Positions 1 through 64,000 of a stretch of 64,000 bases of DNA are shown here, piece by piece. Source of the DNA: Gracilariopsis chorda. Taxonomy: Eukaryota > Rhodophyta > Florideophyceae > Gracilariales > Gracilariaceae. Each line of letters begins with the position of its first letter. Within the stretch, counting starts at the first letter, position 1. The stretch covers positions 372,001-436,000 of the forward strand of contig NBIV01000010.1 of assembly GCA_003194525.1 (NCBI GenBank), given 5' to 3'. Below the pieces are notes generated by a model. It made no database searches, was not told the DNA's origin, and saw only the letters and a list, made by a program, of their open reading frames with translations. A program made the translations under genes and the position numbers.

Positions 1-3000
1 GATCGTATCCGTCGAGCCGGACAAACCCTTTAAGGTTCTCGTTGCTAACCTCGGAACTACCACTCAGTGGTTGGTTAAAAACCAGGTCCTGGGCAACATG
101 CTTCCGCATCCGTTGGCTATCCTTCCTACAAAGATTCCGATATCCGACGTTCTCGGAATACAAGACCCTAAGGAGGGGGAGGAGGTCCCGTTCGTTCCGT
201 TGGATCCCGCCCGGGAAAGTTCAGATTCGACTGTCGAAGAAGCTCAGAAGAGCACGACTTCAGCATCGGCAGATACTGCGTTAGACCCAGAACAGGCTTT
301 GGATAAGTTGGACCTGGATCACATTAATGAATCTCATCGTGAGAAGTTTCGTGACATGCTCAGGGACTTTACCGCCATGTGGGACGGTTCCCTGGGGACG
401 ATAGGGGTAACCGAACATCGGATTGATTTGTTGCCGGATACACGGCCTATTGCACAGCACCCGTATCGGGCAGGCCCTAAAGCAAGGGGGGAAGAGAAAT
501 CTCAGGTGGAGAAGATGCTGCGAGCTGGAGTTATCGAAGCAGCACAATCCCCTTGGGCTTCTCCTGTTGTCCTTGTTCCGAAAGCCGATGGATCATGGCG
601 TTTCTGTGTGGATTACCGCCGCCTGAATGCGGTTACTGTCAAGGACGTCTATCCGATTCCACGAATGGACGAGTACATTGACTCCCTGGGGAGCGCAACG
701 GTGTTCACTACCCTCGATGCCAATTCGGGATACTGGCAGGTCCCTATTAGGAAAGAAGATCGTGATAAGACCGCGTTTGTGTGCCATCAAGGACTATAAC
801 GCTTTAAGCGAATGCCGTTTGGACTAACGAATGCCCCAGCTACATTCCAACGGGCAATCGATATCCTCTTGGCGAGGTTCAAATGGACCAGCTGTCTGGT
901 ATACTTGGACGACATTATAGTGTTCTCCAATAACTTGGACGATCACCAGTCCCATGTCCGGGAAGTCTTGACAGTGCTCCGCAACGCAGGCATCACCCTG
1001 AAGCTGGGAAAGTGTGAGTTCTGCGCCGATTCGGTAAAATATCTGGGGCACATCATCCGCCCCGGACAGCTTTCAATCGATGAAGCAAGAGTGAAATCAC
1101 TTCGAGAGGCGAAACATCCGACTAATCAAACGGAGCTTCGATCCTTCCTAGGACTTTGCAATGTATATCGCCGATTCGTCCCGAACTTCGCCGACTTGTC
1201 AGCACCGCTTAACGCACTCCTCCGGAAAGGACAACCCACCGAACTGGACGTCTTTGACGAGGCTGAGTCGTCAGCATTCTCGTCTCTTGTCGACGCTGTA
1301 ACGTCCCCGCCAGTTCTGGCCTTACCGCACCCGGACTTACCCTTCGAAGTGGATACTGACTCAAGTGCCCACCAGGTGGGTTGTGCGTTGTTTCAAGTCA
1401 CGGAAGAAGGAGAAAGACATCCGATCGGATATTGGTCACGTTCGTTGAACGTTCACGAGCGCAACTACTCGGTGTCCGAGAAGGAGTGTCTTGCTGTTGT
1501 TTGGGCGTTGGCAACGCTTCGCCCATACCTTATGGGTAACCATTTCAAGGTTCACACCGATCACTCGGCTCTCCGTTGGCTACTCGAAATTCGAGAACCG
1601 TCGGGCCGCCTCATGCGTTGGCGTCTCCGACTCTCGGAATTTACATTTGATGTCCTCTACAAGAAGGGATCCCTGAATGCTCAGGCTGACGCCCTATCGC
1701 GCTTAGGAACATCAGCGGAAACCGAACCGGTCGACGATCTGGAAATACCATGTTTCATGGCAAAATCCCCGGAGGGGACGGAAGAAGACGACCCAGACGC
1801 GAATGGGGATGACATCTGTGACGATATTCTGGCTGCAAACCCTACGGATCCTCCGGATGACCAGGTTGTTCCCATATCCCCTGAGGAAATGATCCGTGAA
1901 CAACAGCAGGATCCTTTCTGTGCCCAGATTCGTGCCCGTCTTAACGGGGGCGCACAGATACCCTTTGCGGTGAACGATCGAGGCTACCTAGTCAGGTTGC
2001 TGACACGGGCCCCACAGATCGTTGTACCTCACACGCTGCAGCAGCGCGTCTTGCATCTATCGCATTACGCGAAGTTGGGTGCACATCCCGGCGGGAGGAA
2101 ACTATACCTGACTCTTCGCAGGGACTTCTATTGGCCTGCTATGGCATTTGACTGCTATGCAGTTCGCCGCTCGTGCGTGGAATGTGCGAAGAATAATGTG
2201 AAACTTCGGAAGTACTCGAAGAAGTTAACACTATTCCCGGCACGGGCGCCACTCGAATATGTCGCTATTGATATCTTGGGCGAGCTTGTCAAAACCAAAC
2301 GTGGTTACAAGTATCTTCTCGTCATTACTGACCGCTTCTCAAAGTTGGTGAGAACAGTACCGCTTAAACGGATTACCGCGGACGTGGTTGCGCGTGCGTT
2401 CGTAACCCACTGGGTCTTTACTTACGGCCCGCCAGTACACCTACTCTCCGACAACGGATCTCAATTTACCTCAAAGTTCTTTCAGGACGTATGTAGAATC
2501 TTGGGAATCAAGAATATGTTTACTACCACCTACCACCCGCAGTGTAACGGACAAGTGGAACGATTCAATCGTACTATGCTCAACGCACTGCGCGCGTATG
2601 TCGCGGATCACCCCGTGGAATGGGACTTGTACACGGACGTTATTACGTACGCTTATAACACCCAGGTACACCGGGTCACGACCATCGCTCCATTTGAGCT
2701 GGTCCTGTCTCGGATTCCGCCACCCATGGCTATTGAAGCGCAACCGAACGTCTCGGGGTACCCTTCACCAAGGTTATATCGAGATTCCTGGAAGGAATGG
2801 TTGAAGAACATGGTCCCTACCGCCCGAAAGGCTATGGGAAAAGCCCAGGAGGCATACAAACAGAACTTCGACGCGAAGATTCGTACCCCGATACCCCAGG
2901 TCTCGGAAGGGGATTCTGTCTTCCTGCGAAAGGAATATTATAATCCCGAAAAGGAGAAGCGCCACAAGTTGTCACCGATAGTGAATGGACCCTATCGGGT

Positions 3001-3616
3001 GGTTTCCGTCGCCGACGACACAGTCGTACTGGACATCGATAACCAGTTCGAACGCGTCTCACGCGACCGCGTAGCCCACGCGCCTGCGCCCCCTGAGGGC
3101 TCATCACCGCTCGTGACAATCCCGGAGGATGACCTCGTAACTCGGCCAACGGATATTCTGCTTCCGTCCCGCCCACCCGTCTTACCGCACCCGAAACGGG
3201 GACTCTCGGATCTTCCAATTGCCGATCAACCGGTTGGGCGCGCCGCGCGTATCGTGCAACGCACGCTTGACCCCAAACGCCTAACCGTTACTCCGCCCGC
3301 GGAGGTCCTTCATCCTGAACCCACCGCCCTCTCACCTAAGGAGGGGGAGGGACGGGAATCGATCGCGCCATCGCGGAAGGAAGCTCCGGCGTCGGACGGT
3401 GTCCCGTTTCATACGGCATCGTCGGATGAGCACCCCCGGAGCAGGGAGGAGTTGAACGCATCGCGAAGCGAGAAGGCCGTCTCCGCGGACCCGGATGCGC
3501 TCCTGTCGAGCGAGTCGCTGGGTAGCGAAGGAGGAAGTAGTGAACCGGACTCGGTGTGGTCACTAATGTGGCGAATGATATCTCCGAGCACGGAGCACAT
3601 ACAACCTCGGTCATAA
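1..3616 (+). pseudogene. pol: pol polyprotein of element A, one in-frame stop, 5'-partial
   Basis: The frame is open from the first bases and runs to a stop at 3614-3616, interrupted by one TAA at 797-799, where relatives carry an aromatic residue just before the RMPFGL motif; no indel is involved. RT is seen from about 500, with the catalytic YLDD motif near 900; RNase H follows (VDTDSS, NYSVSEKECLAVVWAL, HTDHSALRWLL, about 1350-1600). Integrase shows an HHCC zinc finger (about 2060-2210) and the D, D, E catalytic residues in VAIDILGEL, LLSDNGSQF and NGQVERFNRT (about 2265-2570). A Pro/Ser-rich acidic tail follows, without the chromodomain. The single stop makes this either a recently dead copy or a readthrough case; I favour a mutation. 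Confidence 0.9.
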
Positions 3617-4169
3617 CCAGTTTCGTGGTGAGCTGAAAAGCAACCGCGGACACGGAGAGTGTGGTTAACACTGCGTGCGTTACCGCAGAGCCCTACAAAT
3701 GGACACTGTGACGCCACTGTCACGCGGACGAAGCCCGAAATTCCAAACCGTGGAAAGGTGTACACGTACATACCGCCGGCCGGCGTCAGGAGTACAGTCA
3801 AGACCCGCGTCGTGGAAAGACCGCGCGCGACACTTGCCGCCAGCGGCCAGCCAAACACATTGTGTGATGCATGGCAATCCGCCTCCTGGCGTCGGAACCG
3901 TAGTGAACCGCCTCCCTCACCGTGAACGGTCAAACTCACCAGAGTTGCACGGGTCGCGTGGGAGAAGAGCTCGCGAGCTGCGCGTCAATAGGGGAATCCG
4001 GTTAGAACGGAAGGCCCTCCCCCCCACAAGGAGAGGATTAGGAAGCGGAAAGACCGCAATGCGGTATCAAGTCCCAGCACTCGCAGCGTCGAGGAATGCT
4101 GACTTTGCCCGCAGGGTCGCGCCAATTTCAGGCAAGTCCCCTCACAGGGTTCTCCCCTTAAGCCCTGCC

Positions 4170-4403
4170 ATGACGGGTCAGGAGCCGGCTACGTACGACC
4201 AGGAGTTTGTCGTTGAACACATCGTGGATCATGTTCTGGACTCCAAAGGAGTGTGGTTTTACCAAATCCGATGGTACGGATACCCCCCGGAAGAGGACAC
4301 ATGGGAGCCCATTCAGCACCTTCCTCGTTCCAAGGTGATAACCTACCACCGCCGGACGCGGTTCCCACTCCCATCCACTTTGGACATGGCCCAGGTTGGG
4401 TAG
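4170..4403 (+). CDS. stand-alone chromodomain ORF of element A
   Basis: A 77-residue ORF starting at an ATG that has a counterpart in element B. The core reads like a chromodomain: an EFVVEHIVDH strand, then WFYQIRWYGY, then EDTWEPIQHL, with the aromatic cage positions and the WEP signature visible. Chromodomains of chromoviruses normally sit at the C-terminus of integrase and steer integration to methylated-histone chromatin. Here the pol frame ends about 550 bases earlier and the domain is in another frame. The frame is open upstream to about 3675 without an ATG near its beginning, so joining to pol by splicing or frameshifting remains possible. Confidence 0.75.
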   Translation: MTGQEPATYDQEFVVEHIVDHVLDSKGVWFYQIRWYGYPPEEDTWEPIQHLPRSKVITYHRRTRFPLPSTLDMAQVG

Positions 4404-4739
4404 GACGATACACTGCACTATGCAGAAGATTCCGAAGACGGAAGAGAAGTCTCCGAAGAGAGGAGGACACAGGAAGAGATCTGGCTACAGAAGGTTACAC
4501 GAAGTAATGGACTGGATAGGGAAACCAATGGTCATTGGACGTCACACCGCCTAGCGGTCCGACCGAAGTAACGGTTTAATGAAGAATACCGCCTAGCGGT
4601 CCAGCATGAAGATGCTATGAAGAAGAAAAAGAAGAGTCCGGACATACGGATATAGAAGAAGGAAGTCGTTTACCACAAGCTATGGAGCGTTAAGCGCTAA
4701 CCTATATCAGGTGTGCGTGCCACGGTCCAGGATCCTGAC
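4404..4739. other. gap between chromodomain ORF and antisense ORF, two short dyads
   Basis: No gene is seen. Two copies of the dyad CCGCCTAGCGG occur about 40 bases apart (near 4550 and 4590) in purine-rich sequence. The two convergent ORFs of element A end on either side, so this is where their transcripts would meet; a transcription-end role is only a guess. Confidence 0.4.
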
Positions 4740-6581
4740 TTAGGATGAGCCGCTCGTTGGCGGTTGGTAGTTCGCAGACGCGAAAGCCAATAACTCGCTC
4801 ACGCTGGTGAGGTTGGAAGGCGCAACCACTCCAATGGACTGGAGGTGAGCCCTGAGGGCAACGGCCTGAGGGTCCACGGGGACCGGAGATGCGGTAGACG
4901 GAGAAGCAGCCGCACTGGCGGCCATATTCCAGCCATCTGGAGCAGCCACATGCTGGCCGGATCCGTCGAGATCGTTGACCATCGCCGTTACCGGGGCTAC
5001 GGCCTCCTCCACCTCATCGGGGTCGTCATCCACCATTGGATCATCCTCGTAGGAGCCGTGCCAGTCATCGGAAAACATGAACCCAACCGGGTGGCCTCGC
5101 GGAACGGAGCGTGGTACATCGCGTAACGCTAGCGCGTGAGCCCGTGAAGTCACGGATACCTCCCAAGGGTCATAGAAGACGAAGTTGCCAGCGTTTGGAT
5201 TTCTCCGGCCTGGAGAGCGATCATGCCTGGAAGGCTCACCATCAGGGAGGTTGGAGACTGGGACTGTATCCCAGTTAACCATATCGATGGTGTTCAGAAG
5301 GCACTGAAGCTCATCCACATTGGCTTCGGATCCCAGAGGGATATAGAGATCCAATCGGCGGATAACCTGGCGTAGGTGAGGAGGAATGTACCACAGACGG
5401 TTCTTGTCGTACACCTCCCAGAGGAGAAATGCGGCAACGCGAGCAGCCCATTCGGCGAGGAAGAGAGTCCAGTAACCGGAATCCGGATTGTTAATTAATC
5501 GTGAACCGATGTAGCTGAGGCACGGAGGCATCTCCGCAAAGCATCCCCTCGGGACTTCGAACCTGCTCCACCAATGGGGAAGAGGGGCATACCGGCCGCG
5601 CATCGCGGATGGACGGAGCCTCTCGACCTCGAGATTTTGGTATGGTACCAGGAACCCGAAGCGGGAGCGCGCCTTTCGCTCAAACCGGAGTCGGTCGAAG
5701 AAGGATCCGCGATGATTCGGACGACGAAGATATCGGAACTCTGCACGCAGAATTGGGCGCCTCCAGAGGAGCATCCCGGCTTCTATTGGAGTAGACCGGA
5801 ACGGTGTAGATGGCTGGTAGGCAGCAAGGTTCTCGCAGTATGAGACTTCACCGTAGGTACGGTACCGCGAGAGGTCAAAGCTGTATTCCGTTGGTACCAG
5901 CTCATCCGGATAACTCGCGCGGGCGAGACGGTCGTAGGCGACCTTGGCCATCCCGGCACGGGCGTCATTCAGCGTCTCGAAACCATATCTGGTGCGCTTC
6001 CGTGTGAGGAACTGTGGCTCTACCGCGATACGCGTCCTCCAGTCGAAGGAGTCGACCATATCCCGGACTAGTCCCCCTGGGAGCTCGCCCTCCTCCACAT
6101 AGGAGTCGATGAGGTCCGAGTCGGAAACCCATGTGGGGTGGAACCAGGGCGCACGCGAAAAGAGGAGAGCGTCTTCCCGGGGATTGCGGGCCCAAAGTGT
6201 CGATGGTGACACCCAGCCGGCGGCGGTTGCAATGATCGGTATCGCTTGGGCGGAATTCCAGGCGGCGATACTCGCGGCATCCGAGGCATCCAAGGTTGGA
6301 ACATGAGACGATCCTCCAGGCAGAGGCAAGGAGAGGAACCCAGAGGTTGGGTGACGAACCCACGACCCCGGCGTCGCGAAGGAAGGTTGTCCGCTCGCGG
6401 AAGTCCCCTGCGGGGCGCCCGCAGGCGGGTTATTCGAAAACGGAGTGTTGGTCATAGTAGAGAGGGGCGCAGAGTCTGTTGAAGAAGGTACTGAGGGTTG
6501 ATCAGTTGTAACCGTGTTGGTACGGGGGACCGGTATCTCGGCGATTCCCTTGTCGGGACTATTTATACCCTCGCGCCTCAT
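4740..6581 (-). CDS. antisense ORF of element A, unknown function
   Basis: An intact ORF of 613 residues on the strand opposite to pol; the ATG at 6581 is the first in frame. It lies between the chromodomain ORF and the 3' LTR, with its start only about 50 bases from the LTR edge, so its promoter would have to lie in or beside the LTR. The protein has a Ser/Thr/Pro-rich N-terminal part, a central aromatic and Arg-rich core (motifs such as FSRAPWFHPT, YRTYGEVSY, EVPRGCFAEMPP, WDLYIP-like WYIPPHLRQVIRRLDLY) and an acidic tail (about residue 500). No known domain is recognised. A clear homologue occupies the same place in element B, which argues for a real protein. Extra antisense ORFs are known in some plant Ty3/gypsy lineages; whether this is related to them cannot be told by eye. 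Confidence 0.7.
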   Translation of the reverse strand: MRREGINSPDKGIAEIPVPRTNTVTTDQPSVPSSTDSAPLSTMTNTPFSNNPPAGAPQGTSASGQPSFATPGSWVRHPTSGFLSLPLPGGSSHVPTLDASDAASIAAWNSAQAIPIIATAAGWVSPSTLWARNPREDALLFSRAPWFHPTWVSDSDLIDSYVEEGELPGGLVRDMVDSFDWRTRIAVEPQFLTRKRTRYGFETLNDARAGMAKVAYDRLARASYPDELVPTEYSFDLSRYRTYGEVSYCENLAAYQPSTPFRSTPIEAGMLLWRRPILRAEFRYLRRPNHRGSFFDRLRFERKARSRFGFLVPYQNLEVERLRPSAMRGRYAPLPHWWSRFEVPRGCFAEMPPCLSYIGSRLINNPDSGYWTLFLAEWAARVAAFLLWEVYDKNRLWYIPPHLRQVIRRLDLYIPLGSEANVDELQCLLNTIDMVNWDTVPVSNLPDGEPSRHDRSPGRRNPNAGNFVFYDPWEVSVTSRAHALALRDVPRSVPRGHPVGFMFSDDWHGSYEDDPMVDDDPDEVEEAVAPVTAMVNDLDGSGQHVAAPDGWNMAASAAASPSTASPVPVDPQAVALRAHLQSIGVVAPSNLTSVSELLAFASANYQPPTSGSS

Positions 6582-6618
6582 CTCCTCACGTTCTATACTC
6601 ACGTTCGTTTTCGGCCCT

Positions 6619-6630
6619 TAAGGAGGGGGA
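6619..6630 (+). promoter_or_regulatory. polypurine tract of element A
   Basis: The run TAAGGAGGGGGA sits directly before the TG that opens the 3' LTR. Element B has AAGGAGGGGAAA in the same position. This is the expected primer for plus-strand DNA synthesis. Confidence 0.75.
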
Positions 6631-7545
6631 TGTGTAGTGCAATACATTCCCGCGTACGGGCGATGGTGAAACTCATATCTGAGGTGTACTCGGTGCGAGC
6701 GATGAAGCGGGATGCATGAATTTTAGCCCCCGTTTACCGGGCTAATTGGCGGTCGGGTTACCCAGGGTGGTTATGGGAACATTCATATTTTGTGGTACCT
6801 GCCTGGCAAGGGTGGTGGACACGTGGCTACAGCCCCGGCCAGGAGGCCCAAAACGGCTACTTGTTTTAGTATGGTTTAGGGGTTAATTTTACTTAGGCTA
6901 GTGCACTACCTACTGTACTGCACTGAGCTAGTACTTGAGCGTCGGCCGCACGGCGGCGAGCTCACCAAGAAAAGTAACAAGAGTTCGGCTCTGACTCTAT
7001 TCGCCATGCGAAGTGTCTAACTCCTCGCGGAGGTACACCCCTTGCCCGATAGTTTCACCCAACTCGCACCGCCGAGGAGACCGTGCTCGTCGTACCCAGT
7101 GGGTTGTGACCACTCGTGGTATTCATTGTTGTCGTGTGACCGCCCGTACAGGCCCTATCTCCGCCCCAGTTTTGGGTATTGATATTACCGACGTGTGTTG
7201 TGAGACCGTGAGACCATCCCTTCCCCTCATATCCCCTAACCGCCGCGCGGTGCGTGTTCGTGTGTGTGTATCGGCACCCCCCTCCGGGGTCTGTTCCCGC
7301 TTTCCGCACGCCCCCGTCGGGTGGTCCCTTTCCCTCTTTTGTTCCCCTGTTCGCAGGCTACTTCCGGACCAGCCGTGGTTCCGACCCGTTCTAACCCCTA
7401 AACCTCCGAGGTACATCCAGGCTCCCGACGGAGTTACACCCGTCATACGGGACACGGAGGGCTCTGCCCAGCTGGGCCTACCTCTCCAAGAGAGCAAGGC
7501 TTCGAGCTGCCTTGGGTGCCTTTCCCACATCGGGATTGCACCACA
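6631..7545 (+). repeat. 3' LTR of element A
   Basis: A 915-base LTR beginning TGTGTAGTGC after the polypurine tract and ending TTGCACCACA. It is divergent from the element B LTR but keeps the same landmarks: a short dyad 18 bases in (6649-6660), the CTAGTACTTGAGCG box near 6930 shared with the solo LTR, and a pyrimidine-rich run ending in CAG at 7354-7356. The right edge is placed by similarity of the end to the other two LTRs and by the transposase reading frame that begins immediately after. Confidence 0.7.
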
Positions 7546-7990
7546 CCTAGAAGAATCGGGAGACTGCTTTATTCAAAACCGTTTTTATAATGGTTGGAAA
7601 CACGATCATGACGTCACAAACGTGTTGGTGTTTGCTCCCAGTGGAGTCATCATCGCATGCGCCTTGAATGCAGCCGGCAGTATGCATGATTCTCTCGTAT
7701 CTGAACGGGGAGGCGTGTATGAGAAACTCGAGGCCGCCTTCGATACTTTTGGTGGCCGCTGTGTGGTGGATTCTGCATTCGCACGGGGGCGAGTCCATCG
7801 CAACGACGAGCGTCCACGGACATACGAGCCCCTATATCCGGGGCTGCCACGCGTACCAGCGGCAGCGGGATCGATGGCTGGCTTTTCCATGTTCGATGCA
7901 GAGGCCGGAGGCCTGGCCACATCTTCTCTTGCGCTGTTGCATGCGGCGGCGTTCGTCATTCGGTCGGGTGGAGTAGCAGAAGGCATGGGA
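7546..7990 (+). pseudogene. DDE transposase fragment (PIF/Harbinger-like, DDE_Tnp_4 type)
   Basis: Directly after the LTR comes the middle of a DDE endonuclease: LEESGDCFIQN, FYNGWKHDHDVTNVLVF, GVIIACALNAAGSMHDS and VVDSAF, the last two holding family-typical catalytic-core residues. After about 7790 the frame shifts and similarity fades. The N-terminal half is absent, since element A separates it. The second, fuller transposase pseudogene in this window (20930-19125) shows the same motifs in the same order, which supports the call. Confidence 0.8.
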
Positions 7991-8645
7991 GGAGTAATGT
8001 GGTGGCGCCGATGAGCGGGTGCTGGCAGCCGATACCCTGGTTTATTCGCAGTCGGAGCTGTCGGAGCTGAGGGACCAACCACGGGAAGGCTGAAGCTTTC
8101 TCTACAAAAGATAAGCGGGGTCTCTGGGGAAACAGAAGCGGAGCTGTCAGGAAAGGCAAAACCTGAGCGCGCTTGACACGGTGATGTCGGATCCTGCCTT
8201 TTGATGGGTGTATATGAGCATCGGTGCGTGGCTCGTTGGCGATCGAGCATCGGGTGCTCTGTGTCTTCGGTCGCGTTGCAGATGGAGTTTGTTCCATCAA
8301 ATACTTCGGGCATTGTGTGTGGGAACTGGGAACGTCCGACTGCTAGCGAGTTTGCGGCAGGATGAGAGCGGTCAGTGATGACGCTGTGGCCGAAGACCGT
8401 CCCGCCATTGCAGTTGAGGCCGCTGCGCGCTTATGTTTTGCCTGTATCCGTTGCGCGCGTTTGGCGGCAGAAAAACCCCCATCCTCTCGAATTTGGCGCG
8501 GAATTTTGTTTTTGGGAGGCCCCTTTTTCCGTCTGCGACGGGGTGAGGACTTCAGAGGGTTTCGGGTGTTTGGGTGTACCCAAACGGGTATGATAACCTG
8601 TTTTTGGCTACACCAAAAATGGTAAAAGGGTTTTCAGGTTGGACC
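7991..8645. other. decayed DNA-transposon sequence, no intact gene
   Basis: No protein-coding stretch can be supported. It probably includes the ruined 3' end of the transposase gene and transposon flank. It ends abruptly where the truncated 5' LTR of element B begins. Confidence 0.4.
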
Positions 8646-9217
8646 CAGTAAAAGGTAACTGAGTCGCGTCTTCCTCCCGAAGGCAGGGCTATAGTCCTAT
8701 CCACCTACGTAGGTTCACTAATCCTCGCAGAGGGTAACCACGGCTGGTTTTGGTTCGTCTACCCCTCAGGGTCATGTAGAAAGCTCCATCTATTGGTTCT
8801 ACTTATCATCCGGAAGTACGGATTGTCCTGAGACTGTGTTCGGTTTCCGCCCCTGTATACGGTATTATTTCGTTGTTCCTTATCGTTGTCGCTCCGCCTA
8901 CGGACCTGTAACCGCTTGTCGCACGGTCCGCGGCTCCGCTCTGGGCTGTGCTTTCCCACGAGCGTTCACCGTCCTACGGTATCCCTTTTCCCTATCTATT
9001 TTCTCCCTCCTTTCCGGGTTTTCCCCAATTCCCTGTTGGTCTTACTATCCCTTGGTCCCTCACCTCTGCAGGTATATCCAGTAACCATCTCCGGTCTTAG
9101 ACCGGGCGTGCACCGCACTGAGTACGGGCAGAGGGCTCTTCCGCTGTGTTCACCTCCATAGAGGGTGGACCCCGGACATCCGGTAAGCGAAATCTCTTCA
9201 GAGGGTTTTGCTCTACA
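8646..9217 (+). repeat. 5' LTR of element B, 5'-truncated
   Basis: Matches 18214-18785 base for base apart from about 35 substitutions, but lacks the first 353 bases present in the 3' LTR. The end, TTTGCTCTACA, is followed after three bases by a TGG that could open the primer-binding site. A long pyrimidine-rich run ends in CAG at 9069-9071. Confidence 0.85.
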
Positions 9218-9220
9218 TTT

Positions 9221-9236
9221 TGGTCTCCCGACCTAG
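9221..9236 (+). promoter_or_regulatory. candidate primer-binding site of element B
   Basis: TGGTCTCCCGACCTAG lies three bases after the 5' LTR. A primer-binding site should start TGG, complementary to the CCA end of a tRNA, and sit here. The tRNA that would match was not identified; it does not match the initiator tRNA-Met in this window. Confidence 0.45.
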
Positions 9237-9523
9237 AAATGGATTAAGATCAATTGATCCTCGTTTGAGGTTGGAAGTAGGGTTACCCCGTTTTCCTTTT
9301 TTGAGGGTCTTTTCTGTTGTTCACTCAGTCGTTGGGTTGATCAAAGGCGATTCTCCTCGTTTCTCCGCAATTCGGAAGGTTGGTGAAGTTGTTTTGACTT
9401 TCTCGAGTGTCTGATGGCTAGCTGCAGTATGCCTTTCCCAACTCAGTCTTCGAGGGTTCTTTCCGCGAATTCGGAAGGTACCCGATCATCGGCGCTCTCC
9501 CGTTCCGTTCCTCGGCCCAGGAG

Positions 9524-10903
9524 ATGAATGCCACTTCAACCAATCCGGATAGCCGGAATGCCCGCTCTGTCAAGCCTGGACCTCAAGAGGTTGCTGTTCC
9601 GACGGCCCCACAACTGATAGTGGAAACCCCGTCAGCAGCCCCTCGGCAGAAAAAGGACTCCGCAGAGTTTACTGTTCTGGACGCACGCGTGAACGCTGCT
9701 AACGTCGCTCACGTGGAACTCCTACAACAGGTTACCGACCGTCGGCGTAAGGTGGATGAAGCCCAAGTTAGGGATGTCTCGGGAGACATTCGACTCCTGA
9801 GACAGGAAATGAACTCTTTTTTAGAGAGTTTTGGTGACCCAAGGGCTTTCGTTGACGGTTACCAGCGTGTGGTGGAGGATTTCCGAGTCGTTACGGATAG
9901 AATCCACGCTCGCCTGGACACCCTGGAAGCCACCAGTCGTATGGATGCAGAGGCAGAAGCCGCTGAGCGGAACAACTCCGCTTCGGGGGGCTCTGATCAT
10001 CGTTCCGAAAAACAGCGCCGTCGCAAGTCTAGAAAAGAGTTCCGCAATTATTCGGATTCATCCGGTTCGGATTCTGACAGTAGTCGGAACAGCACGTCGT
10101 CCTCTTCATCTGATTCATCGGAGGGTGAAGGTGGTCGGCGTCGCTCCCGTTCTACTCGGTCCAAGGTTACCCATTCCTCTTACGGTGCTGTTCGAACCCG
10201 TAAGAAGGGTAAGAACTATCCTGGACTGAATGAGTTAAAGCCGACGAATCTGTTATATCGGAAGTTGTTATCGTACCGCTAATATCGGTTAAAGAAGTCT
10301 TCTGGGGAGCGCACCTCCAGAAGTACTGGGAAGGTCAGGGACTACGTCCGAAGACTCGGAATCACCATGAGTAAACGCGAGTTTACTGGCGAAGACCCAA
10401 TCTTGGTGCTTGACTTCCTTGCTAGGTTCGTTCACGAAGCCGGTTTGCTCGGTATGAATGAGGCACAGGCCTATTTGGCTCTCCCGTATTTCCTCAAGGG
10501 TATGGCTGAAGATCAGTAAAACTCCGTCCGCGGATCCTCGAAAGCCTTGGAAGGCGGTGTAACCAGCTGGCCCGAAGCGGTTAAATACTTCCTAAGGTCG
10601 TACGCGACTGGACATGCAATCCAGCAGGCGACCCTAGCCCTGAGAGATACAAAACAACGACTCGATGAAACCGAGACGGCTTATTCAACGCGCTTGAATA
10701 AGGCGTTTCACCGATGAGGTAATGTTCTTCGTTCAAAAGAGAGATGTTCCATGTTGGTGGATGGACTGGACCCCGCGATTCGGGCACTGGTAGCCCGTCA
10801 TTGGGAGGAACACAGGAGGATAACCTACCTAGAGCTGGTGCCATACCCTCAACTCAAGCAGAAGGTGATACACTGCGAGCGAGACAGAAGCCGAAAAGTC
10901 TGA
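9524..10903 (+). pseudogene. gag: gag of element B with in-frame stops
   Basis: From the ATG at 9524 one frame carries Gag-like sequence for about 460 codons, broken only by stops at 10280-10282, 10517-10519 and 10715-10717 before ending at 10901-10903. The N-terminal part has a coiled-coil-prone stretch (about residues 60-150) and an Arg/Ser-rich stretch (about residues 165-235). The capsid-like part contains EFTGEDPILVLDFLARF and AYLALPYFLKGMA, typical of the retrotransposon Gag family. Gag forms the virus-like particle that packages the element RNA. The frame is kept without indels, so decay has been by point mutation. Confidence 0.75.
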
Positions 10904-11211
10904 AAGTACTCTTTGTATAAGGATCTATTTCCACACACTCCCATTCGTATGGTCGCCGTTCCAATCCTGATCAGGACAACGTTCATCTCGTTCGTAGTAA
11001 CCCTGAGTCATTCGGTACTTCAGACCTACCGTCAACTTCGATTCCATCTTCGGAGAGTGACGCGGGATTGTACGCTAACGGAAGCCGGATTCCGGCGGCT
11101 GCTATCCCGTACGCGGGCCGAACAACAAGGTTCAGCGGTCCTGGATGGTAGGAGAACACACCAACTCGTCGAGTGGACTTGCGTTCGCGAGACATCCCGA
11201 CCTCGGTGATT

Positions 11212-11253
11212 TGCTATGAGTGCTATGCCCCCGGGCACCTCTCAACGCAATGC
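11212..11253 (+). pseudogene. Gag zinc knuckle (CCHC) remnant
   Basis: The translated sequence has the spacing C-x2-C-x4-H-x4-C (CYECYAPGHLSTQC), the retroviral-type zinc knuckle that binds element RNA. It is in a different frame from the preceding gag part, so at least one frameshift lies between 10904 and 11211. Confidence 0.75.
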
Positions 11254-11771
11254 ACGCTCCTTACAAGGGAGAGGTCAACAATAGTCGCTCAGTTCGAAGC
11301 TCTACCTCCGGATATTCAAGCTAGAATCCGTTGAACCTCTTATGAGGGAGCCAAATGGATGCTGAACCAGCCTCGTGGTGAAGATCGTTACGCCGCAGCG
11401 ACGGGCCCTGCACCCAACCGAACCTCGAAGGAGAGCAACGTACCCGCGAACGGGGATCAACCGGATTCCCGGGATAGAAGCATTCAACAACTGGAGGCCT
11501 CGGTCCCAAAAAACTAGACTCGGGAGTCTCTTCTGTGGGAGGGGCGTCTTCTGAGCTGAAGCTGAAGACGCCTGAGGCGCCGACGCTTCGCTCCCCGGCT
11601 GTTAGAATTCGTACTAGTAATATGGCTGCCACAGACGTGGATTCGGAACACCTTGGTGTTATACGTCGCCCCTGGATACGGTCCTGCAACCTCCGTGTCC
11701 CGGATATAATCCTGGTCATGGCCTAGAGGAATTACGAGGTTTACGCCGACCTCAGCCTATCCAACCAGTTC

Positions 11772-14700
11772 ATGGTGCGTCAGTTATCTGTCCTTGATAC
11801 AGGAGCTGCCCCCAACTTGATACACAGGAAGTTGGTACCACCCGCTTTTCGGGAGAACGTCCGTTTTGGTCCAGGCTTGGATATCAGCGATGAAAACGGA
11901 AACCCGATACGTACTGCTGAGTATATCACTCTCCTTGTGAGGCTTGGAACCTGTTTGGTACAGCTGGATTTCATCGTCTGCGACTCGCTCGCAGCACCGG
12001 TTATAAAGTTCAAGTGGACCACTTGTCTGGTGTATCTGGACGACATCTTCGTGTTGTCCAACAACCTGGACGAGCATCCCTCCCATGTCCGGGACGTTAT
12101 GAGAGTACTGCGTTACGCAGGAATTTCATTGAAGCTCAAGAAGTGTGAGTTTTTCACCGAATCGGTTAAGTACCTGGGGCATACCGTTCGGCCAGGGAAG
12201 CTTATAATCGACGAGGTTTGAGTGAAATCCTTAAAGAAGGCTAAACATCCAACCAAGCAGACGGAGCTCCGATCCTTCCTAGGACTGTGTAATGTGTACC
12301 GACTTTTCGTTCCGAATTTTGCAGATATCGCGGCTCCACTGAACAAACCCCTTACGAAAGGAGAGCCAGTCGAACTGGACCCCTTTGGCGATGCTGAGGC
12401 ATCCGCCTTTACGGCTTTGGTAAACGCCGTAACAGCTCCGCCAATTTTGGCTCTCCCCGAACCTGGGTTACCTTATGAGGTCGACACTGACGCTAGTGCG
12501 AACTAGGTTGGCTATGCGCTGTTCCAAACCGACGAGACCGGTGAACGACGCCCCATTGGGTACTGGTCGCGATCACTGAACGTGCACGAACGGAATTACT
12601 CAGTCTCTGAGAAGGAATGCCTTGCCGTGGTCTGGGCGCTTTCAACACTCAGGCCCTACTTGATAGGAACTCACTTCCCAGTACACACGGATCACTCCTG
12701 TCTCAGGTGGTTTAGTGGAAATCACCGAGCCCTCGGGTCGTTTGATGCGTTGGCGTCTCCGACTTCCGGAATTCGACTTCGAAGTGATGTACAAGAAGGG
12801 AAGCCTTAACTTGCAGGCAGACGCTCTCTCCCGTCTGGGAACTTCTGCTGAAGCAGAACAGACGGAGGATGCTGAAATACCATGCTTCATGGTTGGTGAC
12901 CTCGAGGGTGACGCTGAAATCCTTTTGGATAACGTGTGTGACGACATTCTCGCCACACAGACCGCAGAACCGGTTGCCGGTTCATTTATACCCACTAACC
13001 CTGAAGAGATGATTAGGGAACAGCAAACCGACCCCTTTTGCACAGAGGTTCGCGCCCGTCTTAACGGTGGATACAACATACCTTTTGGGACCAACGACCA
13101 GGGCTACTTAGTCCGAATGGTGGAAGCTACCCCCCAAATTCTGGTGACTCACTCTTTGCAGAGTCGTGTCCTTCACTTGTCACACTACGTGAAGCTTGGA
13201 GCCCACCCGGGAGGGAGGAAGTTATATCTCATCCTACGAAGCTTTTATTGGCCCGCAATGGCTTTCGACTGTTACGCGGTTCGTTGCTCCTGTTCGGAGT
13301 GCGCGAAGAATAATATCCGACTTCGGAAGCATTCAAAACCGCCAACGTCATTCCCTGCAAGGGCACCGCTCGAATTAGTAGCCATCGGCATCTTAGGAGA
13401 ACTCATAAAAATCTCGAGAGGTAACCAAAACCTACTGGTCATAACTGACAGGTTCTCGAAGCTCGTGAGAACTGTGCCCCTCAAGATGATCACTGCTGCC
13501 ACTGTGGCTCAAGTATTCGTCACCCATTGGGTTTTCGTTTACGGCCCGCCAGTACAGCTACTCTCCGACAACGGATCGCAGTTCACATCAAAGTTCTTTC
13601 AAGATGTTTGCAGAATCCTGGACATTAGGAATGTGTTTACTACAACTTATCATCCCCAGACAAATGGGCACGTAGAGAGGTTCAACCGAACGCTACTCGG
13701 TGCTTTAAGAGCATACGTTGCGGAACACCCCAAATCTTGGGACTTTTACACTGACGCAATTACTTACGCGTACAACACCCAGGCTCATCGGGTAGCATCG
13801 TTATCACCATTCGAATTGGTTCTGTCAAGAACGCCGCCTCCTCTGGCAATCGAGACTCAACCAACTTTGGATAGTTACCCCTCCCCGGGTTCGTACCGTG
13901 AAACGTGGAAGAAATGGCTCACAAAGATGGTTCCTGTCGCTCGCGCCTGGATGGAAAAAGCTCAGGCCGCATCCAAGCGGAATTTTGACGATCGTATTTG
14001 TAAACCGCTGCCCGAGCTACGGGCCGGTGATTATGTGCTCCATCGTAAGGAGTACTACAATCCTGAGAAGGAACGTCGTCAGAAATTATCACCCATTTCG
14101 AGTGGACCCTATCGGGTGATTTTAGTTGAACAGGACACCGTATTGCTGGGTATCGATAACCAACATGAACGAGTATCGCGCGATCGCGTCTGCCGCGCGC
14201 CAACTCCTTCACAGGAAGCTTCTTCTCCGCGTGCGGAAGGTAATCAGGAAGCCGCACCATCGGATCATAACGCAGGACCGGTTAATACGCTACCCCAACC
14301 CTCGGTACTTCCGCACCCGTGTCGTGGTTTGGCCGAACTACCTGAATTATGGGAACCCCTCAAGGGTAACCTCGTACTCCCTTGGGTTACTCCTACACAC
14401 TCGACGCGAATCAACCCCCAGAATACGGTGATAAACGCAGATGCCGTTTCACAACCTAAGGAGGGGGAGAACGCAGGCAATTCAACTCCGGTTGCTCCGG
14501 CATCAGCTGGACCTAAGGAAGGTGACGCGCTTGCATGTGAGACAGAAACCCAAACGGGCAGGGTTAATGCACGCGCTCATTCGCGTAGTATAACCGCACA
14601 ACCTGTGGAAAACGAAGTCAGTAATGAAGAACTTACCCCTGTTAGGGAGGCCCCTACGCGATGTCGTAGTGCGGCCGCTGGGACTCAATACAAGTCATTG

Positions 14701-14826
14701 GAGTTATCTACTTGCCGCCTTTGCTCGTCGAGTAGCGCCAGTAGACCCGAAAAGTCGGTTTCAGCCGACCCGTACACGGGAAAAGACGATGAGCACTCAG
14801 AAGGGAGCTCCCTACAACAGGGCTAG
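11772..14826 (+). pseudogene. pol: pol of element B: protease, deleted RT, RNase H, integrase
   Basis: It opens with an aspartic protease (VLDTGAAPNLI). At about 11995 the protease runs straight into the second half of RT just before YLDD; the first half of RT has been deleted. A TGA at 12219-12221 and a TAG near 12504 interrupt the frame, both at positions where element A reads a sense codon, and a one-base insertion near 12711 shifts it within RNase H. From 12715 the RNase H end and integrase are open to 14826. The integrase keeps its zinc finger and the second D and E, but the first catalytic Asp is Gly (VAIGILGEL against VAIDILGEL in element A). It cannot be functional. Confidence 0.85.
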
Positions 14827-15393
14827 AACAGACAATTTCTGTGGAAATACTTGGAAAATCCTGGTTCCGGACATGGTACTACCACGTTGAGATCCCGTGA
14901 GGGTGGGCGCAATCGGCAGTACACGAGTCAGTGTTGGACTCCGCCACAGCGGATGCGCTCACGCCAATGGTTTCATTGCGAAGTACGTCGCGGGAGACCG
15001 TTTCACGGTGCACTAGTACAGCAATGCGCTGCCCCCACAGTGTGTGTTGTGCAGGTACCCTGCCCTGACCCTAACACGGGTGGCTGACAACGCGATGTGG
15101 CCCGTGCAATCCGCCGCCCTGCACGGGGAGTGTACTCGCCACACCTACGCCGCAACGGATATCCCCCGCATACCGAAGCAATGCGCCAGACACCCCAACG
15201 GGACGGAAAGTGGTTTCCCAAAATCTGGAGGTCAAGAGCTTGTAGCAGAAAGCACTCTTGTAGAGTTTGAGCGACAGTGGCGTAGAAGAATGAATCCCCG
15301 TTATCACGGCTTGTAGCTGTCGTCTCTCCCTCCGTAGTCAGAACCCTCATACACGACTCTGCCACCCTCGTGGGTTGGCAGGAGTGTTATCCG
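14827..15393. other. linker between pol and chromodomain ORF, element B
   Basis: About 570 bases with no recognisable protein. Element A has a gap of nearly the same length (3617-4169) in the same place, so the spacing is a shared trait of the family. Confidence 0.5.
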
Positions 15394-15642
15394 ATGTCAG
15401 GAAAGCAAGATGGAACCGAGGAACCCAGTGTTTACCCACAAGAATTTGTGATTGATCGTATCGTGAAGCACAATGTTACTCCCGAAGGGAAGCTACAGTA
15501 TCCAGTCCGATGGTACGGATATAGGCCTGACGAGGGCACTTGGGAGCCAATTGAGCACCTCCATAGGTCTAAGGTCGTTTCATACCACCGTCAGACACGG
15601 TCAGAGTTGTCTCCAACCCTGGATAATGCCCAGGTGGGATAA
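15394..15642 (+). CDS. stand-alone chromodomain ORF of element B
   Basis: An intact 82-residue ORF whose first residues (MSGKQD) recall those of the element A ORF (MTGQEP). The chromodomain core shows QEFVIDRIVKH, YPVRWYGYRPDE and GTWEPIEHLHRSK; both copies end in the same AQVG. Although gag, pol and the antisense ORF of this element are full of stops, this short frame has none, which by itself could be chance given its size. Expected role: recognition of modified histone tails to direct integration. Confidence 0.7.
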   Translation: MSGKQDGTEEPSVYPQEFVIDRIVKHNVTPEGKLQYPVRWYGYRPDEGTWEPIEHLHRSKVVSYHRQTRSELSPTLDNAQVG

Positions 15643-15992
15643 GCCGATCACGGCATTAGCTGTGGTAGTCGTGCCCGCGTTGCGGTTACCTGGACAGGAT
15701 TCAAGAGAGTGGATGTAAGGTGGGAGGCTCTAGTATGAAGAGAGAGATCATATCAGAATTACCGAATTATCGGTGTTATAATATAGCAACATCCACCGCA
15801 GAAGAATCCCGAAGTGGAAGAAGAAGAATCCTTTGGAAGGAAGATAGAAGATAGTCGAATATAAAGCTCGAAGACGAGAGAAGATCTTTTGGTAGGAAGA
15901 ACAGACGCAAGGAAGTATCAGGTACCAATAGGTGGTTTTATTTCTCAAGTGTACGAGAGCCAAGGTTATCTACCGATCGCTCAGTGTGCTAT
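15643..15992. other. element B gap between chromodomain and antisense ORF ends
   Basis: Purine-rich sequence (repeated GAAGA runs) with no gene seen; it corresponds to 4404-4739 of element A. Confidence 0.4.
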
Positions 15993-17798
15993 TTACCGCG
16001 AAGAGGGCCCGGCGCCGCTCGGTGCGCCGAGGCTCCACCCTTCAGGGGCTTGTGGATCCCCCACGGGAGCGTTGTCATTAGCAGCCTCCGCATTTGTAGC
16101 GCCACCCAGCGCTTGGGGTTGAGCTTGCTCCACCGCGGTCCCGTGATCGAGGGTCGGATCATCCCAGTAGATGGGAGGTGCGTACTCCTCAGGGAACACA
16201 AACCCTTGCGGGTGACCAACTGGGTCCATGACGGGTTGTCAAAGCAGAGCCATTGCATGGCATCGCGAGATGAGAGTCTGGTCCCACGGATTTTGGTACA
16301 TGAAGAGCCCTCCAAGGGTAGAAGGACGTCCTGGAAAACAGTCGAATGGTCCTGTAGCCCCCTCGGGTTGGTTTTCCACCGGAACTCGGTCCCAATTGAC
16401 AGTATCGATCAAGTCGATTAGGGACAGGAGTTCATCCCAGTTCTGTTGGGAACCCAATGGGGTATACAAATCGAAATGCCGGATGACCGACCGAAGCAAC
16501 GGAGGAATATACCACACCCTGTAGTGTTCATAAGCGTCCCAAAGGAGATGAACCGCTACGCGGGCGACCCATTCTGCTGCCACCAAGGACCAGTACCCCG
16601 CGTACGGGTTGTGAATCAATCGAGAGCTAATTTAGTACAGATTCGGAGGGAGTTCAGCGAAACGCCCACGAGGGACTTCGACAAGACTCCACCAGGAGGG
16701 AAGCGCGACGTAGAGCGTGCTCATGGCATCGTTGCGGAGTCGCTCAACCGCGACGTGAGGGCACGGAATCAAGTATCCCCTTCGTAAGCGAGTCATCCGT
16801 TCAACTCGGACTCGGCGTTCGCTTTACTGCGTCTGAGACCTGCGAAGGTTATGAAATTCGGCCCTGAGTAGGGGACGGCTCCAGAGGAGCATGTCACGGG
16901 AAACCTATGGTTGCGACGACCGGTGTCCCAGTTCAAATAACTCTGCCAGAGCATCGCCATAGGTCACCTCTCCGTAGGATCGATAGTGCGAGACGTCGAA
17001 ACCGTAAGACAGTGGTGCTAGATGATCTCCCCGAACTTGGTGTACTCGTTCGTAGGCCAAGCAGGCCATGTAGGAGCGCACTCGGTCCAGTGATTCACCG
17101 CGACCGCGGTACAGTAGATAAGGATCCACCGCAATGCAGGAGCGCCAATGGCGAGAGCGGACCATGTCGCGTGGAATCACACTAGGAAGGAAGCCGTCAA
17201 CGGCGTAGGAGTCGATCAGAGGATCGTCGGCAGCCGCAGTCGGGTGGAACCACGGTGCGCGGGAGAAAACTAACCCGTCGGTACAGGGGGGACGACAGGC
17301 CAGTGACTCGCGCAATATCTAGTCCCTGGATTGCACCGTTAACGCCGTGACCTGCTCGCTATTCAACGCGACAGCTTGGAGGTCGAGAACCTGAACAGGT
17401 GGATAGGGAGGGTATCCCTGCGACCCCACTGGGTGATACCCGGAACAGTTGAAAGTCAGTACCTTACCCTGTTGCTGTGCCCCCTGAGGGAGTTGTTCGG
17501 ATTGGAAACACCAGAAGTATCCGGGTAGGCACTGTGAGGGAACACTGTAGGCCGACGCGGACGGAATCTCAACCGGATGCTCGGAGGGCCCAGCCGGCGG
17601 CGCGGCTGGCGATGATCCCCGAAGCGGGTTGGTGTAAAAAAGCTGCACTCCTGGCGAAGGAGGAGAGATCAGAGAAGAAGACTGAAGCCGATGAATCGGA
17701 GGAGATTGTGAACCTGTATCTGGATCGCTCGGAGGCTTGTGAGAGTGTGAAAAAGAAACCGGGGAGTCGGTAGTAACCATTGTGGCTCGAGTATTCAT
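15993..17798 (-). pseudogene. antisense ORF of element B, in frame but with stops
   Basis: Homologue of the 613-residue antisense protein of element A, read from an ATG at 17798, about 60 bases from the 3' LTR. Recognisable matches include FSRAPWFHPT, YRSYGEVTY, MLLWSRPLLRAEF, VEVPRGRFAELPP and WYIPPLLRSVIRHFDLY. The whole stretch stays in one reading frame to 15993, but carries stops near 17320, 16905, 16818, 16632 and 16240. No indel breaks the frame. The N-terminal part is Pro/Ser-rich and poorly conserved; the core is well conserved. Confidence 0.75.
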
Positions 17799-17848
17799 GC
17801 ACCGGCAGTCGGCGATTTCCCGCGCTGGGAGGCGTGAACCCTTGCCTC

Positions 17849-17860
17849 AAGGAGGGGAAA
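17849..17860 (+). promoter_or_regulatory. polypurine tract of element B
   Basis: AAGGAGGGGAAA immediately before the TG of the 3' LTR, as in element A. Confidence 0.75.
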
Positions 17861-18785
17861 TGTGGAGCAATAGAACCGATAGTATCGGTGGTGAAGACAT
17901 TCATATAGAATGTATTACCTCGTAAGGTGACGTGGCTATGAATATGAAGTACCCCCTGTTTTGGGTTGATTTGGCACAGTCGATAATGGGTACCTTCACC
18001 GGTGAATCGGGCAATGGACCTGGGTACAGGTGGTATACTGTACTGTGTGGACACCTGGCAGGTGGATGTTGGTGGCACAGCCGTGCGAGGCACCCTGACA
18101 GTGGGTTGACCACGTGTATGGACCTCGTAAGGTGTGCACCATATTAATTAATTCCTTTAGTTTATTTCAGTAGAACCTACTTAGGTGAAGTTGGCCTCAA
18201 CCGACCTCCCCTGCAGTAAAAGGTAACTGAGTCGCGTCTTCCTCCCGAAGGCCAGGCTATAGTCGTATCCACCTACGTAGGCTCATCACTCCTCGAGGAG
18301 GGTAATCACGGCTGGTTCTGGTGCGTCTACCCCTCAGGGTCATGTAGAAAGCTCCATCTATTGGTTCTACTTATCATCCGGAAGTACGGATTGTCCTGAG
18401 ACTGTGTTCGGTTTCCGCCCCTGTATACGGTATTATTTCGTTGTTCCTTATCGTTGTCGCTCCGCCTACGGACCTGCAACCGCTTGTCGCACGGTCCGCG
18501 GCTCTGCTCCGGGCTGTGCTTTCCCACGAGCGTTCACCGTCCTACGGTATGCCTTTTCCCTATCTCTTTTCCCCCTCCTTTCCAGGTTCTCCCCAATTCC
18601 CTGTTGGTCTTACTATCCCTTGGTCCCTCACCTCTGCAGGTATATCCAGTAACCGTCTCCGGTCTTACACGTGGCGTGCAGCGCATTGAGTACGGGCAGA
18701 GGGCTCTTCCGCTGTGTTCACCTCCATAGAGGGCGGAACCCGGACATCCGATAAGCGAACTATCTTCAAAGAGGTTTGCTCTACA
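17861..18785 (+). repeat. 3' LTR of element B
   Basis: A complete LTR of 925 bases, TGTGGAGCAA to GCTCTACA. Its last 572 bases match the 5' LTR. The dyad CCGATAGTATCGG lies at 17876-17888, and a pyrimidine-rich run ending CAG at 18637-18639. The base after the LTR begins the remnant of a coiled-coil ORF from a DNA transposon. Confidence 0.85.
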
Positions 18786-19124
18786 AGGCGACCCGAGAAA
18801 GAGTAAAACGATGTTCTGGAATTATTTAAAGCTTCTCTTTTACAAGAAAGAGAATTTAGACTGGTGGAAAGACAGCGATTAGAACAAGAAAGAGAAGTGG
18901 CAAGGGAAAGAATGCAAGAGGAGGCCCTCCTTAGGCTGGAGCAGCAGAAAGAAGAGAGGAAGTTGCACCAGGACGAAAGAGAGGAAGCACGCAAACAAAG
19001 AGAAGAAGAAAAACAAAGTCGCGAATCGTTTATGCCAATGTTTATGACGCCTCTTGCAAAAGGGCAAGCCCCAAACCGTGATTCTCAGTACTGCTTTAAA
19101 AACAAGTTAGTTAAACAATATTGA
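18786..19124 (+). pseudogene. coiled-coil C-terminus of a DNA-transposon companion protein
   Basis: After a stop near 18804 the frame is open to 19124 and encodes a Glu/Arg/Gln-rich, almost certainly coiled-coil chain (for example ERQRLEQEREVARERMQEE) followed by a short polar tail. Its 5' part is missing because element B abuts it. It converges tail-to-tail with the transposase pseudogene. PIF/Harbinger transposons carry a second, DNA-binding protein beside the transposase, so this may be the end of such a partner; that link is inference. Confidence 0.5.
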
Positions 19125-20930
19125 ATTCGCCTCTATGCTAAGGTGGGCCATTAAGGTGTGCAGTATGTGGTTGCTACCCACAAGTCGGGTTCGAACATTA
19201 AAGAGGCACAGGAGTGAGTTCAAAAATAGCTTTCTTTCGCCACGTTCTTCGTAAACGAAGCGCTCCTTCAAACGAAGGAATCAACACTGGAAGGCTCTCA
19301 TGCCCCACTCAGCAGCTTGTCGGGCAGACATTGCTTGTCGTGAATTCAGAAGTTCAGTTCTGTTGGTCGTGATGGGTAGCTCTTGAGACAAATTTATCAG
19401 AAATTGGTAATGTTTCTTGCTAAAAGCTGAGTCAGCAACACAGGCGGCACCAATTTTGTAGTGAAACGCCCTCAGGGAGTGATTCTTGGTACTTGAACGC
19501 TTTCCCGATATTATCGGTTGTGTAGTGTGTATATGGACTACGCCCCACAATGGTGGATATGGACACGTGGCACACGGTTTTGTGTCAATTGGCGGTTGGC
19601 CAGAGTAGTGGATGTTGCCACGAAATGTGGAGTATTCTAGGTGATTTAATTTAATATTTTCACAACCATTTCTGGCAAGCTAGTACTTAGTGCGACGGCG
19701 CGCTGCCGTTGCACCGGTAAACCTTCCCCAAAAAAGGACCCCAACCTGGGGAATTGGCTCTTTTTGTTACCGCTTGCGCGCGTGCTCTACTCCTCCTTGG
19801 AGGGAAACGCCGTAAACCACGGGAAATCTAACCCCCTTGCATATCTGAAGAGGCCCATCCTTGGGAGTATAATTGTTCCAATCACATTAGTGTTTCGCCC
19901 TGTATAGGGAGTCCTGTCCACCGGCATTGACGTATTTGTTCGTCGCTCTCGCGACTCAGCATCGCTCACTCTTCCTCCTTTCCCTTTACTCTCCTCCTTT
20001 CCCCCTTTCAGGTTAATACATCCCGCTACACGCGGCTATTCTGTGTGCACCCGCTCACACTTCCCCAATTATGTGGAAACATACCTCTACTGAGGATCAC
20101 ACCCCGCTCACGCGGATACCGACTCTTCGCCTTCACCTCCCTGCGCAAGTCGCGACAGGTGTCCCTGGTCTTACAAACCGGCTTCGCCGTGACACCTCTG
20201 GGAGGGCTGTACCCAACTGGGCTCAACACGTGAGAGGAAGATCCCGGACGTCTTACGGTGCTTTTCCCTTTTGGAGCATTGCTCCACAAATTTCCTTGTA
20301 AAGGCGATTTGAATTTTCACACATCTTTCCCCAATCTTTGACAACTGAGTCATGCATTTATTCTGGAGCATTTTAGGCAGCAGCTATGACCACACCTGAT
20401 GGCACAAAGAAGAGAACATTTCCAACGTAATGATCATGTTGCTATCCGTTGTAGAACGTGTTTTGAATAATAGCATTCCCAGTTTGTTGCAGATAAAGCT
20501 TTAATCCAACCGCCATAGCATAAAAGTCTCCAAGAAGAGAGTACTTTTCACTTACAGCAGCTCTAAATCTTCCAATTTTTTCTGCGTTTGGCATAAATAT
20601 TCTAGCATTTTCATCATATGGCAACGCTCGCAGCAAAATTAGGCGTCCAAAACGCAAAAAGAGAACAATCGAAGGCCGTTATCCCAAATTTAATACAAAG
20701 TAACATCGTGGATCTTCTAGTTTGATTCCAGAAAAGCGTTAATGCAAGACAATGCGACGCTGTTACCGATCTTGGACGACCTCGGGCTTTAGCTCTAGTA
20801 GAAATAACTTGAATGTAACTTTATGAATAGTTCAGAGTGTTCCTTGTATATAATGGTTCAAACAAGGAAAGTAAATATTCAAACGATTTGAGGTCAAATC
20901 CATAAAGAGTTGTTAGGGATTAATCGCATT
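19125..20930 (-). pseudogene. DDE transposase pseudogene (PIF/Harbinger-like) split by an LTR
   Basis: Read on the minus strand from about 20930: a helical N-terminal part (LYGFDLKSFEYLLSLFEPLYTR), ARGRPRSVTASHCLAL, then after a frameshift LILLRALPYDENARIF, GLKLYLQQTGNAIIQNTFYNG, HDHYVGNVLFF and MHDSVVKDWGK. The LTR at 20288-19487 interrupts it. Beyond it come IGAACVADSAF, QAAEWGMRAFQC and RLKERFVYEERGERK down to about 19125. The order is that of DDE_Tnp_4 transposases. Several stops and frameshifts show that it is dead. Confidence 0.8.
19487..20288 (+). repeat. solo-like LTR of a third, divergent family member
   Basis: No internal retroelement sequence accompanies it. It shares with the other two LTRs the end GCTCCACA, a dyad 18 bases from the start (CCGATATTATCGG, 19505-19517), the CTAGTACTTAG box near 19680 and a pyrimidine-rich run ending CAG at 20009-20011. 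It lies inside the transposase pseudogene, so it arose by insertion and probably recombination between two LTRs. The left edge is approximate and no target duplication is evident. Confidence 0.6.
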
Positions 20931-23900
20931 GTGAGCCAAAAATTATGGCGGACGTTGATGAACATGGAATTAGTAAAGCTTTTCGATTAATTTGATGATC
21001 AAGACGTCTTTTGCCAGTGAGAGAGAGTCTTTTTCGAAACTATATTGATCGTGTTTTCTTTGAGCGCTTTAGTTGAAGGAGAACAAAAAGAGGGTTCACG
21101 GCGGTGAGAAGTACGCTTTAGCGGCCTGTGAGAGTGTTCAAAACAACAAATTTGGTCCACAATTGCGTCGTGTGGAGTCATTGGCACTTATGTTTTCAGT
21201 GCATGATCGTGTAATGGTACAGAAAAATGATTAGATATTCGACAAATGTTGTGTGTACACAATTTGTGTTATTCGGAGTCGCTCATTTAAAGTGCAAACA
21301 AACACATGTCGCTAAAGCCAGACGAGCCAAGAGACACAGAAGGCAAACCTCGGATAAACTGAGAGTGCCAAATTAAATGCAATAAATTTTGACTGGTTTT
21401 CTAGAACCACCAACGAGAATTAAACTATTTCTGACTGCCCTCTTGTAAAATGCAGTCAAGCCAAAAGGGTGCTGATGCAGTGAAAACCTTGACTAGATTT
21501 GACTGGCAGTTGAAGAAATCAATTTAGATGCGTTTGGATGTTGATGCTAGACTGGAAATTCAATGACACTGACTGTTTTTGTAATTCTTGTATACAGGAT
21601 GTTATCAAATTTAATCTTTCCTAAAAAGATTTATCCAGTGGCCAATTTCTGACTCTTGCCTTTTAAAGTCATCTTGTCAAAGTTGTTCTGCCCTCAGTAA
21701 ATTTTAGCCATAGTAAAGGAGAAACCCTTTCACTTTCGAAAATAACCGATTTGTATTTGACAAGAAATGCAGTCCAGTATGATGGTGGAGTCGCAAGATT
21801 TTTGTTTCTTCAGACGGACTGAAGAAAGCAGTATTCAGAACACTTCTTGTTCTATATACAATTTGTTTCGTATGTCATTTGTGAAAATCTCCTATTTGTC
21901 GATAGAAAGATTTTATCTTCGTCAAAGCTTCTTCATTATCATGGAGATTTGCTAGAGCTTTTAGTTTTCAAAACTGCGATCCTATGGGAAGACCATATCG
22001 TTCTTACTGTTCTTCCCAAAATCGGTAGAATTTGTCTTTATCGTACCATTTGTGTGTGTACGTCTCTGTATGCCTTTGATACGGCTTGTCACCACATGAA
22101 TAACCTCTTCAGTATTTTTCTCTGCACAACTTGCTTAGCCCCTTGTTAGTGTGGCTTCGTCAAACACTCCATTCTTTTGGTTGATAGATCACCTGAATTG
22201 TGGCACATTTGCTCTCAACCTCGGTTTTAATATCTCTTAAGAATTGACCGAGTTGTATCCAGCAAATTTTCCTTTCTTTCTATGTATATCAGCGCGGTGT
22301 AAGACCACACGTAGTTATGGTGAAAAAGGTTCGGACAGGTTTTGATGTCACTTCCAAAATTTCAGCTTCAAAAACATGATAGTTTGGGAGACAGTAGCTT
22401 TTATATGTCTCGAATTTTAGCTTTTTCATTAGAAAGAAAGAACAAATATGTAAACGCGGTGGCTAATATATCGATTAATTACTTACTGAAATAAACTTTT
22501 TCGGCGACGCGTTAAAAACATTTGCTGAGAAATGTCGGCGCTGATGTTCCCTTTTCTGTGCCATGGCCATCGTTACTTTTTTGCTAGAATTCCGGGCCCA
22601 TAAGCATCAAGGTTCAAAACAACAAGGCAATGTTTTGCATAAATGTTTTAGGCAATTTACAATGCGAATGCAGCATACCGCCTTAAGTGAGCCTATTTGT
22701 CCACAAGTCGCTGAAATGTACACGCGAATAATTGCATGTCTGGATTGTGCTTAAAAAGAAGCGATTGACACTGATAGCTTTCGTGACGATCGCTAGAATG
22801 ACGTTTCTGTGCCGCCGGCGACCCTTTTGAAGCCAAGAATGCCCGAGCAACCAGGTTATCCTTGGTAAAATGCTCTAGACACATAGGTCGGTCTTGTACG
22901 TGTAGGTTACAAATTGTGCACCTTTCCGTTCATGGATATACCCGTATGCCACACTAGGGTTGTATGTGACGTGTACAGATGGAACGACGAATGACAATGC
23001 AATCTACTCGCGAGTTCAGAGTCACCTCTCTTCTTGGAAGCCTTGCAGCTATTGAAACGAAGAGTATGCCCTCAGAAGCTCGATGTGCTTCTTGCTATAC
23101 GAAGTCCACGATCCAACCACTGCTGCTTCTTCAATCTTTTGCGATAGCGATATCAACTACAAGACAGAGCACCGAGGTCCCGTGGAACATGAACGACTCG
23201 AAATTCTAGAGCGTGGAGAGAAGATCTCCGGGCGTGTGCCACTCGCAGCACAACGTGTGTTAGAGAAGGCCTTCTCCTAGATGCTAATCGCCTGGCTCAC
23301 TCAGGGAAACTGATTTCAATCCAGGATTTGTAGGCGAAAGCTTTCCTGCCCCAATGTAACCTTATCCATCATGTGAATCAAAGCAAATATCATCACTTAC
23401 AGCACCAAAATGTGCTTGAAGTACATGTCAATATGGTACGAGTAGTGAAGGTATGTTGTGATGAAATTAATCATACTAGAACTGATTTGTTTACGAAGCA
23501 ATCATCATTCAGACCCGGGATGTGGTTAAACTCGTCTGGGCGAAAGGGTTTGAGGTTGAAGCAATCATAACATGCCTATAGAGCTGCTGGTGTCGAGTCT
23601 CTGTTTGGTGACAATGCGCTGAGGGATCACTCAGGAACCGCCAGTGACCCCGCTATGGGCCGTGGTGTGCCGACCTTTCTGTCGATCCGTTCTCGGTCTT
23701 CCCGTAGAAGCTTGGTGCTGATCTTTCCATGTTCCGAGATAGTAGCTAGTGAGCGCAACACGGCTGCTGCAAGGTGAAAGCAAGCAGCAGTCATCGGCTA
23801 CATTCCGGCAACATGAATAGAGATTGGTACTACGGGACAGAGAAAATCTTTCTTTCCGAGGAGCTTTACGTACATAGAGTTTAGCATGCTAGACGAAGAA

Positions 23901-24755
23901 CAGCTCCCCTGTAGTGTACGATTCTACCACAATGCCGTAATCAGGTAATGTGTGCCCATAAAAAAGAAGAAGAAGAAGCACGGAGAAACAAAACGGATCA
24001 GTAAGTGGGTCTCCATCAAGAAATCGGCATTCGTGGCAGGTACTAACTTCTTAGAGATTCAGTTCGTCGCAGTCGGAATTAGGTTTTGCCCGCCCGCGTC
24101 AAACAACAACCACCGTCATCCTTGGATGTACATAGACGTTCAGACACTAGTCCCTCCCCCGCTTCCAGTCATGGAACAATAAAGCTCGTTCATTCGCTTT
24201 ATTACAAACAAAAGCGGGGACGCGCCGTTCTTGGGAACCGGAAGGGACGCCCTCACAGAGAGCACAGTAGTACGGGATATCGGTTGGCAATGCAATTTAG
24301 GAACCTGTTGGCTTGTCAATGACATTCAAGTGCGGCCATGCAACAACGGTGTGGGCCCAGTTTTCGAGACGCAAGTGGAGAAGCTGTTCCCGGCACTCCT
24401 ACTACAGACAGCCTCCCCATCTAATGCAAAGCGTATCGTCGCCGCTGCTCACAGGAACGCGAGAGGATTCTAATTGCAACTATCCTTGACACTGGAACGG
24501 TTATATAGAGAACACTATGACTGATGAAGTTGTTACCACACAGCATCAAAGCACCCCCACGAGTGGCAGAGGGCGCCGGCGTACGAGACAACCGCCTCGC
24601 CGTCAGCGCTCTCGGGCTCCGTTGCGCACGCGGCAGCCATCAACATACGTCACCCTATCGCTCGCCGATGCATCTAACGTTACAGTTCAACCACTCCTGC
24701 CCATCAACCCCGCTTTGTACGTAACTAGCGCGCAAGCATCGTCGATAGCTCCGTT
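20931..24755. other. AT-rich gene-poor stretch
   Basis: Almost 4 kb with no gene I can support. Open frames are all under about 100 codons, do not look like proteins, and the base composition is visibly more AT-rich than its neighbours. An 80-codon frame at 24517-24759 overlaps the 3' end of the malic enzyme gene by four bases and is probably chance. Old, unrecognisable transposon remains are the likeliest content. Confidence 0.5.
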
Positions 24756-26399
24756 CTAGAACGCCAATCGTCCTGGCTCGTACATGCCTTGTCGTATCTT
24801 TCCTAGATCCATTTTGCTAACGTCTGCTTGATTCAACCCAAGCTGCACCGCTTCGTCACACACTGCCTTAGCGATTGCTGCGGAAATGTCAAGAAGTGAG
24901 GACAAATCTGGGTACATGCAGCCTGCGTCAAGCTGCTCTGCGTCGACGAGCGTACTTAACGTATCAGCCGCAGCAAGGAGCATCGAGTCTGGAATGCTTA
25001 TCGTCTGAGAAAGCAGTACGCCCAGCCCAATCCCTGGGAATATATATGCGTTGTTACCTTGTCCTGGTATCATGGTGCGTCCGTCCTGCAACTTCACAGG
25101 CGCAAAGGGTGACCCCGAAGCATAGATTGCCCTACCGTCACTGTACTTATAGGCATCCTCCGCTGTGCATTCCGCCTTGCTTGTGGGATTACTCAGTGCG
25201 AAGACTATTGGTTTTTTGTTGGTATGTGCCATCTCCCTTATAACTTCTTCCGTAAATGATCCAGCGATTGTACTGACGCCAATCAATGCTGTTGGCTTCA
25301 GAACCTTCACAAGTTGCAGTAATCCCCCATTTCCAACTTGCGCAACATCGTCATTCACCTTGTGTGCAAAGTCGCGCTTTGCACTGCTGACGTTTGCTCG
25401 TCCTTCGTACACTAGTCCCCTCGAATCCACGAACCAACACTTCTTCTTAGCTTCCTCCTCCGGCATTCCTTCCCGTTTCAACGCCAATACAATCAGCCTC
25501 GCAATCCCAATACCAGCGCTTCCAGCACCCAAGAACAGGAACTTGTGCTCGCCCAACGTGGGGTATACATCCTCCACACGCAACGCACTAAGAATCCCAG
25601 CCAGTCCAACTGCTGCTGTCCCCTGTATATCATCATTGAAGCTACAGACTCGGTTGCGGTACTTGTCGAGCAATCGCAACGCGTTGGCGTTCCCAAAGTC
25701 TTCAAACTGGATTAGGCAGCTCTTCCCAAATCGTTCCACAGCCGCATTCATGAACTCCTCGACGAAGTCATCGTACTCAGCCCCTGTCACGCGGTCCTGA
25801 TCCAAACCAATATAGTTATCGTTATCACGAATAGATTGGTTGTTGCAGCCCACATCCAGGACAACAGGAAGACAGTTCTCCGGGTTTATACCCCCGCACG
25901 CCGTATAGAGCAGCAGTTTTCCTACCGGTATACCCATGCCATTAGCTCCTAAGTCTCCCAAACCTAGGATACGCTCACAGTCAGATACAACGATAGCCTT
26001 CACACTGTGCTCGGGCCAATTGCTAAGCACTTGATCAACACGACCTCTTTGATCAATGCCGATCCACAAACCTCGCAAGGGAATATGCAAGTCCGAGTAA
26101 CGTTGGCACGCTTCTCCAACAGTGGGTGTATATATCATGGGGAGCAGCCGTCGTACATTAGTCTGCACAGCGGCAAAGAACAGCTGTTCATCGCTGGCCA
26201 AAACGTGCATGAGGAACTGATAGCGCGAAAGGGAATTAGGTAGATTGCTTAAAGCTTGTAGTACGCGATGTATCTCATGCTGCAGGGAGCGCGGACCCGC
26301 GGGATGCACAAGACCAACGAGACAGTTCTCTTCGCGTTCTTCAAGAGTAAAACGGCGGGATCGATTTGTACGGGCACTGGAAAGCACAGGATGCGACAT
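24756..26399 (-). CDS. NAD(P)-dependent malic enzyme
   Basis: 547 residues, the usual length for a eukaryotic malic enzyme without a targeting leader. It oxidatively decarboxylates malate to pyruvate with reduction of NAD or NADP and needs a divalent metal. Visible signatures are YTPTVGEACQ in the N-terminal part, the malate-binding block GLGDLGANGMGIPVGK, the metal-site residues in FEDFGNANA and FNDDIQGTAAV, and the dinucleotide fold FLGAGSAGIGIA. The ATG at 26399 gives a short Ser/Arg-rich N-terminus (SARTNRSRR) that is not a convincing transit peptide, so a cytosolic enzyme is likely. Cofactor preference cannot be judged by eye. No intron is needed. Confidence 0.93.
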   Translation of the reverse strand: MSHPVLSSARTNRSRRFTLEEREENCLVGLVHPAGPRSLQHEIHRVLQALSNLPNSLSRYQFLMHVLASDEQLFFAAVQTNVRRLLPMIYTPTVGEACQRYSDLHIPLRGLWIGIDQRGRVDQVLSNWPEHSVKAIVVSDCERILGLGDLGANGMGIPVGKLLLYTACGGINPENCLPVVLDVGCNNQSIRDNDNYIGLDQDRVTGAEYDDFVEEFMNAAVERFGKSCLIQFEDFGNANALRLLDKYRNRVCSFNDDIQGTAAVGLAGILSALRVEDVYPTLGEHKFLFLGAGSAGIGIARLIVLALKREGMPEEEAKKKCWFVDSRGLVYEGRANVSSAKRDFAHKVNDDVAQVGNGGLLQLVKVLKPTALIGVSTIAGSFTEEVIREMAHTNKKPIVFALSNPTSKAECTAEDAYKYSDGRAIYASGSPFAPVKLQDGRTMIPGQGNNAYIFPGIGLGVLLSQTISIPDSMLLAAADTLSTLVDAEQLDAGCMYPDLSSLLDISAAIAKAVCDEAVQLGLNQADVSKMDLGKIRQGMYEPGRLAF

Positions 26400-27035
26400 G
26401 CTGGATGTGATGGAGTGAAGATCAATGTGCGTGAGCGAGGTGTGTGATGAATTAGCGTGATGAAAATCGGTGGGAGAGTTGTAGTAGTAGACCGTTCGGC
26501 AAAGCTTGTGAAGTTCAGACGCTGATGTAAGCAGACAGCGCCAACAGCGCTCTCATGTACTAAGGGTAGTTGTGGAGAATGAAGGCTAGATTGATAACCT
26601 TAACCCTTACCTTCATGCAGAGAAATCTATCGTATTGACCGCAAAGTCGGAAACACCCTCCATGCCTCGTGAACTTGCTCGTACTGCACAGCAAGCAGCG
26701 CTTCTATCTGGAAGACAAATCTGAACGCCAGCAATGAGGAAACTGGACATTTGGGTGAAGCCTTTTTGTATGGCATGACGGCAGTGGAAGCTGAAAGATC
26801 CTCCTTTACATACGTATATTTGATGATGTGAACGTGCGACCCTGGGTGTAAGGATATTGGACAAAAGCAGGGGCGCATCTTGATAGTTCGGAGAAGAACG
26901 GGTTGTTGACCCTTAACGGACGCCTGGAATAAGACGGTCCGGGCTTACTCCTCTCATCCTCTCTGCGGTAAGGAAAGGATCAGTGCCAAATCCATAGAAG
27001 CATGTGCGTGTCAAGCACAAAGAAGCTGTGATGGT
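26400..27035. other. intergenic region between malic enzyme and TENA-like gene
   Basis: No gene seen. It must contain the malic enzyme promoter and the 3' end of the TENA-like transcript. Confidence 0.5.
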
Positions 27036-27875
27036 TTATATGTGGGACTTAAAAGTACATTGGCCGGGATAGTGACCTTTTCTTCCGCATGTGCAGACCG
27101 GGATATTACTTTCATCGGACATTAGTGTAGTGTGCTCCAGAACTGCTGCGGACCTCCTCGCGATCTCTTCAAATGTTTTGCCGGCCTTTTCAAACTGATC
27201 TCCGACCTCAGGCGACTTAAACAAACGATCCAGAATGCGCTCGGTTTCATCGATTCCTTCGAATGTGTCCTTGCGCGTGATGTGTTGAGCGATGCGCTCA
27301 AACTGCGCTGGGATCGGTTCGCCACGACTGCAACACAGTTCCCAAGACTGCCATGTCGCAAGCATGTATGCCCAGATAGCTGTGATGGCGACAGCTGGAG
27401 GGGCGTCTGGGGCTGTTGAAGCTTCAATCAGTTGAACCAGTCTGGCTCCCGGGGAAGATAACCGCGCATCTGAATTGATGTCTAAGCCCCAGAGAATCGC
27501 AAACTCGGTGAGAAACCGAGCATCTTCAGTGGCAATACGCAATAGGGGAAACTCGATATCGGGCACTGATGCTCGCACAATGTCAGCAGTGCGTTTGGCA
27601 CCCTCTACAACAGCTATTGATGTGGAAGTGATATCAAGAAGCCAACGTGTGTACTGAGGGGCAGAAAGGGCACACTTTGAAAGATCCTGGTAGAACGTAT
27701 TGAGAGTGAGTCCGGACCATTCGTTGTGGTACTTCAGAATCCAGTTGTCGACGAAGCGCACTTGCTTTTCCACAAGCACGTTTGGAATCGTATCCTGTTC
27801 TTGATCTTCCTTCTTCTGGAGGGCGAAAGGGGATGACGCGGCGGCAGATGAGGAGCGCTGACGACGGTTTTGCAT
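27036..27875 (-). CDS. TENA/THI-4-like protein with C-terminal Cys cluster
   Basis: 279 residues, ATG at 27875, no intron needed. The middle part (about residues 45-230) is all-helical and reads like the TENA/haem-oxygenase fold: a region around LTLNTFYQDLSKCALS followed by YTRWLLDITSTSIAVVEGA, the place where family members have their first long helices. TENA proteins include aminopyrimidine hydrolases that salvage thiamin and many members of unknown role. The last residues hold CTCGRKGHYPGQC, a possible small zinc site not usual for the family. The assignment rests on pattern only, and the substrate is unknown. Confidence 0.55.
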   Translation of the reverse strand: MQNRRQRSSSAAASSPFALQKKEDQEQDTIPNVLVEKQVRFVDNWILKYHNEWSGLTLNTFYQDLSKCALSAPQYTRWLLDITSTSIAVVEGAKRTADIVRASVPDIEFPLLRIATEDARFLTEFAILWGLDINSDARLSSPGARLVQLIEASTAPDAPPAVAITAIWAYMLATWQSWELCCSRGEPIPAQFERIAQHITRKDTFEGIDETERILDRLFKSPEVGDQFEKAGKTFEEIARRSAAVLEHTTLMSDESNIPVCTCGRKGHYPGQCTFKSHI

Positions 27876-28467
27876 GCTTCACGAAACTGGCGGGGATATC
27901 GAAGCGTGTCTTGCAAAACGTGCGTTCAGACGGCTCTTCAACGGGTAAAGGGAAGCTGTCGGATTAAGTCCACGGCTGGAACGTGATTCCGACGGGCACT
28001 CCGAGACACAAGAGAACGGAAGGTGGAGTGCCTGCCATGAATAGCTGCAACCGTCTCACTCGCAAACAAACATGCTCTCCTCAGCAGGACAACATTGTCC
28101 GAACGAGTTCGGTGAAAGGAGTAGAGCACGAACGGTAGTGGTGGAGGTCCGAGCCACGCAGTTGGCGTAACGTAGATAACGCCGGCGTGATTTGGAAGGT
28201 TACAAAAAATATGAGTGCAGCAACGCACACAACTACTCTGTAGAGTGATACCCTTGTAACCTTACAGACACTGCGCATTGCTGCGCCATAGATCTGTTGC
28301 TTGTACTCCGTACGCCAACTTGACTGCGTATGACGCATGCTGCACAGCTTCCCTTCGCCATTCTTGCCACGATCTTTCGCGCACAGTAAACCTTTACAAC
28401 AGGAAGGAACACGCACTCTCCTTTTCGATGCTGACATGTCCAACGTAACCGTTTAGAGTTTTCATCC
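27876..28467. other. intergenic region
   Basis: Lies between two minus-strand genes. One frame (28437-28081) could encode about 118 residues with a single hydrophobic segment, but nothing supports it as a gene. Confidence 0.4.
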
Positions 28468-29361
28468 TTACAACTGTTCTTCTATGTCCAAAGAGCCCAG
28501 CGGCTCTTCTTCCTCATCCAACACATCTGGCACAGCAATAACAAGAGGCGTGTTCTCCGGTGGTGTCCCTGCACTTCTCGGCAATGGTGAAGGAGAGACA
28601 GAAGCTAAAATATCGGAAGTTTGTCCCACTGGTCTCGAGTCACCACCCAATGATGTCCCAAGAGCGCCTGCTGTCGACGGCTCTGGACTGCGTTCCGCGG
28701 ATGGTGTCACAGTTTGCTTTCCCATCTCCCCGGTCGTTCCACGAAAATTAAAGCGAGGCTTCGTGGTTGCCTTCGCCTTGGTTTTCGTGGATCTCCTAGA
28801 TCTGGCCGTTGCCTTCGGACACAGTTTGCTCCCATGTTCGCAACACGACTCAAGTCCGCTCCCCTCCACTCCAGAAAGCGCCGCCAGTGCCATTGCCGAA
28901 AACATATTCCTGCAGAATGTAGGACAGCACGCTGCTCTAAAGCTTTTGTCACAGAACGATACGTACGACTCTGCACATGCTAGACATACACACTGAGACG
29001 AGCTTGCAACGGATTCGTCTTTCTCCGCCCCCGAGAAGGTTGGTCTGAACTGCCTTTCTGTTGTTTTCATTTCCAGGTACAGCTGACTCGCCAACGCGCC
29101 AAAGTGCTCGAAGTCCGACTGAGAGAAGCAGACAGTCCCGTCTGTGTGTCTGTTTCCATGTCGCTTCAACGAATTCATCAGTTCACGTGCTTCATCCTCG
29201 CCCAACCATTCTGAGGCGCTTCTTTCTGCTCTTTTTAAAGCATCATTCACTTCTGAGGACGGTGCACACTCCGCTCTCGCGGACTGTGCCGCTCCTCCCC
29301 CGACTGTTGCATATAGAACCAGAAAGGGTAGCACAAGTTGAACAAAAGCATTGCCATACAT
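28468..29361 (-). CDS. secreted Cys-rich protein, unknown function
   Basis: 297 residues with a clear signal peptide (VQLVLPFLVLYATVGGGAAQS, cleavage likely near residue 26). A central region of about residues 120-180 has clustered cysteines (CVCLACAES, CDKS, CCPTFC, CCEHG), suggesting a disulphide-stabilised extracellular domain. This is followed by a Lys/Arg-rich then Ser/Pro-rich linker and a strongly acidic end (LDEEEEPLGS). No family is recognised. The coherent layout of signal, Cys domain and linker makes a chance ORF unlikely. Probable destination: cell surface or extracellular matrix. Confidence 0.6.
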   Translation of the reverse strand: MYGNAFVQLVLPFLVLYATVGGGAAQSARAECAPSSEVNDALKRAERSASEWLGEDEARELMNSLKRHGNRHTDGTVCFSQSDFEHFGALASQLYLEMKTTERQFRPTFSGAEKDESVASSSQCVCLACAESYVSFCDKSFRAACCPTFCRNMFSAMALAALSGVEGSGLESCCEHGSKLCPKATARSRRSTKTKAKATTKPRFNFRGTTGEMGKQTVTPSAERSPEPSTAGALGTSLGGDSRPVGQTSDILASVSPSPLPRSAGTPPENTPLVIAVPDVLDEEEEPLGSLDIEEQL

Positions 29362-30919
29362 TGCAGTTGCACTGCGTGTGTGTCAAGCTGTAGGAACATT
29401 CTTCAGCTTAAGAACAACTGTTCCAAGTACTAATCGTCGGTCGCACTGCACAATGTTGCACGACGACTATATCGTGAGATGCATGCACGTGCACCTACAC
29501 AGCTTATTCCTTGTACAGCATTGTTTGCCGCTAGTCTGTCGAACCCATTCCCTTACTGTTCGGATCATGGTCGTTTTCGTTATCGAAGGGTTACAGGAGG
29601 GCCATTCCACGACCATTGATAAACGGTGATGAGCATGAGTGTTATGCGATCACTGGCATGACGGATAGAAAACAACTGCCTCTGCGACCGCGACTTACAT
29701 GTGTGCAACTTTCGGGGCGAGGACGGATCTGTCCAATTCTCATCACCGCTGTCGTCGTCCATCTACGTGGAGAAGATGCAACCTGTTTCGCGTTTCGATA
29801 ATGAAATCAGGGCCAACTGTTTTTCCTCTTTCCTGAATACCAAATGATGCGGAAGGCCCGGTCCTTGCTATCGAGTATGGCCGATATTTGGGGCGGAAGA
29901 TTTGCAGTCATGACACGTTCCGGATCTCCTTGAAGAGATTGCATATGCTGCAAATGGCGCTTAATGAGCTGAAATTGTGACTTCTGTTAGAAGACTATGC
30001 TTATGCCCACCGGAGTTGATGCCCGAGATCCACGCGCGGGTGAGAAGAGCACCGTTTTTTGTTACCGATCATGCACATCGGTTTTAAAAGCAGCTCCTAA
30101 GAAGGCGCAATAGACCGAACATATGTAAGCTTCTGCCGGATCATAGATCACACAGAACCGCTAGGTACCTTCGGTATATAGAGAGGTAGTGAAACAGAAC
30201 ACTTGAAACCAGTGGAGAAGGGCATACCTTTGGTACGATGTGCACATCATCGACACCGGGATTAGCACTTTGAGTTGGAGATAAGAGACAGCCTCGTAGC
30301 TATTTCTGGTGAATACAGCTGTAAGGCAACAGTCGAGATCCACCGGCGGTGCCATTCACGCCACGACACATTTCTCCCCCCCAGCCTACCCCGCCGGCTG
30401 TCTCGCCACTGTTAGTCGGGGCGACCCTTCGCTGCACGAAAGGATCGAATTGGGGCTTCTTCAACCTGCGGTGACCAACAAACAAGACCCGCGAAACATC
30501 AATCATAGCGAACTCTCGGGCTTGCCATGTCTTGAGTTGTTATCGAAGCTCAGCAACGACTTGAGGAATGTACTCACGGCATCTGACTCGCTCGAGGAAC
30601 AGAACGTGCGAAAAAGAATAGAAGAGTATCACGAACAACGTAGACGATATGTAGTATGTAGAGGTCAAAAGCCAGACGACATCCGTACTTTACAACAAAC
30701 TCCGACAACATCCGGTCCCAATCGTGCAACAAACAAAACAAAACAAACAAAGGCAACAAACGAAGGCGAACCTTTCACTCTATATACACACAACCGCGCG
30801 AAACAACTTGCTCTCAGTGCCACGGTGCGATTTCAAATTGAACAATCTACATCCCCACACAACCATCATCCCCCTTCACAATCACATGCACAATCACAAG
30901 CAAACCACGATGTCACCAA
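29362..30919. other. intergenic region upstream of the secreted gene and downstream of the kinase
   Basis: No convincing gene. A plus-strand frame of 229 codons (30309-30998) overlaps the kinase 3' end; its composition (Gln/Asn/Thr/His-rich, no structure) looks like chance. Confidence 0.45.
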
Positions 30920-33112
30920 CTATGGGCACTTGGAACCATCGCAATCCTTCACAATAGGCGTGCCTCCACCAACGTCCTGCTCCAGACCAGGACCATAAGC
31001 AGCCTTTGGCGCACAAGAACCACCCCGCACAATACCGCCAGAAGAAACGCGAACAATACCAAACGCCTCATCAACTTCCAAAGCCATTAGATCAAGCTCC
31101 GGAGAACGTTCCGTATCATTAGCACAAGCATCCATCTGTATGGACCGTCGATCCGCTCTCGAGCCACCTCCATACCAGCTAGCAGAAGAACCAACCTGCA
31201 CTCCATTCACAATTTGTCGCGTAACTGATCCAGGTGCATCAGTCATACGATCATCGTTTTCTTGAGAACCCCTCTTCCGCTGTCGTTCCGCCTCCCTCCT
31301 CGCCCAATACGCATCGTTAAGCGGCTTGAACTTAGCCTTGGGAAGGCTCGAAGTCTTTCGCTGTGCTATACCCTCCTGCACACTACGCATAGCACTAGCA
31401 AAAGTCTCCGACTGGCTAGGGATATCATATCCGCCATTGCGATCAGCATCCCTAAGAAGGTGGTCCGCGTGCTCCGGGTGATACAGTGCAATCTCCTCCA
31501 AGAACAGACGCCGCATAGCATCCGGGGTGAGCTTCTGTCGTTCAAAAGCAAATTCATCCGCTGAAATTGGTTTGGCAGCCGGCTCACCCTCCGGGTCATA
31601 AAACTCGCGAAAGTAAGGGTGCGAAAGAGCCTGCAAAGCGGTAGGTCTTCTGGCAGGGTCAAACTCAAGCAGCCACTCCAACAGCGAGCAGGCATCCGGG
31701 TCTGCATGCGGGAAAATGTGCGAGAAGGGACGACGAGTGCGTCGAGGAAGTGCGCGGAAGTGATCCCTGACGCGCTGACTTCGCACTTTGGAAATGGCCT
31801 CCTCGGACGGCGATCCAATGAGTTCCGTCATGAGTTGTAACTGGTCGTAGCCGTCTTTTCCGGGAAAAAGAGGGCCGTTACCAAGCATCTCGGCCATGAT
31901 GCAACCCGCGGACCAAATGTCAATAGCCGTGGAGTAGGTGTAGTGCGACATGATGAGCTCCGGGGCGCGATACCATCGCGTGGCTACATAGTCGGTCCAC
32001 AAGGCCTTGTCCGGCGCCTTGTCGAAGTTTGCGCGCGCAAGTCCAAAATCACATATACGGAGCGAACAGTCCTGGTCAATAAGGATGTTGTTCGGTTTGA
32101 GATCCCTATGAAAGACACCTGCGGAATGAAGAAAATACAAACCCCTCATGAGCTGGAACATAAAGTACTGAATATGCAGTGGACTGAGGTCGGTCTTATG
32201 TCTGAGCACATGGTTCAAATCAGTAGGCATGAGTTCCAGAACGACAAAGACATCGTCAAACTGCTTGACACTAGTGGGCATTAGAATGTCCTTAATCTCA
32301 ACAATGTTTTCATGACCTCTCAACAAGCGTAAAAACTTGAGTTCCCTCAAGGTGCGCACGGAGACGGGCACTTTCTCGAAACCCTTTGAAATGCGTTTGA
32401 CGGCGACACTTTCTTTGGAGAGACGATCGAAAGCACTGCACACGACTCCACTTGCGCCTTCGCCAATGATTTGTTGGACGGTGTAACGATGCTCCACCAG
32501 AGGCGCATCGAAAAATTCCTTGCGCATTACTCGGAGGCGCCTCAAACGATCTTCCTTGACTCGTTCTCTGCGACGTTCCTCCATGGCCTGATGATACTCG
32601 CGCTGCTGGGCGGCTAACTGGGCGAGTTGAAGGCGGTATTGGCGTTCCCTTTCGCGAAGTTGTTGACGGAGCACATCGGGATGCTGCAGACTCATGTGTG
32701 GGTGTTGTTGGTGATGGTGCTGCTGGATGTGGTAGGGATTTGCGTAGTGGGTAGGGTGCTCTGACGAGTGCGGTGTGGAGGAAGTGGGATAGTGCTGGGG
32801 GGCAGGGTGTGACGGAAAGGGGTATTGTTGCTGTTGTTGGTGGTGCAGGTGGTGGTGCAGGAGTTGGTGATGGGTTGGGGCGGGGGGGGGAGGAAAGTGG
32901 GAGACTAGACGCTGGGGAGGGAGATGATGGAGAGGTTGGAGGGGGGGGTGCAACGGGGAAGGGTGGGTGGGTTGTTGTTGTTGTTGCTGTAGTAGTTGAT
33001 GTTGTTGGTGTAGCAGATGGGGCTGGTGGGGGTCGCGGTGGGGGGCGGGCGTGAGCTGTTGCGCTTGCGCTTGGCGCTCCGCGCCCGGTGCGACGCGGTG
33101 CGTTCCGACCAT
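30920..33112 (-). CDS. MAP kinase, TDY type
   Basis: 730 residues from the first in-frame ATG at 33112. Residues 1 to about 200 are low-complexity (His, Gln and Pro runs from CAG/CAC-type repeats) and then a charged coiled coil. The kinase domain spans about 210-520: GEGASGVV loop, VAVKRI lysine, HRDLKPNN catalytic loop, DFG, and the activation loop WTDYVATRWYRAPE with the Thr-Asp-Tyr motif at residues 373-375. TDY in place of TEY defines the plant/algal group D MAP kinases, which are activated by dual phosphorylation and act in stress and wound signalling. A long C-terminal tail of about 200 residues follows, also typical of that group. Two TACCAACGGTA motifs lie 54-81 bases upstream of the ATG. 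Confidence 0.93.
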   Translation of the reverse strand: MVGTHRVAPGAERQAQAQQLTPAPHRDPHQPHLLHQQHQLLQQQQQQPTHPSPLHPPLQPLHHLPPQRLVSHFPPPPAPTHHQLLHHHLHHQQQQQYPFPSHPAPQHYPTSSTPHSSEHPTHYANPYHIQQHHHQQHPHMSLQHPDVLRQQLRERERQYRLQLAQLAAQQREYHQAMEERRRERVKEDRLRRLRVMRKEFFDAPLVEHRYTVQQIIGEGASGVVCSAFDRLSKESVAVKRISKGFEKVPVSVRTLRELKFLRLLRGHENIVEIKDILMPTSVKQFDDVFVVLELMPTDLNHVLRHKTDLSPLHIQYFMFQLMRGLYFLHSAGVFHRDLKPNNILIDQDCSLRICDFGLARANFDKAPDKALWTDYVATRWYRAPELIMSHYTYSTAIDIWSAGCIMAEMLGNGPLFPGKDGYDQLQLMTELIGSPSEEAISKVRSQRVRDHFRALPRRTRRPFSHIFPHADPDACSLLEWLLEFDPARRPTALQALSHPYFREFYDPEGEPAAKPISADEFAFERQKLTPDAMRRLFLEEIALYHPEHADHLLRDADRNGGYDIPSQSETFASAMRSVQEGIAQRKTSSLPKAKFKPLNDAYWARREAERQRKRGSQENDDRMTDAPGSVTRQIVNGVQVGSSASWYGGGSRADRRSIQMDACANDTERSPELDLMALEVDEAFGIVRVSSGGIVRGGSCAPKAAYGPGLEQDVGGGTPIVKDCDGSKCP

Positions 33113-33165
33113 GATGCGGCACGGACGGGGAGCAGCGGAGCGCGGCGCCTGGGTGCGCGGTTGTG

Positions 33166-33193
33166 TACCAACGGTACCAAGGTACCAACGGTA
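33166..33193 (+). promoter_or_regulatory. paired TACCAACGGTA motifs upstream of the kinase gene
   Basis: Two perfect copies, 33166-33176 and 33183-33193, 17 bases apart, 54-81 bases before the kinase ATG. The CCAACGGT core resembles the MYB-bound mitosis-specific activator element of plants. The same 11-mer recurs at other genes in the window. Confidence 0.5.
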
Positions 33194-33231
33194 GAAGCGC
33201 TCACTGGGGATCGGCGCGGCGCCAACCAAAA

Positions 33232-33468
33232 CGTGTCCACGCCCATTTCAATAAACGAAACGAAACGTGTGCACGCCCCATTGTAAGAAACGAAACAAAA
33301 CGTGTGCACGCCCATTTCAATAAACGAAACAAAACGTGTCCACGCCTATTTCAATAAACGAAACGAAACGTGTGCACGCCCATTTCAATAAACGAAACGA
33401 AACGTGTCCACGCCCATTTCAATAACCGAAACAAAACGTGTGCACGCCCATTTTAATAAACGAATGGA
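33232..33468 (+). repeat. 34-bp tandem repeat, seven copies
   Basis: Copies start at 33232, 33266, 33301, 33335, 33369, 33403 and 33437, with a unit beginning CGTGTGCACGCCCATTTCAA. Copies vary mainly between GTGTGCACG and GTGTCCACG. The array fills the gap between the DHCR7 and kinase genes and its last copy contains the final codons and stop of DHCR7. Confidence 0.9.
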
Positions 33469-34766
33469 AGCATCCGGTACGGCACCAGTGTGCAGTACTG
33501 CTCGTAGTAGCGCCCGTACTTGGCGGCACAGCGCTGCTCGTCGCGGTACGCGCGGTCCGTCAGCAGCACGCTCAAGAAGAGCACGTACACGTACGGCATG
33601 AGCGCCGACGCGCCCGCCGGAACGCTCCAGCACAACGCCACGCAGATTTCGAACACGTAGTTGATGTGACGCGACACGCCCCACCACCCGCTCGCCAGCA
33701 GCAAGCTGCGACGCCTCTTGCCGTCTCCCGTCACATAGCTCGCCTCTATCATCCGCGCGCGCTTGCCCCACACCGTGCACCGACCCTCACTGGCGCGGAA
33801 TACCTGCCGTTGGTAATCGGCCCAGAAGTTACACGCCACCGCTAACAAGCCCGTCGCCAGCATCGCGGCCGTCGGAAGCACGCCCCACTGCATCGGATGC
33901 ATCGTCAAATAATAAGACGTCAGCGTGTAGATGCTGGGGAGGAACGCGGAGCATCCCCAGAAGATGTAAAACCCGAACCGATCGTGAATGATGTCTACCG
34001 AGTTGAAGTAGCCCGCTTCCCAAACGAAGAACTTGACGATGTACACCAGCTGCAAAGCCGTAGACACCAACATCGAGCTGGACACAAATCCAAACTGCTC
34101 GTACTGCGTGCCGCAAAACGAAACAATGGCCACGCTCCAACCCATCATTGCGAAACGGCAGTTCACAAGTTGTTTCAAACTCACGCCAAACAACTCGGGA
34201 TGCAGCTCTGTTCCGTGCCACAAGTCCCAGATGAAGCCGTACGCAGTGCGTCCCGAATCGCTGTTGGTCGGAAAATACAGCCCGCGTACATACAGTAACA
34301 CCGTGATGACCAATGCACTTCCGTTCAACACGGCCAGCATGCCGCCAAACGAGTGGTACAGCACTGAGAATTGGAACAGCTCAAGGTAGTAGGCGCATAG
34401 CAAAACGGCGTGCGTCACGATGAACGTTCGTACACCGTTCAACTTGTACTGCGGCTGATTTCCCATTGGCGTCGGAATGGCCGTGAACGTCGGGCCGGGG
34501 ATCAATCGCAGAAGCACCAACTGCGCGGTGACAAAGAGCACGATCAACGTTGCCGCTCGCGTGCTCATGGATGGAAAGTTTGACCACACGTGTGACGGCG
34601 CGGCTGTGAGCGCTTTCAACGCGTTTCCATGGTAATGATAACAGATAACCCACACGAGTTGCACGGCGGGCGGCGAAACGATCATCAACGCCAGGGGCAC
34701 CACATTGGTGCGAAAGAAGGACGCTGACTGCTGTTGTTGTTGTTGTTGTTGTTGCGCTGGCACCAT
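33453..34766 (-). CDS. DHCR7: sterol Delta7-reductase (7-dehydrocholesterol reductase, DWF5-like)
   Basis: 437 residues, ATG at 34766, one exon. It belongs to the ERG4/ERG24 family of ER sterol reductases with about eight membrane segments. Diagnostic blocks: YKLNGVRTFIVTH, the loop around DLWHGTELHPELFG, NCRFAMMGWSV, LLLASGWWGVSRHINYV and a C-terminal RDEQRC..KYGRYYEQYC..VPYR block. These read closest to Delta7-reductases (DHCR7, plant DWF5), which use NADPH to reduce the C7 double bond, the last step to cholesterol-type sterols; Delta14- or C24-reductase remain less likely alternatives. A polyglutamine run follows the start. TACCGTTGGTA sits 8-18 bases before the ATG. The C5-desaturase acting just before it lies 2.2 kb away. 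Confidence 0.88.
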   Translation of the reverse strand: MVPAQQQQQQQQQSASFFRTNVVPLALMIVSPPAVQLVWVICYHYHGNALKALTAAPSHVWSNFPSMSTRAATLIVLFVTAQLVLLRLIPGPTFTAIPTPMGNQPQYKLNGVRTFIVTHAVLLCAYYLELFQFSVLYHSFGGMLAVLNGSALVITVLLYVRGLYFPTNSDSGRTAYGFIWDLWHGTELHPELFGVSLKQLVNCRFAMMGWSVAIVSFCGTQYEQFGFVSSSMLVSTALQLVYIVKFFVWEAGYFNSVDIIHDRFGFYIFWGCSAFLPSIYTLTSYYLTMHPMQWGVLPTAAMLATGLLAVACNFWADYQRQVFRASEGRCTVWGKRARMIEASYVTGDGKRRRSLLLASGWWGVSRHINYVFEICVALCWSVPAGASALMPYVYVLFLSVLLTDRAYRDEQRCAAKYGRYYEQYCTLVPYRMLPFVY

Positions 34767-34773
34767 CTCTGGG

Positions 34774-34784
34774 TACCGTTGGTA
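34774..34784 (-). promoter_or_regulatory. TACCAACGGTA motif upstream of DHCR7
   Basis: Perfect 11-mer on the gene strand, within 20 bases of the ATG, therefore in the leader or core promoter. Confidence 0.5.
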
Positions 34785-35066
34785 GCGTGCTTTCTGTGCT
34801 TGCGATGCAAACGTCTCGTCGGAGACGGAAACTCACTGTTCCTAACTTTGACCCTATCTTACAAGGCGTGGTGGTGTAGCACCAAACCACACGACACCAG
34901 CCCACACGTTGTCCACGTGTCCACGTTGTGCACGTGGCCACGCCGGGCACGTGCCGCGCCTTTACGTAATGTACAGAGCACGTGCCCCACTACCAAAGTC
35001 ATGTAACTTGGACACTTTGGACAAATGCACAGCCACCTGCGTTGGATAACACAAAGCAAAACGCAC

Positions 35067-36161
35067 CTACTGCATGATGCTGCGCGGTTCCGTGGGCGCC
35101 ACCGCGCTGCGGATAATGCCAAAGCGACCAACCTGATCATAGTTGTGCAGCACCTCGTCATGCGCCACCTCCGAAACAAGCTTCCACCCAATATGAGTGT
35201 CGCACCCACTACAATGCACATCGGCAACCACCATATTGCCCTGTCGAAGTCGTTCCGCGCGTTCGTTTCTCACCACCGCGCATCCGTCGCGAAGGCGCTT
35301 CACGAAGAACGCCGGTTGATCAGCCGTGGCGGCGCCCGCCCACGAGTGGTCCCACTCCAGATACGCGTCCAAATCGGTCAGTCTGGAACTTGCCAACACG
35401 TGCGACCACGGCAGCATGTCATCGCGCTCAAACAGCACCTTTCGGCACTGTGCGTTGGCGCACCTCACCATTCCCTCTGGAACGGCTAGATAACGGCCGC
35501 CGAGCGAGATTAATCGCCCCCGGGTGTCTACCATCTCCACAAAGTCGTGGTGAACAAATTGTCGAACTTGCCGTCCGTCGTCATGTTGAAAGCCCACAAA
35601 CACCTCGCACCGAGCGCAACGTAACGCCTGCACTCGCTGCACGTGCTGCGGCAACGGGAAGCCGCCGTGTTTGTACACGGTCTGCATCAAGTGTCGCACG
35701 ACGTGGAAGTTAGCCGCGCCGCGATGCTCATCCAGTCGCATGCCGAGCGCGCTGAGGTCGGCGCCGAGAGCAGGCTGGCGCAGTTGAAAGAACGTTCTCA
35801 ACGGCAACTTGCTGGTCGGCCCAAACGTGCTTTTCGGACTGAGCGCCTGCGTATCCCATAGCGCAAGCTGTTTTGGCTCGAATAACGGCGCCTGACAGCT
35901 GACGCAGCGGAAGGTGCGGCGGAGACGCGGCGCAACCAGGTGGTGAAAGTAGTGGCAGGAAGTTGCTAGATGCGCTTGATCGGCTTGCGTGAGCTGCGAG
36001 ATTAGCTGCTGTTGCACGTCTTCGGGTAGTTGCTGAAGGGTGGCGGAAGGCGTTGTGAGTGGTGCGTTTGTGGCTTGCGCGCCGGTGGAAGGGGGTGAGG
36101 AAGGGGGTGAGAAGGGGGAAGCGGAAGAGGAAGGTTGGTGCGGATGTTGAGAAGTTTGCAT
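35067..36161 (-). CDS. F-box-like protein with two Yippee/cereblon-type zinc folds
   Basis: 364 residues from the first in-frame ATG at 36161. After a Ser/Pro-rich start, residues about 43-82 look like an F-box (LQQLPEDVQQQLISQLTQADQ...). Two CxxC pairs at C86/C89 and C182/C185 (the latter followed by VFVGF) would make one Yippee-like zinc fold; C234/C239 and C317/C320 (followed by THIGWK) would make a second. The xxCxxC...GWK ending is typical of the Yippee/Mis18/cereblon superfamily. An F-box would tie it to an SCF ubiquitin ligase, with the zinc folds as the substrate or ligand reader; this role is inferred. It diverges from the C5-desaturase gene. Confidence 0.65.
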   Translation of the reverse strand: MQTSQHPHQPSSSASPFSPPSSPPSTGAQATNAPLTTPSATLQQLPEDVQQQLISQLTQADQAHLATSCHYFHHLVAPRLRRTFRCVSCQAPLFEPKQLALWDTQALSPKSTFGPTSKLPLRTFFQLRQPALGADLSALGMRLDEHRGAANFHVVRHLMQTVYKHGGFPLPQHVQRVQALRCARCEVFVGFQHDDGRQVRQFVHHDFVEMVDTRGRLISLGGRYLAVPEGMVRCANAQCRKVLFERDDMLPWSHVLASSRLTDLDAYLEWDHSWAGAATADQPAFFVKRLRDGCAVVRNERAERLRQGNMVVADVHCSGCDTHIGWKLVSEVAHDEVLHNYDQVGRFGIIRSAVAPTEPRSIMQ

Positions 36162-36990
36162 GTCGTGTGTCGTGTGTCGTGTGTGGCGGTGTTCGCTGTT
36201 CTGTTGTTTGGCGACGTTTTGCGGGGAGGCGGGTTGGGTGAGGGTGAAGGGGGGTTTGGCGGGACGGGCGGTCGCGCACGGGTTGCACGGGGGGTGTGCG
36301 GACAGATATGATGGGCGCAGCGACACGCAACGAGATTGTGCATCCTTTTTTTGACGAGTGGACGTGTGCGCGTACGCCTGTAGGCGAAAGTTTGCGTTTT
36401 TCTTGTTTTCGGCTGGCGTGGAAGAACGGCGCGCGCTGCGCTATTTTGCGGGCGCGCCGCATGAGATTTTGGCGTGAGGGCGCGATGCAAACTGTTTTGG
36501 CGGCGGTTGGCTGTTGTCAACCGGTGCGGCGCAACGTGGCGCGCGCCGGTTGGACGCGCTGCGCAAGCTTTGTGGTTGATATCTGCATTCCGCCAATCAG
36601 CGACGCCAGCTGTATGTGCCTCCACATGCGACGAAATCGTTCATTATTTAAATAGATTATACTACTTCCGCAAACAGCCCGCCCCGCCGCGCTGTCCACT
36701 CCGCCACGTTCACACGTGTCGGGCTGAGACTCGCGCAGTGTGAAATGCTGCTAGCGCCACTTGCCATGCCACGGCTCACTTGGGCATTCATTGGCAAACA
36801 CGCCATCATGATGACGCCTTGTCATTGGCATCTCACATCCACGTCGTAATTCACCTGCGCTGGTCACTCCCGCAAACCTCTCACCGAGCTAACAACCGTA
36901 GACAGCACATGCTACATTTGATAGCGATATAGGAAGCTACCTATCCCGCCTTCCCACCCGTCTCCACGCTCGTCAACCACTATCTTCAAC
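36162..36990. promoter_or_regulatory. divergent intergenic region, F-box gene and C5-desaturase
   Basis: 829 bases between two start codons pointing apart, so it must hold both promoters. Direct GTGTCGTGTGT repeats occur just before the F-box gene start and GC-rich cgc runs nearby. No specific factor site is recognised. Confidence 0.5.
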
Positions 36991-37854
36991 ATGGAGGCAC
37001 TCGGCATCACCGCCCGTCTCGCAAATCTCAACGCCCACCACCTTGTAGAGCTACTCAACGACAAACTCTTCGATCCAATCCTGCCCTCGCACCAGCCGCT
37101 GTCCATCTCACGACGTCTCTTCGTCACCTGGGTCTTCCTCTACTTCGGCTCCCTGATAGTCTACTTCACATTCGCATCCCTCGACTTTCTCATTCATTTT
37201 CGCCTCCTCGCCCACCGCTGCCTCCCCGAAAACTACCTACAAACCACTCAAGTGCGCCGCGAAATAACCACCAGCGTCAAGTCGCTTTCCATTATGGCCG
37301 CCATGACCACTCCCTTTGAGATCCTCATTCAGCTAGGGTACGGGAAGATATACTACGACCCAGCCAAGTACGGCTATGCGTATCTTTTCGTTTCGCCGCT
37401 GCTGTTTCTCGCCTTCAGTGACTGCGTCATCTACTTTGTGCACAGAGCGCTGCATCACCCGCTCTTGTACAAGACCTTTCACAAGCCGCATCACTCCTTC
37501 ATCAACACAACCCCGTTTGCAGCCTTTGCTTTCCACCCGGTCGACGGCTTTGCTCAGGGCCTTTCCTACCTCATTTTCGTCTTCCTCGTCCCGTTTCACG
37601 CCGTCGTCCACCTGGCTTCCCTCGTCGTCGTCTCCTGCTGGACCATGAACATACACGACCGCGTCACGTGGCGCATTCCGGGCGTTAATGGAGCCGCGCA
37701 TCACACCATTCATCACACCACCTTCAAGTCCAATTACGGCCAGTATACCACTTTGTGGGACAAGCTTTGTGGAACTTTCAGAGATCCGCATCAATGGAAA
37801 CAAGCCGGCTCTCCAACGCTGACTGAGAAGCAGGTCTACGGCAAACACGCATAG
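36991..37854 (+). CDS. SC5D: sterol C5(6)-desaturase
   Basis: 287 residues, one exon, ATG at 36991. A membrane di-iron oxygenase of the fatty-acid-hydroxylase/sterol-desaturase superfamily that introduces the C5 double bond into Delta7-sterols in the ER. The three histidine boxes are complete: HRALHH (151-156), HKPHH (164-168) and HHTIHH (237-242). FHPVDG (181-186) and NYGQYTTLWDKL after the third box are features of the ERG3/STE1 branch, not of C4-methyl oxidases. Hydrophobic segments lie around residues 43-70, 130-150 and 190-218. The product is the substrate of the Delta7-reductase encoded at 33453-34766. Confidence 0.93.
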   Translation: MEALGITARLANLNAHHLVELLNDKLFDPILPSHQPLSISRRLFVTWVFLYFGSLIVYFTFASLDFLIHFRLLAHRCLPENYLQTTQVRREITTSVKSLSIMAAMTTPFEILIQLGYGKIYYDPAKYGYAYLFVSPLLFLAFSDCVIYFVHRALHHPLLYKTFHKPHHSFINTTPFAAFAFHPVDGFAQGLSYLIFVFLVPFHAVVHLASLVVVSCWTMNIHDRVTWRIPGVNGAAHHTIHHTTFKSNYGQYTTLWDKLCGTFRDPHQWKQAGSPTLTEKQVYGKHA

Positions 37855-40231
37855 CACTCTTTTCTTTTTCGCAACCCGACTCGCCTGTCATACGTGACCC
37901 CGCTTTGCTCCCGCAGCGCGCATCCCGCGTTGCGACACCTTTTCCTTTTTTGCCGCCAGCTTTGCTTTTGCCCTGTTCCCCGTTGGTGCGCTGCCCAATT
38001 GCTCAGCTGCAACCGTTTTGACACATTGCATCACCGTTTTCCATCTTTCCCCGTGAGATGTATCGCAAAGGCCTTTCGTATCGATATACATGTTTATCGC
38101 ACCAAGCGCCACTCGAACGCTAGTCTGGGACCGCGCCTGCGCCTCGAGACCAGTTTTGCCCCTTCTCGTGCCCCGTAGTCCGCCCTCGTTCGTCGATATT
38201 ACTCGTACATAGTCTACAGTGCAGCGTTAACCAACGTTGAAAGGTTAGCAATCTAACCCTTTAACCGTACATGTCCCATTGGCTAGTTTCGCGTCTAATT
38301 CTAATTCTGTCAATAGCTGAGTCATAATGCCCTTGTCCATCAAAAAGTTGCCGCTTCATGTTCACGTTAGCCAGCCCTCAGTCCGCAAACCAACTTTTCT
38401 CCATGCACGAGATCAGAAAGCGGTTCAAGAGCTAATTCGACAACAACGAAACCGCTTTCTCGCTCCAAGTAGAAGAACATACAACTACACGTACTCTATC
38501 ATAGACGCTCTTCCTTTGCATTTGGAATGAAAAGTCACAGTCCATATTTCTTCTGATCCCAACTTGCTCAAACTGTATCACATACTCTGCTCAACGTTGC
38601 CTGTATCTATAACGCAGTACAACAGGCACGGGCGCACACTCATCAGCCTTCAAGAAGTGTGTCCGTCTTTCCTTCCAGCTAAAAAGCGAAGAGAAATGGG
38701 CCCGTCATCATGCTTCCAGTAGCGACAACATGCTAAGCCAACTATCACAAGTAGAAAAGGGGAAACCCTCATCGAGAATCTCTACCGTCCTGAAAGAGTG
38801 GCAGGGGTGGTGAAACAAGTGGAAAGAGCGCTTCTAGAAATACCCTTCAAGAGAAAGCTTCTTCCGCAAAGAGCTGTCAACGCGCTTAGTGAGCTTTTCA
38901 TAGTCAGTAGCGTGGTACCCATGAACACCCACATACACATACACGGGAGAGTGGCGAAATGTTCTCAATAGGTGGCAGCAGCACCACGGCCGCATGCGTG
39001 ACGCAACGTTATCGCTTTCTCGTCTCCGACGAGGAACATCTACATCCTTGCAAGGAGAAACAACAAGTAGATCTGTCCAGGTAAGTTATAACACACTTCC
39101 TGACAAGTTCTTGCTCCTGCTGACTGGGACCGTAATGCGCGCGCGGCATCTACGTGTAGTAAGAGGGCTCGACCAAGGAACAAAGCCAGGACTACAGGTT
39201 CATCCGTCTTCAAATCGTCGATTTGAAAGCGAAGACGAACTAACAGGCCGGAAATCAGGTGTGATCGTATCGTAAACTTGCGTACCGTCGTAGACGCCGA
39301 TTTCTCCAGTTCCTACACGAGCGATGAATATCGATAATTACATCTGCACAAAGGGAACTTTCGCACTTTGTGTTAATAAAGGTGGCCGAGATGCGGCTGG
39401 CGGCAGGGCCTTCAGTTGCATCGTTGACCCCCGAATTGGGCTGCGTTCAAGCATCCTATCGAGTCACACCGATGTTATTACCAACAAAAATGAAGAATTG
39501 GCCATCAGCTCAGGAACTGCAACAAACATCGTAAGCTTTGATGGCGTGTTGAATCCGTACTCTCTTCAACTGGCAAGTCTGCGCCGACCCGTTTTCTACC
39601 TCCATTGATCATCTGGCCCTGTGTACAACGTTGATAATTCACTAATTCAAAGCCTTTTCCTGGGATAAACATCTATAGCCATAAAAACGGCCTGCCCTTT
39701 TGCTCACAATGCCACCGCGCCCTTGACCATGCTGCTTGTGAAAGTTTTCATTTCTCTCTCGAAGGAAATGCCGACCATGTCAGCTGTGCAGAGCTGTTCG
39801 ACAATGGGCATTCAGCAGTGCAAGGTGAAACCACCTCTCCTGTTGTGGAATAGCAAGAACGGCACGAGTACGTTGTGAGTCTCGTGCGTGAAACCGATTC
39901 GTGTACTTTTTGGTACCAAAGGTAGTAGGTCCATACCTTGTTGTGCATCTCAGGTCTATCTGCAGATTTTTTTGACCATCATAGCGGATGTGGCAGACAA
40001 GCACGCCTCGAGTATCTAGAGATTCTCCACCGTTGGTAGCCCTCTTACCCCTGGGGTACGGCTCAAGACACCTCTGTGACACTGTCTCATACGCAATCCG
40101 GAGTCAAGCATCAGGCCGTTTCTGTGCACATGCTCTCTGGTCTTACGCATTTACACTAGGAAGTGTGCTGCACCATCAGAATTGTCATACCTTCTCCGTG
40201 TTCAGGAGTGGGCGCAATCGGCTGAATCAAA
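37855..40231. other. intergenic region without recognised genes
   Basis: About 2.4 kb with only short, protein-unlike frames. It contains the bestrophin promoter and a partial motif, ACCGTTGGTAG, at 40029-40039, about 190 bases upstream of the bestrophin ATG. Confidence 0.45.
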
Positions 40232-41609
40232 ATGGAAGAAGAGAAGGATTATGGAAGTATCCCGAAAGACGAAGAAAGTCCAAATGGTTCGTTCATCGTT
40301 ATACCTCACAGTGGGGTAGACGATACTATGCCAATTTCGATAGGACCTCCTGGAAGTCGGCTGAAGCGCAATGCCCAAATTGAGTACAATCGTAAGTTAG
40401 TTAACCAAGCTTGGGAGAGCAGTCGCAGTAAACTCTGGTTCGCAGGGAAACTCTAACCAAAAAGCGTCATGTCAAAACACAACACTCTACAGCATTCGAC
40501 TGGAGAAGAACGTTACTTGTAATCAAGGGACGTCCCAATATCAGTAGCGCGTTCTACGTAACATGTGTATTAGGTACTCTCCTAGTAATTGTGTCTGGTA
40601 TGGCGGACATCGGTGTGGACAACGAGCGCACCTGCCGAGCGTGGTGCTCCCGCTTCGCTATTGGAAACCAACCTCACGCATACATTGGTTTCATTCTGTT
40701 CTTGTTAATGTCATTCCGTACGGCGCAGAGTTACAAGAATTACGTCTCAGGACAACAGGCATTCTATCAGATTCAAACGCGTGTGCGTTCATTCGTTCAC
40801 ATGTTCCTTGATGTTATGCCACGGTATGACATGTCGAAAGAACATCGAGCTCGGATTTTGGCACACTTGATAGCGTTTCCATATGCCTTAACGGCCGAGC
40901 TTCGGCGCGATCGACGGTTCAGTATGTTAAACCATCCTTTACGACTTGTTCTTCTTTCCTCACACTTCTCATTGATCACAGATTCTGACCGCTCATGTTT
41001 TCTGTTCACTTTTCTCCGTTGCAACCGAAAGAGGAACCAGAACTGGACAGATTGCTCACAACGGATGACTTTAATCGGATCCGGGCTGCAGCATCAAGGC
41101 CACTGTTCGTTTTGGAAACCATAAGCCAAATGTTGCGCGCATACGGAGAAAAGGTGGACCGGAAAGTGTACTCCAAGCTTCACGATAACATCATCGCAAT
41201 GTACACGCCATATAGCGAAGTTGAACGGATCAACCTGAACCCGATGGGATTCGCATATGTAGTGCATCTGCGACTGCTACTGATGACTTACCTCACGTCG
41301 CTACCGCTAGCGCTGGTGGAGCAGATGGGGTACGCAACAATTCCGGTGTTCTGGGTGATTGCTTACTCTTTGATGTCGCTTGAAATGCTGGCTGTGGAAG
41401 TGGAGAACCCGTTTGGATATCAGGGTTCGGATTTGAGGCTGTTCAAATATAACACGATTTTGAGAGATACGGTGTTGGAAAGCTGGGAATGGTGGTTGAA
41501 GGACTCTGGTTCTCAGATTCAAAATGAAGAAGAAGAGCATAAATATGCAAATTTCGGTCAAGAGGAAGAAGAGGAACCAATCATGGAGGAATGGTTCGAC
41601 TATTGGTGA
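40232..41609 (+). CDS. bestrophin-family anion channel, three exons
   Basis: Exons 40232-40427, 40493-40921 and 41032-41609 join to 400 residues. Introns are 65 and 110 bases with GTAAAC...TACAG and GTATGT...AAAG borders, both in phase 1; the unspliced frames carry stops. The protein has membrane segments around AFYVTCVLGTLLVIVS and YIGFILFLLMSF, the family block RTAQSYKNYVSGQQAFYQ, and ALVEQMGYATIPVF with EMLAVEVENPFG, the bestrophin signature region. The C-terminus is very acidic (EEEEHKYANF, EEEEEP). Plant and algal bestrophins are thylakoid or plasma-membrane chloride/bicarbonate channels; the membrane here is unknown. An additional upstream exon cannot be excluded. Confidence 0.85.
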
Positions 41610-41795
41610 TGGTTCACATCAAGGTACGCACCGAACAGAACACGAGTGTTTTCGAAGCTCACCGACGGGATCGTTACAACCCTTTACAATATATATCCAC
41701 TAGATGTTAGTAGAAAAGTAGAAAGTAACAACGCAGTTTGATCTTCGAGTGTGGGCGTGATTTTCGGATGGTATCACCTCTTCTGCTACGCCTGG

Positions 41796-41806
41796 TACCA
41801 ACGGTA
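41796..41806 (+). promoter_or_regulatory. TACCAACGGTA motif near tRNA-iMet
   Basis: Perfect 11-mer between the bestrophin and D2HGDH genes, about 430 bases before the D2HGDH ATG. Confidence 0.4.
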
Positions 41807-41844
41807 GACGAAGACGAGTAGATTTGGGTCGAGGAAGTGCAAAA

Positions 41845-41863
41845 GGGGGGGGGGGGGGGGGGG
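41845..41863 (+). repeat. G19 homopolymer
   Basis: Nineteen consecutive G residues between bestrophin and the tRNA gene. Length may be uncertain because homopolymers are sequenced poorly. Confidence 0.9.
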
Positions 41864-41911
41864 TGAGTCACACCTGATAATGGTCTCTGAAAAAAGGATG
41901 ACACACCGTAT

Positions 41912-41983
41912 AGCATCGCTGGGTTTCGATCCCAGGACCGCTGGGTTATGGGCCCAGCACGCTAACCACTGCGCCACGATGCT
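41912..41983 (-). tRNA. tRNA-iMet: initiator tRNA-Met (CAT)
   Basis: A 72-base cloverleaf with all stems paired: acceptor AGCATCG/CGATGCT, D arm GCGC...GCGT, anticodon stem CTGGG/CCCAG around loop CCCATAA, and T stem CTGGG/CCCAG around ATCGAAA. The anticodon CAT corresponds to plus-strand 41948-41950. Eukaryotic initiator features are present: an A1-U72 pair, three G-C pairs closing the anticodon stem, and A54/A60 in the T loop in place of TTC. No intron, no encoded CCA. It supplies the start methionine for cytosolic translation. Confidence 0.97.
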
Positions 41984-42232
41984 TGGGAATGTCTGAAATG
42001 AAAGTGGATCTTCATGTGAATTTATTGCTAGACGTCTACAGTCTTTGTATTATTCTCTCTGCTCTACTCGCTGAACTGTACGGATCACGGCGCACATCAG
42101 CCTTGCGGCTTCCTTTCGATTCACCACTGCGCACCAAGGCAGCTGCTGCTATTCGTCTGACCGAAGTTATTACCTCCAAGCACGCGCAAAGCGAGTCTCC
42201 ACCAACATCCCCACATCCCCACCAATCTTACA

Positions 42233-43753
42233 ATGTTAGCGTCCTTTCGAAGCCTTACTCAGGCAGCGCCACGATTTCCGCATCCCAGATTCCTTGCCCA
42301 ACCGGCAATCCAACGCGACTCACGCTTCAAGCAGATCTCTGCCGCAGATGTGCAAGCCTTTCGCCAAATTCTGGGCGATGCCGCTGTGATAACCAATGCT
42401 GATGATCTTACTGCCTTCAATGTGGACTGGATGAATCGTTATCGCGGCGCAAGTACCATTGCTCTTAAACCAACTTCCACAGATCATGTTTCGCAAATCA
42501 TGCAGTACTGCAATCATCGCCTACTTGCAGTTGTGCCTCAAGGTGGAAATACTGGTTTGGTTGGAGGCAGTGTTCCGGTTTTTGACGAACTCATTCTTTC
42601 GCTTTCTGCAATGAATCAGATCGAACATCTAGACGAAACTTCTGGAGTTGTTACCACGCAGGCGGGGGTGGTGTTGGAGGCTTTGGATAATTATGTTGGC
42701 GCTGCAGGATATCGCGTTCCGCTTGACCTTGGCGCTAAGGGAAGTTGTCAAATCGGTGGAAACGTAGCAACCAACGCAGGTGGATCACGATTTGTTCGCT
42801 ACGGCCCGTTGCGTGCTAGCGTTGTCGGTATGGAAGCTGTCTTGCCTGATGGTCGTGTCTTTGACGCCATGACAACCGTCAGAAAAGATAACACCGGATA
42901 CGATCTCAAACAGCTTATGATAGGTGCAGAAGGTACTCTTGGAGTAATAACGCGTCTTGCCATTGCATGTCCCATGAAGAGTTCTTGCGTTGATACTATG
43001 GTCGTTCACGTCACTTCCTCAGAGCGCATTTCCCCACTGCTACGTCTGGCAAGACAATCACTGGGTGAGGTTCTGTCTGCTATCGAGTATATGGACTCTT
43101 CTTCTGTTCGTATGGCTGATACAAATCTGTCTCACGTTTCGGACCCACTCAGTATCCCCGATGATCCCCAACATTCTCTTGTTCTCATCGAATGCGCTGG
43201 AAGCAATGCCGAGCATAACCGCGAGAAACTAGAAGCATTTTTGGAAGCCGCCTTTGAACAAGAACTCGTCGCTGACGGCGTCATAGCAGAAAGCGAAACG
43301 CAAAGTAATGAGCTTTGGGAATTGAGAGAAAGCCTGCCAGAAGCGGTGTTAAAGGCTGGTGCAGCAGCTACTCTCAAGTATGATGTCAGTGTCCCAATCG
43401 CTCACTTCAATGAAATGATCGATGTAGCGAAAGAGCGTGTCAAGGACCTTGGCGCAGTTCAAGTCTGTGGATGGGGTCACATTGGAGATGAGAATCTTCA
43501 TCTTAATGTTGCAATTCAAGATGATACACAAAAGGATACTGCACAACTCCGATTGGAGCCCTGGGTGTATGAATATGTATCTGGCGTTGGCGGGAGTATT
43601 AGTGCGGAGCACGGTCTTGGTGTCATGAAGGCCGGTGCAATCGGATATTCAAAGGGTGATATCGCTGTTGACGTCATGCGCACCATTAAAGATGTTCTTG
43701 ACGTCAATGGGATTTGCAATCCATACAAGGTACTGACGACATCGTCACAATAG
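42233..43753 (+). CDS. D2HGDH: D-2-hydroxyglutarate dehydrogenase, mitochondrial
   Basis: 506 residues in one exon. An FAD enzyme that oxidises D-2-hydroxyglutarate to 2-oxoglutarate and passes electrons to the electron-transfer flavoprotein. The first 30 residues are Arg/Ser/Ala/Phe-rich without acids (MLASFRSLTQ), as in mitochondrial presequences. The VAO-type FAD domain shows PQGGNTGLVGGSVPVFDE (102-119) and IGGNVATNAGG; the C-terminal part has CGWGHIGDENLHLNV and SAEHGLGVMK, the metal and substrate region. NVDWMNRYRG before the FAD block is typical of D2HGDH; D-lactate dehydrogenase is the less likely alternative. Confidence 0.92.
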   Translation: MLASFRSLTQAAPRFPHPRFLAQPAIQRDSRFKQISAADVQAFRQILGDAAVITNADDLTAFNVDWMNRYRGASTIALKPTSTDHVSQIMQYCNHRLLAVVPQGGNTGLVGGSVPVFDELILSLSAMNQIEHLDETSGVVTTQAGVVLEALDNYVGAAGYRVPLDLGAKGSCQIGGNVATNAGGSRFVRYGPLRASVVGMEAVLPDGRVFDAMTTVRKDNTGYDLKQLMIGAEGTLGVITRLAIACPMKSSCVDTMVVHVTSSERISPLLRLARQSLGEVLSAIEYMDSSSVRMADTNLSHVSDPLSIPDDPQHSLVLIECAGSNAEHNREKLEAFLEAAFEQELVADGVIAESETQSNELWELRESLPEAVLKAGAAATLKYDVSVPIAHFNEMIDVAKERVKDLGAVQVCGWGHIGDENLHLNVAIQDDTQKDTAQLRLEPWVYEYVSGVGGSISAEHGLGVMKAGAIGYSKGDIAVDVMRTIKDVLDVNGICNPYKVLTTSSQ

Positions 43754-44554
43754 CCATGGGTTTCTCTCATTGCGAGAGCTCGATACTGTACTAGTTTCCT
43801 TCACGATGGGATGTGCGGGTACTGGGAAATGTACTCTCAAAGGCCCCTTCAACAAACGGCCATTTCATCCAAAGCATGTTTCATTCAAAAAAGTGCTTAG
43901 TGACGTGAGGCATTCGAAGAAATACATTGGTTGGGAAGCAAGTCTCAAAAAGAAGCGCAGCGCGGGCTGTTTCCAGGCAGCTCTTATCACGAACACGAAC
44001 ATGGTATATGTCTTCTGGAAAGGCACTGATCTTCTTTAGCACTGTCAATCGAATGTCGAGCTGGAAGAGGAAGAACAACAACAACTACTACGAAATCGCT
44101 TTGCACGGTAAGAACTACTGATGACGAAGAAAGTCACGACTGACACAATGCTTGAATCAAAGAGAACAGAATATTGATCATCTTGTTCATCATGCTCCGT
44201 GATTTGGGAAACGAGCAGCTAACTGAAGTGCATAAACACTGATCACATCCCGAAGTCTACTTGCCATTCGTTAATGGATCTGCAAAAGGAGATGGAAGTA
44301 CTCGCTGTGTTTGACAACTCTTCATTGTAATCTCTGCTCCCGGCGCTGCCTTTTCTTCCGCCTTTGCGTTCTTTCCTGCATCCCCCCCCGGGCAACATGC
44401 GCTCTTCGCCGCCTGTGTCCGTATGTATTGTTGTCACCTTAGTACAGTAATTGGCGATCTTCGTTGCCTTCATCTCGGTCTGAACTGCCGCAGCAACCTT
44501 TCTATCGTCGTCAAACTGGCGTATGTGTGTTGTTCACATTTTCTCCACTTCAAC
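43754..44554. other. intergenic region
   Basis: No gene seen in about 800 bases after D2HGDH. Confidence 0.4.
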
Positions 44555-44970
44555 TACGATTCAAAGACGGGTGAAGGGGGTTATGCTACATGGTGGAACG
44601 ACCAAACGGAGCCACAAATCGAAACTGTTGTGGTTGGCGTGTTTGTACACCGTAGATTTACTTGCACTCAGATGGGCTCTTTCTGAAGTATCTACCCCTG
44701 TTAGTCGGATTTATTGTGGCTGGAGTCAGTGCGGTAATTGTCCGATTCTAAGGACGTTGTGTATGACCCTCAGCCAGGCAAAGGCACCAAACACGTCTCT
44801 TGTGGGACGCACCAGAGCTTTTGTCGCTTTATCTGTAACGGCTTCCCTGTTAAAGTTGCTTGGGTTGCCGGACATTTTGGCGTTGTTAGAAATGAGGTCG
44901 TGGATAAGCTGACAACAGCAAGACTTTCTATACGTCTTTGTGAACAAGGGCACGTTCCACTGGATTTCTT
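44555..44970 (+). pseudogene. RNase H remnant of a non-LTR retrotransposon
   Basis: Three frames in turn show the landmarks of an RNase H domain: YDSKTGEGGYATWW, then DLLALRWALSEV with RIYCGWSQC, then VKVAWVAGHFGVVRNEVVDKL, the last close to the WVPGHSG..GNE..D signature of LINE-encoded RNase H. At least two frameshifts separate them, and some catalytic acids are lost. No RT domain is recognisable next to it. Confidence 0.55.
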
Positions 44971-45540
44971 AGAGGTTTGGCGGAAGCTCGAGGGTGATCT
45001 GTCTGGCCCGCTGCTGATTAACCAGTTTACAGCCATCGTTGGTAGAACAAGTAACGTTTCGAGCGGCGCAAACAGCTCTCTCTCCCGCACTAGTGCTCAT
45101 TTGTCATGCTGCTGGGCTTGATCCGGCTTCTAATTATGCGCAGAGTAAGATTTTTTGTCCGCTGGGGTACAGATATGGAGTTGAAAGCTCTGATGATTCC
45201 TATGTTTCATGAGGTGTAGAAGGGACTCCACATCCAAGCGGGAGATCTTCCCGTCTTCAAGGCCAGGCCAACGGCTTGGAGCTATAGAGAAATAGAGCCA
45301 ACTATCATTGTTGTTGTTGATGTTTGTGGGAAAACGAATCCTAATCTTGACTTCGACGCACCAACTCTCTAAGAAGCTAGTCTGCCGCGAAGGCCAAGTC
45401 CTCGAGTAAGGCCCAGTTCCGGATCCATTTTGCTTCCTCCTGATCGCATCAGCAGGAAGGTCGGCACACCATGGCGGGCGGATTAAGGCATTGTGCTCAA
45501 AGCAGTGTCAATGGCGGTTCCCGAGTCAGTTGCGGTTCCA
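44971..45540. other. left flank of the palindrome
   Basis: No gene seen. Sequence here has no counterpart on the right flank (57489 onward), so it lies outside the inverted repeat. Confidence 0.5.
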
Positions 45541-45994
45541 GACTCTGCGTAAATATCACATAAGAAACCTAGCGGAACATGAGGCGTGATTATTTCTCCG
45601 CTGCCGTCGGACTGATCTTGTGACTGTGATGAGTGAACAAAGATTGGAATATCGGGAGCTACCGCATCAGCGCCGTCTTCAACGACCGCACGCTTCCATC
45701 GTCATGACCTTCCGCGTTGGGCGCCAGTGAATACTGCTCGTGCCCAGCCGTAGCTGGAAACATAGCTCTCGGTGTCAAGACCGCAGGATTCCTTTCCTCA
45801 CGATTCAATTCTGCGCTCTCCGTCACTGCACAGTGCGTTCATTGCCAACTTTTTCTACCACAATAAAGCACGCACGACCTGTTTCTTCTCCTGCAACAGA
45901 CTGCTTAGGCCATCAATTCTTCGAGAGGAAGAAACGTCAGAGATACCCGGATTCCAGGACGACTCGTTCTGTTCTGGCACAGCTGAAGACTGCG

Positions 45995-46815
45995 TCAGCG
46001 ACAACCCATCTGAGATCCGTTCGCGAGAGTCAGACTCAGACTTCTATCAGCCGACGAACTCATCTTACTCATAACACAGTGGGCTGTAGGAGACAATTGG
46101 AGCAGGCTCCTCTGTTTGACAAATGAAAACGCTTGTCCAAACTCGAAGCTGCTCGCTGAGTTGAACTTTGCGATGATTTGGGAAACCGTCCCCGGTTCAA
46201 CGCAGGGCGGTTCCTCTTCACATGGAAACCTGCTCCGCACGCTACGCGGAACCATGTCGATGCTTTCGTCACGGTTCAGTTCTCCCGCGTCCGATTTGCT
46301 GTGCTTTAATCGGGTACGAGTCCCGCTGTCGCCATGGTCATCCAGTAGAGCGTCCAAGTGTGTGATGTGAACAGAACTGTTTGGGTTCAAGGAAGGGCTA
46401 ATGGACATCCCGTCTACGACAGCAGGGCCATCGCCACAAGTGCCGGTGTCCTCCTCCTTGTCCAGTAGAGTATCCAAAAGCTGATGTGGAACAGCCCTGG
46501 TTGGGCTCGCAGAAGAGTTTTATTACTCATTCCCTCCAAGACGTGAGCGCCATCATAGCCGTTCAACTCACTTTCGAATACAACTGGTGTCTCTACCCAG
46601 TGTACTAAGGCTCTTCTCGGTGCGATGCGGTCATTCGCTTTTCTCTCCTTGCCGCCGCACAGTCTTCGGACAAAGGTCCCCATTTTCTTCTTGAACGACT
46701 TCAGGGGAGCAAGAAAAGAACTCGGTGAGAACTTCCTCGTACGAGCTCTTCCTGCGTTTAGAACCAAAGCCGGTTCTTGGTGGAAGGTGGTCGCCCTGTT
46801 GAATTCCGTCATCAT
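45995..46815 (-). pseudogene. gene with internal tandem repeat and a one-base frameshift, left copy
   Basis: An ATG at 46815 opens a 133-codon frame; the following 160 codons are in another frame with no ATG at their start. Across the junction the protein has a repeat of about 40 residues: GYDGAHVLEGMSNK...HIS resembles CGDGPAVVDGMSIS...HIT, and LLDTLLDKEEDTG resembles LDALLDDHGDSG. Aligning the DNA of the repeat units shows one base missing in the first unit, just before the frame change (near 46477). The whole would be about 270 residues, basic at the start and acidic, Ser-rich later. Function unknown. CCAACGGT cores lie upstream. Confidence 0.5.
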
Positions 46816-47174
46816 AAGCGTCTCTATAATTCCGATACAGAGTCTAGTTTCGTGAATGAACTCTCAAGACGTGTGTGGTGCTTGGAAGTTGAGATTCTGC
46901 CCGCCCGAGGCGCGGCTTTTATGCTGCCAACGGTTGACATCTCTGAGTGCATTCTCTACACAGAGGCTCCACATATGCCGTGGTGCTAATCTCGTACCCT
47001 TTCTATTGCGTGTCAATCGCTGCGAGTGTCAGCGGTAAAGAGCTCTCAGGTTGTTACCGCAACAAGTCCCACACTCCCAATTCACAACTTCTATATTGCG
47101 TGGAAGAAAGGTTGATGGCAAGGAAATCACAAATGCATATCTTTCGACATAGTCAGTTTGAGACATTGTGAGGT

Positions 47175-47185
47175 TACCAACGGTA
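47175..47185 (+). promoter_or_regulatory. TACCAACGGTA motif, left arm
   Basis: Perfect 11-mer about 360 bases upstream of the frameshifted gene; a second CCAACGGT core lies at 46926-46936. The palindrome partner is 55844-55854. Confidence 0.4.
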
Positions 47186-47815
47186 GCTTACCCATGTGTC
47201 GCGCATGAATCGCTGTGCTTGTGTCTACAAGTCTGGCATTCGAATAAAATGTCACCCCTCGCATTGACGGAGACAAACTTCGTCCAAAGTGGTGGCGGTC
47301 GAAGACGAACTCTCCTCTGTCCAACCCTCCCTTTTCTGGAAATAGTTATCGCGATCCCTGTACACTGAAGCCGTACAGATCGCTGTAGCCGCTCAATTGT
47401 CAAAAAGCACAGGCTGTGTGCCCGAACTGGAGTTCGCAATTGAAGTGCGTATGCAACGCAGAAAGAAGAAATGTATGTAGGAAAACCGTTACGGCGCTTG
47501 CGGAATCGGTATGACGATACCGCACGCCTCTAAGACACACATACATTATTCAACTGCGATACATCTACTCTCGTTAGAGAACTCAAGCAAACTTGAATGT
47601 GCCATTCTTACACATACACCTGCGCACAACCATCGGCTGTTCTATCCGAAAGAAATCAAGATGCACCAACGGGACTGAAATGCTTCAGTAGAGTTCCGTT
47701 GAAGAGAGACTCGAGGATCCTGCTCAGCGACTGTTTTACTGCGATATTTTACCAAAGGGAGTTACGCAGTTACTTCATTACTCTAAGCTTGGTACTACCT
47801 CACTACACGCTCAAT

Positions 47816-49597
47816 CTAGAGGGCACGGACTGGAATAATCCTTGGTTTGAACGGAGTCGGCTTGGAAACGCCGGGAACAGCAGGTAGGGGTCGCGGGAGG
47901 GGTCGCGGCCGACGGAGGCAGCGGCCTCTACTGCATATGCCGCTACGGCATCGGCTGCATGCGCCGCAGGTTTGACCCGGTTGGCGGAAGCGAATGCACT
48001 TTCCAGAGACGCATGACATACCCTTCGGGCATTTCTTCGCACGAGTGCAGCGGCGGCAAGTCGAAGGTCGAGGTGAGGGGCGCGGGTTCGACGGCGCAGC
48101 TGGGCAGGTGGCCGGAAGGGCGCAAAGGGTGCCGAGGCGAATCACGAATAGCTCGCCAACGAGAATCTTTTCCTTGTCCACACGGCCATTCTTCACCAAC
48201 TGCACACCAAGATCCTTGCCCTTGATATTGAGAGCACCGCGGAGCCGATGGCAACTGCTGCACTTCCCGATCTTCAAACCGCTGCCGGTAAACGCCGTAA
48301 ACGGCGGATTCTTGATGCGGGTATCGGCCTCCAAACCCAGCTTGGCACCAATGTTTCCCTCGATCCCCTTCTTGCCCAGAGTCAGTTCAACACCGACAGC
48401 CGGACGCACACCAACGAACCCAACTATGCTTGCTTCCGCGTTAAGCTCGTCTTTAAACTTGAAGCTGGAGCTGCCAGAGCTACCAGCGTTTGGAGGCAAC
48501 ACGTTCCGCGAGTCAAAACGTGGGGGAATGATTCGGGCGGTCACACGCTGCTTGGTTTCGTGCGACACCCGGATGCTTGCTTCGAGCGCAGCGCCAATCT
48601 CTACGTCGGCCACCCAGTCCACCTTGCCGAAAGCACCAGCTCGGATGCGACCAACAAACGGAATCTTGGCGGAGAACCCAAACTTGGGAATCGGACGCCT
48701 GAAAATCTCACCACTTCTTTCACCGCTGAGCTTGGCGTCCACGGTTAGCTGAGCATTGAGACGAGCGTTGAGACTTTGTTCCCATTGCACTTCGGTCTTA
48801 AACAGCCGCTTGACCTTGAACTTGTTTACGTTCGCCGAAAGAGAGGCATCTACTTCCAAAACAGCACCGGTAAACAGCTTGACTTTGGTTTTGTGAGAGA
48901 TTGTCGGACGAGCAACAACTGCAAGTGAGTCGTTGAGCATCAAGTTGCGGGACGTCGACAGAAGAGAGGTCGTGGTGGCGAACAGCGGGCTGTCGTTAAA
49001 CACAACTTTCTCCGGAAGAGCGGTGACGAACGCGGGCTCCTCGCTAATGTTGAAGTCAACTTCGGGAGCAACCTCGGAACCAGAGACAATGGTCATCTTC
49101 AAAGAGACCTGTTTTTCGTTCACGGAAACGGTGTCAATCATGTAGAACAGCGCATCATCAGCCTCGTCCACACCCTCAACAGGTTGGACTTCTGCACAGT
49201 GCTTCTCCCAATCGTCAACGTCAATGACAAATGCAGTGCCAGGAGCAAAGTCGGAGGCGTCCAGCTTACTACCGGAGAGCTCAGCTGTTGCCTTACGAGC
49301 AACTGCGTCGCGACTGCATGAGGTAATCTGAATACCGTCTTCGGCAAGCTCATCAAAAACAACAGCGTCTGTCTTCAGAGCAACGGAGAACTCCAGCAGT
49401 CGGGGGCTGGATACCACGAGGGACGCGGTATTAGACGTGGTCTCTACACCATCTGGGGCGGCCGAAATCAGCGTGCGCCCTCGAAGTATGGTAGGCGAAC
49501 CTGACGCGCTGGAAACGCGATGAAGCCTCGACGCAGATGCAAGGCTTGCAAACCAGAACGCCAAAAGTAGGCAGATACTCTTCACGACGGAGGTCAT
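47816..49597 (-). CDS. secreted protein with Cys-rich tail, left copy
   Basis: 593 residues in one exon with a clear signal peptide (VKSICLLLAFWFASLASAS). The long middle part (about residues 60-480) is rich in alternating hydrophobic and charged residues and probably beta-structured, with repeated sets such as SLSANVNKFKVKRLF and a basic RRPIPKFGFSAKIPF stretch. The C-terminal 100 residues carry 12 or more cysteines in short-spaced pairs (CRRCTRAKKCPKGMSC, CGACSRCRSGICSRGRC), like small disulphide or whey-acidic-type modules, followed by an Arg/Pro-rich end. No known family is recognised. It may be a cell-wall or extracellular-matrix protein. Its start faces the palindrome centre. Confidence 0.75.
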   Translation of the reverse strand: MTSVVKSICLLLAFWFASLASASRLHRVSSASGSPTILRGRTLISAAPDGVETTSNTASLVVSSPRLLEFSVALKTDAVVFDELAEDGIQITSCSRDAVARKATAELSGSKLDASDFAPGTAFVIDVDDWEKHCAEVQPVEGVDEADDALFYMIDTVSVNEKQVSLKMTIVSGSEVAPEVDFNISEEPAFVTALPEKVVFNDSPLFATTTSLLSTSRNLMLNDSLAVVARPTISHKTKVKLFTGAVLEVDASLSANVNKFKVKRLFKTEVQWEQSLNARLNAQLTVDAKLSGERSGEIFRRPIPKFGFSAKIPFVGRIRAGAFGKVDWVADVEIGAALEASIRVSHETKQRVTARIIPPRFDSRNVLPPNAGSSGSSSFKFKDELNAEASIVGFVGVRPAVGVELTLGKKGIEGNIGAKLGLEADTRIKNPPFTAFTGSGLKIGKCSSCHRLRGALNIKGKDLGVQLVKNGRVDKEKILVGELFVIRLGTLCALPATCPAAPSNPRPSPRPSTCRRCTRAKKCPKGMSCVSGKCIRFRQPGQTCGACSRCRSGICSRGRCLRRPRPLPRPLPAVPGVSKPTPFKPRIIPVRAL

Positions 49598-51213
49598 TGC
49601 AAAGTCGCGAAGAAGAAACGTGTTGCGTGGGCGAAGGGTTGAGATATATGAGCTTCGGGGAATGGAACCACGCGTTGGATTGGTTTGGACGGAAGCCGAT
49701 CCCTGATACTCAGTCGCCCACCCGTTTTATAGGCATCCAAGAGACTAGGAAACGAACGCGTCCGCGGGTGCGCGTGTTCATGATGGCAGTGACGAAGATG
49801 CTGAGCGTACGCAGTGCGCAGCCTGCTGCGGTACACGAGGAGCGGTCCTCTGAGCTCAGCCATGCTGCAACAGGGAGCGGATAACGATGAGATGCATCCC
49901 ATGGCAAATCACAGCCCATCATGGTACGGTACTCGTGGGGATCTGCGAAGGGCATATGGACAAGGTAAAGGGTTAGTTGCAGGCGGCTATGGAGCAACAT
50001 CTCAAACACGTTAGTAATGTACCACGTCACCGCTCAATTAACCACCCATGGGGTGGTTAATTGAGTGGTGAGTGGATCAAGGCCGAAGAATGCAACATTA
50101 TGTGGTGATCACTGCCACGTTGTGCCAGCAGCGCTTCTCGTTGATCCTATCAAAATGGCATCTCTTCACCCTTTTTTTTCAGGCTTGATTCGTTGATGCA
50201 CAGCGATCGTCATGATGACGTGATGGAGATGGTCCTCCGCAGAGCTTGTCAGTTCGTACGTTATTGCTACAACCATTCTTTAGAGAGTCTGGCCTTGCTC
50301 CCAGCGGAAAGAATAACAGCGTTAAAGATGCATCGTAAATCGTGGTAGCCCTCTACTCCTGTAGCGTGTCCACACTTACTGCATAACAAGGGGATTTCGA
50401 GGTAAGACAGACATGCTCTTTCTCAGAGCGATAGAATGCGCGGCACTAATAGTAACCTTCCAGATAGGTTACACGGTTTCCATTAGCAATGATTCCGTGG
50501 GTGTCTGGGTGAAGTTTCTTAGACCACTTTCTGTGAGTACGACTGTATCTGATCAGTCCGTGGAATGTGAAAAACTGTTTGTGTCCGCAAGTAAATCTTG
50601 CTAAGAAAAAAGAAGCTCGATAATCGAAAGTAGAGTATCTTTCTCTTTCTCACAAGCACATAAACCAACCTCTCAGTCAAAACAAAAGTGTAGCAAGACT
50701 TGCTTTTCAGTTTTCCACACAACAAGTATGATGCTAAATTGCAACAGCAGATGCTATACCGCAAAATAAGCTCCGCAAAATAAGCCGGTAGTGCTGGTCT
50801 ATAGATAACGGTGCTCATCCGTTCTGTCAATCGAAATTATCTTCGAGTATCGTCAGAAACTCAACACCTTTCGTACACGAGGATCCGCAGGCGTTATGTC
50901 AGGGATTGATGACGAGCGTTACCAAGGAAGAGGGGGTGTTTCTTTTATGCTAATTTATCTATGGCGCCATCGACATGAAAAAAAGCGTTGCTGAAGAAGA
51001 TTGGCATCACCTTGTTTCAAAGCTGGCTGCTCTGCCTCTAAACTTTCCAGAGTCGCGGCAGAGGGTGAAGAACAAAGGTGGAACCTATTCTTGAAAATGA
51101 AGTCTGACGAAGCTTGAAGGGAATCCTGGAGCCCCTATTAGTGCCTTACTGACTACTACAAAAAAATTGGGGTACCCTTCGTATTATAGTAGCTGGATTT
51201 ATTAGGCAGACTG
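49598..51213. promoter_or_regulatory. upstream region of secreted gene, left arm
   Basis: About 1.6 kb without a convincing gene. A strong hairpin occurs at 50033-50065: CTCAATTAACCACCC and its complement around three bases. The mirror copy is on the right arm. Confidence 0.5.
50033..50065 (+). repeat. 15-bp-stem hairpin upstream of secreted gene, left copy
   Basis: CTCAATTAACCACCC, ATG, then the exact reverse complement; a further few flanking bases pair with one mismatch. About 440 bases before the start codon. Confidence 0.85.
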
Positions 51214-51815
51214 GGCACCAATGCAAGCAGAGCCAGGTATCAGACGTATACGCAAGGATGACCTATTTGAGAAAAAGAGAGCAACTACTGAAGAAATTCT
51301 CCGGCAGCTGGGAGAAGTAGATTGCGAGGCCTAAACTGATGATTCGGTGGTAAGCCGATATTCGATGCCAACAACCTAAATAGAACCAGACATACTAATC
51401 AGGTATGACGACGAATTTCGCATGTGCTACAAGCTAGAGAGGGATAACCCCATATCTGTCGAAGACGATCACGTGCTTCAAGTGCGAGTATTGGACTTTG
51501 GAACGGTTGAAGGAAGAGGTTATTCAATCTGGTGGAAAGGAAGAATCGAACCTCAACCTCTGCTCTTAAGTGTACCAAACTATAACTTTGGTACCGATCT
51601 GTGTAGAATACACTGAAGCCTTTTTACAGTTTACAAGTTTCATCTTCCATGTAAGGTATCAAAGAATCCATCTAGGCTGTGCTGTGTTCTTTTTTCAGCC
51701 ATCGCCCTTAGAACTAATAACTTGTATTCCTTCTCGTTGTACCAAAAACGTGGCGCGAAATCAACCAGCGTTTTTCCTTGACAAGAATGAGTAACTTTTT
51801 TCCAGAAGAAATATT
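51214..51815. other. 602-bp unique spacer of the palindrome
   Basis: Not part of either arm. A 64-codon frame at 51422-51616 contains LDFGTVEGRGYSIWWKGRIEPQ, which resembles the start of the RNase H remnant at 44555 (YDSKTGEGGYATWW...EPQ). No intact gene. Confidence 0.6.
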
Positions 51816-52963
51816 CAGTCTGCCTAATAAAGCCAGCTACTATAATACGAAGGGTACCCCAATTTTTTTGTAGTAGTCAGTAAGGCACTAATAGGGGCTC
51901 CAGGATTCCCTTCAAGCTTCGTCAGACTTCATTTTCAAGAATAGGTTCCACCTTTGTTCTTCACCCTCTGCCGCGACTCTGGAAAGTTTAGAGGCAGAGC
52001 AGCCAGCTTTGAAACAAGGTGATGCCAATCTTCTTCAGCAACGCTTTTTTTCATGTCGATGGCGCCATAGATAAATTAGCATAAAAGAAACACCCCCTCT
52101 TCCTTGGTAACGCTCGTCATCAATCCCTGACATAACGCCTGCGGATCCTCGTGTACGAAAGGTGTTGAGTTTCTGACGATACTCGAAGATAATTTCGATT
52201 GACAGAACGGATGAGCACCGTTATCTATAGACCAGCACTACCGGCTTATTTTGCGGAGCTTATTTTGCGGTATAGCATCTGCTGTTGCAATTTAGCATCA
52301 TACTTGTTGTGTGGAAAACTGAAAAGCAAGTCTTGCTACACTTTTGTTTTGACTGAGAGGTTGGTTTATGTGCTTGTGAGAAAGAGAAAGATACTCTACT
52401 TTCGATTATCGAGCTTCTTTTTTCTTAGCAAGATTTACTTGCGGACACAAACAGTTTTTCACATTCCACGGACTGATCAGATACAGTCGTACTCACAGAA
52501 AGTGGTCTAAGAAACTTCACCCAGACACCCACGGAATCATTGCTAATGGAAACCGTGTAACCTATCTGGAAGGTTACTATTAGTGCCGCGCATTCTATCG
52601 CTCTGAGAAAGAGCATGTCTGTCTTACCTCGAAATCCCCTTGTTATGCAGTAAGTGTGGACACGCTACAGGAGTAGAGGGCTACCACGATTTACGATGCA
52701 TCTTTAACGCTGTTATTCTTTCCGCTGGGAGCAAGGCCAGACTCTCTAAAGAATGGTTGTAGCAATAACGTACGAACTGACAAGCTCTGCGGAGGACCAT
52801 CTCCATCACGTCATCATGACGATCGCTGTGCATCAACGAATCAAGCCTGAAAAAAAAGGGTGAAGAGATGCCATTTTGATAGGATCAACGAGAAGCGCTG
52901 CTGGCACAACGTGGCAGTGATCACCACATAATGTTGCATTCTTCGGCCTTGATCCACTCACCA

Positions 52964-52996
52964 CTCAATTAACCACCCCATGGGTGGTTAATTGAG
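52964..52996 (-). repeat. 15-bp-stem hairpin upstream of secreted gene, right copy
   Basis: Mirror copy of the hairpin at 50033-50065. Confidence 0.85.
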
Positions 52997-53431
52997 CGGT
53001 GACGTGGTACATTACTAACGTGTTTGAGATGTTGCTCCATAGCCGCCTGCAACTAACCCTTTACCTTGTCCATATGCCCTTCGCAGATCCCCACGAGTAC
53101 CGTACCATGATGGGCTGTGATTTGCCATGGGATGCATCTCATCGTTATCCGCTCCCTGTTGCAGCATGGCTGAGCTCAGAGGACCGCTCCTCGTGTACCG
53201 CAGCAGGCTGCGCACTGCGTACGCTCAGCATCTTCGTCACTGCCATCATGAACACGCGCACCCGCGGACGCGTTCGTTTCCTAGTCTCTTGGATGCCTAT
53301 AAAACGGGTGGGCGACTGAGTATCAGGGATCGGCTTCCGTCCAAACCAATCCAACGCGTGGTTCCATTCCCCGAAGCTCATATATCTCAACCCTTCGCCC
53401 ACGCAACACGTTTCTTCTTCGCGACTTTGCA

Positions 53432-55213
53432 ATGACCTCCGTCGTGAGGAGTATCTGCCTACTTTTGGCGTTCTGGTTTGCAAGCCTTGCATCTGCGTCG
53501 AGGCTTCATCGCGTTTCCAGCGCGTCAGGTTCGCCTACCATACTTCGAGGGCGCACGCTGATTTCGGCCGCCCCAGATGGTGTAGAGACCACGTCTAATA
53601 CCGCGTCCCTCGTGGTATCCAGCCCCCGACTGCTGGAGTTCTCCGTTGCTCTGAAGACAGACGCTGTTGTTTTTGATGAGCTTGCCGAAGACGGTATTCA
53701 GATTACCTCATGCAGTCGCGACGCAGTTGCTCGTAAGGCAACAGCTGAGCTCTCCGGTAGTAAGCTGGACGCCTCCGACTTTGCTCCTGGCACTGCATTT
53801 GTCATTGACGTTGACGATTGGGAGAAGCACTGTGCAGAAGTCCAACCTGTTGAGGGTGTGGACGAGGCTGATGATGCGCTGTTCTACATGATTGACACCG
53901 TTTCCGTGAACGAAAAACAGGTCTCTTTGAAGATGACCATTGTCTCTGGTTCCGAGGTTGCTCCCGAAGTTGACTTCAACATTAGCGAGGAGCCCGCGTT
54001 CGTCACCGCTCTTCCGGAGAAAGTTGTGTTTAACGACAGCCCGCTGTTCGCCACCACGACCTCTCTTCTGTCGACGTCCCGCAACTTGATGCTCAACGAC
54101 TCACTTGCAGTTGTTGCTCGTCCGACAATCTCTCACAAAACCAAAGTCAAGCTGTTTACCGGTGCTGTTTTGGAAGTAGATGCCTCTCTTTCGGCGAACG
54201 TAAACAAGTTCAAGGTCAAGCGGCTGTTTAAGACCGAAGTGCAATGGGAACAAAGTCTCAACGCTCGTCTCAATGCTCAGCTAACCGTGGACGCCAAGCT
54301 CAGCGGTGAAAGAAGTGGTGAGATTTTCAGGCGTCCGATTCCCAAGTTTGGGTTCTCCGCCAAGATTCCGTTTGTTGGTCGCATCCGAGCTGGTGCTTTC
54401 GGCAAGGTGGACTGGGTGGCCGACGTAGAGATTGGCGCTGCGCTCGAAGCAAGCATCCGGGTGTCGCACGAAACCAAGCAGCGTGTGACCGCCCGAATCA
54501 TTCCCCCACGTTTTGACTCGCGGAACGTGTTGCCTCCAAACGCTGGTAGCTCTGGCAGCTCCAGCTTCAAGTTTAAAGACGAGCTTAACGCGGAAGCAAG
54601 CATAGTTGGGTTCGTTGGTGTGCGTCCGGCTGTCGGTGTTGAACTGACTCTGGGCAAGAAGGGGATCGAGGGAAACATTGGTGCCAAGCTGGGTTTGGAG
54701 GCCGATACCCGCATCAAGAATCCGCCGTTTACGGCGTTTACCGGCAGCGGTTTGAAGATCGGGAAGTGCAGCAGTTGCCATCGGCTCCGCGGTGCTCTCA
54801 ATATCAAGGGCAAGGATCTTGGTGTGCAGTTGGTGAAGAATGGCCGTGTGGACAAGGAAAAGATTCTCGTTGGCGAGCTATTCGTGATTCGCCTCGGCAC
54901 CCTTTGCGCCCTTCCGGCCACCTGCCCAGCTGCGCCGTCGAACCCGCGCCCCTCACCTCGACCTTCGACTTGCCGCCGCTGCACTCGTGCGAAGAAATGC
55001 CCGAAGGGTATGTCATGCGTCTCTGGAAAGTGCATTCGCTTCCGCCAACCGGGTCAAACCTGCGGCGCATGCAGCCGATGCCGTAGCGGCATATGCAGTA
55101 GAGGCCGCTGCCTCCGTCGGCCGCGACCCCTCCCGCGACCCCTACCTGCTGTTCCCGGCGTTTCCAAGCCGACTCCGTTCAAACCAAGGATTATTCCAGT
55201 CCGTGCCCTCTAG
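53432..55213 (+). CDS. secreted protein with Cys-rich tail, right copy
   Basis: Differs from the left copy in one residue only, Arg for Lys at position 6 within the signal peptide. Same 593-residue layout: signal peptide, long beta-prone middle, 12 or more cysteines in the tail. The two genes are divergent, with their starts 3.8 kb apart across the palindrome centre. The reading frame is intact in both, and the one replacement is conservative, so both may be expressed. Confidence 0.75.
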   Translation: MTSVVRSICLLLAFWFASLASASRLHRVSSASGSPTILRGRTLISAAPDGVETTSNTASLVVSSPRLLEFSVALKTDAVVFDELAEDGIQITSCSRDAVARKATAELSGSKLDASDFAPGTAFVIDVDDWEKHCAEVQPVEGVDEADDALFYMIDTVSVNEKQVSLKMTIVSGSEVAPEVDFNISEEPAFVTALPEKVVFNDSPLFATTTSLLSTSRNLMLNDSLAVVARPTISHKTKVKLFTGAVLEVDASLSANVNKFKVKRLFKTEVQWEQSLNARLNAQLTVDAKLSGERSGEIFRRPIPKFGFSAKIPFVGRIRAGAFGKVDWVADVEIGAALEASIRVSHETKQRVTARIIPPRFDSRNVLPPNAGSSGSSSFKFKDELNAEASIVGFVGVRPAVGVELTLGKKGIEGNIGAKLGLEADTRIKNPPFTAFTGSGLKIGKCSSCHRLRGALNIKGKDLGVQLVKNGRVDKEKILVGELFVIRLGTLCALPATCPAAPSNPRPSPRPSTCRRCTRAKKCPKGMSCVSGKCIRFRQPGQTCGACSRCRSGICSRGRCLRRPRPLPRPLPAVPGVSKPTPFKPRIIPVRAL

Positions 55214-55843
55214 ATTGAGCGTGTAGTGAGGTAGTACCAAGCTTAGAGTAATGAAGTAACTGCGTAACTCCCTTTGGTAAAATATCGCAGTAAAACAGTC
55301 GCTGAGCAGGATCCTCGAGTCTCTCTTCAACGGAACTCTACTGAAGCATTTCAGTCCCGTTGGTGCATCTTGATTTCTTTCGGATAGAACAGCCGATGGT
55401 TGTGCGCAGGTGTATGTGTAAGAATGGCACATTCAAGTTTGCTTGAGTTCTCTAACGAGAGTAGATGTATCGCAGTTGAATAATGTATGTGTGTCTTAGA
55501 GGCGTGCGGTATCGTCATACCGATTCCGCAAGCGCCGTAACGGTTTTCCTACATACATTTCTTCTTTCTGCGTTGCATACGCACTTCAATTGCGAACTCC
55601 AGTTCGGGCACACAGCCTGTGCTTTTTGACAATTGAGCGGCTACAGCGATCTGTACGGCTTCAGTGTACAGGGATCGCGATAACTATTTCCAGAAAAGGG
55701 AGGGTTGGACAGAGGAGAGTTCGTCTTCGACCGCCACCACTTTGGACGAAGTTTGTCTCCGTCAATGCGAGGGGTGACATTTTATTCGAATGCCAGACTT
55801 GTAGACACAAGCACAGCGATTCATGCGCGACACATGGGTAAGC

Positions 55844-55854
55844 TACCGTTGGTA
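55844..55854 (-). promoter_or_regulatory. TACCAACGGTA motif, right arm
   Basis: Mirror copy of 47175-47185, upstream of the frameshifted gene on this arm. Confidence 0.4.
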
Positions 55855-56213
55855 ACCTCACAATGTCTCAAACTGACTATGTCGAAAGATATGCATTTGT
55901 GATTTCCTTGCCATCAACCTTTCTTCCACGCAATATAGAAGTTGTGAATTGGGAGTGTGGGACTTGTTGCGGTAACAACCTGAGAGCTCTTTACCGCTGA
56001 CACTCGCAGCGATTGACACGCAATAGAAAGGGTACGAGATTAGCACCACGGCATATGTGGAGCCTCTGTGTAGAGAATGCACTCAGAGATGTCAACCGTT
56101 GGCAGCATAAAAGCCGCGCCTCGGGCGGGCAGAATCTCAACTTCCAAGCACCACACACGTCTTGAGAGTTCATTCACGAAACTAGACTCTGTATCGGAAT
56201 TATAGAGACGCTT

Positions 56214-57034
56214 ATGATGACGGAATTCAACAGGGCGACCACCTTCCACCAAGAACCGGCTTTGGTTCTAAACGCAGGAAGAGCTCGTACGAGGAAGTTC
56301 TCACCGAGTTCTTTTCTTGCTCCCCTGAAGTCGTTCAAGAAGAAAATGGGGACCTTTGTCCGAAGACTGTGCGGCGGCAAGGAGAGAAAAGCGAATGACC
56401 GCATCGCACCGAGAAGAGCCTTAGTACACTGGGTAGAGACACCAGTTGTATTCGAAAGTGAGTTGAACGGCTATGATGGCGCTCACGTCTTGGAGGGAAT
56501 GAGTAATAAAACTCTTCTGCGAGCCCAACCAGGGCTGTTCCACATCAGCTTTTGGACACTCTACTGGACAAGGAGGAGGACACCGGCACTTGTGGCGATG
56601 GCCCTGCTGTCGTAGACGGGATGTCCATTAGCCCTTCCTTGAACCCAAACAGTTCTGTTCACATCACACACTTGGACGCTCTACTGGATGACCATGGCGA
56701 CAGCGGGACTCGTACCCGATTAAAGCACAGCAAATCGGACGCGGGAGAACTGAACCGTGACGAAAGCATCGACATGGTTCCGCGTAGCGTGCGGAGCAGG
56801 TTTCCATGTGAAGAGGAACCGCCCTGCGTTGAACCGGGGACGGTTTCCCAAATCATCGCAAAGTTCAACTCAGCGAGCAGCTTCGAGTTTGGACAAGCGT
56901 TTTCATTTGTCAAACAGAGGAGCCTGCTCCAATTGTCTCCTACAGCCCACTGTGTTATGAGTAAGATGAGTTCGTCGGCTGATAGAAGTCTGAGTCTGAC
57001 TCTCGCGAACGGATCTCAGATGGGTTGTCGCTGA
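56214..57034 (+). pseudogene. gene with internal tandem repeat and a one-base frameshift, right copy
   Basis: Same structure as the left copy: ATG at 56214, frame break near 56552 in the run GCTTTTGG, second frame to 57034. It differs by Thr for Ile close to the break. The identical missing base in both arms means that the break predates the last exchange between arms, or is tolerated through frameshifting or an unseen intron. Confidence 0.5.
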
Positions 57035-57488
57035 CGCAGTCTTCAGCTGTGCCAGAACAGAACGAGTCGTCCTGGAATCCGGGTATCTCTGACGTTTCTT
57101 CCTCTCGAAGAATTGATGGCCTAAGCAGTCTGTTGCAGGAGAAGAAACAGGTCGTGCGTGCTTTATTGTGGTAGAAAAAGTTGGCAATGAACGCACTGTG
57201 CAGTGACGGAGAGCGCAGAATTGAATCGTGAGGAAAGGAATCCTGCGGTCTTGACACCGAGAGCTATGTTTCCAGCTACGGCTGGGCACGAGCAGTATTC
57301 ACTGGCGCCCAACGCGGAAGGTCATGACGATGGAAGCGTGCGGTCGTTGAAGACGGCGCTGATGCGGTAGCTCCCGATATTCCAATCTTTGTTCACTCAT
57401 CACAGTCACAAGATCAGTCCGACGGCAGCGGAGAAATAATCACGCCTCATGTTCCGCGAGGTTTCTTATGTGATATGTACGCAGAGTC

Positions 57489-58140
57489 GGACGAGGGGCC
57501 AACGAACAGACAGACAGCAGGTGCGGTGTTTACCAACGTCAGCGGGGGTGGTGTGGATGTGCAACAGCGCCAAGGTAGTGAAATGCGTGCTGCCTTGAAT
57601 TCTGAAAGTTACTCAGGAGTCCAGTTGGCACATGCACGTCGTCTTCACGTGGGTTGACTTCTTTGCGAGAACGAGAAATCTTAGCTTAGCGAAATGAGTT
57701 CGCAGTCGTTTTTCGTGTCGGGACCAAAAGCGTGCAAGAGCCCATTGGCGAAGTGCAAGATTCTACTGTTGAAAAAGTAGTTCATGAGTCTAATCGGATT
57801 GTGAGAGAGTTGCGTGATTCAAGAAGAAGTTCATGGAAAGCGAATCCATTCCGAGAAGGTAGTTCTTCTTCGTTGTCGCAAGAAGCCGTTCCCAGTGTAA
57901 AAGTGTACGCAGTGTAAAAGAACATCAAGGAGAAGGAGCAGTTTGATCTCCGTCCTTTGATTCCAAGTGTGTGCGAAGGTCGAGTGAAGTGGCGAGAATG
58001 TACACTAGTTGCATATGCGCAAGGCAGAAGCTTCATTTCCACAATTCTGTTGCTATCCTTCTGGAGTTTATAGCTAGAACCGACGACCTCAGTAGCAAGA
58101 TATTTGAACTGCCCCGAAAAATACTGAACGGTAGAAGTGA
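57489..58140. other. right flank of the palindrome
   Basis: Only short frames with no recognisable product. Confidence 0.4.
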
Positions 58141-58261
58141 GATATGTGGCGAAAGGGTTAAGTTACCCAAGGCGATAGGGATAACTCCCAAGTAGGAGTG
58201 CCTATGTCCGGCTCTCGCCCAGCCAATGGGAGCGAGATACGAGAATTACCGACCTTTTTTT
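58141..58261 (+). ncRNA. candidate small structured RNA with T-run end
   Basis: Two consecutive hairpins, 58175-58205 (outer stem ATAGG/CCTAT, inner stem ACTCC/GGAGT) and 58214-58236 (CTCGC..CCC/GGG.GCGAG), are followed by seven T at 58255-58261, as in RNA polymerase III transcripts. It matches no small RNA family that I know. The start is not defined. Confidence 0.3.
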
Positions 58262-59010
58262 ATGCAAACGACAGGGCTCGTAAGCTCCATGCAAATCAAA
58301 TCTCAGCAATCTCAATACCTTTCATTTAGTTTGAAGCGCCAGCAGGGCACACGTCTCATGAGTTAAGTTAGTTCAGCGTCAGTCACACAACGCCGCGCAG
58401 AGGTCAACAACGCAAACCACACATCGCGCATCACGAAAAGCCGTCGAAAACGGCACATGTACAGTACTAACCTGACTGCACCAAGGTCTCATCTGCTTCC
58501 ACGGTGCGTTGCTGTACAAACGTTTGCATGAAGGAGCAGAGAAACGCGGGGGACTAACCCCTTCGAGTTATTGGCCAGGCTGGCATTGCAACAGCTCTTT
58601 CTCACGCCTGGTTGGAGCAAGTGCATCTGCTCTTTGCGTATCCGGTACTCGGTGAACGGCCGCGGTCCGGTAACTGTTATTCTTCGGTCACAGGGGAGGA
58701 CAACATGGACATGACCGCGATGCAATCTAGGTGTATGCGTTACCTCGACTGAAGCATGAGAGAACCTTGGGCAGGACTCACCTACAATCTGATGCGTGCC
58801 ATGCTTTCTACATCTCCAGCACCGTAGCTGCCCAGAAGCATCCAACCTATTGAATGTTAGAAAGCTACCAAACGGAGTACGTTTTGAGACCTTTTCCCTA
58901 TCGGGCGCCACCTTGGTTGCACGCAAGGCTTAGAAGATAAACAATGCCATCGTGTACAAGGGTATTATACTGTTTACACAACCGAACCAGCGCACACGTC
59001 AAGACAACGA
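58262..59010. other. intergenic region before ThrRS 3' end
   Basis: No gene seen; one minus-strand frame of 145 codons (58926-58489) lacks protein-like features. Confidence 0.4.
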
Positions 59011-61065
59011 TCACACTTCACTTGCAACGACATCAACAGCCTCAAACGCAGTGCCACGTTCAGCAGCAATTCGAATAGCTTCCAAAGTGCGATCCACAGA
59101 AACAACGCCCAAATCACCATCCTGTCTCGACCGAATGCTCAAAGTCCCAGAGCCAGTTTCCTTCTCCCCAACAATAGCGAGCAAAGGAACACGCTCTTGT
59201 TCTCCGTTGCGAACCATCTTTCCAAGCCGCTCACCCGATGCATCAACTTCAACTCTCAAGCCAGTGTCCTTGGCTCGCAACGCAACCTCTTCACAGTAAC
59301 GTCTCGCTTCGTCCGTAACCGGCAACAGCTTCAGTTGCACCGGCGCAAGCCACAGCGGGAACTCTCCCGCGTACGACTCCACCAAAATGCCAAAGAAACG
59401 CTCCACAGAGCCGAAAATAGCGCGATGAACCATGATAGGGCGCTTTCTCTCGCCATCACGATCCACATACTCGAGTTCAAAGCGCTGCGGAAGATTAAAG
59501 TCACATTGCACGGTAGAGCATTGCCAAAGTCGCCCAATAGCATCCTTGATGTTGACATCAATCTTGGGTCCGTAAAACGCGCCACCGCCCTCATCAATCG
59601 AATACTGCCAACCTTTTGTCTCCAGCGCCTCCTTCAACGCTTCTGTAGCCTTGTCCCAAATATCATCCGACCCAACGCTCTTCTCCGGGCGTGTAGACAG
59701 CATGATCTCGTACTGTGTAAACCCGAAACGACCGAGAATACTCTCGGTAAGGTCCAGGACGCGTCGAATCTCATCCGCCAGCTGGTCCGGCAAGCAAAAG
59801 ATATGAGCATCATCCTGGGTAAACCCGCGCACTCGCATGAGTCCGTGCAGCGTGCCACTTCGTTCATAGCGATACACGGTGCCCAATTCAGCCCAACGCA
59901 GCGGCAACTCGCGGTAACTCCGCAGTCCGTCCTTGAACACAAGACAGTGGAAAGGACAATTCATGGGCTTGAGTTGGTACTGTTCGTGTTCCACATCCAT
60001 CTGATCAAACATGCTCTCCTGGTAGAAATCAAAATGGCCCGACGTCTTCCACAAATCGACGTTCGCCACATGTGGGGTGTACAACAACTCGTAACCATTA
60101 TCCACGTGCCTCTTCTTCCAAAAGTGCTCAATAATGGTGCGAATTCGACTGCCCTTGGGGTGCCAGAAGACCAGACCGCCGCCCGCAGCTTCCTGAATGG
60201 TGAAAAGACCGAGTTTCGCGCCCAAGACGCGATGATCGCGACGCTTGGCCTCCTCCTTCAAGCGGAGATACTCTTGCAACTGGTCTGGAGTTTCCCAGGC
60301 GGTGCCGTAAATTCGTTGCAGCATAGCATTTTTCTCATCGCCTCTCCAGTACGCACCGGCGACCGTTTCCAAAGCCACAGCCTTTGGATTCAAATTGCCC
60401 GTGCGTTCAACGTGTGGGCCCGCACAAAGATCCCACCACTTGTCGCCAATATGATACACGGTGATGGGGTCACTAATATCATTGAGTATCTGCAGTTTAT
60501 AGGGCTCTTGAATGGTTTCAATGCGGGTTCGGGCATCGTCGCGCGAAATCTGCTCACGGCGCAAGGGGAGGTTTTGACGGATGATCTTATCCATTTCCTT
60601 TTTAATGCGCTTTAAATCGCGGTCCGTGAAAGGTTGAGAATGGTCAAAATCGTAGTAAAAGCCGTTCTGAATGCAGGGTCCTATGGTCACTTGCGCGCGC
60701 GGAAAGAGGCGTTGTACGGCCATGGCCAGCACGTGGGCGGCGGTATGACGCAGTCGAAACAGGTGCGGATTCGAGTGATTGGTGGGAAGGGACAGTGGCT
60801 GGGGGGGCGGTTGTATGTGAGGGCTTGGCGTGTCCTTTGCTGCGGAGGTCACGGACGCGACCAAGCTGGGTGCGGAGCGACGGAACGGAGGAGGCGCGAC
60901 AGAACGTGACAGCGCGAGTCGGCGGGGGGGAAGGGAAGAGCGCAGACGCGCGCGCAGGGGCGCGGCGGCCACGAAGAACAGGCGGGACGGAGGGGACATG
61001 GCGCGGAGAAGAAGCTCGCCGAGCTCCCGAGCGGCGCGAGGTCGGAACGATGGGAAAGCTGCCAT
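59011..61065 (-). CDS. threonyl-tRNA synthetase, organellar, cyanobacterial type
   Basis: 684 residues from the first in-frame ATG at 61065. The first 80-90 residues are Arg/Ser/Ala/Pro-rich without acids, as in plastid or mitochondrial leaders. The enzyme then starts directly with the editing domain (HTAAHVLAMA, H107 and H111; DLCAGPH, C214 and H218) and has no N-terminal TGS domain, a trait shared with cyanobacterial ThrRS, which suggests plastid descent. The class II core has MNCPFH (zinc Cys), YRYERSGTLHGLMRVRGF with TQDDAHIF (motif 2), and SVERFFGILVE (motif 3); the anticodon-binding domain occupies the last 100 residues. It charges organellar tRNA-Thr and removes mischarged serine. It diverges from the RelA/SpoT gene. 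Confidence 0.95.
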   Translation of the reverse strand: MAAFPSFRPRAARELGELLLRAMSPPSRLFFVAAAPLRARLRSSLPPRRLALSRSVAPPPFRRSAPSLVASVTSAAKDTPSPHIQPPPQPLSLPTNHSNPHLFRLRHTAAHVLAMAVQRLFPRAQVTIGPCIQNGFYYDFDHSQPFTDRDLKRIKKEMDKIIRQNLPLRREQISRDDARTRIETIQEPYKLQILNDISDPITVYHIGDKWWDLCAGPHVERTGNLNPKAVALETVAGAYWRGDEKNAMLQRIYGTAWETPDQLQEYLRLKEEAKRRDHRVLGAKLGLFTIQEAAGGGLVFWHPKGSRIRTIIEHFWKKRHVDNGYELLYTPHVANVDLWKTSGHFDFYQESMFDQMDVEHEQYQLKPMNCPFHCLVFKDGLRSYRELPLRWAELGTVYRYERSGTLHGLMRVRGFTQDDAHIFCLPDQLADEIRRVLDLTESILGRFGFTQYEIMLSTRPEKSVGSDDIWDKATEALKEALETKGWQYSIDEGGGAFYGPKIDVNIKDAIGRLWQCSTVQCDFNLPQRFELEYVDRDGERKRPIMVHRAIFGSVERFFGILVESYAGEFPLWLAPVQLKLLPVTDEARRYCEEVALRAKDTGLRVEVDASGERLGKMVRNGEQERVPLLAIVGEKETGSGTLSIRSRQDGDLGVVSVDRTLEAIRIAAERGTAFEAVDVVASEV

Positions 61066-61191
61066 GCGTGCGCGGGGACCGCAGTCACAGAGAGCTGTGT
61101 GGCCGCACAACAGCGCCACGCGTACAGGGCTGGCGGCCGCAGCAAGCACACGTCAGCAGAACGTCAGCAAGGACGTAAGGTGCTGGCTGCA

Positions 61192-61235
61192 TGCGCCGCT
61201 AACGCATGCGCCGCTAACGCATGCGCCGCTAAACG
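61192..61235 (+). repeat. 15-bp tandem repeat, three copies
   Basis: GCATGCGCCGCTAAC repeated, the last copy with one extra A. It lies in the shared upstream region of ThrRS and the RelA/SpoT homologue. Confidence 0.85.
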
Positions 61236-61509
61236 CATCCACCAGCTCAGCCAGCAAAACGGCCAGCGAGCACTGGCAATAGTTCCAGCTCAGCGCTACG
61301 CGCAAACGGCAGCGAGCACGTGCCACACAAAGCGCCCATCTTCCACCACTCGGACGCGCTCATACATAGTTGCTCCAAGCCCCCCCCCCCCCTATAACAC
61401 TCATCCCCCCCCCCTGACATCGGAAGCCCTCCACCACCACCTCCATCCACAACAACAACAAACAGCCCCTTCTCCCCCAATCTCATTCCCTCACCCACAA
61501 CACCCACTA

Positions 61510-61535
61510 CCCCCCCCCCCCCCCCCCCCCCCCCC
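61510..61535 (+). repeat. C26 homopolymer just before the RelA/SpoT start
   Basis: Twenty-six C residues ending 12 bases before the ATG. Its true length may differ because of sequencing limits. Confidence 0.85.
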
Positions 61536-61547
61536 TTCAACGCGCTC

Positions 61548-63350
61548 ATGTCCGCACCGGCGTTCGTCTCACTTGCACCGCTCCCGCTCATCCGTCACGC
61601 GCCGTTCGGCACATCCGCCAACACCCGTCATCCCTCTGTTAACCGCGCGCGAGTGGCCCCCACAGTATCAACGCTTGTAAAAGCGGCCCCTCCCGTGACG
61701 CCTCCCACGCCAGCAGATTGGTTAAGCTCTCGCGCTGCCCCAATCCTCTCGCAGAGCTCCGAAGCACAATGTGTTGCGCACAAGCATCACATGGTGCCAC
61801 CAGCATACTGCCCCCTGCGCAGCTCCATTCGCGAGCTGCAAAGCGCTCTGGAACAGCGCGTTCTGTACCTCGGCCCCGTGAACAGACACAAGGTTGCAAA
61901 GGCTGTTCAACTGGCCACAGAGGCGGTGGGAGCTCGTAGCGATGTGGTGCGGTACAATCTAACAGTAGCGCTAATCGTAGCCGACTTGCAAATGGATTGC
62001 GACACTCTTTGTGCAGCCATTTTGAACAAGCTTATCGGGCTGCCCGGAAGCACGTCAAACGACGTGCAACGTCACGTCGGATCGGACGTGCTCAAGATTG
62101 CAACGTTTGACAACCAGTTGCGACGCACGATAGAGCTGTGCATGCAGCCTCACTTCACGGAAATGTCGTTTGCGAACCTCCGCCAGCTGATTCTGGTGGC
62201 GGGCATGGACGAGCATCGCGCAATATCTCTGCAGCTTGCTCGGGCACTTTTGTCGATTCGCACGCTGGATAGGGTGCGGGATGAGAGCGTGAAACATGGT
62301 ATTGCGCGCCAGACGATGCATCTTTACGCGCCACTTGCCAATCAACTGGGCATTTGGTTTGTGCAGAGCGAGCTGGAAGAACTGGCATTCATGCACTTGC
62401 AGCCGGAGAGCTACCACATGGTGCGACAGCTGGTGGGCGCGCGTCGTCGAGAATGCGAAAGCACTCTAGCTCAAAGCAAACAGTTTTTGGAACGCGTACT
62501 AACCAAGTCAGCCAAGGTGCGCAGCGCAGCACGCTCAGTGACGGTGAAGGGGCGAGTGAAGGGTCTGTACTCTGTGTACCGCAAGATGAAAGGCAGCGGG
62601 AAGAAGGTGTGTGAAATCTACGACTTGCTGGCGCTGCGAGTGATTGTGCAGCCGAAACGCGCCGACGAAGGTGCGGAACGAAGCGCGTGCTACGCGGTGG
62701 CAGAGGTGATTGAGGCGCATTACGACACGCTGGAGCGGCGCGCAAAGGACTACATTGAACGGCCCAAACGAAATGGATACCGCAGTTTACACCTTACGGT
62801 GCTGACGGCGGAACGCGCCACGCCGCTGGAAATCCAAATCAGGACGGACAAGATGCACCACGTTGCCGAGTTTGGCGCGGCGGCGCACTGGATTTACAAG
62901 GAAAAAAGGGGCACGGAGAGCGTGGGGGGCGCTGCTTGGGCACGGCACGGCGGCGGCGGCGGCGGCAAGACGATCATGGTGCGCATGAAAGCGGCCAGCG
63001 CAAGTGAAAGCGAGGGCGAGCTGGACATGGAGTCGGCGAGCAAGCAGCTTTCGGCGCTGGCGTGCTCGCGCGCGGGGCGACGCAGCGCGGGCGCGGGCGA
63101 CGAGGACGTGCTGCGACGCGGCTACGTGACGTGCATGGCGTCGGCCATCCGCGCGAGCAGGGTGATTGTGGCGGCGGCTGGGCAGCTGTACGGGCTGGCG
63201 GTGGGGTCGACGCTGATGGACCTGGCGCGCGGGCTGGGCGTGGCGGGGCTGGGCGCCATTGCGGTGGTGAACGGGTCGGTGGCGCCGCTGACGCAGCGGC
63301 TGGAGATGAACGACATTGTGCGCTTCATCTGCGCGCTGCCGGAGGCTTGA
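61548..63350 (+). CDS. RelA/SpoT homologue, (p)ppGpp synthetase-type
   Basis: 600 residues, one exon. The first 60 residues are Ser/Ala/Pro/Arg-rich, a likely plastid transit peptide. Residues about 115-265 correspond to the HD hydrolase domain, but where the HD pair should be the sequence reads NK (160-161), so hydrolase activity is probably lost. The synthetase domain is complete: KGRVKGLYSVYRKM (R336, K338), YDLLALRVIV (D359), RPKRNGYRSLHLTV (Y411) and LEIQIRTDKMHHVAEFGAAAHW (E428). A Gly-rich insert follows and then a TGS-like end (about 540-595). It would make (p)ppGpp from GTP/GDP and ATP to tune plastid transcription and translation. Confidence 0.93.
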   Translation: MSAPAFVSLAPLPLIRHAPFGTSANTRHPSVNRARVAPTVSTLVKAAPPVTPPTPADWLSSRAAPILSQSSEAQCVAHKHHMVPPAYCPLRSSIRELQSALEQRVLYLGPVNRHKVAKAVQLATEAVGARSDVVRYNLTVALIVADLQMDCDTLCAAILNKLIGLPGSTSNDVQRHVGSDVLKIATFDNQLRRTIELCMQPHFTEMSFANLRQLILVAGMDEHRAISLQLARALLSIRTLDRVRDESVKHGIARQTMHLYAPLANQLGIWFVQSELEELAFMHLQPESYHMVRQLVGARRRECESTLAQSKQFLERVLTKSAKVRSAARSVTVKGRVKGLYSVYRKMKGSGKKVCEIYDLLALRVIVQPKRADEGAERSACYAVAEVIEAHYDTLERRAKDYIERPKRNGYRSLHLTVLTAERATPLEIQIRTDKMHHVAEFGAAAHWIYKEKRGTESVGGAAWARHGGGGGGKTIMVRMKAASASESEGELDMESASKQLSALACSRAGRRSAGAGDEDVLRRGYVTCMASAIRASRVIVAAAGQLYGLAVGSTLMDLARGLGVAGLGAIAVVNGSVAPLTQRLEMNDIVRFICALPEA

Positions 63351-63522
63351 CGGCGCGGGGGGTACCGTACCGGTACTGTACACTAGTGTATGTATATATA
63401 TATATTTTTTTGCTGTAACATCAATCATGTAAACACTTGTACCCTTCTTGTTGTTTATTGCATGGTTGCGCGGCGTGCTCGCCCATATTCTGTTCGCTAA
63501 AGTGCATCATGCACAGAGCCGC

Positions 63523-64000
63523 CTACACTGACGCGCGCGCGTGCAGGCGCGGAGCAGCGCTCTTCTTGGCGCCCAGAGGCGCGTCGCGTGCAAACACCGA
63601 GTTGACGTTGAGCCGCAGACGGCTGACCAGCTGCACGTAGCGCTGCGCGTCCGTTCTCAACAGGTACTGCATGAGCGAGCGTCGTCTCGCAACCATCATC
63701 AACAGCCGTCTGCGCCCCATCTTGTCCTGGCGGTGCGCCGTCACGTGGCGCGTCAGGTGGCGGATGCGCTCCGTCAGCAGCGCGATCTGCACCTCGGCGC
63801 AGCCCGTGTCGGACGCCCCGCGCCGCGCGTACTCGCGCATCAGCTGCGCCTTGCGCGCGTTGCGCCTCGCCAGCGCCGAGCCGTTGCTCACGCGCAGCGC
63901 GTCGGCCACGCGCCGCGCCGCGGCCGAGCGGCCGCCGTCCACGGGGTGCGCGATCAGCGAGCACAGCGCGGCGCGCGGGGGGGAGCGCGGGGGCGGCTGA
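63523..64000 (-). CDS. bacterial-type ribosomal protein S15 (uS15), 5'-partial
   Basis: The S15 core is clear: DTGCAEVQIALLTERIRHLTRHV, then HRQDKMGRRRLLMMVARRRSLMQYL and a final helix with RYVQLVSRLRL, followed by a basic extension of about 25 residues. S15 binds 16S-type rRNA in the small subunit. No ATG begins the frame; it stays open through an Arg/Pro/Ala-rich stretch to the window end, so an organellar leader continues beyond 64000. Plastid or mitochondrial destination cannot be decided. The gene is very GC-rich and converges with the RelA/SpoT gene. Confidence 0.85.
   Translation of the reverse strand, partial: QPPPRSPPRAALCSLIAHPVDGGRSAAARRVADALRVSNGSALARRNARKAQLMREYARRGASDTGCAEVQIALLTERIRHLTRHVTAHRQDKMGRRRLLMMVARRRSLMQYLLRTDAQRYVQLVSRLRLNVNSVFARDAPLGAKKSAAPRLHARASV

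Follow-up and report, generated by a model that had tools for sequence, protein, structure and literature searches.

A contig of the red seaweed Gracilariopsis chorda carries an interrupted palindrome of about 11.9 kb, which we consider somewhat likely to have arisen by recent, non-homologous inverted duplication through error-prone template-switch repair, with the left arm as the new one. Large, near-identical palindromes are discussed mostly for sex chromosomes. The one described here is compact and sharply bounded, and a third copy of part of its arms serves as a built-in outgroup, allowing the newer arm to be named and the junctions to be read. It lies within a window of 64,000 nucleotides, the whole stretch of DNA analyzed (C10:372001-436000; contig C10 has 637,882 bp in an assembly of 91,333,945 bases and 1,081 contigs). 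Positions are those of the window unless a contig is given. The features are as follows.

45308 to 45526, unstranded: piece of a dispersed repeat of about 335 bp, stopping shortly before the left arm
45527 to 45540, unstranded: filler of 14 bp between the dispersed repeat and the left arm, holding an 8-base word that recurs 18 bp upstream
45541 to 51213, minus strand: left arm (5,673 bp), probably the newer, inverted copy, from arm pairing and a left flank not alignable to the flank of the third copy
45541 to 47385, minus strand: outer 1.85 kb of the left arm, a decayed relative of the 483-aa frame in the third copy (84-85% match)
47816 to 49597, minus strand: left copy of the 593-aa gene, an intact open reading frame with Lys at codon 6, corresponding to BWQ96_01291 (Lys at residue 6)
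50022 to 50075, unstranded: 54-nt hairpin of the left arm, a self-inverted match and mirror of the folded right-arm hairpin
51214 to 51815, unstranded: spacer, 602 bp, with LINE-like repeat fragments up to about 51556 and one full-length match in the assembly
51816 to 57488, plus strand: right arm (5,673 bp), probably the older copy, since homology to the third copy continues past 57488
52954 to 53007, unstranded: 54-nt hairpin of the right arm (DNA fold z of -8.02; 0 of 200 shuffles as good)
53432 to 55213, plus strand: right copy of the 593-aa gene, an intact open reading frame with Arg at codon 6
55644 to 57488, plus strand: outer 1.85 kb of the right arm, the same decayed gene (84-85% match; tblastx)

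Geometry of the palindrome

The two arms are 99.91% identical and pair base for base (x with 103029-x) over 5,673 bp each, with zero indels; beyond either edge the pairing ceases. This bears out the arm and spacer lengths of the original prediction, and the length of the arms excludes a chance origin of the pairing. Only four mismatches had been noticed earlier; we count five, at 45552, 45571, 46472, 49581, and 51197. Three of the five lie no more than 31 bp from an arm edge, in diverged margins of 31 and 17 bp. The binomial probability of this clustering is 6e-6 for the margins as seen and 1.3e-5 for 31 bp at either arm end, the zone having been picked post hoc. All three edge differences are G in the right arm versus T in the left arm, and the two interior differences are transitions.

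The DNA differs on the two outer flanks, consistent with an interrupted palindrome rather than a simple fold-back, as had been proposed. The flanks and spacer had also been called unique. Indeed, the left flank, right flank, and spacer each have one full-length match in the assembly, but all three contain repeated parts, including a short repeated stretch at about 58092-58147 in the right flank.

A third copy points to the left arm as the newcomer

The outer 1.85 kb of each arm has a third copy 34 kb away on the same contig (C10:463051-464896), with 84-85% identity. In this copy the matching region is spanned by a 483-aa open frame. In the outer arm, the corresponding reading is scattered over three frames with stops, as shown on the right arm.

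To place the arms relative to this outgroup, we aligned their flanks with the flank of the third copy and assessed significance by block shuffles. For the right flank, the scores were reached by 0 of 500 and 0 of 500 shuffles (two DNA scores) and by 0 of 300 (protein), and the continuation of homology is also seen by tblastx. For the left flank, 336 of 500 and 476 of 500 shuffles (DNA) and 163 of 300 (protein) reached the scores. Because homology to the third copy crosses the edge of the right arm only, the surroundings of the right arm are probably the older ones, with the left arm probably an inverted newcomer. Within the region shared with the third copy, two of the three arm differences (45571 and 46472) have the right-arm base in the third copy. 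The remaining difference, at 45552, shows the left-arm base in the third copy, adjoining another change; this site is ambiguous for arm polarity or points the other way.

Elsewhere in the assembly, decayed relatives of the arm gene and the outer-arm gene lie close together in the opposite order (C169:37026-39138).

Both edges of the left arm adjoin repeat fragments

The end of the left flank is part of a dispersed repeat with at least 41 other matches (40 of 129 candidates scored). Homology of the window to this repeat ends at 45522-45526, while seven other copies align with one another for about 115 bp further. The 14-bp filler that separates the repeat from the arm contains the word GCGGTTCC, which occurs a second time 18 bp upstream. 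Such a word is found at 122 of 8,858 background positions, and as a mark of templated insertion it is suggestive only.

At the inner edge, the spacer carries part of a second repeat, with 31 other matches; 12- or 13-bp direct repeats surround three of the examined copies, and we label this repeat LINE-like. The spacer begins 43 to 44 bp inside the repeat start common to four other copies, and one base is shared with the arm. The earlier start of those four copies rules out the spacer boundary as a true repeat end, and with it a datable flush junction. A further copy, on contig C79, begins no more than 2 bp from the start of the spacer copy, so the inner fragment could simply be a truncated insertion of the usual kind and not a repeat cut by the duplication event.

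The inverted arm thus sits between unrelated sequences, with repeat fragments on both sides. That both of its edges meet unrelated repeat fragments is the pattern of a non-homologous insertion.

Proposed origin by template-switch repair

In the scenario that we favor, the source would be a 5.67-kb segment comprising the gene and its decayed neighbor, now the right arm. This segment would have been copied in inverted orientation and set about 0.6 kb to the left, between two repeat fragments, by a replication-type, non-homologous repair with two template switches (MMBIR- or polymerase-theta-like). Error-prone repair synthesis could have left the three base changes close to the junctions. The outcome would be two practically identical, divergent copies of the gene for a probably secreted protein, possibly with doubled dosage. 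We infer the direction of copying, the repair mechanism, and the recent age of the duplication.

The available parts of two papers describe junctions of this type as marked by microhomology, templated insertions, and more point mutations (PMC4352052), with 2 to 5 bp of microhomology at MMBIR junctions (PMC2621351). The palindrome resembles such duplications, as portrayed there, in its nearby inverted copy and repeat-adjoining ends, and possibly in its point changes near the junctions and a templated filler, and differs from them in having little or no microhomology and in being read from one assembly (PMC2621351, PMC4352052). By eye, in present-day sequence, no junction microhomology of 2 to 5 bp is seen: one base is shared at the inner junction and none is evident at the outer one. 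This lack counts against an MMBIR-like origin, and we liken the palindrome to an MMBIR inverted duplication in how it works without classing it as one. Fold-back inverted duplications are usually terminal and have the same flank on either side, whereas the far flank of the palindrome is different DNA, so two switches would be needed. Fold-back products of double-strand breaks, in the accessible portions of PMC3907307 and PMC10622511, are like the palindrome in having an inverted copy and a short spacer.

Alternative explanations

Clustering of differences at the arm edges is also expected after gene conversion. The palindrome could be older, its arms homogenized by conversion while only the outermost bases, inefficiently converted, drifted; recombination between the arms would then also flip the spacer. 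We regard this as unlikely, though it deserves serious consideration: three of the five differences do lie at arm edges, and the identity of 99.91% is within the range that the available text of PMC8981503 reports for converting palindromes. The arm difference here is 8.8e-4, compared with a median of 4.7e-4 for primate X palindromes in the same text, and identity alone therefore cannot decide between conversion and a recent event. A single recent event is favored by the shortness of the diverged margin, by the single type to which its three changes belong, and by a GC content in the outer arm no higher than would be expected from the third copy (0.511 versus 0.505). Further, at the sole clear edge site the change falls in the left copy. 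Taken together, these points are not decisive. The original prediction had left the choice between recent origin and arm-to-arm conversion; the third copy and the junctions lean toward the former, with conversion holding the smaller chance. Also unlikely is a long-lived red-algal palindrome that is homogenized by conversion, flips its spacer, and maintains both copies of a secreted cysteine-rich protein from a lineage-expanded family. Should conversion prove true in related strains, palindrome maintenance would be extended to red algae. Sex-chromosome palindromes had been invoked as a parallel, and the palindrome does have arms more than 99% identical around a spacer. In the parts available, the willow W (PMC7023750) and primate X (PMC8981503) examples share with it large inverted repeats, arms above 99.9% identity, a unique spacer, and arm genes. 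Their arms, at about 20 kb and with a median close to 37 kb, are much larger than the 5.7-kb arms here (PMC7023750, PMC8981503). Unlike them, the G. chorda palindrome has a left arm that the third copy dates as a probable newcomer. The main text of a paper on Gracilaria UV chromosomes (PMC12502185) does not mention palindromes, gene conversion, or Gracilariopsis, and looking for the neighboring genes in that text yielded no usable link to sex chromosomes; the likeness is supported in shape only.

An assembly artefact, such as a fold-back or chimeric read or two misjoined haplotypes, is improbable. Caution is due since the assembly does hold redundant stretches: C122 and C268 share 99.64% identity over 4,475 bp and 100% over 1,000 bp, C283 and C306 98.2% over 3,730 bp, and C527 and C368 99.97% over 3,178 bp. 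These pairs are either retained haplotypes or large duplications. The authors of PMC8304369 found no large-scale duplications, according to the part of that paper available. An artefact would have to account for different DNA on the outer flanks, a 602-bp spacer, and a left arm joined to unrelated DNA at two separate places. Two separate false junctions together with five base differences make it unlikely, as a simple fold-back error gives neither. Among 24 matches to the arm, only the two arms are full length, and other contigs hold no further full-arm copy. Long inverted repeats with sharp ends would also suit a mobile element whose terminal inverted repeats are very long, a reading that we consider highly improbable. 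There is no target-site duplication (the left-arm flank ends in TTCCA and the right-arm flank begins with GGACG), and the assembly has no other full copy; on these two grounds the mobile-element reading was rejected. In addition, homology to the third copy passes through the right end, and the arm gene has no Pfam match at 1e-3. Recent inverted duplication by template-switch repair would be an ordinary mechanism in an uncommon setting, and the palindrome resembles the product of a recent accident of repair more than a novel type of system. In the titles and abstract openings of the open-access papers listed, no such red-algal palindrome is reported, which is not proof of absence.

As a separate observation on the redundant stretches, two places that match between C122 and C268 lie about 32 kb further apart on one of these contigs than on the other.

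The arm gene belongs to a gracilarialean family

From the spacer outward, each arm contains about 1.6 kb without an open reading frame longer than 115 aa, the 593-aa gene, and the decayed gene. The two 593-aa genes are divergent, reading away from the spacer, and codon 6 is the only one at which their proteins differ. From its hydrophobic, signal-like N terminus, the protein is predicted to be probably secreted; it contains 17 cysteines, 14 of them after residue 445. These features agree with the earlier description of an intact, secreted, Cys-rich gene on each arm.

The best protein match is the hypothetical protein BWQ96_01291 of G. chorda. Eight relatives were found at E of 1e-3 or less among 8,000 scored candidates; those named comprise four from G. 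chorda, one from Gracilaria domingensis, and one from Agarophyton chilense. In the G. chorda genome, the gene has 35 matches, 19 of which contain stops when translated without introns. Full-length open relatives are present on C351 (600 codons) and C53 (607 codons), and the remaining open matches are pieces or weaker relatives. Comparison of the arm gene with these relatives gives dN/dS values of 0.109 for C351 (dS of 1.14) and 0.102 for C53 (dS of 1.43); a ratio of about 0.1 indicates that the family is under purifying selection, as judged from these coding sequences. In a midpoint-rooted tree of seven sequences cut to their first 470 to 480 residues, the G. chorda genes, three in all, form one group (96/99) that is separate from the proteins of G. 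domingensis and A. chilense (90/94), and the two remaining proteins fall outside. This grouping suggests that the family probably expanded in the Gracilariopsis line.

The arm gene has no match in NCBIfam at E up to 1, and a profile of seven sequences matched none of the solved structures at the same threshold. In Pfam searched at E up to 10, the Cys-rich tail gives only sub-cutoff matches, to the DUF7107, STIG1-like, and EB models.

In the deposited BWQ96_01291 (P0002, 575 aa), the open frame is left after KCPK, and the Cys-rich tail is for the most part missing. This tail is kept in the relatives P0003, P0004, P0007, and P0008. The deposited gene model probably contains a false intron.

Neighboring genes and hairpins

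The palindrome is bordered on the left by a gene for a FAD-linked dehydrogenase (42233-43753) and on the right by one for threonyl-tRNA synthetase (59011-61149). In G. domingensis, the nearest proteins to both neighbors are encoded on one contig of 175,171 bp, and the only relative of the arm gene listed for that species is encoded on another, of 291,098 bp. Going by the lengths of the contigs alone, this suggests that the two neighbors are linked in that species with no listed family member on their contig, so the arm gene may have entered the Gracilariopsis line first and been doubled later.

In each arm the hairpin precedes the gene by about 430 bp, and its 15-base core is found exactly only in the two arms across the assembly. 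A further near-perfect hairpin of 54 bp, of unrelated sequence, is present at C10:441157-441210. Within the window, Rfam gives no match at gathering scores; a tRNA-Met is located outside the arms, at 41911-41983.

Other features of the window include an open reading frame with RelA/SpoT and HD domains (61548-63350) adjoining the threonyl-tRNA synthetase gene. Retroelement open reading frames occur at 812-3616 and 12715-14826 (reverse transcriptase, RNase H, and integrase, or integrase domains only), and seven units of a 34-bp tandem repeat (33227-33464) lie between a protein kinase open reading frame and one of the ERG4/ERG24 family.
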